DNA of 45,223 nt. Source: a virus. The notes below the pieces were generated by a model. That model did not search any database, was not told the origin of the DNA, and saw only the letters and a list, made by a program, of their open reading frames with translations. The DNA lies in the IMG/VR virus record IMGVR_UViG_3300025120_009907, positions 1 to 45,223 of that record, one strand, 5' to 3'. Below, piece after piece: positions 1 through 45,223 of the stretch. How positions within the stretch are numbered: position 1 is the first letter of the stretch; the number at the start of each line of letters is the position of its first letter. A program made the translations under genes and the position numbers.

Positions 1-1118
1 TGTTTTGGTGTGGCAAGAGGTTCCATGTATGCAAGTGCTTCGTCAATGAGTGTGTGTAGCAGTTCTTTAGGCAGTGCTAGTGGACTTAGGATCTCATCAT
101 TGCTGAAAGTAAACATGACTTTCGTCAATATTTCTGTGTCCAACTCTCTGCTTAAATCAAACATGTTTTTAAGTTCTAATAAACCAGGCATTGTTATTGT
201 GTAATCTAATCTCATCTCTCTGGTTGTCTTTGCAACTGCCATTCCTTCTTTGAAGTTGCGTAACCACTGTTCATAGTTTAATCCGTCTCTGACGTACTCT
301 CCAACTTCTCCTGTACCGTCTAGTGATGAACATATCTGCCAGTCCTGGAACTGTGGCAGTAAGTCAAACAGTTTGATCCCTTTGAATGACGTCCTACTTA
401 GATTCGTGTTGTATCTCACATACACTTCTTTTGCGAATCCTAGTTCTATAATCCTCTGCATGGCTTTCCAGTGCATATCCCACATCAGGGGTTCTCCACC
501 GCACCAGTATATTTCTTTTATTGTTTTTGTTTCTACTGCTTCAACAAACTCTTGTACAACCTGTGTGTCTTGGAACTTTATTATTTGTTCTCTTAAAGGT
601 GACGCCATCCATGGAGAGTCTTCTTTATTCCATGATTTGTTCTTTCTAGATTCTGCTTCCCAACTACTACTCAACATGTCGCCACACATTCTACATTTGA
701 AGTTGCATAGGTTATTGAACCTGTAATCAAAACTGATAGTTTGCATTGTGGTTGCACCGGTCTCATCTGTGCTGTCGTATGCTTCATCCACCCTATTATT
801 GAACAACTGATTCCAATATGATCTGTATACATCTGTGTTTAACAGTTTGTGATCACATACTTGACATTCTGACAGTTCCTCACCTGCCATCATACGCAAT
901 CTCACTGATCGCATGTGATCTGAATTCCAGTGTTCTTTCAGTGTCAGTGGTTTGTATTCCTTGGCATCGTTGCCCGTGTCTATGTACTGTTTGAAACTCT
1001 GTGCAGGTTCTCTGGATGCACAACACATACGTCTTTCTGTCTGGGGAGACAGGTACGTGTGCGTCCATGGCGCCATACAGAATGTTTTGTTTCCTTCAGA
1101 TGGTTTAATTCTTTTCAT
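1..1118 (-). CDS. Radical SAM protein with N-terminal twitch-like cysteine module (3' end outside window)
   Basis: The frame is open from the ATG at 1118 to the window edge (372 codons read), so the C-terminus is missing. The start overlaps the end of the upstream gene by 14 bases. The core radical SAM motif CNFKCRMC places C138, C142 and C145, which should bind the [4Fe-4S] cluster that reductively cleaves S-adenosylmethionine. The SAM-binding GGEP follows in YWCGGEPLM. Before the core lie C14 (in FCMAPW), C33, C85 and C88, a spacing shared by the three paralogues in this operon and resembling the auxiliary-cluster ligands of twitch/SPASM domains, here N-terminal. It is most like the gene at 1105-2397. 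Substrate unknown. The family call is firm; the reaction is not inferable from sequence. Confidence 0.88.
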   Translation of the reverse strand, partial: MKRIKPSEGNKTFCMAPWTHTYLSPQTERRMCCASREPAQSFKQYIDTGNDAKEYKPLTLKEHWNSDHMRSVRLRMMAGEELSECQVCDHKLLNTDVYRSYWNQLFNNRVDEAYDSTDETGATTMQTISFDYRFNNLCNFKCRMCGDMLSSSWEAESRKNKSWNKEDSPWMASPLREQIIKFQDTQVVQEFVEAVETKTIKEIYWCGGEPLMWDMHWKAMQRIIELGFAKEVYVRYNTNLSRTSFKGIKLFDLLPQFQDWQICSSLDGTGEVGEYVRDGLNYEQWLRNFKEGMAVAKTTREMRLDYTITMPGLLELKNMFDLSRELDTEILTKVMFTFSNDEILSPLALPKELLHTLIDEALAYMEPLATPK

Positions 1119-2397
1119 ACTGTGCAAATAAATCTTTCCATTCAGGAAACACATCAGTAAAATTTTCATCTCTGATTTTATCGTACTTTCTTGTTTCCCC
1201 AACAAATGTTGGTAAGTGACGACTCATGTCTTTCTTGTTCATCCAGTCTAGTGCAGATTCGAATCCTTTGGATGCTCTTGTTAAGTGATCCTGTGATTTT
1301 AACCATTCTATATGTTCTTTATATTTTGCAGTAACTTTTTCTTTTTCATTCTGAGGTAATAGATCCATACGTTGCCACAGAGGATATTGCAGTAGGTTAA
1401 AATTGAAATCTTGAGGTTTAATGAATCCTTTTTCTACCCAACTCTTATGGAAGTCTAAAACGTGTAAGCAATTCGATAATCCAACTGTTGCACTAATATA
1501 AAAATCCACTTGTGGACATACTGCTAACATACGTTTCCTATTGGCCACTGTTTCTTCCCATACAGTGCCTTTACGCATAAGTTCTGCTCTTGGTCCTTCT
1601 GCGTCCAAACTTGCACCGATCGAAACGGAATCAAACTTGTTCCATAATTCAAATATGTCTGTGCCTTTGAATGTAGACTTACTGAAATTTGTGTTGTAGA
1701 TCAATCTCACATGGTACATTTTACGTTTGTCTAATTCTTTTAAAATACGTAAATGCTCTTCCATGATTATTGGTTCACCGCCTGCAAAGTAAAACTGTTC
1801 CACATGATCAAACTGTTTCAACAACTGATCCCATATGTCGTTACTATTCCTACCTGCTTTCATTATCTTTGCGTGGTTAGGCGGAGCACCTGTAAGTTTT
1901 TTATGGTCCTCATACCAGTTCGAACTGAACCAAGTACCACAACTCCTGCAAGCCATGTTGCATAAGTTTGAGAAACGTATATCCCAATACTTTATCATGA
2001 AGTCTGCTGTGCCGTCTGGTTTGGTGTTCTCTGTCATGCTAATGTTGTGTCCAAAGTGTTTGTTTGAACTTAGACGCAGTGAGAAGAAACCTGAATCTTC
2101 TTGGTCATAGCATTTGATACATTCCCTAGATTTCTTATTGGCTAACATGTTCAAACGCATCTGTTTCATCTTGTCGCCGTTGAACACTTCTTCCATTGAT
2201 TGTTCGTTTACATTGCCAACGTGCAATTTGTCAAAGGCAAAACAACAAGGATATGCCCTGCCATCTGGAAATGCGTGTAGGTGCATCCATGGCAACATGC
2301 AGAACGTTTCACTCTCAATCAACAACTCCTTTTCCCTAGGAGTCATGTCTTTAATTTTTAGTTTCTCGGGCTCTTTCGCCCCATACTCATATGCCAC
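1105..2397 (-). CDS. Radical SAM protein with N-terminal SPASM/twitch-like module
   Basis: 430 residues. The start is a GTG at 2397, preceded by a TAGGAG-type ribosome site about 9 bases upstream and overlapping the previous gene's stop. The N-terminal part has C33 (FCMLPW), C51/C52 (AYPCC), then GNVNEQSMEEVF and C93-x2-C96, which follows the usual SPASM pattern. The radical SAM core follows: C146, C150, C153 (CNMACRSC) and AGGEP at about 205-209. SPASM modules normally follow the core, so this is the N-twitch arrangement that I recall from phage radical SAM proteins. These enzymes often modify peptides, but cofactor or sugar substrates are equally possible. No precursor peptide is recognisable beside it. 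Confidence 0.9.
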   Translation of the reverse strand: MAYEYGAKEPEKLKIKDMTPREKELLIESETFCMLPWMHLHAFPDGRAYPCCFAFDKLHVGNVNEQSMEEVFNGDKMKQMRLNMLANKKSRECIKCYDQEDSGFFSLRLSSNKHFGHNISMTENTKPDGTADFMIKYWDIRFSNLCNMACRSCGTWFSSNWYEDHKKLTGAPPNHAKIMKAGRNSNDIWDQLLKQFDHVEQFYFAGGEPIIMEEHLRILKELDKRKMYHVRLIYNTNFSKSTFKGTDIFELWNKFDSVSIGASLDAEGPRAELMRKGTVWEETVANRKRMLAVCPQVDFYISATVGLSNCLHVLDFHKSWVEKGFIKPQDFNFNLLQYPLWQRMDLLPQNEKEKVTAKYKEHIEWLKSQDHLTRASKGFESALDWMNKKDMSRHLPTFVGETRKYDKIRDENFTDVFPEWKDLFAQYEKN

Positions 2398-3730
2398 GGT
2401 ACCATTCTCCTATTATTGGGAAAGTCTTTTCAAAGTCCTTTCCGGAACGTTTGTCGTATTGACTGTAAAATGCTTTAAAGTCTTTCTGTAGTTTACTCTG
2501 TTCGGCCGCCCCTGCGTGTGGGGTCTTCACAACATCTAGGTAGTCGATTAGTCTCTGTGTTTGATTAATCTCCATGTGTTCTAAATGCTGTTCATTACTA
2601 TTTAAAAACTTTACCAAGTCCCCTTTAAATTTATTTCTCAGGTCGTCCGGTAGTACAAGCGGTGATTGGAAGCTCGGGAACCTCAATATGTTCAATGTGA
2701 AGTTGACCTCCGGACCATACACTTTACTTGCACTCTTGAACCATACCATTCTTTCCAACAGTTGCGGTAGTGACTCCAAACACAGTGCATTTATGGTACA
2801 CATGTTATGGATCGCACGTGGAACTTTGTCCACCATCATGTGTAAGAAATTTGAGAACCATTCGCCATAATCTAATCCATCCCTGATGTATTCTGCTTGT
2901 CCAAATGTTGCTTCACAACTAGTGTACAATTCAAAGTTATCAAACTTCTTTAATTTTGTTTTGAATCTATCGATAATGCTCTGCTTTGCACCTAGGTTAG
3001 AATTAATTGCAAGGGTCATATTAGGATTCATTTTGTCACCTTGTGTTTCTATCCAATCCAACAGTCTCCACAGGTTTGGACTCATCATGGGTTCCCCGCC
3101 TGTTATTCTTAACTCATCCAGGCTCTTGTGTAGGTCTGTTTCCCACCATTTATAAAATGCTTCCACGTATGGATTTGTCTCATCCTTCTTGTACGGCTCT
3201 GCACTTTCATGACTGTGGGTGAAGTGATTACGTCCATCTGTTGCCATTCCTACGTATGGTCCTTGCCTCTTGATATTGTTTGCCCAAGTGGAACTGAACG
3301 CAGGATTACAATATGTACAAGCAAAATTACAGGTCCTATCAAATGCTATTTCTAATGTTTTAAGATTTACATCTGTGTCAGCATCAGTTTTGTGTGCATA
3401 ATCTAATGCTTCGTTTGTAAATATTTTTGATTTGTATACCCTATCACTGATGTTATCTCTATTGATATCTTCTATCTTCCAGCAGTACTCACAACCTTTT
3501 GGTCTGTCTCCACACTGCATCTGCTTACGTTCTGCTTTCTTCTGTACTGTGTTGTGTATTGCACTTGGATTTGTTTTTATTGCTTCTAGATCAATCTTGT
3601 GCGGAAGTGGATGGTGACAACTTGTGGTCATGCCACTGCCCAACCATATAGTTGCGTTGTACCACTTGGCTCCGCAGAAACTTGCACTTTTTGGATCTAG
3701 TATTTGTTTCTTATATTCAAGATCGTCCAT
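2387..3730 (-). CDS. Radical SAM protein, second subtype, N-terminal cysteine module
   Basis: 447 residues; the ATG lies 14 bases inside the end of the preceding SGNH gene, with AAAGGA just upstream. Radical SAM core: C134, C138, C141 (CNFACTYC) and GGEP at 211-214. N-terminal ligand set: C19 (FCGAKW), C38 (SCHHP), C80 and C83 (GCEYCWK). It pairs closely with the gene at 4450-5820: both share the order FC/MC-x-AKW, SC-x-HP, NP-x-A-x-HNT, RP-x-GC-x-YCWK-x-ED, then the core and a GGEPMM motif. The pair therefore looks like one duplicated subtype and the two left-hand genes another. The reaction is unknown. Overlapping junctions imply translation coupled with its neighbours. Confidence 0.9.
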   Translation of the reverse strand: MDDLEYKKQILDPKSASFCGAKWYNATIWLGSGMTTSCHHPLPHKIDLEAIKTNPSAIHNTVQKKAERKQMQCGDRPKGCEYCWKIEDINRDNISDRVYKSKIFTNEALDYAHKTDADTDVNLKTLEIAFDRTCNFACTYCNPAFSSTWANNIKRQGPYVGMATDGRNHFTHSHESAEPYKKDETNPYVEAFYKWWETDLHKSLDELRITGGEPMMSPNLWRLLDWIETQGDKMNPNMTLAINSNLGAKQSIIDRFKTKLKKFDNFELYTSCEATFGQAEYIRDGLDYGEWFSNFLHMMVDKVPRAIHNMCTINALCLESLPQLLERMVWFKSASKVYGPEVNFTLNILRFPSFQSPLVLPDDLRNKFKGDLVKFLNSNEQHLEHMEINQTQRLIDYLDVVKTPHAGAAEQSKLQKDFKAFYSQYDKRSGKDFEKTFPIIGEWYRGI

Positions 3731-4457
3731 CTTTTCCTTTAAAGTAATTTTTTAATTTGTTGTATTCGTCTTCTGGACAAAGTATGTCACTCTTAAACAT
3801 CATGTCCTTAACCCAGTGGTAGTGTGCTATAGGCGGTGGATGAGATTCTCCTGGGATATAATATTGTTTATAGTTATCTTCAGCAAACTCCCACAGGCCT
3901 TGCCTATCTTTGTAGAACAAGAACTTGGCCCAATCGATTGTGTTGTACAATGCACGTTCACCCTCACTGTAAAATTCATCACGTAAGACATCCTTGTTGA
4001 ATACCATCATAGTATATGGTATTTCCTTTTTGTCTAACAACAACTGTGTCCTTAGAATGTGTTCTAATGTCCTGTAATATTGATGTTCTTCATCCCAGAA
4101 GTGTCTCCTGTAATATTCGTGTTTATCCTTTTCAGGGTGTCCACCATACCATGTGCTCCATTGAAAACTTTCGTCCCATACATGATATGTCTGACGTCCT
4201 TTGAGTTCATCTGCTTCCCTATCTTTTGTGATCACTTCGTACCTGTCTGTGCCTGACCACATGATGTACATGTGATATATCTGTGTGTGTTTCATGGCAC
4301 TGTTTATCGCCGCACGTGATATAGTCTCATTCCCTGATCCTGACCTGCCTTTATTCAACATTGTTATACCACTATCAAACCAAGGCACAAATTTGGGCCA
4401 GCATGGCCAGCCGTATCGAGTGAAACTACAACCGTGTGCTATTGTTTTGTTATGCAT
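3717..4457 (-). CDS. SGNH/GDSL-type hydrolase-like protein
   Basis: 246 residues from the ATG at 4457. A longer frame exists, but the residues before this Met are out-of-frame sequence of the upstream radical SAM gene, and ATG-to-TAA overlap is the rule in this operon. The N-terminus IAHGCSFTRYGWP resembles SGNH block I, with Ser as the candidate nucleophile. NKGRSGSGNETI resembles the Gly and Asn oxyanion blocks. Near the C-terminus ESHPPPIAHYHW resembles the catalytic DxxH block (often seen as DSHP...H), with Glu in place of the first Asp. Such enzymes remove acyl groups from sugars or lipids, or transfer them. Placed between radical SAM and glycosyltransferase genes, a role in glycan acylation or deacylation is a fair guess. 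The fold call is moderate; the substrate is unknown. Confidence 0.6.
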   Translation of the reverse strand: MHNKTIAHGCSFTRYGWPCWPKFVPWFDSGITMLNKGRSGSGNETISRAAINSAMKHTQIYHMYIMWSGTDRYEVITKDREADELKGRQTYHVWDESFQWSTWYGGHPEKDKHEYYRRHFWDEEHQYYRTLEHILRTQLLLDKKEIPYTMMVFNKDVLRDEFYSEGERALYNTIDWAKFLFYKDRQGLWEFAEDNYKQYYIPGESHPPPIAHYHWVKDMMFKSDILCPEDEYNKLKNYFKGKDGRS

Positions 4458-5820
4458 TCCTACACTCCTCCCAGAACTCTTCCATCTCAGGAAAGGTGTT
4501 AAGGAACCTTGTGAGACGTCTGCGATCGTGTTCGTTAAAAAATGCGTAAAAGTCTTTTTTATGTTGCGTACTTGCGTCCGCATTTTCTCGCCAGTATGCG
4601 AGATTACGTTGCATCTTCTGGATCTCGAAGTCCTTGAATATGTGTAGGCCGTTTGCCTCACCGGAATTGTCCTGCATGTACTTGATGTTGTCCTCGTGTA
4701 TGCTCTGGTACGCTTCTGGTAGCATTGTTATCTGTTGCCATGCGGGTTGTCTCAACAGTGGCACGTCGAACCACACCCTCTGGTACGTCTTGCTGTGCTT
4801 GGTACGTAGTTCCAGTATCTTGGACAACAGTTTGTCCATGCTTGTAATACTGAGATTGTTGTAGGTGCATATGAAGGTTATTGAGTTACGTCCTGGTATA
4901 CGCTCCAGGAACTCCTCCACGTTGTCCATCATGTAGTCGAAATCCAATCCATTACGTATGTACTCCGCACGTTTACCGAATGCGTCCACACTTACGAACT
5001 GCATCATGTGTTCCACCTTCTCCTGCATACATATCTCCTGTGCCATGTTGAAGTACTTCTCTTTCAGTTTCTTGTCTGGTGGACACATATTGCTTGTGAC
5101 GTTGAGATGTAGGTCCTGTTTGGGATGGTCAATTATGTACTGGAACACCTTGTAAGTGTTGACATCCATCATGGGTTCTCCACCGGTCATACGGAAGTGC
5201 TTTAAGTTCTTGTACAGAGTTGGCCACCATTTCCAGAAAGCAGTCACATATGGGTTCTCCTCCCTGTTGGGTATGGGCTTACGTGTGCCCTGGAAGTGTT
5301 CGGGGGCATTGTGTGGGGTCGCCGTGGGATATGCTCCATACCTATCCGTTTCTTTACCCCAGGCCGTGGAGAACTGTGGCGAACAGTAACTACACTTGAA
5401 GTTACAAGCGTTGTTGAAGTTTACCTCTACGTACCTGGGGGTCCAACTTGTGGTCATTGGATTCTGTCTAATCTGCTCGAAGTCTTGCATGGCCCATGGC
5501 TCACCGGACCTGTAGTGCCTGTCTGACATCTCTCCGGTGTCCTCTAGTTTCCAGCAGTATGAACATCCATCCGGACGTTCGCCTTTGAGCATCTGTGATC
5601 TCTGTTCCAGTTTCTCTGCTGTGTTGTGCAGTGCGGCGGGGTTTTTCTTCACTGCCTCTGCGTCCATCTTGTGAAGTGGTGGATGGTAGCATGAATTAGT
5701 GAGTCCTGTGGGCAGGTGCAATGACGTTTGGTTCCACTTGGCCAGGCACATTGTGGAAGACACCTCCAACAGTTTATCTTTTGCCTTCAGGGCATCTGAT
5801 TTGTAATCACTAGTACTCAC
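4450..5820 (-). CDS. Radical SAM protein, second subtype (paralogue of the gene at 2387-3730)
   Basis: 456 residues from a GTG at 5820. This start is chosen over an upstream ATG at 5898 because AAAGGAG lies 9 bases before the GTG, the GTG only slightly overlaps the upstream stop, and homology to the paralogue begins here. Ligands counted from the GTG: N-terminal set C25 (MCLAKW), C44 (SCYHPP), C86 and C89 (GCSYCWK); radical SAM core C139, C143, C146 (CNFKCSYC); then MTGGEPMM. The C-terminal third is alpha/beta-like with no motif I recognise. Substrate unknown. Confidence 0.9.
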   Translation of the reverse strand: MSTSDYKSDALKAKDKLLEVSSTMCLAKWNQTSLHLPTGLTNSCYHPPLHKMDAEAVKKNPAALHNTAEKLEQRSQMLKGERPDGCSYCWKLEDTGEMSDRHYRSGEPWAMQDFEQIRQNPMTTSWTPRYVEVNFNNACNFKCSYCSPQFSTAWGKETDRYGAYPTATPHNAPEHFQGTRKPIPNREENPYVTAFWKWWPTLYKNLKHFRMTGGEPMMDVNTYKVFQYIIDHPKQDLHLNVTSNMCPPDKKLKEKYFNMAQEICMQEKVEHMMQFVSVDAFGKRAEYIRNGLDFDYMMDNVEEFLERIPGRNSITFICTYNNLSITSMDKLLSKILELRTKHSKTYQRVWFDVPLLRQPAWQQITMLPEAYQSIHEDNIKYMQDNSGEANGLHIFKDFEIQKMQRNLAYWRENADASTQHKKDFYAFFNEHDRRRLTRFLNTFPEMEEFWEECRNA

Positions 5821-6706
5821 GATCTTGCACTCCTTTGTTGACGTGTGGTGGCATAACGAACCTATAAAATTTGCTGTCCTCTTCGCTGTATTCGGCAATC
5901 GGCATATCTAACTGTTGTCTCAGGCTGTTGCCCCACATCTGTAATTCCGTGTCAATGTTTGACGGTTGTACAGTAGAATGGAAATAATCTGCCATTCCAT
6001 CTAGGTCGCTGACATCGAAGTCGTAGTTCTTGTGATCCACGACCGTGTAGAAACTGCCCATCCTGGCACCCAGCATGGCGAACTTGCCGTTGTCAACGTC
6101 GGCACCTATTGTGCACCACGTGGTCAGTATGCGTAGATTGGTTGGCCATATCTTTGAAAACTCATCCGGACTTATGGGTTTGCCTTTTTCGGTGCTCATC
6201 TTAACACCTTCCCTGAAACCAGCGACGAATGCCTGTTGTTGTGTGCTGTTGATCACAGTCGTTGAATAACAGTTGTGTAGATTCTCGTGTGGCACTCCCC
6301 AACAAAAGTCTATCCTGTTCTCTTCCGTTTCTGCGTTCTCGTGTGTTTTCATGTTTAAGCATGTCTCTTTTTTCCACCCGACAAGTCCACCATTGCCATA
6401 TACCAAACCATTGACATTATTCTTTGCCCTCCATCTATGCACTGCTTTCTTATTCGTCTTTGTCCAATCTAGTGTCTGTAATAGAAAACTTTCGTCTATT
6501 ATGTTGTCACCATCTACTGATATGAAGAAATCTGTTTCTGCCTTCTCCGCCGCGGCCTTGTGTGCGGAATCGAATCCAACAACACCGTCCACACGTTTTG
6601 CCCATGGCACCTTGTTCTTGAGGTCAGCCCAGTTCTGTTCCTTGTTGGGCTCCTTAAAGGAGATGTACACGAAATCTAGATCGCTTACTCTCGTTCTATC
6701 TGCCAT
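5810..6706 (-). CDS. GT-A-like glycosyltransferase
   Basis: 298 residues, with a strong ribosome site (GGAAGGAGG) 7 bases before the ATG. The N-terminal half reads like a nucleotide-sugar binding fold: an opening strand FVYISF, a WAKRV-x-GV segment, a helix, then FFISVDGDNIID with DGDN at 65-68. This is the acidic DxD-type motif that binds a metal and the sugar nucleotide. The rest is rich in Trp, Phe and Asn and has no hydrophobic signal or membrane segment, so the enzyme should be cytoplasmic. Donor and acceptor are unknown. With two further transferases next door, the operon may build or decorate a short glycan on a virion protein, DNA or the host surface. Confidence 0.62.
   Translation of the reverse strand: MADRTRVSDLDFVYISFKEPNKEQNWADLKNKVPWAKRVDGVVGFDSAHKAAAEKAETDFFISVDGDNIIDESFLLQTLDWTKTNKKAVHRWRAKNNVNGLVYGNGGLVGWKKETCLNMKTHENAETEENRIDFCWGVPHENLHNCYSTTVINSTQQQAFVAGFREGVKMSTEKGKPISPDEFSKIWPTNLRILTTWCTIGADVDNGKFAMLGARMGSFYTVVDHKNYDFDVSDLDGMADYFHSTVQPSNIDTELQMWGNSLRQQLDMPIAEYSEEDSKFYRFVMPPHVNKGVQDREY
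5830..5836 (-). promoter_or_regulatory. Ribosome binding site that fixes a GTG start
   Basis: AAAGGAG on the minus strand, 9 bases before GTG at 5820. It decides the start of the radical SAM gene ending at 4450 in favour of GTG over the in-frame ATG 78 bases upstream. Confidence 0.7.
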
Positions 6707-6987
6707 GTCTCGCCTCCTTCCACTACTGCGTTTGGCCAGTGTATATCGTTGTCCTGGAATGTATATCCTTTTGGTGCTTTCTTCAATACGCTATATCTTG
6801 TCTTTGGCTTTGGCGTGGGTTTGACCACTATCTCACCATCACGCAATATCAGGTTCTCCTCGCCGTGCTGTTGTGCCCACAATTTTTTTTCTAATGTGAC
6901 CTCATATTCCGCACCTTGTACCTTTATGAAGAACCTCTTTGATTCTCTCTTGGGCATGTTTTTCAGTGCATCAAATAATCCTGGCAT
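6685..6987 (-). CDS. Small protein of unknown function (100 residues)
   Basis: The start is the ATG at 6987 because AAGGAG lies 4 bases upstream; the longer frame to 7026 only reads through the neighbour's 3' end. The product is basic in the first third (MPKRESKRFF), has a short KPTPKPK stretch and ends acidic. It has no cysteine-rich, signal or membrane segment. It overlaps both flanking glycosyltransferase genes (17 and 22 bases), so it is probably translated with them. I do not recognise the family. An accessory subunit or an acceptor protein for the neighbouring enzymes is possible but unsupported. Confidence 0.7.
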   Translation of the reverse strand: MPGLFDALKNMPKRESKRFFIKVQGAEYEVTLEKKLWAQQHGEENLILRDGEIVVKPTPKPKTRYSVLKKAPKGYTFQDNDIHWPNAVVEGGETWQIERE

Positions 6988-7765
6988 GTAACTCCTTGTC
7001 GTGGTAGTGCCACACCCTGCTGACACGTGTCTCTCCTATGTACACAGCGTCTCCCGTCTTGTTCGGATACAGGTATTCGTTCTGGTCCTTGGTCTTTGTG
7101 GTGCCGTTGACCCCTGGTTTGTGATGTATGAACTTGAACCAATCATAATCTATCAATCCTTGTGATGTGGGATCCATGATCCTGTAAGCCAATGCGAAAA
7201 CCACATCAGTGCTAGGATATTCATCATGGCAGTTAATCAACATCCTCGTCTTCACCTCGTCCCAATTCTTCACTATGTCTCGTGCCGTGTTGTAGAATTG
7301 CTGTGCCCTGTTGCTTTGCCTGAAATACATCAGACCATTGTAGATGTTGGGCAAATGATTCCTCGTGAAAAGTTTCCTGTAAGGTGTTTCTTTTATGATA
7401 TTGTCTCTGTAATCTCTGCAATCTACACTGAACACTAGATCGTGTTGCCACAAGTGATACCACCACCAGTCGGTGTTTGCTGTCCATAACATGTCGGCCT
7501 CCAGTTTGATAGTGTGCGTGAATGGGGTCATGTCGAACGCCTTGTACTCGTTGGCCCATTTGATCTCATGCTCTGCACTGTCGTCTTGGCTGATTACTTT
7601 CACCACATCCACGTGTTCACTCTCAAACTTGCTTTTCTCATCTGTGACTACACACACCTGGTTGTTCTTATTCCAACGTTTTATGCTCTTGGCCAAGGTA
7701 ATCGATAACTCTACATAATCAGTTTTGTTGTTGTTCTGTGCGAACCATAGGAATCCCTTAGACAT
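6971..7765 (-). CDS. GT-A-like glycosyltransferase (GT8-like appearance)
   Basis: 264 residues; AAGGAG precedes the ATG at 7765. The pattern FLWFAQNN...Y-x-x-LS, then VCVVTDE, KAFDMTPF and HTIKLEADMLW (about 84-94) resembles the donor-binding half of family-8-type transferases. There the acidic stretch after an F-x-x-TP-F-x-x-T segment carries the metal ligands. The second half contains YNGLMYFR and a C-terminal VWHYH, which may contribute a histidine ligand. It shares overall layout with the next gene (7758-8507), suggesting an old duplication. No signal or membrane segment is visible. Substrate unknown. Confidence 0.6.
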   Translation of the reverse strand: MSKGFLWFAQNNNKTDYVELSITLAKSIKRWNKNNQVCVVTDEKSKFESEHVDVVKVISQDDSAEHEIKWANEYKAFDMTPFTHTIKLEADMLWTANTDWWWYHLWQHDLVFSVDCRDYRDNIIKETPYRKLFTRNHLPNIYNGLMYFRQSNRAQQFYNTARDIVKNWDEVKTRMLINCHDEYPSTDVVFALAYRIMDPTSQGLIDYDWFKFIHHKPGVNGTTKTKDQNEYLYPNKTGDAVYIGETRVSRVWHYHDKELHARII

Positions 7766-8507
7766 TGGGCATCTCCTTGTTTAACACATGAACATCTTGA
7801 TCTACTACGTAGGATATTTGATCTCCATGCTTCCATGCTACTCCATTATCTGTTATTTTAACTACCTCACAGTCTGGTGGCAGTGTTGGCAGTGCGAATG
7901 GCAACTTCTCGTATCCTGTGAATCCATTTATCTGTTGCAGTGCCATGGCGAACAGGTAATCATTACGTAGATTCTTGGCATATATCCTGTACATCTCATT
8001 GTAATACGAATAATACTGTTTGATGTATTTGACAGTGTCAAATATTTTTTTTACTCTGTCGTTTTTCTTGAACAGCAACACTGTGGCCCAGACCATGGGT
8101 ATCATGCTCCACCTTCGCTGATCAAAAATGTTCCTGCCAGTGAGATCGTATGCTGTGTCTGGTACCAGGAAGTCGTAATTAGTGCTGAATAGTTGTGCGA
8201 GATTGTCAGTGAAACAGAAATAATCTATATCCATGACCAATGTGGTGTCATAAGGAGAAAGTTCATAGGACATATGCCTATCAACATTGCGCCATTCGAA
8301 TCCGTTTTTTTTATTGCCTAGTTCTGGTTCAATAAATTTGTAATTAACAAAACCCAACGGTTTCAGTTTAGAAAATGTTTCAAAATTAGTAACAACTGTG
8401 ATCTCTGATTTGAGATTCTTCTTTACAAGCCTTACACAACGTTCTAATATCTTGTGATATTGAACATCAGCAGTGTCGAAACAGAATAATAATACACCTT
8501 TAGTCAT
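7758..8507 (-). CDS. GT-A-like glycosyltransferase
   Basis: 249 residues, with GAGGTGA upstream and the ATG sharing bases with the previous stop. The N-terminus GVLLFCFDTADVQY starts a Rossmann-like half. ITVVTNF, then ELSPYDTTLVMDIDYFCF with D93-I-D95, matches the DxD position of GT-A enzymes. MVWATVLLFKK and a late AWKHGDQ resemble the second half of the neighbour at 6971-7765. Its DNA looks more AT-rich than that of the radical SAM genes. It probably acts in the same pathway as the other two transferases. The fold is fairly clear; the reaction is unknown. Confidence 0.58.
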   Translation of the reverse strand: MTKGVLLFCFDTADVQYHKILERCVRLVKKNLKSEITVVTNFETFSKLKPLGFVNYKFIEPELGNKKNGFEWRNVDRHMSYELSPYDTTLVMDIDYFCFTDNLAQLFSTNYDFLVPDTAYDLTGRNIFDQRRWSMIPMVWATVLLFKKNDRVKKIFDTVKYIKQYYSYYNEMYRIYAKNLRNDYLFAMALQQINGFTGYEKLPFALPTLPPDCEVVKITDNGVAWKHGDQISYVVDQDVHVLNKEMPNV

Positions 8508-8827
8508 CAGTCACCTCGTTTTTCAAATGTTTTGCTCATTTGATGATACGAACTAATGGCTTCTTGGTTCCTTTGAATTAATGTTTTTAAGAAATCCACA
8601 GGATCAGATATTTCAACAGGATTGTCGTTAGTGTCCAACACGTATAATGGTGCCGAGTGATTATCCCCCATAGTTTTCACCAGACTTATCGTTTCAGCAT
8701 CTGCACGGAATATGTGTTCGTTGTATACTACTACAAGTCGTGCGTGGGCCTTCTCCAATGCGTTGCGTTTGGCAATCGCTATGTCATATGATAGATCTGA
8801 TTGTTTTTTTAGTTCGCCAATATCCAT
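8507..8827 (-). CDS. Small alpha-helical protein of unknown function (106 residues)
   Basis: The start is taken at the ATG at 8827. The frame could begin at a TTG at 8842, but no ribosome site favours it. The sequence begins MDIGELKKQSDLSYDIAIAK, is largely helical by eye, and ends in a charged helix. A central block, LVVVYNEHIFRADAETISLV, is the most structured part. The stop overlaps the next gene's ATG. It is the first gene of the modification cassette, after a 48-base gap (8828-8875) without a recognisable promoter. Family not recognised. Confidence 0.65.
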   Translation of the reverse strand: MDIGELKKQSDLSYDIAIAKRNALEKAHARLVVVYNEHIFRADAETISLVKTMGDNHSAPLYVLDTNDNPVEISDPVDFLKTLIQRNQEAISSYHQMSKTFEKRGD

Positions 8828-8875
8828 ACCACAATTATACAATAATTATGGTGGAAAATCAACCTGGTAAAATTA

Positions 8876-9829
8876 TTAAGATTGTGAGTTTGAAACCTGT
8901 GCGTTTGAAGAATATTGTATCGCCGACGCCAATCCTTGTGCTGAAGTTGGCTCCCTGGCCACTAAATTTAGTGACATGGCAGGTGCCTCATTAGGGTTTG
9001 CCGCCACACCCGATGTGTTACCAGATGTATACGTCGTGTCCCCCGCCGGATCCGATGCCACAAGTTTGACAGTAATCACTGTCGCTGAACTCACTGCCGC
9101 GTTAATCTTGACAAATACTTCTAATGTGTCTGAAGTGTAACCCGAGTTGTTTGAAGTCAATTTCAATAACGTTACGTAAGAGTTTGATGAGAGATCATGG
9201 AAACCAGTTCCACTGTTGAAAGTGTTCTGTGTCTCACCTGATCCTGATCTTGTTGTTGCGTGTGCTTTGAATTCCACTGTTCCCATGGCCGCTTCCAGTT
9301 CTTGGAACACCGTGTCCTTGTTACCTGAAACTGATCCTGATGTACCTGGGTTAATCTTGATGCTACCGCCTGCATTGAAGAAGGCCCTCATAGTGGCGTT
9401 GTTGGCGAATGTAATCGATCTCTCAATAGTTGATGAGGAATTCCATGTGCCGGAGTTTGTGCTTGTGCCTGCGTCCCTGTCTGATAGTGCAGTTGCCGAT
9501 GTTGATCCACCCGCGACCGCCGCCGCCAAGTTGGCCAGGTCTCCGATCAATGCCGCCCTTATGGCAACTGTGTCACCTGCTGAAACTGATGATGATGTTA
9601 TTGATACGTTTGTGTGGTTGGAGATGTTGTTTAGGCCGGTGAATAGGCTGTTCCAACTTGATGCGTTGATCGTGCCACCTGCTGAAACTGTTGAAATTGA
9701 ACTTTGGTTTAATCCATAGACACCTGAACCTGTGCCCGCGAAATGGTTGAATCCATATGGACTTGAACTGTTGCCTACGAAAGCGTTGTACTCGTCGTCT
9801 AAAATTGTATCACCTGCACTGTATGCCAT
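8876..9829 (-). CDS. Probable virion fibre or structural protein
   Basis: 317 residues, very rich in Ser, Thr, Asn, Gly and Ala, with no cysteine and no signal sequence. It starts MAYSAGDTILDDEYNAFVG, a type of opening common in marine T4-like phage structural proteins that sit beside fibre genes. The middle holds a predicted helix (AIRAALIGDLANLAAAVAGG), the C-terminal half beta-rich segments such as VTLLKLTSNN and TLEVFVKIN. Composition and position, last in the fibre gene run, suggest a fibre or tail-decorating subunit. Specific function is not inferable. Confidence 0.55.
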   Translation of the reverse strand: MAYSAGDTILDDEYNAFVGNSSSPYGFNHFAGTGSGVYGLNQSSISTVSAGGTINASSWNSLFTGLNNISNHTNVSITSSSVSAGDTVAIRAALIGDLANLAAAVAGGSTSATALSDRDAGTSTNSGTWNSSSTIERSITFANNATMRAFFNAGGSIKINPGTSGSVSGNKDTVFQELEAAMGTVEFKAHATTRSGSGETQNTFNSGTGFHDLSSNSYVTLLKLTSNNSGYTSDTLEVFVKINAAVSSATVITVKLVASDPAGDTTYTSGNTSGVAANPNEAPAMSLNLVAREPTSAQGLASAIQYSSNAQVSNSQS

Positions 9830-9835
9830 AATTTT

Positions 9836-11482
9836 TTATTTCACTCCTATCACGCACTCTGTGAGTGCTGTTTCTTTGTTGTATTTATCCTTGATCAGTC
9901 TTCCCAGGGTATTAAAAGCGGTACATTCCTCTAGTTCTGCCACCCGGGCCTCACCATTTCCTGCTGATACCACACGATCCCCTGCCTTGCCTGAACCCGT
10001 CAATTTAACCATAACACGTCCCTTCAATGCCACCATAGGGTGTGAGTCGTTGTTGCCCGCCTGTGCGTTCATGAGGAACGCTGGTGATTCTGATATCACG
10101 CCAAAAACGGCGTCTGACAGCTCGTCCTTGCACTTGGTTATCTCTGCATGTCCACCTAAAATCACTACATCTCCTACCTCTGTTTCGCAGTCCGCTTCAT
10201 ATCTCTCTGCCAAGTCAGCATACATGGCACTTGTTGTTGTCGCATGTACCACGTTGGCCCTGATGTCCACAAGTGTTGGTGCTTCCAATTCAGAATCCGT
10301 CTGTGCAGATTTGAACGCTGTCCAGGCGCCTCCTGCATTTCCGTATGTTGTAGATCCGTCATCCGCGAATGTCTCGTCCCATACCCAGTACAGGTTCTGT
10401 TCTGTCGCACTCGACGTTTCTCCCCTGTTGACTTTCAGTCCAGTGTAGTTGGGCATACCCACGTTGCTGGATACGTTCCTGTTTAGTTCTATGATGTTGT
10501 CTTCTATAGTAAGTGTTGATGTGTTTACTGTTGTCTGTGTTCCATCGACTGTTAAATTTCCCTTAACCCTGATATCTCCCACTGTCGGTAGTTGTAGTAA
10601 TCCTGATGACCCGTCCATGGTCATCATAGTGGTCGTTATTCCGCCATCATTGACTGTGAATATAATGTCCTTGTCTTGTGTTGTCTGTGCAATGGTTAAG
10701 TCGTCACTACTCAATGTCATGGTAACGTCCTGCCCCGCTCCCAACACTAGTCCTGTGTCGCTCTGTATTATCAGTTTACCTGTTGTAGTGTCGTCGCCAT
10801 CTGATCTCAGGAAGTTGGCCGCGGCCACTCCGCCCAGTGCGTCTGCATCTGTGGCTGTTCCCCTGAACTTGGCTGATGACACACTTGTTGAAAGTTGTAG
10901 ACCCTGTGCCACAGTGGAGAAACCTGCCGTGATCAATGCGGCACCCAGTGTTTCTGTTGAACTCGGTGTGAATGCCAGGTTAGAGATAACACCTACTACC
11001 GTATCATTGGTAACCAGTTTCAGGATACTTCTCGTCACGCCTGTGTTGTCTTCCGGTGATTCCGTAATGACCTGTGTAACTCCTGATCCAGACACTGTTG
11101 TTGGACCGATCAGTGTCCATGCTGATCCTGTGTAGACATAAAGTTGTGTGTTTGTCGTGTCGAACCATGTATCTCCAGTAACTGCATTTGCAGGTGCGGT
11201 TGCTGAATTTGTTGGTCCGCCGGCTGGCTTGAATTTTACTCCATCATAAACGTTTAATCTTTTATTTGTTTGGTCAAACCATAGTTGACCTTGTATCTTA
11301 TTTGATGGTGCTGTGGTGTTGTTGAAATTCTCTAGGAGTTTGACTAGGTTCTCGTTTAACTTCTCACCGAAACCTGCATAACCTTTTCCTATCAGTGTCA
11401 GGTCAGTGGTTGCGACATCAATTGTGCCGTCTGCCAGTGTGACCAATAAGGTCCCGAATGTGTTGTTAATCTTGTATGCCAT
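9836..11482 (-). CDS. Tail fibre-like protein, paralogue 1
   Basis: 548 residues. The N-terminal module reads MAYKINNTFGT, DLTLIGKGYAGFGEKLNEN, LLENFNN-x-TAP, GQLWFD and VYTGSAW, and is shared with the genes at 14256-15629 and 15640-17148. The middle has DADALGGVAAANFLRSD, an ATQ/DKDIIFTVNDGG-type segment and MTMDGSSG, also shared. The C-terminal domain starts YADLAERYEAD and contains VGDVVILGG, VISESPAFLMN and ALKGRVMVKL. It also occurs in the 15640-17148 gene and resembles a domain at the ends of cyanophage fibre proteins. It is probably a trimeric fibre or fibre-connector subunit involved in host contact. Confidence 0.68.
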   Translation of the reverse strand: MAYKINNTFGTLLVTLADGTIDVATTDLTLIGKGYAGFGEKLNENLVKLLENFNNTTAPSNKIQGQLWFDQTNKRLNVYDGVKFKPAGGPTNSATAPANAVTGDTWFDTTNTQLYVYTGSAWTLIGPTTVSGSGVTQVITESPEDNTGVTRSILKLVTNDTVVGVISNLAFTPSSTETLGAALITAGFSTVAQGLQLSTSVSSAKFRGTATDADALGGVAAANFLRSDGDDTTTGKLIIQSDTGLVLGAGQDVTMTLSSDDLTIAQTTQDKDIIFTVNDGGITTTMMTMDGSSGLLQLPTVGDIRVKGNLTVDGTQTTVNTSTLTIEDNIIELNRNVSSNVGMPNYTGLKVNRGETSSATEQNLYWVWDETFADDGSTTYGNAGGAWTAFKSAQTDSELEAPTLVDIRANVVHATTTSAMYADLAERYEADCETEVGDVVILGGHAEITKCKDELSDAVFGVISESPAFLMNAQAGNNDSHPMVALKGRVMVKLTGSGKAGDRVVSAGNGEARVAELEECTAFNTLGRLIKDKYNKETALTECVIGVK

Positions 11483-11485
11483 CTA

Positions 11486-11668
11486 CTATTCTCTTGGCAG
11501 GTTGTCTCTGATCTCTACAAGCCAACTTACATCACCAACAATTTTAATTAATATACTTGCGAGTTTAGGATCTACTCTTTCCTGGACATATGCATTTTCG
11601 TCCCATGTCAGTTCATCCTCCATCTCGAAGTTGTTGATATAATCTGCTACTTCTTGTTTTGTCGCCAT
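11486..11668 (-). CDS. Small acidic protein of unknown function (60 residues)
   Basis: A strong ribosome site, AAGGAG, 8 bases before the ATG supports this as a real gene despite its size. The sequence starts MATKQEVADYINNFEMEDEL and is acidic and helical by eye. It sits 3 bases upstream of the first base of the paralogue 1 fibre gene, so the two should be co-translated; a fibre chaperone or assembly factor is possible but unproven. Confidence 0.7.
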   Translation of the reverse strand: MATKQEVADYINNFEMEDELTWDENAYVQERVDPKLASILIKIVGDVSWLVEIRDNLPRE

Positions 11669-11687
11669 TTTTGATACTCCTTATGCT

Positions 11688-11695
11688 TATTTATT
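11688..11695 (-). promoter_or_regulatory. Possible late promoter (-10 element AATAAATA)
   Basis: AATAAATA on the minus strand differs from the T4 late consensus TATAAATA at one base and lies in the 54-base gap upstream of the 60-residue protein gene, about 20 bases before its ATG. The sequence is AT-rich, so chance is a real alternative. Confidence 0.25.
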
Positions 11696-11722
11696 AGTAT
11701 ATCGTTGCTTTCCGTATGCTCC

Positions 11723-12157
11723 TTATTTGAGCCAATCCAAATTAGTGTACTTTTTTTTGTTCAAGTTCATAATGTAAGATTTTACGTTTTTTTCACCATA
11801 CTCCATATCTCCATGCTTAATATACAATTTTTCTAAGGATTTTTCTGCGGTATGGGTCAATATTATTTCTATGTTTTTCTTTTTTGCTAATATTTTCACT
11901 TTTTTAAGGAGCATTTTCATGGCCTTATATTTTTTTATTCTGCCAATTTTTGGATTAGAAAATATGCCGTACATATATCCAAATTTAACCTCTGGGTTCA
12001 AGTATAACCCTACCGCACAAATAGGTTCTTCGTCTTCAACCATGATACCCTGTGGTGGTAGTATGTCTTTTGGTATTACAGAATCCCAATCGTATTCTTT
12101 ACACCATTTTTCCAGAATTGGATAATCCTGGTCTAAATCCCATTCCCTATATTTCAT
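11723..12157 (-). CDS. GNAT-like N-acetyltransferase
   Basis: 144 residues. The opening REWDLDQDYPILEKWCKEY resembles the first strand and helix of GNAT enzymes. PICAVGLYL is a likely beta-4 strand, and MYGIFSNPKIGRIKK, followed by a lysine-rich helix, falls where the acetyl-CoA binding loop lies, although the classic Q/RxxGxG/A is not clear. THTAEKSLEKLYIKHG matches the C-terminal helix of the family. No good ribosome site precedes the ATG. The gene is strikingly AT-rich: by hand count one 60-base line (11881-11940) is 23% GC, against 48% in a line of the gene at 14256. This suggests recent acquisition. Substrate unknown. Confidence 0.5.
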   Translation of the reverse strand: MKYREWDLDQDYPILEKWCKEYDWDSVIPKDILPPQGIMVEDEEPICAVGLYLNPEVKFGYMYGIFSNPKIGRIKKYKAMKMLLKKVKILAKKKNIEIILTHTAEKSLEKLYIKHGDMEYGEKNVKSYIMNLNKKKYTNLDWLK

Positions 12158-12172
12158 ATATGTATTATTGTA

Positions 12173-14251
12173 TTATTCTTTACCGGTAAAGTCAACTATT
12201 TGCTTGTCTACCAAGCCAATGCTGTTCTGAGCGTGTTCTCTCCACTGCCCAAAGTATTTTTCGCCTAATGTTTCAAGTCCTTGTTGCTCAAAACCATCAA
12301 AGTAGTCTGTGAACAATGTGTCTTTGATCAGTATTCTTCTGTTCTCTGTTCCAAATACATAAACTTTTACTTCTTCATCACCTAATGACTTACTGTGTTT
12401 AGTATCTCTGACTCTCATCCAAGCACCATCTTCTTTCACCATGTGTGAGCCTGAAACTTTGATACCTTTGTAATCATATAAATCGTCGGTTAAAAATTTA
12501 CCAGTTCCAAACACAAGTCCGCCCACTGCAACTTCATCTCCTAGATCAACTTGCTCTACTGGTTTAATAGTTCCATCGGCCATTGTTATTGGCGTGCCTG
12601 CTAAGAAACATTTGTTGTGAACAACATAGTTGTCAGCAATATATGATTTGTCATTTGAAATGTGGAAGTTGTATAAAGGCAACTCAGGATCATTTATTTC
12701 TTTTGATTTAATATCTGTAATCTCAAACAATCCATCGCCTGTGATAATCTTGTCTCCAACTTCTAATGCACCTTTTAATTCTTCATAAAGTTCTACACCA
12801 TCACGTTCTTTTGTTTTCTCTGGTTTGACTGATTTCCAACCTTCTGTAGTCATAAACGGGTGTTCTGATGTAAAGAAATAATGTTCACTGTCATTGAATG
12901 TGTATAACTTCCTATCGCCCAAAAGCACCCAATCTAATTTTATTACCGTGTTATTTCCGTTGTAGCCTCTTACTTCCTCGCCGACCACGACATCTTCAAT
13001 ATTTTTAAGTGTACCATCGGCCATTGAGATTTTAGTACCTGCAACAAAACAACTAGTTCCCCCTCCTATGGGTGCTCCATATTTAGATGTGGCCACTGAT
13101 GCGTTACTGTATCCACTCGCCGTGTGCGGGTTGTGTCTCTGTGGTTGTTTTGGCGCTGGTGCGACAAATCCACGTCCGCCGCCATCACCGCCACCTGACT
13201 GTGGTGGAATGTTCGCGATGGTTGGAATACCTCCCGAGCCTTCCGTGCCCGATGTGGCTCCTCCTATTGCGTTTCCGAACTGTGCTGAATTTCCATTGAA
13301 CAGGATGTCACTAGAGAATATTGATTTCCATACTCCTCCTACCTTCACGAAACCTGAGTTTATTTGTTTCCATGTGTCTGACACTTTAACAAGAATAGAA
13401 TTAAAAGATTTCCATTCTCCGCCTACCTTGTACTTGCTATCCGATGGTACATTAAATATTAATACGGCCCTTCCTGCACCTCCGGCCGCACTGCCTCTAC
13501 CACCTTTGGCTATACCTGATGAATAGTGGGCACTACCTGTGCCTCCTGGGTCTAGACCTGCACCATTGTCCTCTGATCCTCCTGAGGGTACCAAATTTGA
13601 TCCTGATTTTCCACCGAATCCTCCTGCGTCACCCGTAGCACCTGATCCTCCTGTGCCTCCGTCGGCTCCGCCACCTCCAGCGCCACCGCCACCACCGTCT
13701 CCGACGTGACCTGCACCGTTCTCTCCCAGTGTGCCTGGTGAATTTGATGTTGCTGTGTTTGTGTTGATTCCTATTCCACCACGTGATGAGGCACCTGTTC
13801 CGCCACCGCCGCCACCGCCGCCTGCAATGGCTAATTTAATTGTGTCCGCGGCCTCGCCATTTTCGAATAACGTTACTGTGGTCGCTCCACCACCTCCACC
13901 ACCAGAACCTGATGATCCGACCGGTCCTGAACTTCCGCCCTGACCGCCTGAATAACCTGTCAAACTTTTTCCGTTTCTACCGCCGTCGGTCTCTCCACCT
14001 GATCCTCCTGCTTCTGCACCACCACCGACCGCAACACCAATTAACTTGACTCCTGCGTATGCTGATATATCTAAATCTGTTACAGTGACATAGTGTCCAG
14101 CGGCACCGTCTGCGACACTCCCTTGGGAATCCATTCCTCCAGGTCCGCCTGCTCCGCCCCATAAGTGCATGGTTATGGTAGTAGTACCCGATGGTAACTC
14201 TGCTATTTGAAATTGACCTGTGTAATTGAAAGTCTTTGTAATTAATGGCAT
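12173..14251 (-). CDS. Glycine-rich adhesin-like tail protein with two C-terminal Hint (intein-like) domains
   Basis: 692 residues; AGGGAGG precedes the ATG by 9 bases. Residues 1-270 begin with a beta segment (KTFNYTGQFQIAELPSG), followed by long glycine runs typical of phage adhesins. Residues 274-311 hold three short repeats, KVGGEWK, KVSDTWK and KVGGVWK. From 401 there is a Hint domain: C401 in CFVAGTKISMADGT, H464 in TSEHPF, and H545-N546 at the end of NYVVHNK. A second starts at once: C548 in CFLAGTPITMADGT, with H603 in SGSHMV. The residue after HN is Lys, not Cys, Ser or Thr, so normal protein splicing is unlikely; cleavage or ligation chemistry is possible. The Hint part is more AT-rich than the glycine part. 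Confidence 0.8.
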   Translation of the reverse strand: MPLITKTFNYTGQFQIAELPSGTTTITMHLWGGAGGPGGMDSQGSVADGAAGHYVTVTDLDISAYAGVKLIGVAVGGGAEAGGSGGETDGGRNGKSLTGYSGGQGGSSGPVGSSGSGGGGGGATTVTLFENGEAADTIKLAIAGGGGGGGGTGASSRGGIGINTNTATSNSPGTLGENGAGHVGDGGGGGAGGGGADGGTGGSGATGDAGGFGGKSGSNLVPSGGSEDNGAGLDPGGTGSAHYSSGIAKGGRGSAAGGAGRAVLIFNVPSDSKYKVGGEWKSFNSILVKVSDTWKQINSGFVKVGGVWKSIFSSDILFNGNSAQFGNAIGGATSGTEGSGGIPTIANIPPQSGGGDGGGRGFVAPAPKQPQRHNPHTASGYSNASVATSKYGAPIGGGTSCFVAGTKISMADGTLKNIEDVVVGEEVRGYNGNNTVIKLDWVLLGDRKLYTFNDSEHYFFTSEHPFMTTEGWKSVKPEKTKERDGVELYEELKGALEVGDKIITGDGLFEITDIKSKEINDPELPLYNFHISNDKSYIADNYVVHNKCFLAGTPITMADGTIKPVEQVDLGDEVAVGGLVFGTGKFLTDDLYDYKGIKVSGSHMVKEDGAWMRVRDTKHSKSLGDEEVKVYVFGTENRRILIKDTLFTDYFDGFEQQGLETLGEKYFGQWREHAQNSIGLVDKQIVDFTGKE
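12287..12610 (-). other. Hint-like domain 2 (residues 548 to about 655)
   Basis: The start repeats block A of domain 1 (CFLAGTPITMADGT, then LGDEV). A His in GIKVSGSHMVKEDG and WMRVRD corresponds to block B. No terminal His-Asn is seen, so it can at most perform the N-terminal acyl shift. The end is approximate. Confidence 0.6.
12614..13051 (-). other. Hint domain 1 (residues 401-546)
   Basis: A mini-intein-sized module of 146 residues without room for a homing endonuclease. It has block A (CFVAGTKISMADG), block B (TSEHPF followed by GWKSVKP), a LEVGDKI segment and the terminal block ending VVHN. Catalytic Cys, His and the terminal His-Asn are all present. The following residue is Lys, as in bacterial intein-like domains rather than splicing inteins. 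Confidence 0.75.
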
Positions 14252-14255
14252 GGGA

Positions 14256-15629
14256 TTAAGCCTCCCTTACAAACCAAAAGTCTCCGTCAGCACCATCACT
14301 GCCTGTGGGCTGGGAAGTTGAAACTGTTTTCGCCGCTCCGCCCCATTCATTGCTAAGAGTAGCAACTGCACCTATTGTTGGTACGCCGGTATTTGCTGTG
14401 TCAGTGTATGTGATAGACACAACAGCACCTAGGTTCATTGAAGTTGCTGTTACATTACCAGCCGCTGTTGTTTTTAAAACTTTTCCCTTGTTGGCATGAC
14501 CATCCTCTGTCGCATCTGCCAATCTTATCACTTGTGAGTAACTCTGGTTTTGACCTGCTGACCAGTGGTTCTCTGATACATCATAGAACATTCTAGCGTC
14601 GTCTGTGTCAGATGTTTCAACTATGAGTCCAGCATCTGCTTCTGAGTTGCCTGTGTTTACTTTAATGAATGCATCATCATATGTTGAGATATTTGATACT
14701 GAGCTGTTGTATTCACCTGTGATATTCAAATTACCGTCTATTGTTATGTTTCCTGTTGAACCATCCATGGTCATTATGGTCTTTGTAGTACCACCAGTGT
14801 TGACAGTAAATTTTAAATCTTTGTCTTCTTGTCTTTGTGCTATCGTTACGTCATTACTTGAAACGCTTATGCTTAATTCTTGGTTGTCTCCTATTATGAC
14901 ACCTGTGTCATTGTCCACCGTTATAGCACCTGTTGTGGTGTCCGCCGCATCTGCCCTTAGGAAGTTTCCGCCTGCAATAACTGTTGCCGATGTGTTTGTT
15001 GTTCCTGACACATCTATTGCTGATGCTTGTGAACTTGAACCTTCAAATGCCGCACCTAGTGTTGAGTTAAGTGTTATACCTGCTTTGATTGATGCAAATC
15101 CTGTTTGTGTAACACTTGGAGTAAATGTTTCTTTTGAAAGTATTGCAACTCTTGTTGCTCCTGCATACATTGATGAAACAACCTTGTTTCCTCCCGAACT
15201 TTCAAGTGTTTCGATTTTCCAACCTGACAATGTCTGTCCTGAAGTGTATACTGGTCCTACTAATAACCATGCTGATCCCGTGTAAACGTATACTTGATCA
15301 TTTGCTGTATCGTGCCATAGGTCACCTGCTGATGGTGATGTGGGTTGGGTAGCACTTGATTTTGATCCGCCCGTGGGTTTGAAGCTCGTTCCGTCGTAAA
15401 CTTTGATCTGGTTCGTTGTAGTGTCAAACCATAGTTCACCCTTTAAAGGTGCCGTTGGTGCCGCAGTTGATGCCGCGTTCTCTAACAACTTGACTAGGTT
15501 CTCGTTTAGGCCTTCACCAAATCCTGAATATGATTTACCAAACAACTGCAACGTAGTGGTGTTGTCTACCGTTCCGTCCGTGATCGTTGTTACTATTGTT
15601 CCGTCTGTTTTGTTGATTGTGTACGCCAT
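14256..15629 (-). CDS. Tail fibre-like protein, paralogue 2
   Basis: 457 residues from the ATG at 15629. The frame extends ten codons further up, but those overlap the upstream gene's end and the MAY opening is shared with both paralogues. The N-terminal module is present (LQLFGKSYSGFGEGLNEN, LLENAAS, GELWFD, VYTGSAWLLVGP). So is the middle module (GGNFLRADAADTTTGAI, RQEDKDLKFTVN, MTMDGSTG). The C-terminus differs: the YADLAE domain is replaced by a segment ending in TGSDGADGDFWFVREA. It lies between paralogue 3 and the glycine-rich adhesin and may be another fibre type. Confidence 0.65.
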   Translation of the reverse strand: MAYTINKTDGTIVTTITDGTVDNTTTLQLFGKSYSGFGEGLNENLVKLLENAASTAAPTAPLKGELWFDTTTNQIKVYDGTSFKPTGGSKSSATQPTSPSAGDLWHDTANDQVYVYTGSAWLLVGPVYTSGQTLSGWKIETLESSGGNKVVSSMYAGATRVAILSKETFTPSVTQTGFASIKAGITLNSTLGAAFEGSSSQASAIDVSGTTNTSATVIAGGNFLRADAADTTTGAITVDNDTGVIIGDNQELSISVSSNDVTIAQRQEDKDLKFTVNTGGTTKTIMTMDGSTGNITIDGNLNITGEYNSSVSNISTYDDAFIKVNTGNSEADAGLIVETSDTDDARMFYDVSENHWSAGQNQSYSQVIRLADATEDGHANKGKVLKTTAAGNVTATSMNLGAVVSITYTDTANTGVPTIGAVATLSNEWGGAAKTVSTSQPTGSDGADGDFWFVREA

Positions 15630-15636
15630 TTGTTTA

Positions 15637-15644
15637 TATTTATA
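15637..15644 (-). promoter_or_regulatory. Exact TATAAATA, doubtful late promoter
   Basis: The motif is perfect, but it contains the TAA stop of the upstream gene and sits only 8 bases before the ATG at 15629, so any transcript would be almost leaderless. Coincidence is at least as likely as function. Confidence 0.22.
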
Positions 15645-17148
15645 GTCTTCCAGCCACAATATTAATCGTGCCTATTTCGGTTGAATTGTACTCCTCTAAT
15701 GCTTTTCCTATCACTGTGCCCATCTTTGGATCATTTCCTTTTCTAGCCACACCCGGGTGTTGTGAGTGTGTTACCAGCATATCTCCCTTGCTTATCTGCC
15801 CCATCACTTTGCATGGTACCTTACCTTGTAATGCTACCGCTTGTCCTGTTGCGTCTGAATTCATTAGGTATGCTGGATTTTCAGAGATGACACCTGCCAC
15901 TCTTGGATCTGCACCCATGCTTGAAACTGTGATCTCTTTATCACCACCAAATATGACAACTGTGCCCACTTCGTACTCCGAGTCGGACTCGTATATCTCA
16001 GCCAAGTCAGCGTACTGCGCCGATGTTGCTTTTGCGTATACAGTGTTGTATTTCTTTAGCTCTGTTCCTATGTCGTATGTTGTATTTGTGTCTGGTGCTA
16101 TTGCCTTCGAAGTTAGTGTACCACCCATCACCAATGTGCCCATTGTGTTGGCACCTGAACTTGTTAGATTACCTGTGACGTTTCCTGTCACTGCGCCTGT
16201 CAGTGGTCCTGCGAATGCTGTTGCTGTTGCTGTACCCGAAACCTGTAGTTTCGTACTTGGTGTGGTCGTCCCTATACCAACCCTCGATTCTGAACCATCT
16301 ATGGTCATAACTGTGGACGTCGATCCACCATCGTTTACTTTGAAAGTTATGTCTGTGTTGTTCGTTGTGTTTGATATTATACCACCTGAAGCATCAACCG
16401 TTATGGCTAGATCACTGTCTACCCCAACAACAAGTCCGGCATCGTTAGCAATACTGATGTGTCCTGATGTCGTGTCATTGGCATTGGATCTCAGATAGTT
16501 TGCCGCCGCTACTCCGCCCAGTGCATCTGCATCTGAGGCCGTGCCTTGGAATTTTATGTCTGCTATTGCAGTTGTCAGTGTAATACCTTTCTTGACAGTT
16601 GCGAATCCGGTCAATGTAGTCTTGGGTGTGAATGTATCCTCTGATATGATTGCTATAAGATTTCCATCGTTAAACAATTTTGTGATGTTCTGACTGTTGT
16701 CTCCTGAGTCAAGTATCGTGTCGAAGGTAAATCCGTTCGTGGTACCTGTGGAACTAGGTGGACCTACCAATATGCTTTGTGTACCGTTGTAGAAGTACAT
16801 CTGTCCTGTATCTGAATCTATCCATATGTCTCCAGAAGCCAAGTTTGATGGAGCAGAAGATTGATAAGGTGCACTACCACCTGCTGTTTGGAATGCAGTT
16901 CCGTTGTACACTTGTAATTTTTGACTTGTGCTGTCCCACCATAATTGTCCCTCTATGGGTTTTAGAGGTGCGGATGTGTTTGAAAAGTTTTCAAGTATGT
17001 GTAAGAAATTCTCTGCTATGGATTCACCATACCCTGCATAGCCTTTGCCAATTAAACTTAGATCGGTCTGTGTGTTGACTACACCATCCTGTACCGTGTA
17101 CTGGTTAGGTGAACTAGAATTATTGCTCTTGTTTACCGTATATGCCAT
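15640..17148 (-). CDS. Tail fibre-like protein, paralogue 3
   Basis: 502 residues. The ATG overlaps the upstream stop (TAATG). It shares DLSLIGKGYAGYGESIAEN, LENFSNTSAPLKP, GQLWWD and the DADALGGVAAANYLRSN block with the gene at 9836. The C-terminal YADLAEIYESDSEYEVG domain, with VVIFGGDKE, VISENPAYLMN and ALQGKVPCKV, is also common to both. It is likely a fibre subunit; the common ends and divergent middles suggest parts swapped within one family. Confidence 0.67.
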   Translation of the reverse strand: MAYTVNKSNNSSSPNQYTVQDGVVNTQTDLSLIGKGYAGYGESIAENFLHILENFSNTSAPLKPIEGQLWWDSTSQKLQVYNGTAFQTAGGSAPYQSSAPSNLASGDIWIDSDTGQMYFYNGTQSILVGPPSSTGTTNGFTFDTILDSGDNSQNITKLFNDGNLIAIISEDTFTPKTTLTGFATVKKGITLTTAIADIKFQGTASDADALGGVAAANYLRSNANDTTSGHISIANDAGLVVGVDSDLAITVDASGGIISNTTNNTDITFKVNDGGSTSTVMTIDGSESRVGIGTTTPSTKLQVSGTATATAFAGPLTGAVTGNVTGNLTSSGANTMGTLVMGGTLTSKAIAPDTNTTYDIGTELKKYNTVYAKATSAQYADLAEIYESDSEYEVGTVVIFGGDKEITVSSMGADPRVAGVISENPAYLMNSDATGQAVALQGKVPCKVMGQISKGDMLVTHSQHPGVARKGNDPKMGTVIGKALEEYNSTEIGTINIVAGRL

Positions 17149-17873
17149 TAGTATCCTGTGTTACCACCTGAAGTAGTCCCACTCACTGTGTTTGAAGTTG
17201 ACAGTGCAGTTGAACTGGTTTCAGTGAATGTTGTTAAACTCTGTATCCTTAATGTGTAATCTATCTGTATAAGTCTGTTCAATGACTTCTGTACCGGGTG
17301 GAATATGACGTGTGTCAACAGTTTATTGGTTGCTCCATTCTCTGTTCCTTCCCATGATTTTAATCCTAATTCGTCGAATACATAATCACCGTTGAAATCT
17401 GTTGTGTTATCAAATGCCGCCTGTCCTGTAGGCTCACCGTAATCCAGTGTGCAAGTGACAACGATGTCAGTGTACTTGTTACCTGTTGTGTGTCTGACTT
17501 CCATCTTGTTCCTCGTGGTATCTTTGTTGGTTGCGGAGTTGTCATCAATCACTTTGTAATATGTTTGATTGTACAGTGAGGCGTTTGTGCCTGTTGAGTT
17601 TGGAGTGAGGTACGTGATTATGCCTGTTGGGTCAACGCTTGTACCACCATTGCCCAGTGCAATTTCGTGTACGAAACCTGTTGACTTGTTTGCCAGTGAA
17701 TTGGCCAGTGCCTGAGACATGTTTTCATAGTGTATCGCGTTTCTTTTGTCTACGATAACCTCACCTGTCTCTGGGTCTGAAATCTTTATATGCCCAGTCA
17801 TCATAACACCCGTGTTATCCTGTGGCTTTTTGTTCTCTTCTTTTGATTCTGTTGGTTTGTTGTTCTGTGTCAT
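17148..17873 (-). CDS. Probable virion structural protein, unrecognised
   Basis: 241 residues. After a charged N-terminus (EENKKPQDN) comes GHIKISDPETGEVIVDKRNAIHYENMSQ, split between two beta segments and a helix, then VHEIALGNGG, a segment common in phage structural proteins. The C-terminus is Ser/Thr-rich. It lies directly after the giant tail protein and before the fibres, so a baseplate-to-fibre connector is plausible. It does not look like T4 gp8 by eye. Confidence 0.5.
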   Translation of the reverse strand: MTQNNKPTESKEENKKPQDNTGVMMTGHIKISDPETGEVIVDKRNAIHYENMSQALANSLANKSTGFVHEIALGNGGTSVDPTGIITYLTPNSTGTNASLYNQTYYKVIDDNSATNKDTTRNKMEVRHTTGNKYTDIVVTCTLDYGEPTGQAAFDNTTDFNGDYVFDELGLKSWEGTENGATNKLLTHVIFHPVQKSLNRLIQIDYTLRIQSLTTFTETSSTALSTSNTVSGTTSGGNTGY

Positions 17874-17882
17874 CTAGTGTAT

Positions 17883-20800
17883 TTATTCAGGTGCGTTTGT
17901 AGGCTCGTTAGCAATGAATTTAGCCTGTTGGCTTGTAGAAGCCTGTAATCCTTTACCATCTGCTGGGTTTCCGTCCTTAGCAGTGTACCAAACCTGTCCT
18001 TTCTTGTGTAAGATTTTAACCTGTGTTCCTGATGCTGGAACAGTGCTCAAAGTCACTGCTGTCGTGCTTCCGTCCACAGAATAGTTGATAGTTGATCCAT
18101 CCTCGCTAGTGAGCAACAATCGTTGGCCACCAATGAATATGTCTAACTCACTAGCGGAGGCTGGGGTTTGTGATAGTGCGAATGTAGCCGTGCTACCGTC
18201 ACCTGTGAAGGTGTTGGTGTACACAGTGTCCGCGTAAGGGATGGTTTGAGTACCAGACGCATCTACCACTTCCGTGCCTGATCCATGCCCCTTAATTCCT
18301 GTACCAAGTGTTCCACGTCTTAGTTGTCCCAACGTGTTACTTGATTTTGTAAAGTATTCTATTCTCTCTTTGTCTATGAATATGACCCCTGGAGTATTGC
18401 TTGCCGCGTCCGGTGTTGGCAACACGCTCGCATCTGCCACTGTTATAGTCTGTGTGCCTTCTGTCATATCTATTGTTAATTTTGTAGCCGCATTTTTTGA
18501 AATACGTTTGTAGAACGTCCTGTTCATCATGTCTTTGAAAATCCTGAATCCCGTAGCACCTGTTGCCGTTTCGAGTGCGAAGTACATCACATCTAGTCTG
18601 TCTGAAGAAGTTATCGTCTTTCCTGAAACTGTTATCGTGTTGCCACTTGTCACATAATCAGTACCTTGTATCAACTGCTCTCCGTTCAACCAGACGAAAG
18701 TGTATCCTGCGTGTAACGTATCAAATCTCAATTTGAACACACCACCTGGTCTGCCTTCTAAGACTTCTCTCCGCTGTTTCATTCCAAGTGCGTTGTTGAA
18801 TGTTGTGACTGAAATCTTGTCACTGTTTGATAACGAATAAGGTGAAGTGATCGCACTTGGTACTAACACTATGTCGTTGCCTGCGTTGAAGTACTGATGA
18901 TCTACCAGAGTAGAAATACAAATAACATCAGTGCTTGTGGGAACGGATGCTGTAACAAATTCAATGTTGTTGTTTCCAACATCCACAGTGTAGTGTGTGT
19001 TAAGATCTTTCTTGGTTCCGTTCACATACACTTCTACCTGTGCGGCAGATGTTATCGTTTTCGCTGGGTCTACTGTTGAATCATCTGATAATCCTGATAC
19101 CACACCATAAGTGTATGTACTTCCGTCACCAACGTAGTATGTGTTGTCTGGACCACGTAGCATTCTGCCGTTCACTTCGACAAGTGTCAATCCTGAGAAT
19201 GGTCCAACTGATCCCGCAGGATATGTTAGGGTGTATCTATTTGTTCCAGTTGCATAAGTCAGTTCTTGATTTCTCACACTCGCATAACTCCGTGTTGTTG
19301 TACTTGATGTTTGGAAACCTGCTATCTGTATGTAGGTGTTGTTTGCAGGTGCACTGTTAAACGTCACTGTTATTGTATTATTAGTAGTTGTTGTTGTAAA
19401 ATTAGTTGTAGGCACACCGTCTATTGTGATGTAGATTCCTGAATCAACTGTTGAATCCAAATGAAACTCACCTCTAGTGGATGTCGTGTACACTGTAGTG
19501 CTTCCGTTGCCAGTGAATGTATTCAACACCCTGTAGTTCTCACCTGATATTGCAAATACCTTAGTCGATATTGTACTGTTGTTTGCAGGTGCTGATGTGA
19601 ATGTTATTGTTTTGTTCGCAACACTGATCGAATAGTTCGTTGTCAATTTCTGTACAACCCCATCAACGGATACTGTAACAGATCCTAATGTTCCAGGATA
19701 GTCACCTATGCTGTATGTTGTTGTGCTTCCATTACCCCTGTGATTCATTTCGCTGATGAACGGAACACCTGACTCTGGAGAAGTGTAAACCTTGATGTCT
19801 AATGTGTCGAACATCTGTCCAGGCACAACCTCTTCTGGTGCGTAACTGGTGTCTGGTGAGACGAAATCGTCACCCTCTAACACAATGTCGCTCGGTGCGT
19901 GACCCAGTGCTGAGGTGAACAGGCCACCTTTTACTAAAGAATCTAACGTCCTATCATCTGTTGGTGTAAGCACACCGTCGTCATCGAAAGGAATGAACTC
20001 TACCAATGCGTTGGATTCTGGTGTTTCACTTATAGTGAAAGTTACTGTGGATCCATCTCCCCTGATCACATCTGATAGTTTTTTACGTGTGCTGTCATCC
20101 TGTGTCAGGTAAACCTGGTAAACTTCAGTCGATGCTGGTGCAGTGTCAAACGTGTATGCCGCTGTTGATCCATCGGCCCTGAATGCCTTGACTCTAGATG
20201 CTCCATAGTTGTCCCAAGGGAAGTCATACCAACCTGCTTTATCCCAACCTGCTTCTTGATTGAATAATAATCCTGTGACCATCGTTCCACCGTAGTCCAC
20301 ACCTGTCATCACTTGGTCAAGTTCGTTGCCCGGCATTCCCGAACCTGGTGTGTAGAAACCTTTGGTCCTGTCTGCCGCTGTTAATCCTGTCTCGTTGCCG
20401 TAAACCTTGTAAACTTTACCTATGTTGTCATCGAAATCTGTGCTTGACGTGAATGCGTTTGTGACTTTGTACAGTTGATTGTTGTATCTCAACAAGTCAT
20501 TGTAAGCATATGCCGTTGATGCTTTCCAGTCCACAACACGAGATGTGCTAGACACCCTATCAAATTTAATCGTTGTGTCAAAATCTCTAACAAGGTCGTT
20601 TTTTAAATTTGCGTATGCCTTGGCAGTATCCGTTGGCGTTGATCCGTCCTTCTTACCACCTGATAAAATCACTGTTGGTGTTGCCGTGTAGTTTGCACCT
20701 ATACCTGTCACTGTTATTTTCGTTACTGCACCGTTCTGTATGATTGCCGTGGCTGTGGCCGATGTTGTAGTTGGCGTTATGTACATCTTGAATTCGCTTC

Positions 20801-23800
20801 CTTTGGTACTCTCTGACTCTCTTACTGATGTTGTTGGACCATAGAATGTGCCTGTCAGCCCATCAAAAGTGTATGCCTTGGTTGTTCCTGCTCCTGAATT
20901 CTGTGTGTCGTATATTTCTGCCTGTTTCTCACTTGTAAACAACGGGTAATAGTATCCAAACTGTCCACTTGTGGTTCCTGATGAACTAGTTGCTTGTATC
21001 TGGAATGGACCCGTTGAGCCTGTAGTTCCGCCCAATACTGTCACAGTAGGAGCAACTTCATATCCTGATCCACCTGTTGTCACTATGATTGACTCCACAT
21101 ACTTCTTATGGTAGTCGTACCACATCTGGTGTGGGTACTCTGTCAATTTTGCCGTGTCTAATTCCACATTGAGACTTCTGATCTTGCCTGTCGCGGTATC
21201 ATAGAAAGTTGGATTGTCAAAATCTGAGAATATTCCGTCCTGTGTTTCCGTCTTGTCATACCCTAGTCTGTATTCCCGCAGTTTTGTGTGGAAGGGTTTG
21301 ACCTCATTGATATAACTTTCTATCCAACTGTCTGTACCTGTTGTGTAGGTTTTCCTCTGGTCCAGTTGTCTAACGCTGTTTTTGGCATTTATGAATGATG
21401 TTTTGAACATCCAGTCCACGTATGTCTGTTCTGAAAGTACCTTTCTCAGTCCTGTGAAAAATAATGTGTTGTATTCTCCTGCTAGGTCATTTATGAACAA
21501 TTCATCTCGCAATGCTGTCAACACTTTCCTTGTCTCGATACTTGGCTCTTGATCAAAGAAGTTGTCATCGAACGTGTCCTCACCGGCAAAACCTGTGGCT
21601 TCCTGTGAGTAATCATAAAGTTTTGTGCTTAATCTTATTGTTCCGTTCTCTGTTCCAACGTTTTCCCATCCTGTAGCAGTTTTCATAAACAGTTTCCATC
21701 CACCTGTGTCCGCTGATCTCACTTTAACGTGTTTACCTATGGCAATATCCAAAGTGTCTAATTCATATTGGTATGTAACCTGTTTGTCAATCTTGGTGTT
21801 CTCGTTGTGTACCATGTCTCCGTCTGTCTTGTACCAGTCTGTGTAACTCCAGTATGCAGAGGTGTTATAGGTCTGTAATTTAGTTCTTGACCAAGTAGTG
21901 CCATCCCAGGTGTATATTGCCCAATAGTTGCTGGCTGTTTCATCAGCCTTGACCAGGTAGTTTGTTGTACCTGATATGTCTGCTGTGTTCACATAGGTCA
22001 ATTCCGCATATGTGTCCACAGAAGAGTCCCATTCAAGGCTCTGTGCTGTGGGCTCTGGATCCTTTGAGTCTAGGTTCGATAGGCTGATCTGTCCTACCAA
22101 TTGGTTTTTCTTTAACACCGTGTTGGCGTAGTCTAATATCTCTTTAAGTGCGTTGTACCTGTCCACATACCAACTCTGCCTTGGTCTTATGTTGTTACCA
22201 TATCGTTCGTTCAATGGAAGATCTATATCTGGCACAATGTCTCCTGCAGAATTTTTCCCTATTAAAGAATCCCACCAACGTGTCTCTATCTGGTGTCCGG
22301 GTCTGTATTCTGAATCACCTTCCCTAACCAACTTCCACACGCTGTGGGAGTCACCTTCAAAAGTGTTAGTCCTTGTGTCTATGTTCAACACTATATCGTT
22401 GTTGACTAAATTTTTTACGTTGTTAAGTAAAAATTTGTTTGTGTCTGTGATTGAGTAATACTTGAAGTCAAATGCACTAGGATTCTGTATAAGATTCGCT
22501 ACATAGGCCACTGTGTTCTTTCTTGTTACCAAACTGTTTATAGGCAACGTTGTTTTACCTTTGACCCAATAGTAATAAAAGTTGACAAACTTGTCTAATC
22601 TCGAATCGTACTTCTGTGTCACCGTGTACTGTGAGTCGTCACCGTATAATGCTGTGCCTGAAACTGTACGTCCAATATCTTCCTGCTTATTGTTCCATTC
22701 GCTTGGCAGTAAACTTGATTCTACCCATTCATACACATCTATACTTGAACCCGGGAAGGTCTGTCCCCAGTGATTGTGTTTGTATTCCTGTGTGTCCTGT
22801 TCGTACCATAGCCATTTCACTGTTGAAAGATCCCACCATACCTCACCTATGTGCTTCTCGTCCCAAGATGTTTTTGTATTAGCATTATCACCTACATTGT
22901 AGGTTGCTGGATCCCAGGCTGTCTTTATGTTAATCTCTCTATCTGCCACTCCTAGTATCCTGCCCTTAATAGGATCATACAGATCATAGTAGTCCTGTAA
23001 TTGTTTTGTTTTATTATTAAACTCGAACACCTTGCCTAGTTTATCTGTGTCCATTAGTGCCGTTTCTGTCACCAAGTTCTTCCAAGCGTACTCGCTTTTC
23101 ACTGTGAGATCGTAACAGACAACCGTTCCGTCGTTCACTACCTTGGTACTTCCGTCTGCTCCTGTGTTCCCATCATCATTTGGTGCACCTACGAATACCG
23201 AATTGTCAATCATGTAAACGCCACGGCCAAAGTCATCCTGTTCTGACATATTTTCTGATGTCAATCTGTCATCTATTATAAACTTGGTGTTGTACATTGT
23301 TGCCGTAAATGCGCCTCCCGATTGAGTGTTCGGATCTACTATAATGGTGTCCTGTAGGTCAAATGTTGTTTCCCCAGAATCAAATTTCATCTCCCTTGAA
23401 CTGGCAAAGTTTTCCGCTCCTATCACAAGTCTCGTTCCATTGTCATTGAGGCCTAGACTCGTGCCAAACTTCATGTTGATGCTCGAACTAGGTGCACTTA
23501 TGGTCTGTTGCAGTGTGTAAGTGTTTGTTGAATCATCAGCATTCCATTTGTAGTAATATATGGCTCCTGCATCTGCATTTTCTACACCATCCACACCCGG
23601 TGCACCAATTATCAAAGTAGTGCCATCCTTGCTCATTGCTATTGATTCACCAAAGGCAGTGTTTAGTGATGACCCGTCATTGGCGACACCTGTTATGGTC
23701 TGTGCCAGTGCAAAGGAATTTTGTGTGCTTCCATCATTGCTTTGCGATGTCTTGATGAATATCTCTACCTTGCCTGCGTTGCCAGGTGCCAGTGAACTCA

Positions 23801-26800
23801 CAGCCAGTATGTCACCGTTGTCATTGGCTTGTATCCTATGCCCAAATCTCTGTCCTGAACCACCTGCCGGCGCCTCTATGGTGTAATCTTGCGTCCATGT
23901 GTCATATGTAGAACCGTCTGTACCCACACCCCAAGTGTACATGTAGACCCTGCCTTGATCATTATCGTGTCCCGGTGCTGACACAAACAGATGTTTGTCT
24001 GCTGTTGACCTATTTGAGGATATTCCTGGCTCGGATATTTTATGTGCCCATCCAAAATTAGCGTTCGCATTCAATGTGGATCCATCTGTAGGAGCCTTCA
24101 CTGTGTCCAGTATACCATACTTGAACGTGCTTGGATCCCATATGTAAATTTTAATCAGTCCTGAATCGATAAATCTAGTACTTCCGTCGGCACCCACTGC
24201 ATTTGTGTATGGTGCTCCTGCAACCACGAAGTTTTCATCTGTACTCATTGACAGTGACTCACCTAATCTGCTAGTATTATCATCATTGTCGGTCATGGTT
24301 CCCACAGACTGTGATTGTAAAAGAGTGCCCGCTGTAGACGAGGATCTATATAGGAAGTGTACCTCTCCCTGAGTCTTGCCTGGTGCTGATACTACCACTG
24401 TCCTCCCGTCATTTCTTGCCACTATCCTGTGTCCAAACTCCTGTTCCGCTGTGTTGGCATCTGGAGATAGTACTAATCCAGTGGTGTACGGATCCTGTTT
24501 CTCATACACACGCCACAATCCTGATGTATCGGCATCTGCAAACACTTTGTCACCTGGTTGTTCTATTGTTTCGTTTTTGTCCGTGTAATCATTGTAATTC
24601 AATAAATCATTTACATTGTTCATTGATGCTAATCTTACAGATATAAATTTGTGTATGTTTCCGTAACTGTCGGCCGTTGATCCATCTTCCAGTGCTGGTA
24701 TAAATCCAACGTTGCCTGTGTAGTCTATAACCACTGTCTTGTGGTCTGGGGTTGATGATACCTGATACGCCCCATTCAGTGTTTGCTCCTCACTGTTTGA
24801 TATTCCAAAGTAGTCGGCCTCTGCTGTGGTCGTTGCGGCTGACAGGTTGTGTGAATCTGTAAAAATGATCTCTAACTGTGATGCATCATTTATCAAGTTT
24901 AAGTTTGCTATCTTTATACCAGCATTCGAGATCCTGAAAACGTCCCAGTCTAGATTGCTTTTGTTGGCGACCCAAACTAAATCGTTGGCTGTTATTGCAT
25001 TCATATCGAGATTCAGTATGTCCTCTATGTTTAATGCCGTGTGTTGCACTTGTTGTAGTTGTGGGTATCCTGCCGTCTTGAACACCTGTGCTGTGTCCCT
25101 GCTGACCCCTTCTTTGCTGTAGTCTAATCTCTTGAATGTCGTAGATGCTGTATACTCGACCGGTTTGTAGTGGAAATCGTCTTTGACTATGGCATCTGAT
25201 CTTGAATATTCAACAGTTTCATTTGATGTGTCTAACAGTTCTATACTCTGTGGGTTTGCTATTATCTTTTCATCCTTAAGAACAATCTGTATATTTTCTA
25301 TGGAATCTGTATTACCAAAGTTACCTGTACGTATCATCCATTCCGGGTAAAGGTCAAGACTGATGTCTTCACCCTCATACTTGGCCTTAAGGATCTTGTC
25401 TATGGCGTTCTGTGTGCCTTTCTCTCTGATATATCCTTGGTAGAACTTGTATTGTGAAACATCATTGACGAATAGATTCTCTAGATAGTCTCTTGACTGA
25501 TATCCTGTCAACCTTTGCGCCAGCGTTTGTTGAGATTCATCAAAGTTGTTTGTCTCTAATTCATAAAAATCATTGAACTGTGAAATTTTGTAATCAAAGT
25601 TAGGTATCAATTGTGGTGCTGGTTTTTTGTCTTTGAGTGTCCACCTAGTTGTTTCGAAAGTTGTGCCCGAGTTATGATTTATTTTTGCAACATAGAACTT
25701 GCCTTGATACTCTATACTGTCGCCTATCCTGTAGTCTGTGTTGGCAGACCAGTAAGTAACCTGTGCGGCATCGAACACGAACCCTGGTGCGTAGTAGTCT
25801 CCGTTCCATCCCGCGGTCTTCCAACCAACTAATTTCAATCTCTGTTGTCTGAATCCTGTATACGGATCATATATTATGTCTGCGAATACTGTGCTGTTGT
25901 CGAACAGCAATACATGTTCCTTCTGTACTGTGTTCAGTGCGATGTTATAAAGACCTACTGTGTCGGACTTGATCCCTAACTCAAATGTTTTGCCCATACG
26001 TTTGGTCGATATCTCGTTGATATCTATCTTCCTTCCTCCGGAATCTAACAACGAGTAGTCACCTGCTAGGTTTCTTAATTTGCCAACAATGCTGTTGTTT
26101 GTATCCAACTCAAGGCCATCCGCGGCTGGTGACACAGTGATTGCTGATCCGGGAGTCCATTGTTGTGTAGTCCAGAATAGGAATTCCCTAACTGCGTTTG
26201 ACCAGTTCAGTGTTTCTTTCAATTCATTTGAGAACTTGTTAAATCGGAAACCCTGATCTTCCAGCCAGTGACCGTATCCAAACAAGAAATCAGCCACATC
26301 CTGTATAGTATCAAAGACGTGTCCATAAGGTATAATCTGTGTCGTTTCTTGATATGTAGCATACTGTTCGATCACAGTTGATCCTTCTACAGATATTGCC
26401 TTTGCTGTTGTTGTTTTAGTAGGATAGTTGAAGTTGAAGTACGGTTTCACAGTACTGTAACCTAACACCTTGTATCCACCCAACACTGTTGATCCATCCT
26501 GACTGATGTCTGTGTTCTTCTCTATCAGTACACCCGAGTACTGAAAACTCTCCACAGGATTAGATGTCCTGAATAATATCTTGTAGTTCTCATCCGGTAT
26601 AAATTTTGATCCTGCTGTTGATCCCGGAGACACACTGTCTGTTAGAATTTTTATGTTGTCCTTATCAGTAAATCCTCCCAACTTGTATGCTAACTGCACA
26701 GTAAGGTTCTTCATCTTGTCGTAGTAGAAAATTTTGCTGTCTAGGTTCTGTGAAATCAGATAGTTGACTACGAGCGGTTGGTAGCCTGCTGTTTGGTATC

Positions 26801-29800
26801 TTGATATAACACCTGTTGCTAGGTCCGTCTCTGTCTCTAAATGGTATTTGGCTGTTGCTAATGAAATCCTAATGCCTGTATCTTTATCTATTTGATTTCC
26901 TGCTGTATTCGTGGTCAATCGCGAAGGATCAAAAAAGTTTGAAAAGAATTTAGCCGGTTTAGTAAGTGCCAGAGTCTTCATCACTGTGAATGGGTAAGAA
27001 CTAGATCTCCTCCATGACGTTTCCGCTGGTGCTTGATCACCAAACTTCCAAGCGTTCTGCCTTCCTGGTATGTCAAAGTTATCAATCAATCCTGCCGCTA
27101 ATGGGTCTAGTAGGTTTCCTGATGCATCAACTGGTAGGTAGGTTTTGATTTCTGGCTTGCCGTACCTGCCTGGCTCCGTTGCAATGGCATCCCAAAGTAC
27201 ATCATTGGCTGACGTGTATGGTGCTGGTCCATAAAGTGTTTCCCAGTTGGTTGGCTTCTCCGAGTGTCCCAACATCTCCCATGGCCTCACATGCGGAGCG
27301 TCCGTGTCGTAAAAATATTTGTATATGCCTCTCCAGTGCCCTGGTAGGTTCTCACCTATCAGTCTACCTTTTGATCTTGCGTAGTTGTACGTGAATGGTG
27401 ATCCCTCTGTGAACACCGTGTTGTTGATGTATTGAACACTGTTACGTCCCGCCCACTGATAGAAATCTGAGCCCATCACACTATCTATTTCCTGCAGTGT
27501 GTATTCCGTTGACGTGAAAGCACTCGGCGACACATCATGTATGTCTAGCAATGCTGGGTCGTGTTCTACTTTTATGTTGTTGTAGATCCTTTTTTCAAGT
27601 TCTAAAATTAAATCATCACGCTCATCTCCATATGCCTTTATTATGGAACCGTCGTGTTTCCTAATGACCGCTGTGTCTGTGATATAGGTTGTGTCTGTAA
27701 ATGTCTCAGGTGTAAATTTAGTATACATTCCAAGTTTGGTCGGTGATGGTGGCATGTAACTTCCAGTCGTGTCTGTGTAATCCTTGATCACAATCTTGTC
27801 ACCTTCTGCCAGTGTCTTGCTGATATTCACACTGTCATCTGTTGTGCTGAATGTGTAATCCGTTCCTAGCAATAATTGAACACCATTAAGGTAAACGTAT
27901 ACCGCCCTATTGCTTAGGGTTGTGATGTTGTGCTGTGAATCTAGTGCATAGTCTGTCTGTGAGGATCCCATCACTGTGTATGATCTCGTTGAAGCATTCT
28001 CTCCCCAGCCCACCATGTCCTCATAGTAGAACGGGAAAGTGCTGTTCCTGCCTAAAGTGATCGCGGAGATTATCTCGTTGACCCTGTCAGCGGCTATTCC
28101 CTCATATGCTGTTCCTGTTACGTGTGTGAGGAATGCGTTGTACCATTTCTCATACTCCTGACTCACGTAGTCTGTTGCTGTGGTGAAGTTGGCTTGCTGG
28201 TCTATGATGTTGAACACGGCAGAGAGTAATGGCGCCTCATGCTGGTGTATGCTACCACCCTTCAATCTTGCATCTGGTTTGTCCCTTAGGTTTGATACTC
28301 CTGGTATCGAACCCGTGACATCCTGATTCTTGTCAAGTATATCTCGCACATGATTCAGTATCTGTCCAAACGTGAACGTGCCCAACTGCTGGTTGAGACT
28401 GTTGGTTGACAAGTTCTCAGGTATCTCATATATTCCCTTGTCGACTATCTTGTCAGCACTGCTGTGTGCCGCTATCCGTATCTGGTCGTTGACTTCTAGT
28501 GCCTTGTTAAATTTTATATATTTGTTTTTTGTTCCTGTTTCCAGGGTGTAATCTGTAGTCAGTGTCTTCCTCGATCCGTTCACAGACACTGACACTTCCA
28601 TATCCGTGAGGTCCGCTGAATCTTTATAGAAGTCTATCGGGAACAACTGTTTCTCTATTGCTTCAACAATAAAAGTCCTTGTGACACGCTGTTTGCTTTC
28701 ATTTGTTCTCTTTATCCAGGCACTCCTTGAATTGTGTGTTGCTCTATTAGTCGTGTAGTGCAGGTGTCCTTCGGCTAGATTCTTTGTGATTGTATTCGAT
28801 CCACTTTTATAAGTGAATGTTCCTGACGTGTGATCAGAATCAAAAACAATGTCTCCCACATTGTTGATAGTGTTGTACTTGACCTTAATACCTAACACAG
28901 TGTCTGTTGTGGCCGTGTCTGAAGTTGCGAAAGCAAAAACTTTCGCACCTGTAAAGGTTGAATTAGGATATGTCGTTGAATCATCAAATGATGTGTGGTC
29001 ATTGTCCCACATGCCGAACAATGGCTGTTGGTTCATCCCCGTCTTCTGCTGTGCTTCCACAAAAGTTTCTGTGGTGCTATCATAACGGAAAGTCTTGCCC
29101 TGATTCGTTTTTCCAAACTCTATGAATATGGAATCGTTATCGCTTGGTACGGCGTCAGATGCCTCCGTCAAGTTAATGACCTGTGTTGAATCTCCTGCTG
29201 TTACGAAGTTCACATCGTATATCTTGTTCTTTACCAAAGGGTCTGTGTCTGATGCAAACACTACCCTCATTCCGTTTGCTAGTGCCAGTCCGTCAACAAT
29301 GTAACCTGTTTGTTTAACCACCGATGAAAAAGCATCTGTTGTAACTGTATCATACAACGTTACAGATCTTTTAGCCACTGTCCCGTGATTGTAAAGTGCT
29401 AATCCAGAATCAAATTCTATTATTGGTCTTTTGGCCCTATCAGTTTCATTTAATGTAGGAGTGAAACTACTAACTCTTGCTGTCTCTTCTATGATAGACT
29501 TGTGGAACCATCTATTGTATCTAGACCAAGCGTTTTGGTCTCGTGAATCTCTCTTGATTGTGATGTAGTCTTTTGCCTCTGGCGTGTAATAGGCCTTTGC
29601 ATAAGGTCTTGAATCATACCCTGCTTGATCGTACAGTATTGTAGATTCTGTTGCATAACTGCCTGGCGTAATCAAATCATCCACATCAGTAAGAGTTATT
29701 GCATCGCCAACACCTTCCACATAGTACTCTTTATTTTGGTATGCAGTTGGTACCAAGGAGTTTGTGAATTTAATCTTCATCCCATTGGAAAGATCCAGTG

Positions 29801-30734
29801 TCCTCAGACTGTAATTTTTGGCACCTATGATATCATCCTCTACGTTTATGTTCGTGGTGCTTGTAACGTCTTTGATCTGTAGTATGCCGTACATGGCATC
29901 GTGGTTGCCGCATTGGTAATATAATGTATCAGGTGCACCTGTTGTTGGAACTGTGAATGTTACTGTTCCTTCATCCGCACCATTGTTGATCACTCCTGTG
30001 TCAAATATCGTCGACGTAGAACCGTCTGTCGAAATCTTGCTCTTGTATGGCTCTGTCATTATCCAGAACGGATGTCCTTTGGCATTCACGTTAAACTTAT
30101 ATGTGTTTCCCCTGTATAGGGTCAGAATAGGATTGTTTTCATTTTCTCTTTGTGTAAAATTGTAGGCGCCTTGTGCGAGATTCTCTACAGAATATTCCAC
30201 TACTGCACTTGGACCGACTGAATCTATTTCTATCGATCCAGGCCCTTCCGGTATCCAGTAGTACTCCCTATAGTTCACCAACTTGTCGTAATCAATGGCA
30301 GGATTCCAACTGTATACAGTTTCCTTGTTAAGCCTATCATGGTTGTTGACTTTGCCACCTAGATACTTGATCTGATTTATGTAGTCGTCATATGTTCCTG
30401 TGAATTTAACTTGATCTTCTGGATTTACAGAAGTGGTATCCTTGTCTGTGTATGTTACTGTAGGCTCTAGTTGATATGCGAATCTATCCCTGCTGATTGC
30501 ACCAATATACCTGTCATTGATTGATCTAGTGTAGGCATCCTGTTTACCTATGTAACCGTCCACCCTCTCCAGTGAACCTTTCTGCACCAAAGGATCCATT
30601 GTACTTGACAGGAATCTCTGGTTGGCGTCCGTCCTGTAGAACGCTGGTAGGTGTTGTACCGTACGCCTGTACTCGTTGTCTCCTTGCTTGACAACTTCGT
30701 TGTTTATCAATGCGTTAGTAATATTGTCTGCCAT
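17883..30734 (-). CDS. Giant virion structural protein (4283 residues), gp7-position baseplate/tail component
   Basis: 12.85 kb, over a quarter of the window, translated from an ATG sharing one base with the gp6 stop. The N-terminus (TVQHLPAFYRTDANQRFL) resembles phage tail-wedge openings. Residues 200-288 look like a cupredoxin: H221 in GHPFW, then C275, H278 and M281 in YYQCGNHDAMYG. Around residue 1750, FYQGYIREKGTQNAIDKIL resembles a segment seen in baseplate wedge proteins. Residues about 2095-2550 hold seven FG-GAP-like blades. From about 3660 there are repeated beta units built on GDGST or GNGST, VxVNG and a DYTV-type turn. There is no signal or membrane segment. By position it replaces T4 gp7; homology to gp7 itself is unproven. 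Confidence 0.72.
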   Translation of the reverse strand: MADNITNALINNEVVKQGDNEYRRTVQHLPAFYRTDANQRFLSSTMDPLVQKGSLERVDGYIGKQDAYTRSINDRYIGAISRDRFAYQLEPTVTYTDKDTTSVNPEDQVKFTGTYDDYINQIKYLGGKVNNHDRLNKETVYSWNPAIDYDKLVNYREYYWIPEGPGSIEIDSVGPSAVVEYSVENLAQGAYNFTQRENENNPILTLYRGNTYKFNVNAKGHPFWIMTEPYKSKISTDGSTSTIFDTGVINNGADEGTVTFTVPTTGAPDTLYYQCGNHDAMYGILQIKDVTSTTNINVEDDIIGAKNYSLRTLDLSNGMKIKFTNSLVPTAYQNKEYYVEGVGDAITLTDVDDLITPGSYATESTILYDQAGYDSRPYAKAYYTPEAKDYITIKRDSRDQNAWSRYNRWFHKSIIEETARVSSFTPTLNETDRAKRPIIEFDSGLALYNHGTVAKRSVTLYDTVTTDAFSSVVKQTGYIVDGLALANGMRVVFASDTDPLVKNKIYDVNFVTAGDSTQVINLTEASDAVPSDNDSIFIEFGKTNQGKTFRYDSTTETFVEAQQKTGMNQQPLFGMWDNDHTSFDDSTTYPNSTFTGAKVFAFATSDTATTDTVLGIKVKYNTINNVGDIVFDSDHTSGTFTYKSGSNTITKNLAEGHLHYTTNRATHNSRSAWIKRTNESKQRVTRTFIVEAIEKQLFPIDFYKDSADLTDMEVSVSVNGSRKTLTTDYTLETGTKNKYIKFNKALEVNDQIRIAAHSSADKIVDKGIYEIPENLSTNSLNQQLGTFTFGQILNHVRDILDKNQDVTGSIPGVSNLRDKPDARLKGGSIHQHEAPLLSAVFNIIDQQANFTTATDYVSQEYEKWYNAFLTHVTGTAYEGIAADRVNEIISAITLGRNSTFPFYYEDMVGWGENASTRSYTVMGSSQTDYALDSQHNITTLSNRAVYVYLNGVQLLLGTDYTFSTTDDSVNISKTLAEGDKIVIKDYTDTTGSYMPPSPTKLGMYTKFTPETFTDTTYITDTAVIRKHDGSIIKAYGDERDDLILELEKRIYNNIKVEHDPALLDIHDVSPSAFTSTEYTLQEIDSVMGSDFYQWAGRNSVQYINNTVFTEGSPFTYNYARSKGRLIGENLPGHWRGIYKYFYDTDAPHVRPWEMLGHSEKPTNWETLYGPAPYTSANDVLWDAIATEPGRYGKPEIKTYLPVDASGNLLDPLAAGLIDNFDIPGRQNAWKFGDQAPAETSWRRSSSYPFTVMKTLALTKPAKFFSNFFDPSRLTTNTAGNQIDKDTGIRISLATAKYHLETETDLATGVISRYQTAGYQPLVVNYLISQNLDSKIFYYDKMKNLTVQLAYKLGGFTDKDNIKILTDSVSPGSTAGSKFIPDENYKILFRTSNPVESFQYSGVLIEKNTDISQDGSTVLGGYKVLGYSTVKPYFNFNYPTKTTTAKAISVEGSTVIEQYATYQETTQIIPYGHVFDTIQDVADFLFGYGHWLEDQGFRFNKFSNELKETLNWSNAVREFLFWTTQQWTPGSAITVSPAADGLELDTNNSIVGKLRNLAGDYSLLDSGGRKIDINEISTKRMGKTFELGIKSDTVGLYNIALNTVQKEHVLLFDNSTVFADIIYDPYTGFRQQRLKLVGWKTAGWNGDYYAPGFVFDAAQVTYWSANTDYRIGDSIEYQGKFYVAKINHNSGTTFETTRWTLKDKKPAPQLIPNFDYKISQFNDFYELETNNFDESQQTLAQRLTGYQSRDYLENLFVNDVSQYKFYQGYIREKGTQNAIDKILKAKYEGEDISLDLYPEWMIRTGNFGNTDSIENIQIVLKDEKIIANPQSIELLDTSNETVEYSRSDAIVKDDFHYKPVEYTASTTFKRLDYSKEGVSRDTAQVFKTAGYPQLQQVQHTALNIEDILNLDMNAITANDLVWVANKSNLDWDVFRISNAGIKIANLNLINDASQLEIIFTDSHNLSAATTTAEADYFGISNSEEQTLNGAYQVSSTPDHKTVVIDYTGNVGFIPALEDGSTADSYGNIHKFISVRLASMNNVNDLLNYNDYTDKNETIEQPGDKVFADADTSGLWRVYEKQDPYTTGLVLSPDANTAEQEFGHRIVARNDGRTVVVSAPGKTQGEVHFLYRSSSTAGTLLQSQSVGTMTDNDDNTSRLGESLSMSTDENFVVAGAPYTNAVGADGSTRFIDSGLIKIYIWDPSTFKYGILDTVKAPTDGSTLNANANFGWAHKISEPGISSNRSTADKHLFVSAPGHDNDQGRVYMYTWGVGTDGSTYDTWTQDYTIEAPAGGSGQRFGHRIQANDNGDILAVSSLAPGNAGKVEIFIKTSQSNDGSTQNSFALAQTITGVANDGSSLNTAFGESIAMSKDGTTLIIGAPGVDGVENADAGAIYYYKWNADDSTNTYTLQQTISAPSSSINMKFGTSLGLNDNGTRLVIGAENFASSREMKFDSGETTFDLQDTIIVDPNTQSGGAFTATMYNTKFIIDDRLTSENMSEQDDFGRGVYMIDNSVFVGAPNDDGNTGADGSTKVVNDGTVVCYDLTVKSEYAWKNLVTETALMDTDKLGKVFEFNNKTKQLQDYYDLYDPIKGRILGVADREINIKTAWDPATYNVGDNANTKTSWDEKHIGEVWWDLSTVKWLWYEQDTQEYKHNHWGQTFPGSSIDVYEWVESSLLPSEWNNKQEDIGRTVSGTALYGDDSQYTVTQKYDSRLDKFVNFYYYWVKGKTTLPINSLVTRKNTVAYVANLIQNPSAFDFKYYSITDTNKFLLNNVKNLVNNDIVLNIDTRTNTFEGDSHSVWKLVREGDSEYRPGHQIETRWWDSLIGKNSAGDIVPDIDLPLNERYGNNIRPRQSWYVDRYNALKEILDYANTVLKKNQLVGQISLSNLDSKDPEPTAQSLEWDSSVDTYAELTYVNTADISGTTNYLVKADETASNYWAIYTWDGTTWSRTKLQTYNTSAYWSYTDWYKTDGDMVHNENTKIDKQVTYQYELDTLDIAIGKHVKVRSADTGGWKLFMKTATGWENVGTENGTIRLSTKLYDYSQEATGFAGEDTFDDNFFDQEPSIETRKVLTALRDELFINDLAGEYNTLFFTGLRKVLSEQTYVDWMFKTSFINAKNSVRQLDQRKTYTTGTDSWIESYINEVKPFHTKLREYRLGYDKTETQDGIFSDFDNPTFYDTATGKIRSLNVELDTAKLTEYPHQMWYDYHKKYVESIIVTTGGSGYEVAPTVTVLGGTTGSTGPFQIQATSSSGTTSGQFGYYYPLFTSEKQAEIYDTQNSGAGTTKAYTFDGLTGTFYGPTTSVRESESTKGSEFKMYITPTTTSATATAIIQNGAVTKITVTGIGANYTATPTVILSGGKKDGSTPTDTAKAYANLKNDLVRDFDTTIKFDRVSSTSRVVDWKASTAYAYNDLLRYNNQLYKVTNAFTSSTDFDDNIGKVYKVYGNETGLTAADRTKGFYTPGSGMPGNELDQVMTGVDYGGTMVTGLLFNQEAGWDKAGWYDFPWDNYGASRVKAFRADGSTAAYTFDTAPASTEVYQVYLTQDDSTRKKLSDVIRGDGSTVTFTISETPESNALVEFIPFDDDGVLTPTDDRTLDSLVKGGLFTSALGHAPSDIVLEGDDFVSPDTSYAPEEVVPGQMFDTLDIKVYTSPESGVPFISEMNHRGNGSTTTYSIGDYPGTLGSVTVSVDGVVQKLTTNYSISVANKTITFTSAPANNSTISTKVFAISGENYRVLNTFTGNGSTTVYTTSTRGEFHLDSTVDSGIYITIDGVPTTNFTTTTTNNTITVTFNSAPANNTYIQIAGFQTSSTTTRSYASVRNQELTYATGTNRYTLTYPAGSVGPFSGLTLVEVNGRMLRGPDNTYYVGDGSTYTYGVVSGLSDDSTVDPAKTITSAAQVEVYVNGTKKDLNTHYTVDVGNNNIEFVTASVPTSTDVICISTLVDHQYFNAGNDIVLVPSAITSPYSLSNSDKISVTTFNNALGMKQRREVLEGRPGGVFKLRFDTLHAGYTFVWLNGEQLIQGTDYVTSGNTITVSGKTITSSDRLDVMYFALETATGATGFRIFKDMMNRTFYKRISKNAATKLTIDMTEGTQTITVADASVLPTPDAASNTPGVIFIDKERIEYFTKSSNTLGQLRRGTLGTGIKGHGSGTEVVDASGTQTIPYADTVYTNTFTGDGSTATFALSQTPASASELDIFIGGQRLLLTSEDGSTINYSVDGSTTAVTLSTVPASGTQVKILHKKGQVWYTAKDGNPADGKGLQASTSQQAKFIANEPTNAPE
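17990..19760 (-). repeat. C-terminal array of beta-sandwich-like repeats in the giant protein
   Basis: About five or six units, each with a G(D/N)GST start, a hydrophobic strand, a V-x-V-x-G turn naming a loop such as VSVDGVVQ, VYVNGTKKD, VWLNGEQL or IFIGGQRL, then a Y-x-V strand and an SAPAN or TVPAS turn. This is a common fibre-type repeat. Divergence at the protein level is large. Confidence 0.6.
23090..24450 (-). repeat. Seven FG-GAP-like blades in the giant protein (probable beta-propeller)
   Basis: Successive units open FGHRIVARNDGRTVVVSAP, LGESLSMSTDENFVVAGAP, FGWAHKIS...HLFVSAPG, FGHRIQANDNGDILAVSS, FGESIAMSKDGTTLIIGAPG, FGTSLGLNDNGTRLVIGAE and FGRGVYMIDNSVFVGAPND. Each is followed by an acidic DGST-type loop and an aromatic strand. 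Seven units match the blade number of integrin-alpha-type propellers. Boundaries are approximate. Confidence 0.72.
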
Positions 30735-33700
30735 TAGTATCCTGACCCACTACTGCCGGTGCTTGAACCGGAACCTGTTGTAGTAGAGCCTGACACTGCT
30801 GATCCTGATGTTGAGGTGTTCGTGGCAGTTGATGTTGATGTGACCACAGTTCCGGAGGCCGCCAATTGGTTGGCTCCCAGTGCTGTTATGATTGACACAT
30901 CATCAACGGTGGCCCCACTGATGAAAATCTCGTCTGCCGCCGAGTCTAGTTGGAACAAGGACCCAAATCCCTGTCCTGATTGGTTGGGCACAATAACTGC
31001 TGTCAGTAGATCTGGTGCTAGTTGATTGTGAATGTAAGCGGCTAATTCTGTGAAGTAAAAACTGTCTCCGAAATCCCAGTTGTCCAGTGCAAAGAATTCG
31101 TTAATTGCGGCGATGACTCTGGTTTTGATCACTGCGTCCGACACATTAGTCTTGGAATTCTTGACAACTTTGAATGTCGCTTGTAGTTGTTCGTCGGCGT
31201 TTGAACCGAACAGTATCTTGTATTTCACAGGATGATATATGATCTGATCTGACAAAGATTTTAATGGATTCAGTACACTTGAATAATTGATCCTCAACTG
31301 ATCTGCTGTGGACACAGCGGGTCGGCTTCCGCCGTCTTGTAACCATATCCTGTACAAGTTATCGTATGTTCTCTCTAATAGGTAAACATCAACTATGTTT
31401 GAAACACTAGGATCTATCCTAGTTTCCTGTCCTGCGTGATGCTTATATTGGAAGTCAATTGAACTTCTGCCTTTTCTTGCTCTGTAATCTGTTGTTGTTG
31501 TGAGAGTGTTTGTTGTAGAACTATACTTTTTGATCACATCCTCTGTCGAGTCATAGAAATAAAATAATTGTCCGTCTGTGTATGTTGTAGTGTTGAGATT
31601 TATATCTGTTTCGTTCTTTGAGACCACAAAGTTGGTCGCCGCATATGGCCTGTATCTCTCTATGTTGTCATACGAAATGTACTTCTCCTGGAAGATAAAT
31701 TTTGTTGATTCCGATAGTGTGGGTTCAACGAATATGTCAAACAGTTCTGGATTGTCAACAACACCGTCATCATCATTATCATGAAAGCCAATTTTGACTT
31801 TCCTGTTGTCCTGGAAACCGTCTGCTTCCGTGATCACATCGACCACTTGCCATGTAATAGGATATCCAACACTGTTGCCAGACGATACAATGTTGTTTGT
31901 TTTAAGTATTTTTATTGTGTCCTTGACACTCTTGCCCGACGTGTAATCATAAATTTTCTCTTCCACATCATAGTGGAACTTGTTCTGCGACTCTGACTCA
32001 AATATGTAATCCAGTTTCCTGTATTGTACCGTGTAGGTGTTGCTATCATTAGTGAACTTGAACCACCAACTGGCGTCTGCATTATTGCCTGCAGTTGATC
32101 CCGCACTGGCTAGATCGAAAACTGTGCTAGTACTTAGGTTCGTCGACGTTATCACTTTCCATGTCTCCGAATCTATGTCATATCTCAATCCGAATTCCTC
32201 GTAGGCCGCTATCCTGTCCAACAAGTCTGCTTCAAGTGTTGCGGAGAATGTTGTAGTCAAGTTTGGTATGATCGCACTTATGATAGAACCATCTGGTACT
32301 ATGTTGTTGAGTGTTACTGGACCAACTCCCGACTCAAGGTTTCCTACACCAGCATTAGCACCATCAAGCACCACTGCGCCTATCTTGGCCCATAATCTAT
32401 CTTCGGCGTTGTCTGTCGTTGATGATACTAATATGCCGTTTAAGAATTTCCTTGTGTCTGGTGATGTGAATTTAACCAATGCACCAGGTTTTGCGAACTT
32501 CATATTGGAAGTTGCTGAATCTCCTAGGACTAAAGCACCCCCAGAAGTGAAATAACCCGTATTGGTATTGGTAGCAGTCGTAGTGGAGTTCCATGTTGCA
32601 GACAGTGTGCTGGCATCTTTCGTGCCGTACTTCAAATAGTAGAACTGTCTGGCGTATGCTTCTTTCAATTTCGCTTCAACAGATGTGTCTATTGTTGACT
32701 GTATATCACTTCTATTGTTGAAAGTGAATGTAAACTGCTGTAGGGATTCTTCCCTGTACAGTATGCCATCTTCTGCAAACACGTTAACGTTGGAGTACGC
32801 ACCTGTTGGATCCAATATCTCCTTGGCCCTAGATATACCAGATGCTGATCTGTTCACAGATCTCACCTTGACGATCTCCTGCGACGCTGACAGTGGTACT
32901 ACTTGGTAGTCTTCTGCTGTGATCATCCTGTTCTGAGAATAATATACCTGTGCGGCTTTCTCCTTAATAGAATCATTCGATTCCGTTGCCGCTGAATTGT
33001 ACACACTGGCCTTCAAACTTATACTCATACTCACTGACTGCTGTGCTCCGTTGGCGTCTGTGTAAGGTACTGTTAATTGTATACCTTGCATGTCAGACGG
33101 TTGTATGGCGTACTTGGCATTGTCACTGACCCTGTAGTAGGTCCTGAAACTTCCTAGAGGTATGTTAGAGAAATTGCCATCACCAAACACTAGGTCAATC
33201 GCATCGGCGTTCTTTGTCACCACGTTGTAGGTATTCCTCTCTGCTTTAGACAATGAATTGTATATTGCATTGTTACCAGACAGCGATGGAACTTTCGTCC
33301 ATGATTCTGATAGTTGTCCAAACTGGTCTAACTTGTATAGCCACACATCTGTGTTGTTGATATTCGCTGTTGGAACATTTTTTACATAATTTGTTGTTGC
33401 TGTGTCTACTGTGAACTCTTGGTTCTCCATTGTTCCTTGTTTGAATAAGAAAAAGAATCCTGTGTTGTTTGAACTGTCTCCAGATCCATCTGATCTGTAA
33501 GTGTATGTGAGACCTGTTCCCGGTATTGGTGTAGATTCGAATATGCTGTCAGAGTCATTTATTGTGCTAGGCACTATCTCAAATGATCTCGGCGTGCCTC
33601 CCACTGACTTCTGGAATTTAAATATGGGTAGATCCAACTGGTTGGAACTTAATGTGTACACTTCTGTGTCTATTCCACCTATTTTCCCTGACTCTCTCGG

Positions 33701-34216
33701 GTTACCAAACAGTTGTCCGGACTGGTTGGCCGCATTCAGTATCGCAGTGAACTGCTCTCTGTAGTTGGAGTTGGCCGAATCATTCCAGATGATGTTTGAG
33801 TTTGCTAAATTTGTTCCTGTGCTGTCCTGCACATCCTGTGTCGTTGATATCGAATCTATCTTCAATATTCCTGTTGCAGGTTGGTTCCTCTTGGCATTGT
33901 AGTTGATTAATCTTGCTAATCTCAAGACACTATTTCTTCTCTCGGCAGTCTCTAGGAAATTCTCTCTTGCGTTTAGGTCAACCCTAAATGAAAGTGCCTG
34001 GGATATGTATGCTATAAGATCTATTAGTGCCACATACTCAGAACTCTCAACAAAATCGTTGAAGTCGTCTGGATAGTTCTCTTTGAGATACGCCACCATG
34101 GTCCTTCTCAGGGTCTCGAAGTCGTAACTCTTGAAGTCAGCCTGTTGGAAGGACTGGTAGATCTTCCTCCAATCTTCCGCTACTAATAATCTGTTCTGTC
34201 TATCTGTTGTGGCCAT
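30734..34216 (-). CDS. 6: Baseplate wedge protein gp6
   Basis: 1160 residues, longer than T4 gp6 (about 660) as is usual in marine relatives. The N-terminus RQNRLLVAEDWRKIYQSF, then LKENYPDDFNDFVESSEYVA and RVDLNARENFLETAERRNS, is the conserved opening of cyanophage-type gp6. A central J-like segment (AEDYQVVPLSASQEIVKV) resembles the Baseplate_J fold. The C-terminus is a low-complexity Gly/Ser/Thr tail. In T4, gp6 dimers join neighbouring wedges into the ring around the hub. It lies directly after gp25, the same order as in T4-like baseplate modules. The ATG is preceded by a 42-base gap with a possible late promoter. Confidence 0.85.
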   Translation of the reverse strand: MATTDRQNRLLVAEDWRKIYQSFQQADFKSYDFETLRRTMVAYLKENYPDDFNDFVESSEYVALIDLIAYISQALSFRVDLNARENFLETAERRNSVLRLARLINYNAKRNQPATGILKIDSISTTQDVQDSTGTNLANSNIIWNDSANSNYREQFTAILNAANQSGQLFGNPRESGKIGGIDTEVYTLSSNQLDLPIFKFQKSVGGTPRSFEIVPSTINDSDSIFESTPIPGTGLTYTYRSDGSGDSSNNTGFFFLFKQGTMENQEFTVDTATTNYVKNVPTANINNTDVWLYKLDQFGQLSESWTKVPSLSGNNAIYNSLSKAERNTYNVVTKNADAIDLVFGDGNFSNIPLGSFRTYYRVSDNAKYAIQPSDMQGIQLTVPYTDANGAQQSVSMSISLKASVYNSAATESNDSIKEKAAQVYYSQNRMITAEDYQVVPLSASQEIVKVRSVNRSASGISRAKEILDPTGAYSNVNVFAEDGILYREESLQQFTFTFNNRSDIQSTIDTSVEAKLKEAYARQFYYLKYGTKDASTLSATWNSTTTATNTNTGYFTSGGALVLGDSATSNMKFAKPGALVKFTSPDTRKFLNGILVSSTTDNAEDRLWAKIGAVVLDGANAGVGNLESGVGPVTLNNIVPDGSIISAIIPNLTTTFSATLEADLLDRIAAYEEFGLRYDIDSETWKVITSTNLSTSTVFDLASAGSTAGNNADASWWFKFTNDSNTYTVQYRKLDYIFESESQNKFHYDVEEKIYDYTSGKSVKDTIKILKTNNIVSSGNSVGYPITWQVVDVITEADGFQDNRKVKIGFHDNDDDGVVDNPELFDIFVEPTLSESTKFIFQEKYISYDNIERYRPYAATNFVVSKNETDINLNTTTYTDGQLFYFYDSTEDVIKKYSSTTNTLTTTTDYRARKGRSSIDFQYKHHAGQETRIDPSVSNIVDVYLLERTYDNLYRIWLQDGGSRPAVSTADQLRINYSSVLNPLKSLSDQIIYHPVKYKILFGSNADEQLQATFKVVKNSKTNVSDAVIKTRVIAAINEFFALDNWDFGDSFYFTELAAYIHNQLAPDLLTAVIVPNQSGQGFGSLFQLDSAADEIFISGATVDDVSIITALGANQLAASGTVVTSTSTATNTSTSGSAVSGSTTTGSGSSTGSSGSGY

Positions 34217-34230
34217 TGTAATTACAACGG

Positions 34231-34238
34231 TATTTATG
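34231..34238 (-). promoter_or_regulatory. Possible late promoter upstream of gp6 (CATAAATA)
   Basis: CATAAATA on the minus strand, one base off the TATAAATA late consensus, lies in the only true gap of the baseplate operon (34217-34258), about 14 bases before the gp6 ATG. Placement favours function; the motif is short. Confidence 0.35.
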
Positions 34239-34258
34239 TGTTAGGAAATGTGCGTATA

Positions 34259-34669
34259 TTAAGATAGACGCATTAGTGAGTTTTCGTCAAAATTGAATCT
34301 CAGTTTCTCCGTGATGTTCAGTGGAACATAGGTTATAGTGGCCTGTATGGCTATGCCCTTGTCCGCTTCTGTGACTAGTATTTCCTCTGTTGAGATACGT
34401 GGATCTGCGTTAAGATTGGCAGTAATATCGTCAACTATAGCGTCTTTGAGTGCTTCCGTAAATGGTTCGAATATAGCATCGTATATGATGGTTCCAAATT
34501 CCGGATTTTCAACCCTCTCGCCCTTACGTACACTTAACCTATTGATCAGGTCCTGCTTGGCGACCTCGAAGTCATACAGTTTGAAGTTCTTCTTGTCCGC
34601 ACGTGAACTGAAACCCTTAAATGTCACTGTTTTGTTTGAAAGTCCGTTGCCTGAATCCCCGTATGCCAT
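34259..34669 (-). CDS. 25: Baseplate wedge protein gp25
   Basis: 136 residues, the normal length for gp25. Conserved elements are DFEVAKQDLINRLSVRKGER, VENPEFGTIIYDAIFEP and a closing beta strand ATITYVPLNITEKLRF. The RKGERVENPEFGT block corresponds to the gp25/GPW family core motif. In T4, gp25 links the wedge core to gp6 and the first sheath ring and shapes sheath contraction. The ATG overlaps the stop of the gp5-like gene by one base. Confidence 0.9.
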   Translation of the reverse strand: MAYGDSGNGLSNKTVTFKGFSSRADKKNFKLYDFEVAKQDLINRLSVRKGERVENPEFGTIIYDAIFEPFTEALKDAIVDDITANLNADPRISTEEILVTEADKGIAIQATITYVPLNITEKLRFNFDENSLMRLS

Positions 34670-37137
34670 TAGTTCAATCTCCTAAATTCCACATCCACCT
34701 TGCTGTAATCTACTATGTAGTACCCTGTGTCTGTCATCTCTCTTGCCCATGGAACTTCCTGTGCCATCACGCCCTCGTATGTTCCTTCTGACTGTTTGTA
34801 TTTAAACGAATATATGTTGATGCCTAGTGGTGACTTGCCAACTAATTTGATCTCTTCCTTGAGTCTACTATCACTGAATTTGAAACCGGAGAAGACACTT
34901 TTTATTGAACTACCCAACGATCCTAACTTCAATCCAAGATTTTGTCCCACGTTCTGCAGGAACGACTGTCCGCCCAACTGTGCCGCACTGGCGTTGAACA
35001 GGCCTGCCTTGGTGGCCAGACTCTGGATCGAATTTATGCCCACTATATTTCCGCCAATGATACTCTGGTAGTTTTGTGTGATGCTGGATAGGTTGGCTAT
35101 TGTTGCCGGAATATTGCCTGCGGATAGATTTCCTTTGAGTCCTTTGACAGCATTCAGACTGCTGTTGGCCAGATCGAATCCTCCACCTATGCCTTCCATG
35201 GTCTTGCTTCCTAGAGTGAACAGTTCACCGGCACTGTTGACGAACACGTTGTCCTTGAACAATTCCGTGCTCTTACCTGAGAATTTATCTATCACCTGTG
35301 AAGTGAGTGTGTTGGTTAGATCTTTCACATCAGAGTTGACGTTGAATCCTTTGAATTTGTTGGAGATGCTGTCCTTGATGTCGAACGGCAGATTTACTTG
35401 TTCAGCGATCCCGTAGAGTTTGTCGTACCCCGATGTATATTCAGTCAACAACTTCTTGGCCTTCTCGGCATTTGTGCTTGTTCCCATCGCTTTTTTAAGA
35501 AATCCCAGTTGGTCTTCCTGGGACTGGGCGAAACGAATGTGCGGGTTATCGCTCAGTCTGTTTTTCATATTCAAGAACTCTGGAGTTCCTGGCGTGTTGG
35601 CCCTTTCTAGCCACTTCTTCTTGTCAGCAGGAGTGTCAGGGATGATCGAGTCACCGGCTATCACACTGGCCCTGAACATGGGCTCGTGTGTCACGAACCT
35701 GTGAACAGTCGTCTTGGTCTTCCCGGTGAATGCTTTCAGAGGGCTAATTCCTTTTTGTGCTAATTCCACGTCACCTTCTTCACGCAGTTGCATTCCGGCT
35801 TTCTCTTGAGTCAGCCATGTTGGCCCCCATTGGGTTATTCCGCCTCCACCTGAACCTGGTCTGCCCATCGGTGCGTTCAAATGCACCTGGCTACCTTGCA
35901 CATGGAATACGCCAGTAGCGCCGTGTAGTTGTGATCCCGGTGTGAATGATGATATGGCCGACTTTGCGTAACTCTGTATGCCTCCGGATGGTGAACTCTG
36001 TAGAATGCCCTTCTCACCAATTTTCAGTATCGCATCAGCACTCTGTATCATCTCCTTGGCCGCACTCATCCTGATCTGTCCATTGGCGTGCATGTTGATG
36101 TTGGAGTCTGAGTGCAGGTTGAAGTCACCTTCGGTCCTCAGGTTGATTCCTCCAACCCCCGAATACACATCGATCCTGCCGTTGCTCTGCATCTCGATGT
36201 AGGCGTTACCCGAACCGTTGGCTATGTACACAACACCCGCTGTGTCATGCATCAGCAACTGGTGTCCAGATGCTGTCCTCAATCTCGTAAGTTGGTTTGT
36301 GCCGTCTACTGCACCATCGTCCATGACAAATGTGTGTCCGATTTTTCTTGATACATGGTCTGTTGCTCCTGAATCCTTTGCACCTACTGGTTGTTTGACC
36401 GATGCTGTATCTTTACGACCCGGTGTGCTGATGCCAAACACCTGGCTCGGGGATTCACGCCTTGCTGAACTAGAGGTGTTGCCTCTAACATCGTCTGCAC
36501 TTAGGCCTTGCTTCAGTAGAGTTTCCGCAAGTGGGTGTATGGGTTTTGGATATGCTTCGTAATCATTTTTTGGCAGTGCACCAGTGGCCGCTCTGTTGAG
36601 CTCTCCTGCTGGTACGTTGGTCGATCCATAAGTTGCTTGTTTGTCCACGCCTGAGCTCAACTGTCCTGCTGGTCCTCCGTCCGTTTTGTCCCATGTCTTT
36701 TCGCTTGACGCTATGCCTGGTGTCATGTGATTGGTGTAGGGGTCCTGCACACACCCTATCCAGAAGGCCTGATTCATCTTACCTTCAGCGAATATGACCA
36801 ACACAGTCGTTTCAAGATCAGGCGGTACCGCCCAAAAACCGTATGAGTGCTGGCTGTGTTCGTATTCTGTTGATCCTGGAATGTTGTGTTTCACACCCTT
36901 GGCTCCATAGAAAGGAGAGAGATACTCACATGTGATCAATTGTGATTCCGTACCCGCATTTGGAGAGGCCTGTGCCAATGATGGTATCAAAACACTCAAC
37001 CTGCCCATCCTTGTGGGGTCCTTGTTGCCTTTGACCACACCTAAGTAGGGCCCTGCGTTCGCACCGGCCCAACTCTGGTCCTTGCCTGGTGCTTTGGGAT
37101 TTGATGCGCCACCTTTAAGGTAATTGTGTAAACTCAT
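34669..37137 (-). CDS. 5: Baseplate hub spike, gp5-like, with C-terminal S74-type chaperone domain
   Basis: 822 residues. Residues about 28-140 form the gp5 OB-fold (GPYLGVVKGNKDPTRMGRL, then WAVPPDLETTVLVIF and FWIGCVQDPYTNHMTPG). About 288-375 is a beta-helix-like run of short repeats (YIEMQSNGRIDVYS, INLRTEGDFNLHSDS, INMHANGQIRM), the membrane-piercing spike type. I see no T4-lysozyme domain between them, unlike T4 gp5. The last 68 residues begin SDSRLKEEIKLVG and contain YSFKYK and GVMAQEV, the pattern of peptidase S74 intramolecular chaperones that trimerise and then cleave off fibres and spikes. The protein sits between the hub gene and gp25. Confidence 0.82.
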   Translation of the reverse strand: MSLHNYLKGGASNPKAPGKDQSWAGANAGPYLGVVKGNKDPTRMGRLSVLIPSLAQASPNAGTESQLITCEYLSPFYGAKGVKHNIPGSTEYEHSQHSYGFWAVPPDLETTVLVIFAEGKMNQAFWIGCVQDPYTNHMTPGIASSEKTWDKTDGGPAGQLSSGVDKQATYGSTNVPAGELNRAATGALPKNDYEAYPKPIHPLAETLLKQGLSADDVRGNTSSSARRESPSQVFGISTPGRKDTASVKQPVGAKDSGATDHVSRKIGHTFVMDDGAVDGTNQLTRLRTASGHQLLMHDTAGVVYIANGSGNAYIEMQSNGRIDVYSGVGGINLRTEGDFNLHSDSNINMHANGQIRMSAAKEMIQSADAILKIGEKGILQSSPSGGIQSYAKSAISSFTPGSQLHGATGVFHVQGSQVHLNAPMGRPGSGGGGITQWGPTWLTQEKAGMQLREEGDVELAQKGISPLKAFTGKTKTTVHRFVTHEPMFRASVIAGDSIIPDTPADKKKWLERANTPGTPEFLNMKNRLSDNPHIRFAQSQEDQLGFLKKAMGTSTNAEKAKKLLTEYTSGYDKLYGIAEQVNLPFDIKDSISNKFKGFNVNSDVKDLTNTLTSQVIDKFSGKSTELFKDNVFVNSAGELFTLGSKTMEGIGGGFDLANSSLNAVKGLKGNLSAGNIPATIANLSSITQNYQSIIGGNIVGINSIQSLATKAGLFNASAAQLGGQSFLQNVGQNLGLKLGSLGSSIKSVFSGFKFSDSRLKEEIKLVGKSPLGINIYSFKYKQSEGTYEGVMAQEVPWAREMTDTGYYIVDYSKVDVEFRRLN

Positions 37138-39431
37138 TATAATCTTCCCTTGTTGAATATGTTCTTGGCCTCTGTGTAGAGATCTTTAATTTTTCTTCCT
37201 ATGTTAGTTACTTCTGATAGGCTACCACCCTCATCTTTCAGATACTGTGCAAATTCGTCCGCTTCTTTCTTCGTACCAACATAACTATCGCCTGTTGTGG
37301 ACACAGTTGTTACATATTCATCCACTGGGTTTGATATGTAGACTCCTTGGTTGTTGAAACGAGTCAGATGCAACACATTGGTGTATCTGCCACTATTGAA
37401 ATTATGTTCCACTTGTATTACTCTGTACAGTCCCGAAAACATTCCCTGCTGTGTTGATCCCATCTCGTAAATGCCTTTCATGTTGTCCAGGTCGGTGGGC
37501 ATCTTGAAGTTCAACATTATGATAGGTTCCGCCAGGTCTGGATTGTAGCAACCCCTTTTCACGTCCCAAACCGCGTTCAAATTTCCCCTCCAAAAATCTA
37601 TTGTGTCATCCTTGCTGACCCCGTCTGCCACTTTCTCTGGCACCGCGGGAATGAACTGTGACTGTCCCATCCAGGCCGGGTCTCCCAATATCTCCATCCT
37701 GATGTTCACCATGTCCGCCAGTGGGTGTGTGAGCTCATCTATGAACTGATCCACGAAGGTGAATCCACCACCTGTCTTGTTTGTGCCATTCGATTTGGAC
37801 AGGCCGGGCCCACCCCTGTAGGTGATATTTTGATCTTGTACAGTGTCATCTGGATTATCCGTTCCCCTTTGCTTTGTTGTTGAGCTCTGAGCGTACTTGT
37901 TCTTTCTAGATGCGTCGGACTCCACGTCCTTGAGCCTGCTCTGGAAGTAGGCCACCTTGTAGTTGATACCTAGGTCCAACACGTCCACGTTGTCTCCAGT
38001 GAAAATGTAGTCGTAGGTCTTGTACACGAAATTCTTGAAATTCTGTCCTGTGCTGACGCCCGGTATCGACAGAGAGTATGCGTGTACACGATACGGTGAG
38101 ACCACGAACTTGATCTTCTTGACGTTGGTCTGTCGTTTGAGATCATACTGTTCTGTCGGGACCACACTGGCCCTTATCCTGAAGTAATCGAACCACATGT
38201 TAGATTTGTTCTTGGACTCTTCGTACACCGCTTGTGCGCCACCTTTGTCATCGGCGGCGGACAATGTATCTGCAACTTTACTCTTCCATTTCTTGAAATT
38301 TATGTCTGAGAATTTTGGGTCTGATTTCATTGCTTCTTCCAGTATCTTTATTACGCTGGTCGTGGTGTTGATCTGCATGAAGTTAGAACCTGCTGTATCA
38401 CCGGTCAACGCCTTCCTGAATCCTGGGTCTACTGACTGACTGGTCATCGGTGACTCATTGAAGAATTCGTTGTTTATCGTGACCCCCTGTGGGTTGAATG
38501 ACTCGTCTATGCTTATCTCATACTTGTCTGGTATTGAGACCCCAGAAGTTTTTGTTTCGTCCTCGTTCTGACGATTCAGTATGTCCTCTAGGTCCTGCAC
38601 CACCGTGCTCAATTTCTGATCCTTGGAGAAAAGTGTTCCCGATGTCCTGGGGTAGTTGTACTGGTCAAAGTATGCGAACTCGTTGTAGGGTATTGCCGTT
38701 GCGGTGTACACCGTGCCTCCCTGGTTGACATCCAACTCCATGTTGGTCATCTTGACTGGAATCACTCTTTTCAATCTTTCTTTTTTGATGTCTGGTGGAT
38801 GGTTACCGAGCTCGTCAAATCCCGCAAACTCCACCGTCAACAAGTAAGGTGCATCCAGGTGGTCCAGATAGCCGTTGTTGGCGGCCGCGGCCCTCATACG
38901 TTCGAACAGGGTTATGCCGGCCGGCTCTATGATGGTCATGGTTATCTGTGTGACCGATGTCAGCCTCCTCTTCTCGTTGAGGCCTGGTATGGCATTCAAC
39001 GTAACCTCTTTGAAGTAAAGGTCACGATCCCTTTTGAAGGTACTCGAACTCTTGCCAAGCACTGCCCCCATTCTTGCGTTGTCCACTGTTTTGTTGAATG
39101 CGTTGTTGGGATCTAGTTGTCTCTCCCAATTGTTGGCAGATGATTCGGCGTGGCTGGCGGAGTTGCTGTCCGCTATACCCCCGCTCTTTATTATTATGTC
39201 ATGTGGTTTGCCGGTGAGCAGTGTCTTGGTGTTCTCTATGTCTGCCTGATTCAAGGCTGACAGCGTGAACAATGAATTGTAAGATGCAAACTTGTGCAAT
39301 TCGTTCGGTGTGGAAACGTCATGGACAAATTTCTTGTCTTCCTTAGTCTTCGCCTCTCCGTAAAGAGGATGGACAGTTTTAGATACCTTAGCGTTTAGAT
39401 CAACACTTGATGTTGTTATGGTTTTTGCCAT
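37137..39431 (-). CDS. Large baseplate hub protein (gp27-like role)
   Basis: 764 residues. It precedes the gp5-like spike gene with overlapping stop and start. A segment VTQITMTIIEP, then APYLLTVEFAGFDE and TAIPYNEFAYFDQYN, is beta-rich as in tail hub rings. The C-terminal part, with MFSGLYRVIQVEHNFNSG and NVLHLTRFN, follows the pattern of gp27/protein-D type hub proteins, where such a strand ends the ring domain. T4 gp27 is about half as long. The middle is unfamiliar. Its function is to seat the spike trimer on the tail tube. Assignment to gp27 rests mainly on position and this C-terminal pattern. Confidence 0.6.
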   Translation of the reverse strand: MAKTITTSSVDLNAKVSKTVHPLYGEAKTKEDKKFVHDVSTPNELHKFASYNSLFTLSALNQADIENTKTLLTGKPHDIIIKSGGIADSNSASHAESSANNWERQLDPNNAFNKTVDNARMGAVLGKSSSTFKRDRDLYFKEVTLNAIPGLNEKRRLTSVTQITMTIIEPAGITLFERMRAAAANNGYLDHLDAPYLLTVEFAGFDELGNHPPDIKKERLKRVIPVKMTNMELDVNQGGTVYTATAIPYNEFAYFDQYNYPRTSGTLFSKDQKLSTVVQDLEDILNRQNEDETKTSGVSIPDKYEISIDESFNPQGVTINNEFFNESPMTSQSVDPGFRKALTGDTAGSNFMQINTTTSVIKILEEAMKSDPKFSDINFKKWKSKVADTLSAADDKGGAQAVYEESKNKSNMWFDYFRIRASVVPTEQYDLKRQTNVKKIKFVVSPYRVHAYSLSIPGVSTGQNFKNFVYKTYDYIFTGDNVDVLDLGINYKVAYFQSRLKDVESDASRKNKYAQSSTTKQRGTDNPDDTVQDQNITYRGGPGLSKSNGTNKTGGGFTFVDQFIDELTHPLADMVNIRMEILGDPAWMGQSQFIPAVPEKVADGVSKDDTIDFWRGNLNAVWDVKRGCYNPDLAEPIIMLNFKMPTDLDNMKGIYEMGSTQQGMFSGLYRVIQVEHNFNSGRYTNVLHLTRFNNQGVYISNPVDEYVTTVSTTGDSYVGTKKEADEFAQYLKDEGGSLSEVTNIGRKIKDLYTEAKNIFNKGRL

Positions 39432-39433
39432 GT

Positions 39434-39733
39434 CTAAATCCCTAGATCTCTAAGCAGGTTCTCTTTCTTTGGTAACTGCACAGTGACTCCGGGTTTAAAA
39501 TCATAAATGGGATCTTCAATTTGGTCTGGGTTACGTTGTGCAAACACCCACCACAGTCTCGGCGAGCCATAAAGATCATAGGCCAACAGGTCGGGCCTAT
39601 AGGCGTAAGTCCTCTCTATGGTATAACTCTGATCGTCCTGCTCGGCTGTTATAGTTCTCGGATTTAATATGTCTAGATAATTGCTTGTTTCGCCTGTTGC
39701 AAAATACGGTGATGTGTTTGAGTACTCGGCCAT
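39434..39733 (-). CDS. 53: Baseplate wedge protein gp53
   Basis: 99 residues, shorter than T4 gp53 (196) but typical of marine relatives. The conserved block is YAYRPDLLAYDLYGSPRLWW, then VFAQRNPDQI and DPIYDFKPG, ending in VQLPKKENL. This has the look of the LysM-like gp53 core. In T4, gp53 is added to the wedge and clamps it to its neighbour. The start shares a base with the preceding stop; 2 bases separate its stop from the hub ATG. Confidence 0.82.
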   Translation of the reverse strand: MAEYSNTSPYFATGETSNYLDILNPRTITAEQDDQSYTIERTYAYRPDLLAYDLYGSPRLWWVFAQRNPDQIEDPIYDFKPGVTVQLPKKENLLRDLGI

Positions 39734-40554
39734 TAGATGAATCCTACCTCATTGCCTTTGCCGTTAAGTTCTCCATTGACGAATTTCTTCATTGAGAACT
39801 CCTTGACCTTATCTCTGCTGTAGATTGGTGTTATCAACACTGATATATTTGATAATGTTGGTGCCCAGGTCTGTGACTCACCTGTCTGTACTAACTGTGT
39901 CACGTTGCTAGGAGTCGCTGAATTGGTGTCAGATTGTTTTGTACTGATGTAATCTATGCCCTGTCTCAACTCTATGTTGAACGAATTTACTACCACAGGT
40001 ACCCTGTTGAACATGTGGTCCCCGTATCCATAAAGATGCAGGATCGGTGGGGGATTACCTTTGAGTCCGTTTAGGCCAGTTTCGCTACCAAAGAACATCT
40101 TGGTTGCAGTCCTTAGGAAGTTCACGGTTGCAACCCAATGCTTGGCATCTTGACTGTTCTGTACTGGAAATTCTCCAATAATGTTTAAAGAATCAATTTG
40201 CGAGTTCTGGTAAGCCTGGTGTGGAAAATTACTGTGTGTCATATCCATAGCGTTGTAGGTGGCCTGGTGTGCTATCTGCATTGTGGGTGTCAAAGGCCAG
40301 AATATACCCTGTGATGGTGCTAGAGGTTGCATGATCGGATTGTTAGCAAAATCAAAGAACTGTGTCAATGGTCCATCTGGAACTTGCAATCTCACACGCC
40401 AGTCAGTCTTGTCGTTACGTCCTGACCATTTTGCCCTAGCGTTAACGATCCTGGAGTCCGTGGAAATACCGGCACCCGTGAGCCTACCCAGGGTCCTATT
40501 GAGTATGCCCGATCCCACGTTCTTGACTATTTTTCCTATTCCACCAAATACCAT
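39733..40554 (-). CDS. Baseplate protein, possibly tail tube cap/junction (gp48/gp54-like)
   Basis: 273 residues from the ATG at 40554. A longer frame reaches 40644, but the TATAAATA late motif lies at 40599-40606, between the two starts, and AAAGGAAA is upstream of the shorter one. The sequence has KTDWRVRLQVPDGPL, GIFWPLTPTMQIAHQATYN, FPVQNSQDAKHWVATVNFLR and a beta-rich C-terminus, all soluble. It is the first gene of the baseplate operon. Tube-cap proteins of marine T4-like phages fit the size and position, but I cannot match it firmly to gp48 or gp54. Confidence 0.5.
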   Translation of the reverse strand: MVFGGIGKIVKNVGSGILNRTLGRLTGAGISTDSRIVNARAKWSGRNDKTDWRVRLQVPDGPLTQFFDFANNPIMQPLAPSQGIFWPLTPTMQIAHQATYNAMDMTHSNFPHQAYQNSQIDSLNIIGEFPVQNSQDAKHWVATVNFLRTATKMFFGSETGLNGLKGNPPPILHLYGYGDHMFNRVPVVVNSFNIELRQGIDYISTKQSDTNSATPSNVTQLVQTGESQTWAPTLSNISVLITPIYSRDKVKEFSMKKFVNGELNGKGNEVGFI

Positions 40555-40562
40555 CTTAATGG

Positions 40563-40591
40563 TTGCTTTCCTTTGTAAAATTTCGTATACT
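40563..40591 (+). promoter_or_regulatory. Sigma70-like promoter for gp55-gp47-gp46
   Basis: TTGCTT (40563-40568), a 17-base spacer and TATACT (40586-40591): three of six and five of six matches to consensus with ideal spacing. A start near 40598 would give a leader of about 100 bases to the gp55 ATG at 40698. It faces the minus-strand late promoter 8 bases away. Confidence 0.42.
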
Positions 40592-40598
40592 TTAACTA

Positions 40599-40606
40599 TA
40601 TTTATA
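40599..40606 (-). promoter_or_regulatory. T4-type late promoter for the baseplate operon (TATAAATA)
   Basis: An exact eight-base match on the minus strand to the late -10 element recognised by gp55-type RNA polymerase. It sits in the divergent gap, 44 bases before the ATG at 40554, so the leader would be close to 40 bases. No other gene start lies between. It should drive the minus-strand baseplate genes late in infection. Confidence 0.55.
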
Positions 40607-40697
40607 GGCATTAATCTAGGCGCACTTAATTCACCATACGACACGATTCAACAGACCTGTTTGTGGTCACTCACATTGATACAAAGAGAAGGAATTT

Positions 40698-41678
40698 ATG
40701 AAGAGAGTCAAGTACCTAAACAACAGAGATCTGCTACTGCAGATACATGCCAGCAAGAACACATACTGTTCTTATGTTTCACCCGAAGACTCACAGTTTG
40801 ATCTCATAGTGCCCAACCTGAAGAAAATCAATGCAAGTGCGGTAGCACAGGCACGTAAGGCCAAGGCCAAACGTTTGACACAGGAAGCATGGGAAGAGGC
40901 CAAAACAGCAGGACTGAAAAAAATTAAATTAGTGGACTACACAGTGAGTCCGAGAAAGATAGACAAGACGGATCTTGTGTTCAGGGTCATGATGTTCGAT
41001 CATGTGCCCATGGACGACCAGAGGAAGAAGAATCCCAAGACTGTGGCAGACCATCACAGCAAAGTTAACTTCCCACCGTTCCAACACTACAGATTTGATG
41101 TGAAAGGTAAACTTGTATGTGTGGGAAAATCACACTGGATAGGTGGCATGGATAACGGACACTTCTCATGTGACCATGGCAAGATGACAAACCAACTGGC
41201 GATGATGTACATGAAACTTTGCGAGAGATATGGAACAAGAGCAAACTGGAGAGGATACACGTACAACGATGAGATGCAATCACAGGCGTTGATGCAACTG
41301 AGCCAGATCGGCTTGCAGTTTGATGAATCTAAATCAGACAATCCTTTCGCATACTACACAGCGGCAATAACAAATTCGTTCACGAGGATTCTAAATATTG
41401 AAAAGAAAAATCAAGCGATCAGAGATGATCTGCTCGAACAGAACAACATGATGCCCAGTTTCACAAGACAAAATGAAAATGATGCCAGTTCACCGATATA
41501 CAAAAAAAGAATGGAAACCATACACGGCGAGGTGCGACAGGTCAATAAAACCGGCATTGCAAAATTAAACAAGGTGCTAAAGAAAAAAGGTAAGATCGAT
41601 TCGGAAGACTTTGAAAGTGTTAACTCTAGGAAAGTTGACATGACTAATCACAAACCAATCGTGAAGAAGAGGTGGTAA
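40698..41678 (+). CDS. 55: Sigma factor for late transcription, gp55
   Basis: 326 residues with AGAAGGA 5 bases before the ATG. The conserved core is RANWRGYTYNDEMQSQALMQ, GLQFDESKSDNPFAYYTAA and NSFTRILNIEKKNQAIRDD, the sigma-2-like region of T4-family gp55 that recognises TATAAATA. It is much longer than T4 gp55 (185). The N-terminal 170 residues include a basic stretch (ARKAKAKRLTQEA) and HYRFDVKGKLVCVGKSHW, which I recall from related marine phages. The C-terminus is lysine-rich (LKKKGK, VKKRW), and I do not see an obvious hydrophobic sliding-clamp binding tail. It is followed 3 bases later by gp47. Confidence 0.88.
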   Translation: MKRVKYLNNRDLLLQIHASKNTYCSYVSPEDSQFDLIVPNLKKINASAVAQARKAKAKRLTQEAWEEAKTAGLKKIKLVDYTVSPRKIDKTDLVFRVMMFDHVPMDDQRKKNPKTVADHHSKVNFPPFQHYRFDVKGKLVCVGKSHWIGGMDNGHFSCDHGKMTNQLAMMYMKLCERYGTRANWRGYTYNDEMQSQALMQLSQIGLQFDESKSDNPFAYYTAAITNSFTRILNIEKKNQAIRDDLLEQNNMMPSFTRQNENDASSPIYKKRMETIHGEVRQVNKTGIAKLNKVLKKKGKIDSEDFESVNSRKVDMTNHKPIVKKRW

Positions 41679-41681
41679 TTA

Positions 41682-42704
41682 ATGGCATTCTTTAAAAAGG
41701 TGGCCTGTTTCACGGACATACACTTTGGTCTTAAAGGCAACAGTCGCATACACAACGACGACTGTGAAGAGTTCGTAAAATGGTTCATAGCACAAGCCAA
41801 GGCAGAAGAATGTGATACCTGCATATTCCTAGGAGACTGGCACCATCATAGGTCAGCAACAAACGTTTCCACGATGAACTACACAGTGTCCAACATGGAG
41901 AGATTGGGTGCGGCGTTTGAGAAAGTTTATGTGATCATGGGCAATCATGATCTGTACTACAGAGACAAGAGAGAGATCAATTCGATGGAATACATCAGGA
42001 ACATTCCAAACATACACATTGTGAATGAATGGTTGGTGGAAGACGATGTTGCAATCATACCGTGGGTTGTGGGAGACGAATGGAAAAAAATTGAAAAGAT
42101 GAAACAGAAGTACGTGTTTGGACATTTTGAATTGCCTTACTTCAAAATGAACGCAATGGTAGAAATGCCAGATGTTGGCGGAATACAGACTGATCATTTC
42201 GCAGGTTGTGAGAAAGTGTTCTCAGGACACTTCCACAAAAGACAGATAATGAAAAATGTGACTTACATGGGCAACGCCTTCCCACACAACTATGCAGACG
42301 CATGGGATGATGACAGGGGCATGATGATTATTGATTACGGTAAAGAACCCAAATATATTAACTGGCCCGATATGCCGAGGTATATCACAATAAAAGTTTC
42401 GGAGTTGCTAGAAGATCCAGACAAATACTTAAAACCAAAAATGTATGTGAGAGTCACATTAGATATAAAAATCAGTTATGAAGAAGCAAACTTCGTCAGA
42501 GAAACATTCATAGACAAGTATCAACTGAGGGAACTACAACTGATTCCAGAACAGGTGGACAACGCACAGCAACCACTAGTTGAAGTGCAGAAGTTTGACA
42601 GCGTGGATCAAATCGTTATCAAACAGTTACAGGGCGTGGACTCAGAGGTCTATGACAAGAACGTGTTAACAGCAATTTACAACGATCTAGATGTCACGAA
42701 TTAG
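41682..42704 (+). CDS. 47: Recombination nuclease subunit gp47 (Mre11/SbcD-like)
   Basis: 340 residues. Five metallophosphoesterase motifs are present in order: DIHFG (D12, H14), GDWHHHR (D52), GNHDLYYRDKR (N88, H89), GHFE (H148) and SGHFHKR (H183, H185). These bind two metal ions in the nuclease active site. With gp46 it processes DNA ends for recombination-dependent replication and, in T4, host DNA breakdown. The ribosome site is AGAGGTGG. The 3' end overlaps the start of the 54-residue gene. Length is as in T4 (339). Confidence 0.95.
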   Translation: MAFFKKVACFTDIHFGLKGNSRIHNDDCEEFVKWFIAQAKAEECDTCIFLGDWHHHRSATNVSTMNYTVSNMERLGAAFEKVYVIMGNHDLYYRDKREINSMEYIRNIPNIHIVNEWLVEDDVAIIPWVVGDEWKKIEKMKQKYVFGHFELPYFKMNAMVEMPDVGGIQTDHFAGCEKVFSGHFHKRQIMKNVTYMGNAFPHNYADAWDDDRGMMIIDYGKEPKYINWPDMPRYITIKVSELLEDPDKYLKPKMYVRVTLDIKISYEEANFVRETFIDKYQLRELQLIPEQVDNAQQPLVEVQKFDSVDQIVIKQLQGVDSEVYDKNVLTAIYNDLDVTN

Positions 42705-42855
42705 TAAAAAGAAATTGATAGAAGTTTTGAAGGGTGACCTCGAGGAACCTGTAACCAAACAATCACTTTTGGATCAACTTGCAAAACCCGTAACACAGGA
42801 AGAGTGGTTGAAAGGATATAACGAATGGAAGAGGAAACAACTTGCTAACGATTAA
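42691..42855 (+). CDS. Small charged protein between gp47 and gp46 (54 residues)
   Basis: An ATG within the last codons of gp47 opens a frame that reads through the whole gap and stops 14 bases inside gp46. It starts MSRISKKKLIEVLKGDLEEP and ends WLKGYNEWKRKQLAND. It is basic at the start with two helix-like halves. The frame fills the 137-base gap between two nuclease genes exactly. T4 also has small open frames between 47 and 46, but I cannot claim homology. A regulator or accessory of the nuclease is possible. Confidence 0.62.
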   Translation: MSRISKKKLIEVLKGDLEEPVTKQSLLDQLAKPVTQEEWLKGYNEWKRKQLAND

Positions 42856-44617
42856 AGAACTCACGGTGAAGAACTTCATGAGTGTGGGCAATCAGGCCCA
42901 GGCCATAGATTTCTCTAACAAAAATCTTGTGTTAGTGATCGGTGAGAACATGGATTTGGGAGGTGATGATGCTGGTGCCAGGAATGGTACTGGTAAGACC
43001 ACTATTATAAATGCACTATCCTACGTGTTTTTTGGTGAGGCATTGACAAACATCAGAAGAGACAATCTTGTAAACAAGACCAATGAGAAAGGCATGTTGG
43101 TTGGTGTCAAGTTCATCAAGAACGGAATCACATACACAATCGAGAGAGGACGTAAACCACAGATATTCAGATTCTATGCCAACGACATAGAGCAGAAAAC
43201 AGAGAGCAACGAAGCACAGGGCGAGAACAGAGAAACACAGGTAGAAATAAACAAACTAATGGGCATGACCCACTCCATGTTCAAGAACATAATTGCACTG
43301 AATACCTACACGCAACCGTTCTTGTCGACCAAACAGGCAGAACAAAGAGAGATAATCGAACAGTTGCTTGGCATAACACTGTTGTCACAAAAAGCAGATC
43401 TATTGCGTGAAAAACAAAAAGCAACAAAACAGATGTTGACCGAAGAAAAATTAAAAATAGATGCCAGGGTGGCTTCTAATGAAAAAATACAAGAGTCCAT
43501 AGAGAGTCTGAAAATAAGATCAAATGCATGGAGCAAACAGAAGGACGACGATATAAAAGGTTTCCGGGAGGCGATTGCGGAATTGGAAAAAGTGGATAGT
43601 GAAATAGAGATAGCCAAACACAAAAAATTACAGAAACACGCCGAGATGCAGACTGCATTAAGAAGTCTGCAGAAAGAGAGAGCGTACCATGAGGATTCAT
43701 TGACTAAAGCCGAAAATACTGTGGCCAAAACAGAAGCAGATCTAGAATACACTAAACAACAAAAATGTCCCACGTGTGAACAATCACTACACGACGACAA
43801 GCACGAGCTCTTGGTCGGAAAACTAAAAACACAACTTACTGAATCAACAGAATACGTAACAAAATTACAAGGCGATCTTGCAGAAATACAAAAAGGCATC
43901 GACGAGGTGGGAGACCTAGGACAAGTGCCAGACACGTACTATGACACCATGGACGAGGCATACAATCACAAGGGATCGTTACAGGATCTCATACGACAGT
44001 TGGACCAGACAGAGAGGAAAGAAGACACATATGCAGAACAGATAGCGGAGATGCAGAAATCCGCAATACAAGAAGTAGATTATGAAAAAGCCAACGAGAT
44101 GGAAGACCTACACAGACACCAAGAGTTCTTATACAAACTGTTGACGGCAAAGGATTCGTTCATAAGAACAAGAATTATAGAACAGAACTTGACATATCTG
44201 AATCAACGCCTAGCATATTTCCTGGGCAAGGTGAAACTGCCACACACCGTGACTTTCCAATCGGACCTGAGTGTGCGTATCGAGGAGTTGGGCAGGGAAC
44301 TGGATTTCGACAACTTGTCAAGAGGCGAAAGAAACAGATTGATACTAAGCCTAAGTTGGGCATTCAGAGACGTGTGGGAAAGCCTTTATCAACAGATCAA
44401 CTTGCTGTTCATCGACGAACTGGTAGACGCAGGCATGGACATATCAGGAGTTGAAAGTTCGATGGCAGTGCTCAAAGACATGAGCAGGACGCAGAAGAAG
44501 AACATATTCCTCATATCACACAAGGACGAATTGGTAAGCAGAGTAAATTCTGTATTGAAAGTTGTAAAAGAAAATGGTTTTACCAACTATGCCAATGATG
44601 TTGACATAATTGTTTAA
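42842..44617 (+). CDS. 46: Recombination nuclease subunit gp46 (Rad50/SbcC-like ATPase)
   Basis: 591 residues from a TTG start at 42842; LTIKELTVKNFMSVG follows the family opening, and AGAGGAAAC lies just upstream. Walker A is GARNGTGKTT (45-54). Coiled-coil arms flank a zinc hook, CPTC (309-312). The ABC signature LSRGER is at 492-497, Walker B LLFIDE at 521-526 and the H-loop ISH at 558-560. The protein clamps DNA and powers end resection by gp47. The arms are short, as in T4 gp46 (560). It overlaps the 54-residue gene by 14 bases. Confidence 0.95.
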   Translation: MLTIKELTVKNFMSVGNQAQAIDFSNKNLVLVIGENMDLGGDDAGARNGTGKTTIINALSYVFFGEALTNIRRDNLVNKTNEKGMLVGVKFIKNGITYTIERGRKPQIFRFYANDIEQKTESNEAQGENRETQVEINKLMGMTHSMFKNIIALNTYTQPFLSTKQAEQREIIEQLLGITLLSQKADLLREKQKATKQMLTEEKLKIDARVASNEKIQESIESLKIRSNAWSKQKDDDIKGFREAIAELEKVDSEIEIAKHKKLQKHAEMQTALRSLQKERAYHEDSLTKAENTVAKTEADLEYTKQQKCPTCEQSLHDDKHELLVGKLKTQLTESTEYVTKLQGDLAEIQKGIDEVGDLGQVPDTYYDTMDEAYNHKGSLQDLIRQLDQTERKEDTYAEQIAEMQKSAIQEVDYEKANEMEDLHRHQEFLYKLLTAKDSFIRTRIIEQNLTYLNQRLAYFLGKVKLPHTVTFQSDLSVRIEELGRELDFDNLSRGERNRLILSLSWAFRDVWESLYQQINLLFIDELVDAGMDISGVESSMAVLKDMSRTQKKNIFLISHKDELVSRVNSVLKVVKENGFTNYANDVDIIV

Positions 44618-44625
44618 TTTTTATG

Positions 44626-44655
44626 TTGACAAAACCACTTCTTACGTGCTTAAAT
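44626..44655 (+). promoter_or_regulatory. Sigma70-type early promoter for the H1-like gene
   Basis: A perfect -35 (TTGACA, 44626-44631), an 18-base spacer and TTAAAT (44650-44655). It is followed by an AT-rich patch with the palindrome TTAATTAA before AGAAGGAGA and the ATG at 44708. A host-polymerase promoter fits an early gene. Confidence 0.6.
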
Positions 44656-44707
44656 TACACTGACGTTAATTAATGTTAATCGTACGACAATAGAAGGAGA
44701 AAAACAT

Positions 44708-44902
44708 ATGTCAAATGAAACACATGAATCGATCATGACAGAGATACAAACTTACTCAGAAGAGAATGGTAAGTTCGTTGACAAAGGAGTTAAAGCATCT
44801 GCCACTAGGGCCAGAAAAGCATTAGCGAACCTTTCTAAATTGATCAAAGCAAGAAGAAAAGAAATTCAGGAAGTCAAGAACGCGGCGAAGACAGCGGCGT
44901 AA
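44708..44902 (+). CDS. Histone H1-like (Hc1-type) small basic DNA-binding protein
   Basis: 64 residues with a strong ribosome site (AGAAGGAGA). An acidic N-terminal helix (ESIMTEIQTYSEENGKF) precedes KGVKASATRARKALANLSKL and IKARRKEIQEVKNAAK. The K-A-x-x-x-R-A-R-K-A-x-x-x-L-x-K-L pattern resembles the conserved helix of bacterial Hc1-type H1-like proteins. It probably binds the phage or host chromosome. The gene has its own promoter and terminator, so it is likely expressed strongly and early. Alternative: an unrelated small coiled-coil protein. Confidence 0.58.
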   Translation: MSNETHESIMTEIQTYSEENGKFVDKGVKASATRARKALANLSKLIKARRKEIQEVKNAAKTAA

Positions 44903-44931
44903 TCGATCATTGGATTTTGCAAAACCCAAAG

Positions 44932-44962
44932 CCTCCGGTTAGCAATAGTCGGAGGTTTTTTT
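44932..44962 (+). terminator. Rho-independent terminator
   Basis: CCTCCG (44932-44937), a 12-base loop, CGGAGG (44950-44955) and seven T residues. It ends the H1-like transcript. The T run reaches the stop codon of the opposite-strand gene, and the hairpin may also end that transcript. Confidence 0.85.
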
Positions 44963-45223
44963 ATGACTTGAGTATTCCCTTGCCGTGTACCCTCACACGG
45001 ATATGCCCATTGTAGTAATCATTAGTTTCTAAGACCTTGCGTGAGAATTGTTCACGTGCTTCCACGTAGGACAGTTCTGCCTTGGACTTGCAGTAGAAAA
45101 GTATTTCTCTTGTAAATTTATCTTTACCAATTTTGTTAACATCGATTGTGAGATCATCGCTTGATCCATAATAGTCCTGCCAGTCAGAATCAACCTTGTA
45201 TCTACGTTTGTTCTTTCTGCCTT
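44961..45223 (-). CDS. C-terminal part of an unrecognised phage protein (nuclease-like resemblance)
   Basis: The frame is open from the right window edge to TAA at 44961-44963 (86 codons plus stop readable), so the N-terminus is outside the window. The visible part contains DWQDYYGSSDDLTIDVNKIG, then KFTREILFYCKSKAELSYVE and REQFSRKVLETNDYYNGHIR. This is a conserved-looking tail that I associate with phage proteins annotated as homing or GIY-YIG-type nucleases. The GIY-YIG catalytic start would lie outside the window. It converges on the H1-like unit. Low certainty of function, high certainty of coding. Confidence 0.45.
   Translation of the reverse strand, partial: GRKNKRRYKVDSDWQDYYGSSDDLTIDVNKIGKDKFTREILFYCKSKAELSYVEAREQFSRKVLETNDYYNGHIRVRVHGKGILKS

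Follow-up and report, generated by a model that had tools for sequence, protein, structure and literature searches.

Does a phage tail fibre that ends in two Hint domains, the first followed directly by lysine, process itself once it has been made, and what part would the lysine play? Inteins use Cys, Ser or Thr as the +1 nucleophile, and lysine is non-standard at this position. The fibre is encoded in the 45.2-kb stretch of DNA analysed here (the window), a piece of a marine T4-like phage genome, taken from a virus record, in which PHROGs identify baseplate wedge, tail lysozyme, late sigma factor and gp46-like genes.

The fibre protein

The open reading frame at 12173..14251 on the minus strand encodes a Gly-rich tail-fibre protein of 692 residues that ends in two Hint domains, and tandem orthologues (L001-L006) share this arrangement. 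The N-extein, residues 1-400 (13052..14251, minus strand), is a Gly-rich fibre with a phrog_25859 match at residues 274-314. Glycine makes up 36% of residues 30-270, VKVGGVWK-type repeats occupy residues ~272-312, and the linker before the first Hint domain ends in GGGTS. The N-terminal homology is common to fibres of other architectures, and Pfam and PHROGs place further fibre-like genes around the frame. The label "adhesin", used in the preliminary description of the locus, is inferred from the fibre-like Gly-rich N-terminus and the neighbouring tail genes. We also note that a 4283-residue open reading frame (17883-30734, minus strand) separates the baseplate wedge gene from the fibre genes.

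Hint domain 1

Domain 1 comprises residues 401-546 (12614..13051, minus strand; 146 residues) and is delimited by Pfam, AF2, Foldseek, conservation and dN/dS. The preliminary description had credited it with a full catalytic set, and the residues are located exactly as claimed: Cys401 (13051-13049), His464 (12862-12860) in the block-B motif T461-S-E-H464, and His545-Asn546 (12619-12614), in addition to Asn528. Every residue required for an N-S acyl shift and Asn cyclisation is present. Domain 1 scores above the curated Pfam cut-offs for Hom_end_hint (3e-14) and also Vint, and its match to Pfam Hint is below the cut-off. In the AF2 model of both Hints in tandem (pLDDT 60.8), a shallow alignment left domain 1 poorly modelled; remodelled alone with an alignment of 103 relatives, the domain reached a pLDDT of 93. 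The best PDB match of this model in Foldseek is BIL2 of Tetrahymena BUBL1 (TM 0.77-0.80, E 4e-10), followed by the C. thermocellum BIL and then by inteins and Hedgehog. The sequence profile of the family, searched against the PDB, agrees, with BIL2 as the best match (E 9e-19).

Conservation across the 103 aligned viral and cellular relatives is nearly complete for Cys1 (102/103), Thr461 (99/103) and the block-B His464 (103/103). His-Asn closes the domain in all full-length close relatives, 59/59 viral and 73/73 cellular; in the A7 alignment its count is partly a matter of construction, HN-less sequences having been excluded, which does not apply to the count of the following lysine. Set beside the BIL families, a comparison that the preliminary description had proposed, domain 1 shows the traits of type A: an N-terminal Cys with block-B Thr and His, a C-terminal His-Asn, a +1 residue that is not an obligate Cys, Ser or Thr, and the Hint fold. 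Judged by its residues and predicted fold, it is a type-A-BIL-like Hint.

Other assignments were considered and rejected. Lys547 in place of Cys, Ser or Thr rules out a canonical class 1 intein. Such inteins often carry a homing endonuclease domain; domain 1, at only 146 residues, has none, and no endonuclease family was matched in Pfam. Pretoxin HINT domains of polymorphic toxins release a C-terminal toxin domain, and this identity is ruled out since the C-terminal part is a second Hint and a helix, with no toxin domain. The A7 Hint profile also matches the AXH domain of Ataxin-1/HBP1 (PDB 4j2j, 1oa8, 2m41, 3qve; E 7.5e-7), and Pfam AXH matches 63 of the 103 Hints (best 1.8e-20); from these similarities, AXH may be a Hint relative without the C-terminal block.

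Lysine after the terminal His-Asn

Lys547 (12611..12613, minus strand) is both the +1 residue of domain 1 and the -1 residue of domain 2, and the translation bears out its earlier identification. Scans of IMG/VR and GTDB genomes yielded a few hundred loci; the GTDB scan and a later viral scan used queries that stopped at His-Asn and thus did not select the +1 residue. Lysine directly follows His-Asn in 59/59 close viral domains, in 70/73 cellular domains and in 100/103 aligned relatives, in which the +2 position is highly variable. It is found in 34/42 strong and 9/22 weak matches of the widest viral scan, and in 0/7 weak cellular Hints; these samples overlap and are not independent. The 73 cellular domains come from Gammaproteobacteria, Alphaproteobacteria, CPR bacteria, Bdellovibrionales, Bacteroidales and archaea. 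The earlier expectation that domain 1 should cleave or ligate rather than splice fits the definition of a type A BIL (PMC4031507) and is strengthened by the relatives. On these counts Lys+1 is a hallmark of the domain 1 family and no loss or defect in the window copy.

The flanks bear on what the lysine does. Thirteen relatives terminate exactly at His-Asn-Lys, 19 terminate 0-3 residues past His-Asn, and other Hints of the family sit at the extreme N-terminus (MC/C...), where an N-extein is almost absent. Because HNK is kept even where one flank is almost missing, the lysine appears to be part of the reaction itself, and these flank-poor proteins are the strongest sign of its participation. 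The 13 relatives that end at HNK also argue that joining two exteins is not the general purpose of the family.

The family is widespread and apparently undescribed. No close relative of domain 1 was found among the 50,697 phage records searched, neither Pfam nor NCBIfam holds a dedicated model, and the literature searched does not describe it; the primary papers on the C-type BIL (PMID 19153786) and BIL2 (PMID 33444728) lie outside that literature, and a prior mention is possible.

Several settings of HNK Hints may be recorded here. Bdellovibrionales proteins (L191, L197, L217, L227, L243) have prepilin-like N-termini (GFSLV...) and end in the Hint, possibly as a pilin tip. Secreted proteins (L179, L188, L201, L220, L232 and similar) consist of a signal peptide, the Hint, HNK and Gly/Asp-rich repeats, and several secreted HNK proteins have a common C-terminal motif like EEAxAIxxGW. 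Many phage proteins (L105, L106, L114, L128, L133-L142 and L150) have in common a C-terminal module starting K[IV][IV]CT, which lies downstream of HNK-Gly linkers. The single-cell genome of Flavobacterium sp. SCGC AAA160-P02 includes a phage contig that encodes an HNK Hint (L114/L173), which may point to a host. In SR1 (CPR) Hints (L205/L256, L263, L265, L266), in-frame TGA codons are read through, which fits reassigned TGA.

Hint domain 2 and the C-terminal extension

Domain 2, residues 548-650 (12302..12610, minus strand), is identified by BLASTP, hhalign, AF2 and its relatives. As the preliminary description stated, it starts two residues after Asn546, at Cys548 (12610-12608), and lacks a terminal His-Asn; it contains S600-G-S-H603 and ends in FTDYF (D649-Y650), with FTDY replacing His-Asn. 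The equivalence of FTDY to block G rests on ungapped reading and AF2 strand order. A C-terminal extension, residues 651-692 (12176..12301, minus strand), is conserved together with domain 2 and predicted as a long helix in the AF2 secondary structure. The span of 12287-13051 given earlier for the Hint pair was therefore too short at one end, since domain 2 and its helix reach residue 692 (12176); the pair itself is real.

Homology to domain 1 is evident in BLASTP (63% over 27 residues, E 9e-10) and in hhalign (98.5% probability over 72 columns), with blocks A and B common to both; hhalign covers the first 72 columns only, and direct alignment of the two domains is unreliable past block B. In the tandem AF2 model, the Hint region of domain 2 has a pLDDT mostly of 80-93. 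Cys548, His603 and the FTDYF ending are invariant in the domain 2 family, in which His-Asn never occurs. In 43 non-redundant relatives on marine viral contigs, this domain stands by itself at the C-terminal end of a Gly-rich fibre. A recent tandem duplication of domain 1 is thereby ruled out, domain 2 being a distinct family, and no DNA-level repeat was found between the two domains. With Cys1, a block B in which Ser600 stands for Thr, and no block G, domain 2 resembles a type B BIL, for which only an N-terminal thioester would be possible. The Pfam Hint_2 match is weak and below the cut-off (E 0.02).

Radical SAM clusters of 4 to 13 genes are present in phage contigs with domain 2 fibres (window 249-5424, minus strand; L001, L004, L005, L007, L016, L021, L066, L068), and contigs with domain 1 only (L114, L142, L119, L121) have 0-1 such genes. 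This co-occurrence may be a clade effect. In Achromobacter phage 2-1 (L254), a radical SAM gene likewise lies two genes past the Hint fibre.

Modularity and selection

Domain 1 behaves as a removable cassette, because orthologous fibres have either domain 2 only or domain 1 with another tail. The L071 fibre, 61.5% identical over residues 1-382, has domain 2 without domain 1, and the L142 fibre, 59% over 1-327, has domain 1 and a different tail; both domains are present in L001-L006. Purifying selection acts on both Hint domains of the window, and domain 1 is the best conserved part of the fibre (dN/dS 0.08-0.16). Its dS is lower than that of its flanks, 0.74 vs 1.84 and 1.51 against L003 and 0.68 vs 2.18 and 1.41 against L004, which suggests that domain 1 has been exchanged as a unit.

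The tail protein VrlC of other marine phages carries one to four Hints directly before a conserved DPLAQTF motif, with linkers that are a few residues long or consist of one Lys or Arg. When the joined flanks of one VrlC Hint protein were used as query, 676 cultured-phage records spanned the junction without a Hint. Head-to-tail arrays of three or four Hints, one to few residues apart, are also seen in the viral proteins L316, L347, L343, L351, L357 and L361.

Proposed processing and alternatives

The anatomy, fold prediction, conservation, selection and modular presence or absence set out above are the observations on which a mechanism can be built. They suggest that the fibre may cut or re-join itself once made. 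Active-site conservation alone is no proof of turnover, and we infer all chemical steps and any benefit to the phage. We lean, by a modest preponderance of confidence, towards post-translational processing of the fibre by domain 1, as a type-A-BIL-like Hint whose catalytic residues are intact, with domain 2 as a type-B-like Hint. Taking the analysis as a whole, domain 1 would cleave, and probably excise, itself; the likeliest course appears to be that the fibre processes itself and that domain 1 is excised, partly or fully.

The reaction would begin with an N-S acyl shift at Ser400-Cys401, helped by Thr461 and His464. Asn546 would then cyclise with the help of His545, freeing Lys547 and domain 2, and an amine of Lys547, for which both alpha and epsilon are considered, would attack the Cys401 thioester, linking the fibre to domain 2 again as domain 1 departs; some fraction of the fibre may be cleaved only. 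Domain 2 could form a thioester at Lys547-Cys548 that leads to cleavage or to transfer to an outside nucleophile, without self-excision, and afterwards it would either remain attached to the fibre or remove itself by cutting at Cys548.

In type A BILs, the free amine of the C-terminal fragment is reported to attack the N-terminal thioester, with splicing as the result, and the yield is mainly cleavage products (PMC4031507). The latter favours a reading in which domain 1 only cuts, at 400/401 and/or 546/547, and the C-terminal Hint part is shed during maturation, in the manner of an intramolecular chaperone or removable cap. The C-termini of adjacent fibre frames resemble autoproteolytic fibre chaperones, with a weak Peptidase_G2 match in 9836-11482 and phrog_22593/19602 in 9836-11482 and 15640-17148, and the 19 relatives that stop at or just past His-Asn point the same way. 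Cleavage alone, however, leaves the near-invariant Lys+1 unexplained and would split the conserved VrlC in two, and we regard it as possible at best. BIL2 is reported by the providers of its structure to form an isopeptide bond via a Lys epsilon amine, its N-flank being conjugated to different substrates (PMC8616854); because of this report and because Lys+1 is the family hallmark, excision with joining is taken to be as likely as plain cleavage.

A bolder and equally tentative proposal is that HNK domains form a separate mechanistic Hint class, in which the side chain of the +1 lysine would accept the N-segment of the Cys1 thioester in an isopeptide bond, after which cyclisation of Asn would release the Hint, providing phages, secreted bacterial proteins and pilin tips with a built-in, ATP-free isopeptide ligase. 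Use of the epsilon amine by the +1 residue would be new relative to the BIL and intein literature surveyed.

Covalent capture is improbable. Here the thioester of domain 1 or 2 would react with an amine or hydroxyl group on the host surface or on a different virion protein, and the fibre would be fixed covalently. In its favour, relatives form the C-terminal ends of tail fibres and of Bdellovibrionales prepilin-like proteins, the N-flank of BIL2 is reportedly joined to lysines of varied substrates (PMC8616854), and domain 2, for which Asn cyclisation is impossible, retains Cys1 and S-x-x-H; but the sequence points to no acceptor, and the earlier suggestion of attachment to a virion protein or host, or of tip release, is speculation. 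It is similarly doubtful that the Hints are inactive modules retained for folding or spacing: the fold is a compact beta domain usable as a cap and half the catalytic set is missing from domain 2, but Cys1, His464, His-Asn and Lys do not change among sequences that are 33-48% identical overall and differ at other positions.

If domain 1 is active, it would belong to an intein-like family through which phage fibres and bacterial surface proteins process themselves, with Lys in place of Cys, Ser or Thr. The intein toolbox would gain a new chemistry, with amide instead of ester intermediates, and certain phage fibres would not be colinear with their genes.

Comparison with known systems

The Hog domain of Hedgehog has a sterol-recognition region and transfers an ester to sterol; it resembles domain 1 in fold only (1at0, TM about 0.6). 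The C-type BIL of Bdellovibrio is described as associated with a PPS-1 domain (PMC9185962). The fibres of the cultured Achromobacter phages 2-1 and JWF and a protein of Providencia phage PSTNGR1 likewise have a Hint at the C-terminus, with AG or SS where His-Asn has been lost; they are only distantly related (30-48%) and, unlike the window fibre, have a single Hint and no Lys+1 domain. Domain 2 shares Cys1 and block B with type B BILs, together with the lack of block G by which type B is defined (PMC4031507), and has the weak Hint_2 match given above; it differs in its own FTDYF and helix ending and in Ser for the block-B Thr.

Type A BILs, represented by the Clostridium thermocellum BIL (PDB 2LWY; TM 0.70-0.78 to domain 1), also have an N-terminal Cys, a C-terminal His-Asn and no Cys, Ser or Thr at +1, and they occur in variable surface proteins; the near-invariant Lys+1, in contrast, is not among the type A traits given by the reviews surveyed. 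BIL2 of the Tetrahymena BUBL1 polyubiquitin locus (PDB 6Y75/6TMM) differs from the window system in being eukaryotic, in lying between ubiquitin-like domains rather than in a phage fibre, and in having no second Hint after it. Its acceptor is described just as a Lys of ubl5. BIL2 is nevertheless the best profile and fold match to domain 1, and it is likewise a Hint between two independent domains, with a reported Lys isopeptide product (PMC8616854).

Follow-up and report, generated by a model that had tools for sequence, protein, structure and literature searches.

Interlocked host-sigma-type and late promoters predicted at the gp55 gene of a marine clade of T4-like phages

Introduction

Can the arrangement of two promoters beside a late sigma factor gene by itself couple early to late expression in a phage? 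The locus that raises this question belongs to a 45,223-base virus record, analysed at its full length and called the window here. The window holds a long minus-strand tail/baseplate region and plus-strand genes at its right end, and a gp55-type late sigma gene sits where the strands turn around. A sequence-only reading of this DNA had placed a sigma70-like promoter for gp55 face to face with a late promoter on the other strand, and had proposed that late polymerase could shut off gp55, gp47 and gp46. The layout resembles T4 late transcription in its gp55-family protein and in a TATAAATA-type box without a -35 element before structural genes (PMC2988020). However, T4 gene 55 is embedded in an early/middle block of its own strand, and no late gene diverges beside it.

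Results

The gp55 gene (40698..41678, plus strand) was assigned by profile match and alignment, and its 326-aa product matched the late sigma profiles phrog_12791 (E 7e-82) and phrog_234 (E 1.5e-23). It is followed on the same strand by genes for a gp47-like SbcD nuclease subunit (41682..42704), a 54-aa ORF bridging gp47 and gp46 (42691..42855), which is also present in the 138.7-kb relative G001, and a gp46-like SbcC ATPase subunit (42842..44617). These four form one packed unit without a break, so a single promoter could govern all of them. On the minus strand, the late operon begins with a gene for a virion structural protein (phrog_12050; 39733..40554, ATG at 40554), after which comes a gp53-like wedge gene. 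The ATG-to-ATG gap between gp55 and the divergent structural gene is 143 nt. Megablast of the window against named phages gave no match. The minus-strand structural region also holds a single 4283-aa ORF (17883-30734), and among the tail genes there is a 692-aa ORF with matches to Hint/intein-type domains (12173-14251, minus strand).

The sigma70-like promoter proposed for gp55 was present in this gap. Its -35 element TTGCTT, recognised by sequence and conservation, lies at 40563..40568 (plus strand) within the extended element GGTTGCTTTCC, and its -10 element TATACT lies at 40586..40591, with a predicted start at about 40598. TTGCTT matches TTGACA at three of six positions and TATACT matches TATAAT at five of six; both elements are kept in relatives, at a spacing within the 16-18 nt of sigma70-type promoters. 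Two other assignments were rejected or weak. TTGCTT does not qualify as a MotA box, since its distance of 15 nt to the -10 element does not fit T4 middle-promoter spacing and the 17-nt -35 spacing is invariant. The leader sequence TTAATT is a weak alternative -10 element, kept as TATAAT only in L320, L323 and L328. The -35 element is overlapped by AAAGGAAA, a ribosome-binding-like sequence of the late gene (40567..40574, minus strand), which is conserved less than GGTTG. We rejected the ribosome site alone as the reason for GGTTG conservation, because the AGGA part is less conserved than GGTTG, which also recurs without that role at a second promoter of the same type (8864-8834, minus strand).

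The late box TATAAATA of the baseplate/structural operon, also anticipated by that reading and kept in relatives, lies on the opposite strand at 40606..40599, where the plus strand reads TATTTATA. Taken alone the box is not rare (two in the window against 1.29 expected), and chance was rejected as its origin by the conservation and shuffle results below. The shorter motif ATAAATA occurs six times in the window, every time on the minus strand and just upstream of a minus-strand gene start, a placement with a probability of about 2e-11 under random placement; no plus-strand ATAAATA was found in the window. In G001, 22 of 24 ATAAATA sites lie 0-65 nt upstream of a same-strand ORF start. Judged by this placement, ATAAATA is clearly the predicted late box of the window phage. 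Phage CBB has been reported to carry the same motif ahead of structural genes (PMC5259590). Half of the G001 late boxes stand 0-9 nt ahead of the ATG, and their late mRNAs would thus have almost no leader. Leaders exceed 9 nt in the other half, and the 45-nt late leader of the structural operon is therefore not extreme.

T4-type late promoters are recognised by gp55-RNA polymerase and activated by the gp45 clamp and gp33, and T4 gp55 has a hydrophobic acidic C-terminal tail that binds the clamp. The window gp55 ends in ...NHKPIVKKRW, which by eye is not acidic, and in contrast to T4 the gp55 of this clade has an N-terminal region common to jumbo phages and a basic C-terminus. A search with PF02916 (gp45 clamp) gave no match anywhere, with the controls equally silent. 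As an obvious T4-like acidic clamp-binding tail is missing from the clade gp55, the strength of the late promoter is not inferable from T4.

The two promoters are opposed and separated by TTAACTA (40592..40598), a gap of 7 nt rather than the 8 bases first given. The T4 late box begins at -13 (PMC2988020), and we predicted the start points by placing the late box at -13 to -6 and the -10 element at its standard position. Both starts fall within the gap, at about 40598 on the plus strand and about 40593 on the minus strand, 5 bp apart. The predicted transcripts diverge without overlap, transcription from either promoter would run first through the other one, and the predicted melted regions overlap. 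With starts this close, each polymerase would cover the other promoter and the two should exclude one another; from the geometry, host-sigma and gp55 polymerases would hardly be able to occupy the site together. The window holds a single TTG-N20-TATANT-N6-8-TATTTATA, a pattern that 300 dinucleotide shuffles never produced. A looser combined pattern occurred once in the window and once in G001, each time at gp55.

Such interlocked divergent promoters would work as follows. Host-sigma polymerase would start gp55-gp47-gp46 rightward at about 40598, and gp55 polymerase would start the tail/baseplate operon leftward at about 40593. Melted regions and footprints would share DNA, leaving room for one bound polymerase at a time, and each polymerase, when transcribing, would pass through the other promoter. 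In the early phase, host-sigma polymerase would make gp55 and cover the late box. Once gp55 accumulated, late polymerase would take the site, make tail proteins and shut the operon of its own sigma factor. The proposed shut-off of gp55, gp47 and gp46 by late polymerase fits this predicted layout and would be one half of a mutual exclusion; the geometry equally allows the other half, in which early polymerase guards the late operon. Exclusion might even act mainly in that reverse direction, with early polymerase on or across the late box silencing the tail operon until host-sigma transcription fades. The arrangement is symmetric, and the gp55 transcript is predicted to start beside the late box and cross it. 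We nevertheless consider a mainly reversed exclusion quite unlikely, as other late promoters of these phages have no such lock and late promoters require gp55 anyway.

We compared this layout across relatives fetched by gp55 protein similarity, plus others fetched by the motif itself, counting distinct loci only. Of the 96 distinct relatives fetched by protein, all with a gp55 identity of at least 65.8%, 94 kept TTG-N17-TATA(C/A)T-N6-8-TATTTATA, as did 126 of 128 loci once the motif-fetched ones were included. One exception (L327) retains TTGCTT, TATACT and TATTTAT, but the spacing differs and one base of the box is changed. The spacing of the divergent gap, which the earlier reading had named as a check, was indeed conserved: 6 nt in 3 loci, 7 nt in 108 and 8 nt in 15, with a distance of 17 from TTG to the -10 element in 126/126 and TATACT or TATAAT as the -10 element in all 126. 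Among 81 representatives with less than 90% DNA identity in gp55, fourfold-degenerate gp55 sites were 44% identical on average. The -10 element and the late box were 100% identical in the 71 representatives with a 7-nt gap, where TTG and the GG before it were also invariant. A scan of 2.9 million viral contigs with an 18-base core gave at least 80 loci, and among the matches listed 76/80 adjoin gp55 or the divergent late gene. This conservation is the decisive test, at the level of sequence, that the combined motif is real.

Conservation could also have another source: both promoters are needed independently, neither is easily moved, and they share a small divergent gap by happenstance with no regulatory coupling. 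Against the switch model, footprints must overlap in many arrangements once gaps are small, the late leader is not extreme in length, and the clade gp55 has no obvious T4-like acidic tail; in gaps of about 90-145 nt the overlap is almost unavoidable, and a gap of 6-8 nt is tolerated. Two late promoters, TATAAATA-N25-TATTTATA, are also kept face to face in the same phages, between the baseplate hub and a structural gene (L401, G001:100976-101016; L399, G002:92786-92826; L400, G003:92231-92271), so opposed promoters can persist without an early-late switch. As mutual exclusion runs both ways and this late/late pair is conserved, the geometry alone is no proof of a switch.

The position of the gp55 promoter bears on the same alternative. 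TTGA-N17-GTATAMT (M = A/C) occurred four times in G001 against 0.27 expected from shuffles. One of these sites is that of gp55; the other three have their -10 element 6-7 nt before an ATG, and the gene behind one of them encodes a dNMP kinase. By its motif, the gp55 promoter is a member of a small putative class of host-sigma-type promoters, which may be middle rather than early. The gp55 leader of about 100 nt is unusual for this class, whose other promoters give nearly leaderless mRNAs, and the interlocked position is therefore not simply the shortest packing. With early promoters normally 6-7 nt before the ATG, 143 nt would have left room for a non-overlapping arrangement, and in 127 loci the order, once established, was never reversed. 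These points make independent promoters without coupling an unlikely explanation, though one to be taken seriously. The second promoter of the class in the window, GGTTGATTTTCCACCATAATTATTGTATAAT (8864-8834, minus strand), stands about 7 nt ahead of the ATG that opens a 106-aa gene in the late region, and sites resembling it recur in most clade contigs searched.

The gp55 leader holds two further elements. Directly behind the late box is a conserved block, GGCATTAATCTAGGCGCACTTAATT (40607..40631, plus strand; GGCA..ATTNTAGGCGCAYTTAATT), present in one copy per contig and almost as conserved as the promoter boxes. It has a direct-repeat-like form (TAGGC...TAGGCGCACTTAATT). The block may be an RNA element, or else a binding site through which either promoter is influenced. 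Farther along lies an optional 15-nt hairpin, GACC-TGTTTGT-GGTC (40654..40668, plus strand). Its stem reads GACC/GGTC in 60 loci, GGCC/GGCC in one, a compensatory change, and GGCC/GGTC in one, a wobble. Block and hairpin could together be the main control, protein-bound or acting as RNA, with promoter overlap secondary. The strong conservation and single copy of the block and the one compensatory change speak for such control. We regard it as very improbable, since the hairpin is missing in some loci, part of the clade having lost it in one piece, and neither an Rfam match nor a consensus structure beyond the 4-bp stem was found.

More distant relatives keep the gene pair and mostly show the opposite promoter order, the late box standing behind the early promoter or within it, so they manage without the face-to-face arrangement; this too counts against the switch model. 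The jumbo phages RaK2, GAP32, CBB, 121Q and PA5oct likewise have gp55 and a baseplate gene head to head, and their gaps hold a late ATTTAT box and a host-type promoter as in the clade. For CBB, a promoter before gp55 and the ATAAATA late motif have been reported (PMC5259590). In contrast to the clade, the late box of the named jumbo phages stands behind the early promoter, back to back and mostly 25-50 nt before its -10 element, not in front of it. The gaps of Vibrio 2.275 and Phosso gave no clean assignment of promoter order. A different hairpin, with the loop AAGGAT or ACGGAT and varying stem letters, lies near the predicted gp55 mRNA start in CBB, Hallingskeid, 121Q, XaC1, GAP32 and Munch (L086, L089-L093).

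In a sister marine group (59-66% identity), a late-type box touches the -35 element, 21-22 nt before the -10 element, in 35/46 loci, and lies inside the spacer (5 nt) in 6 loci. The candidate ACTAAATA was rejected as a general late box of this group, genome-wide support being absent. In 27 loci the box at the -35 element is the non-consensus TATTTAGT, and no enrichment of CTAAATA was found in the genomes of these loci, so its late-promoter activity in the sister group is uncertain. The face-to-face loci form one group on the gp55 tree (support 83/89), with one change, in 84% of bootstrap trees. The promoter order probably changed once, and on this tree the face-to-face order is a property of one marine phage clade.

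Discussion

The predicted layout slightly favours interlocked promoters with mutual exclusion, in which gp55 polymerase would later close the gp55-gp47-gp46 operon. A feedback switch from early to late expression built into this layout is plausible from the sequence, and we only infer that exclusion regulates gp55 output during infection. More tentatively, at somewhat less than an even chance, the locus may be a cis-encoded sigma-exchange switch, in which the late sigma factor silences the operon that encodes it, its holoenzyme starting from the interlocked late promoter; with the same reserve, this takes the geometry as fixed in the marine clade and in the other order across jumbo phages.

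Opposed promoters are known from other systems. At E. coli bioA/bioBFCD and argE/argCBH, overlapping opposed promoters start a few bp apart and their polymerases are mutually exclusive. Those pairs use one sigma factor and a shared repressor, whereas the pair of the clade would answer to two sigma factors, of which the operon encodes one. Phage 186 has opposed promoters with transcriptional interference within a developmental switch. There, the choice is between lysis and lysogeny under repressors, not a sigma exchange in a T4-like phage. The CII switch of phage 186 has been described (PMC7708051). In the open-access papers searched, neither autoregulation of gp55 nor a promoter pair of this kind was described.

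The comparative set supplies motifs for the early and late promoters of a large clade of uncultured marine phages. The layout offers a concrete, testable wiring by which a T4-like phage could stop making its late sigma factor and turn on its tail genes without an extra regulator.
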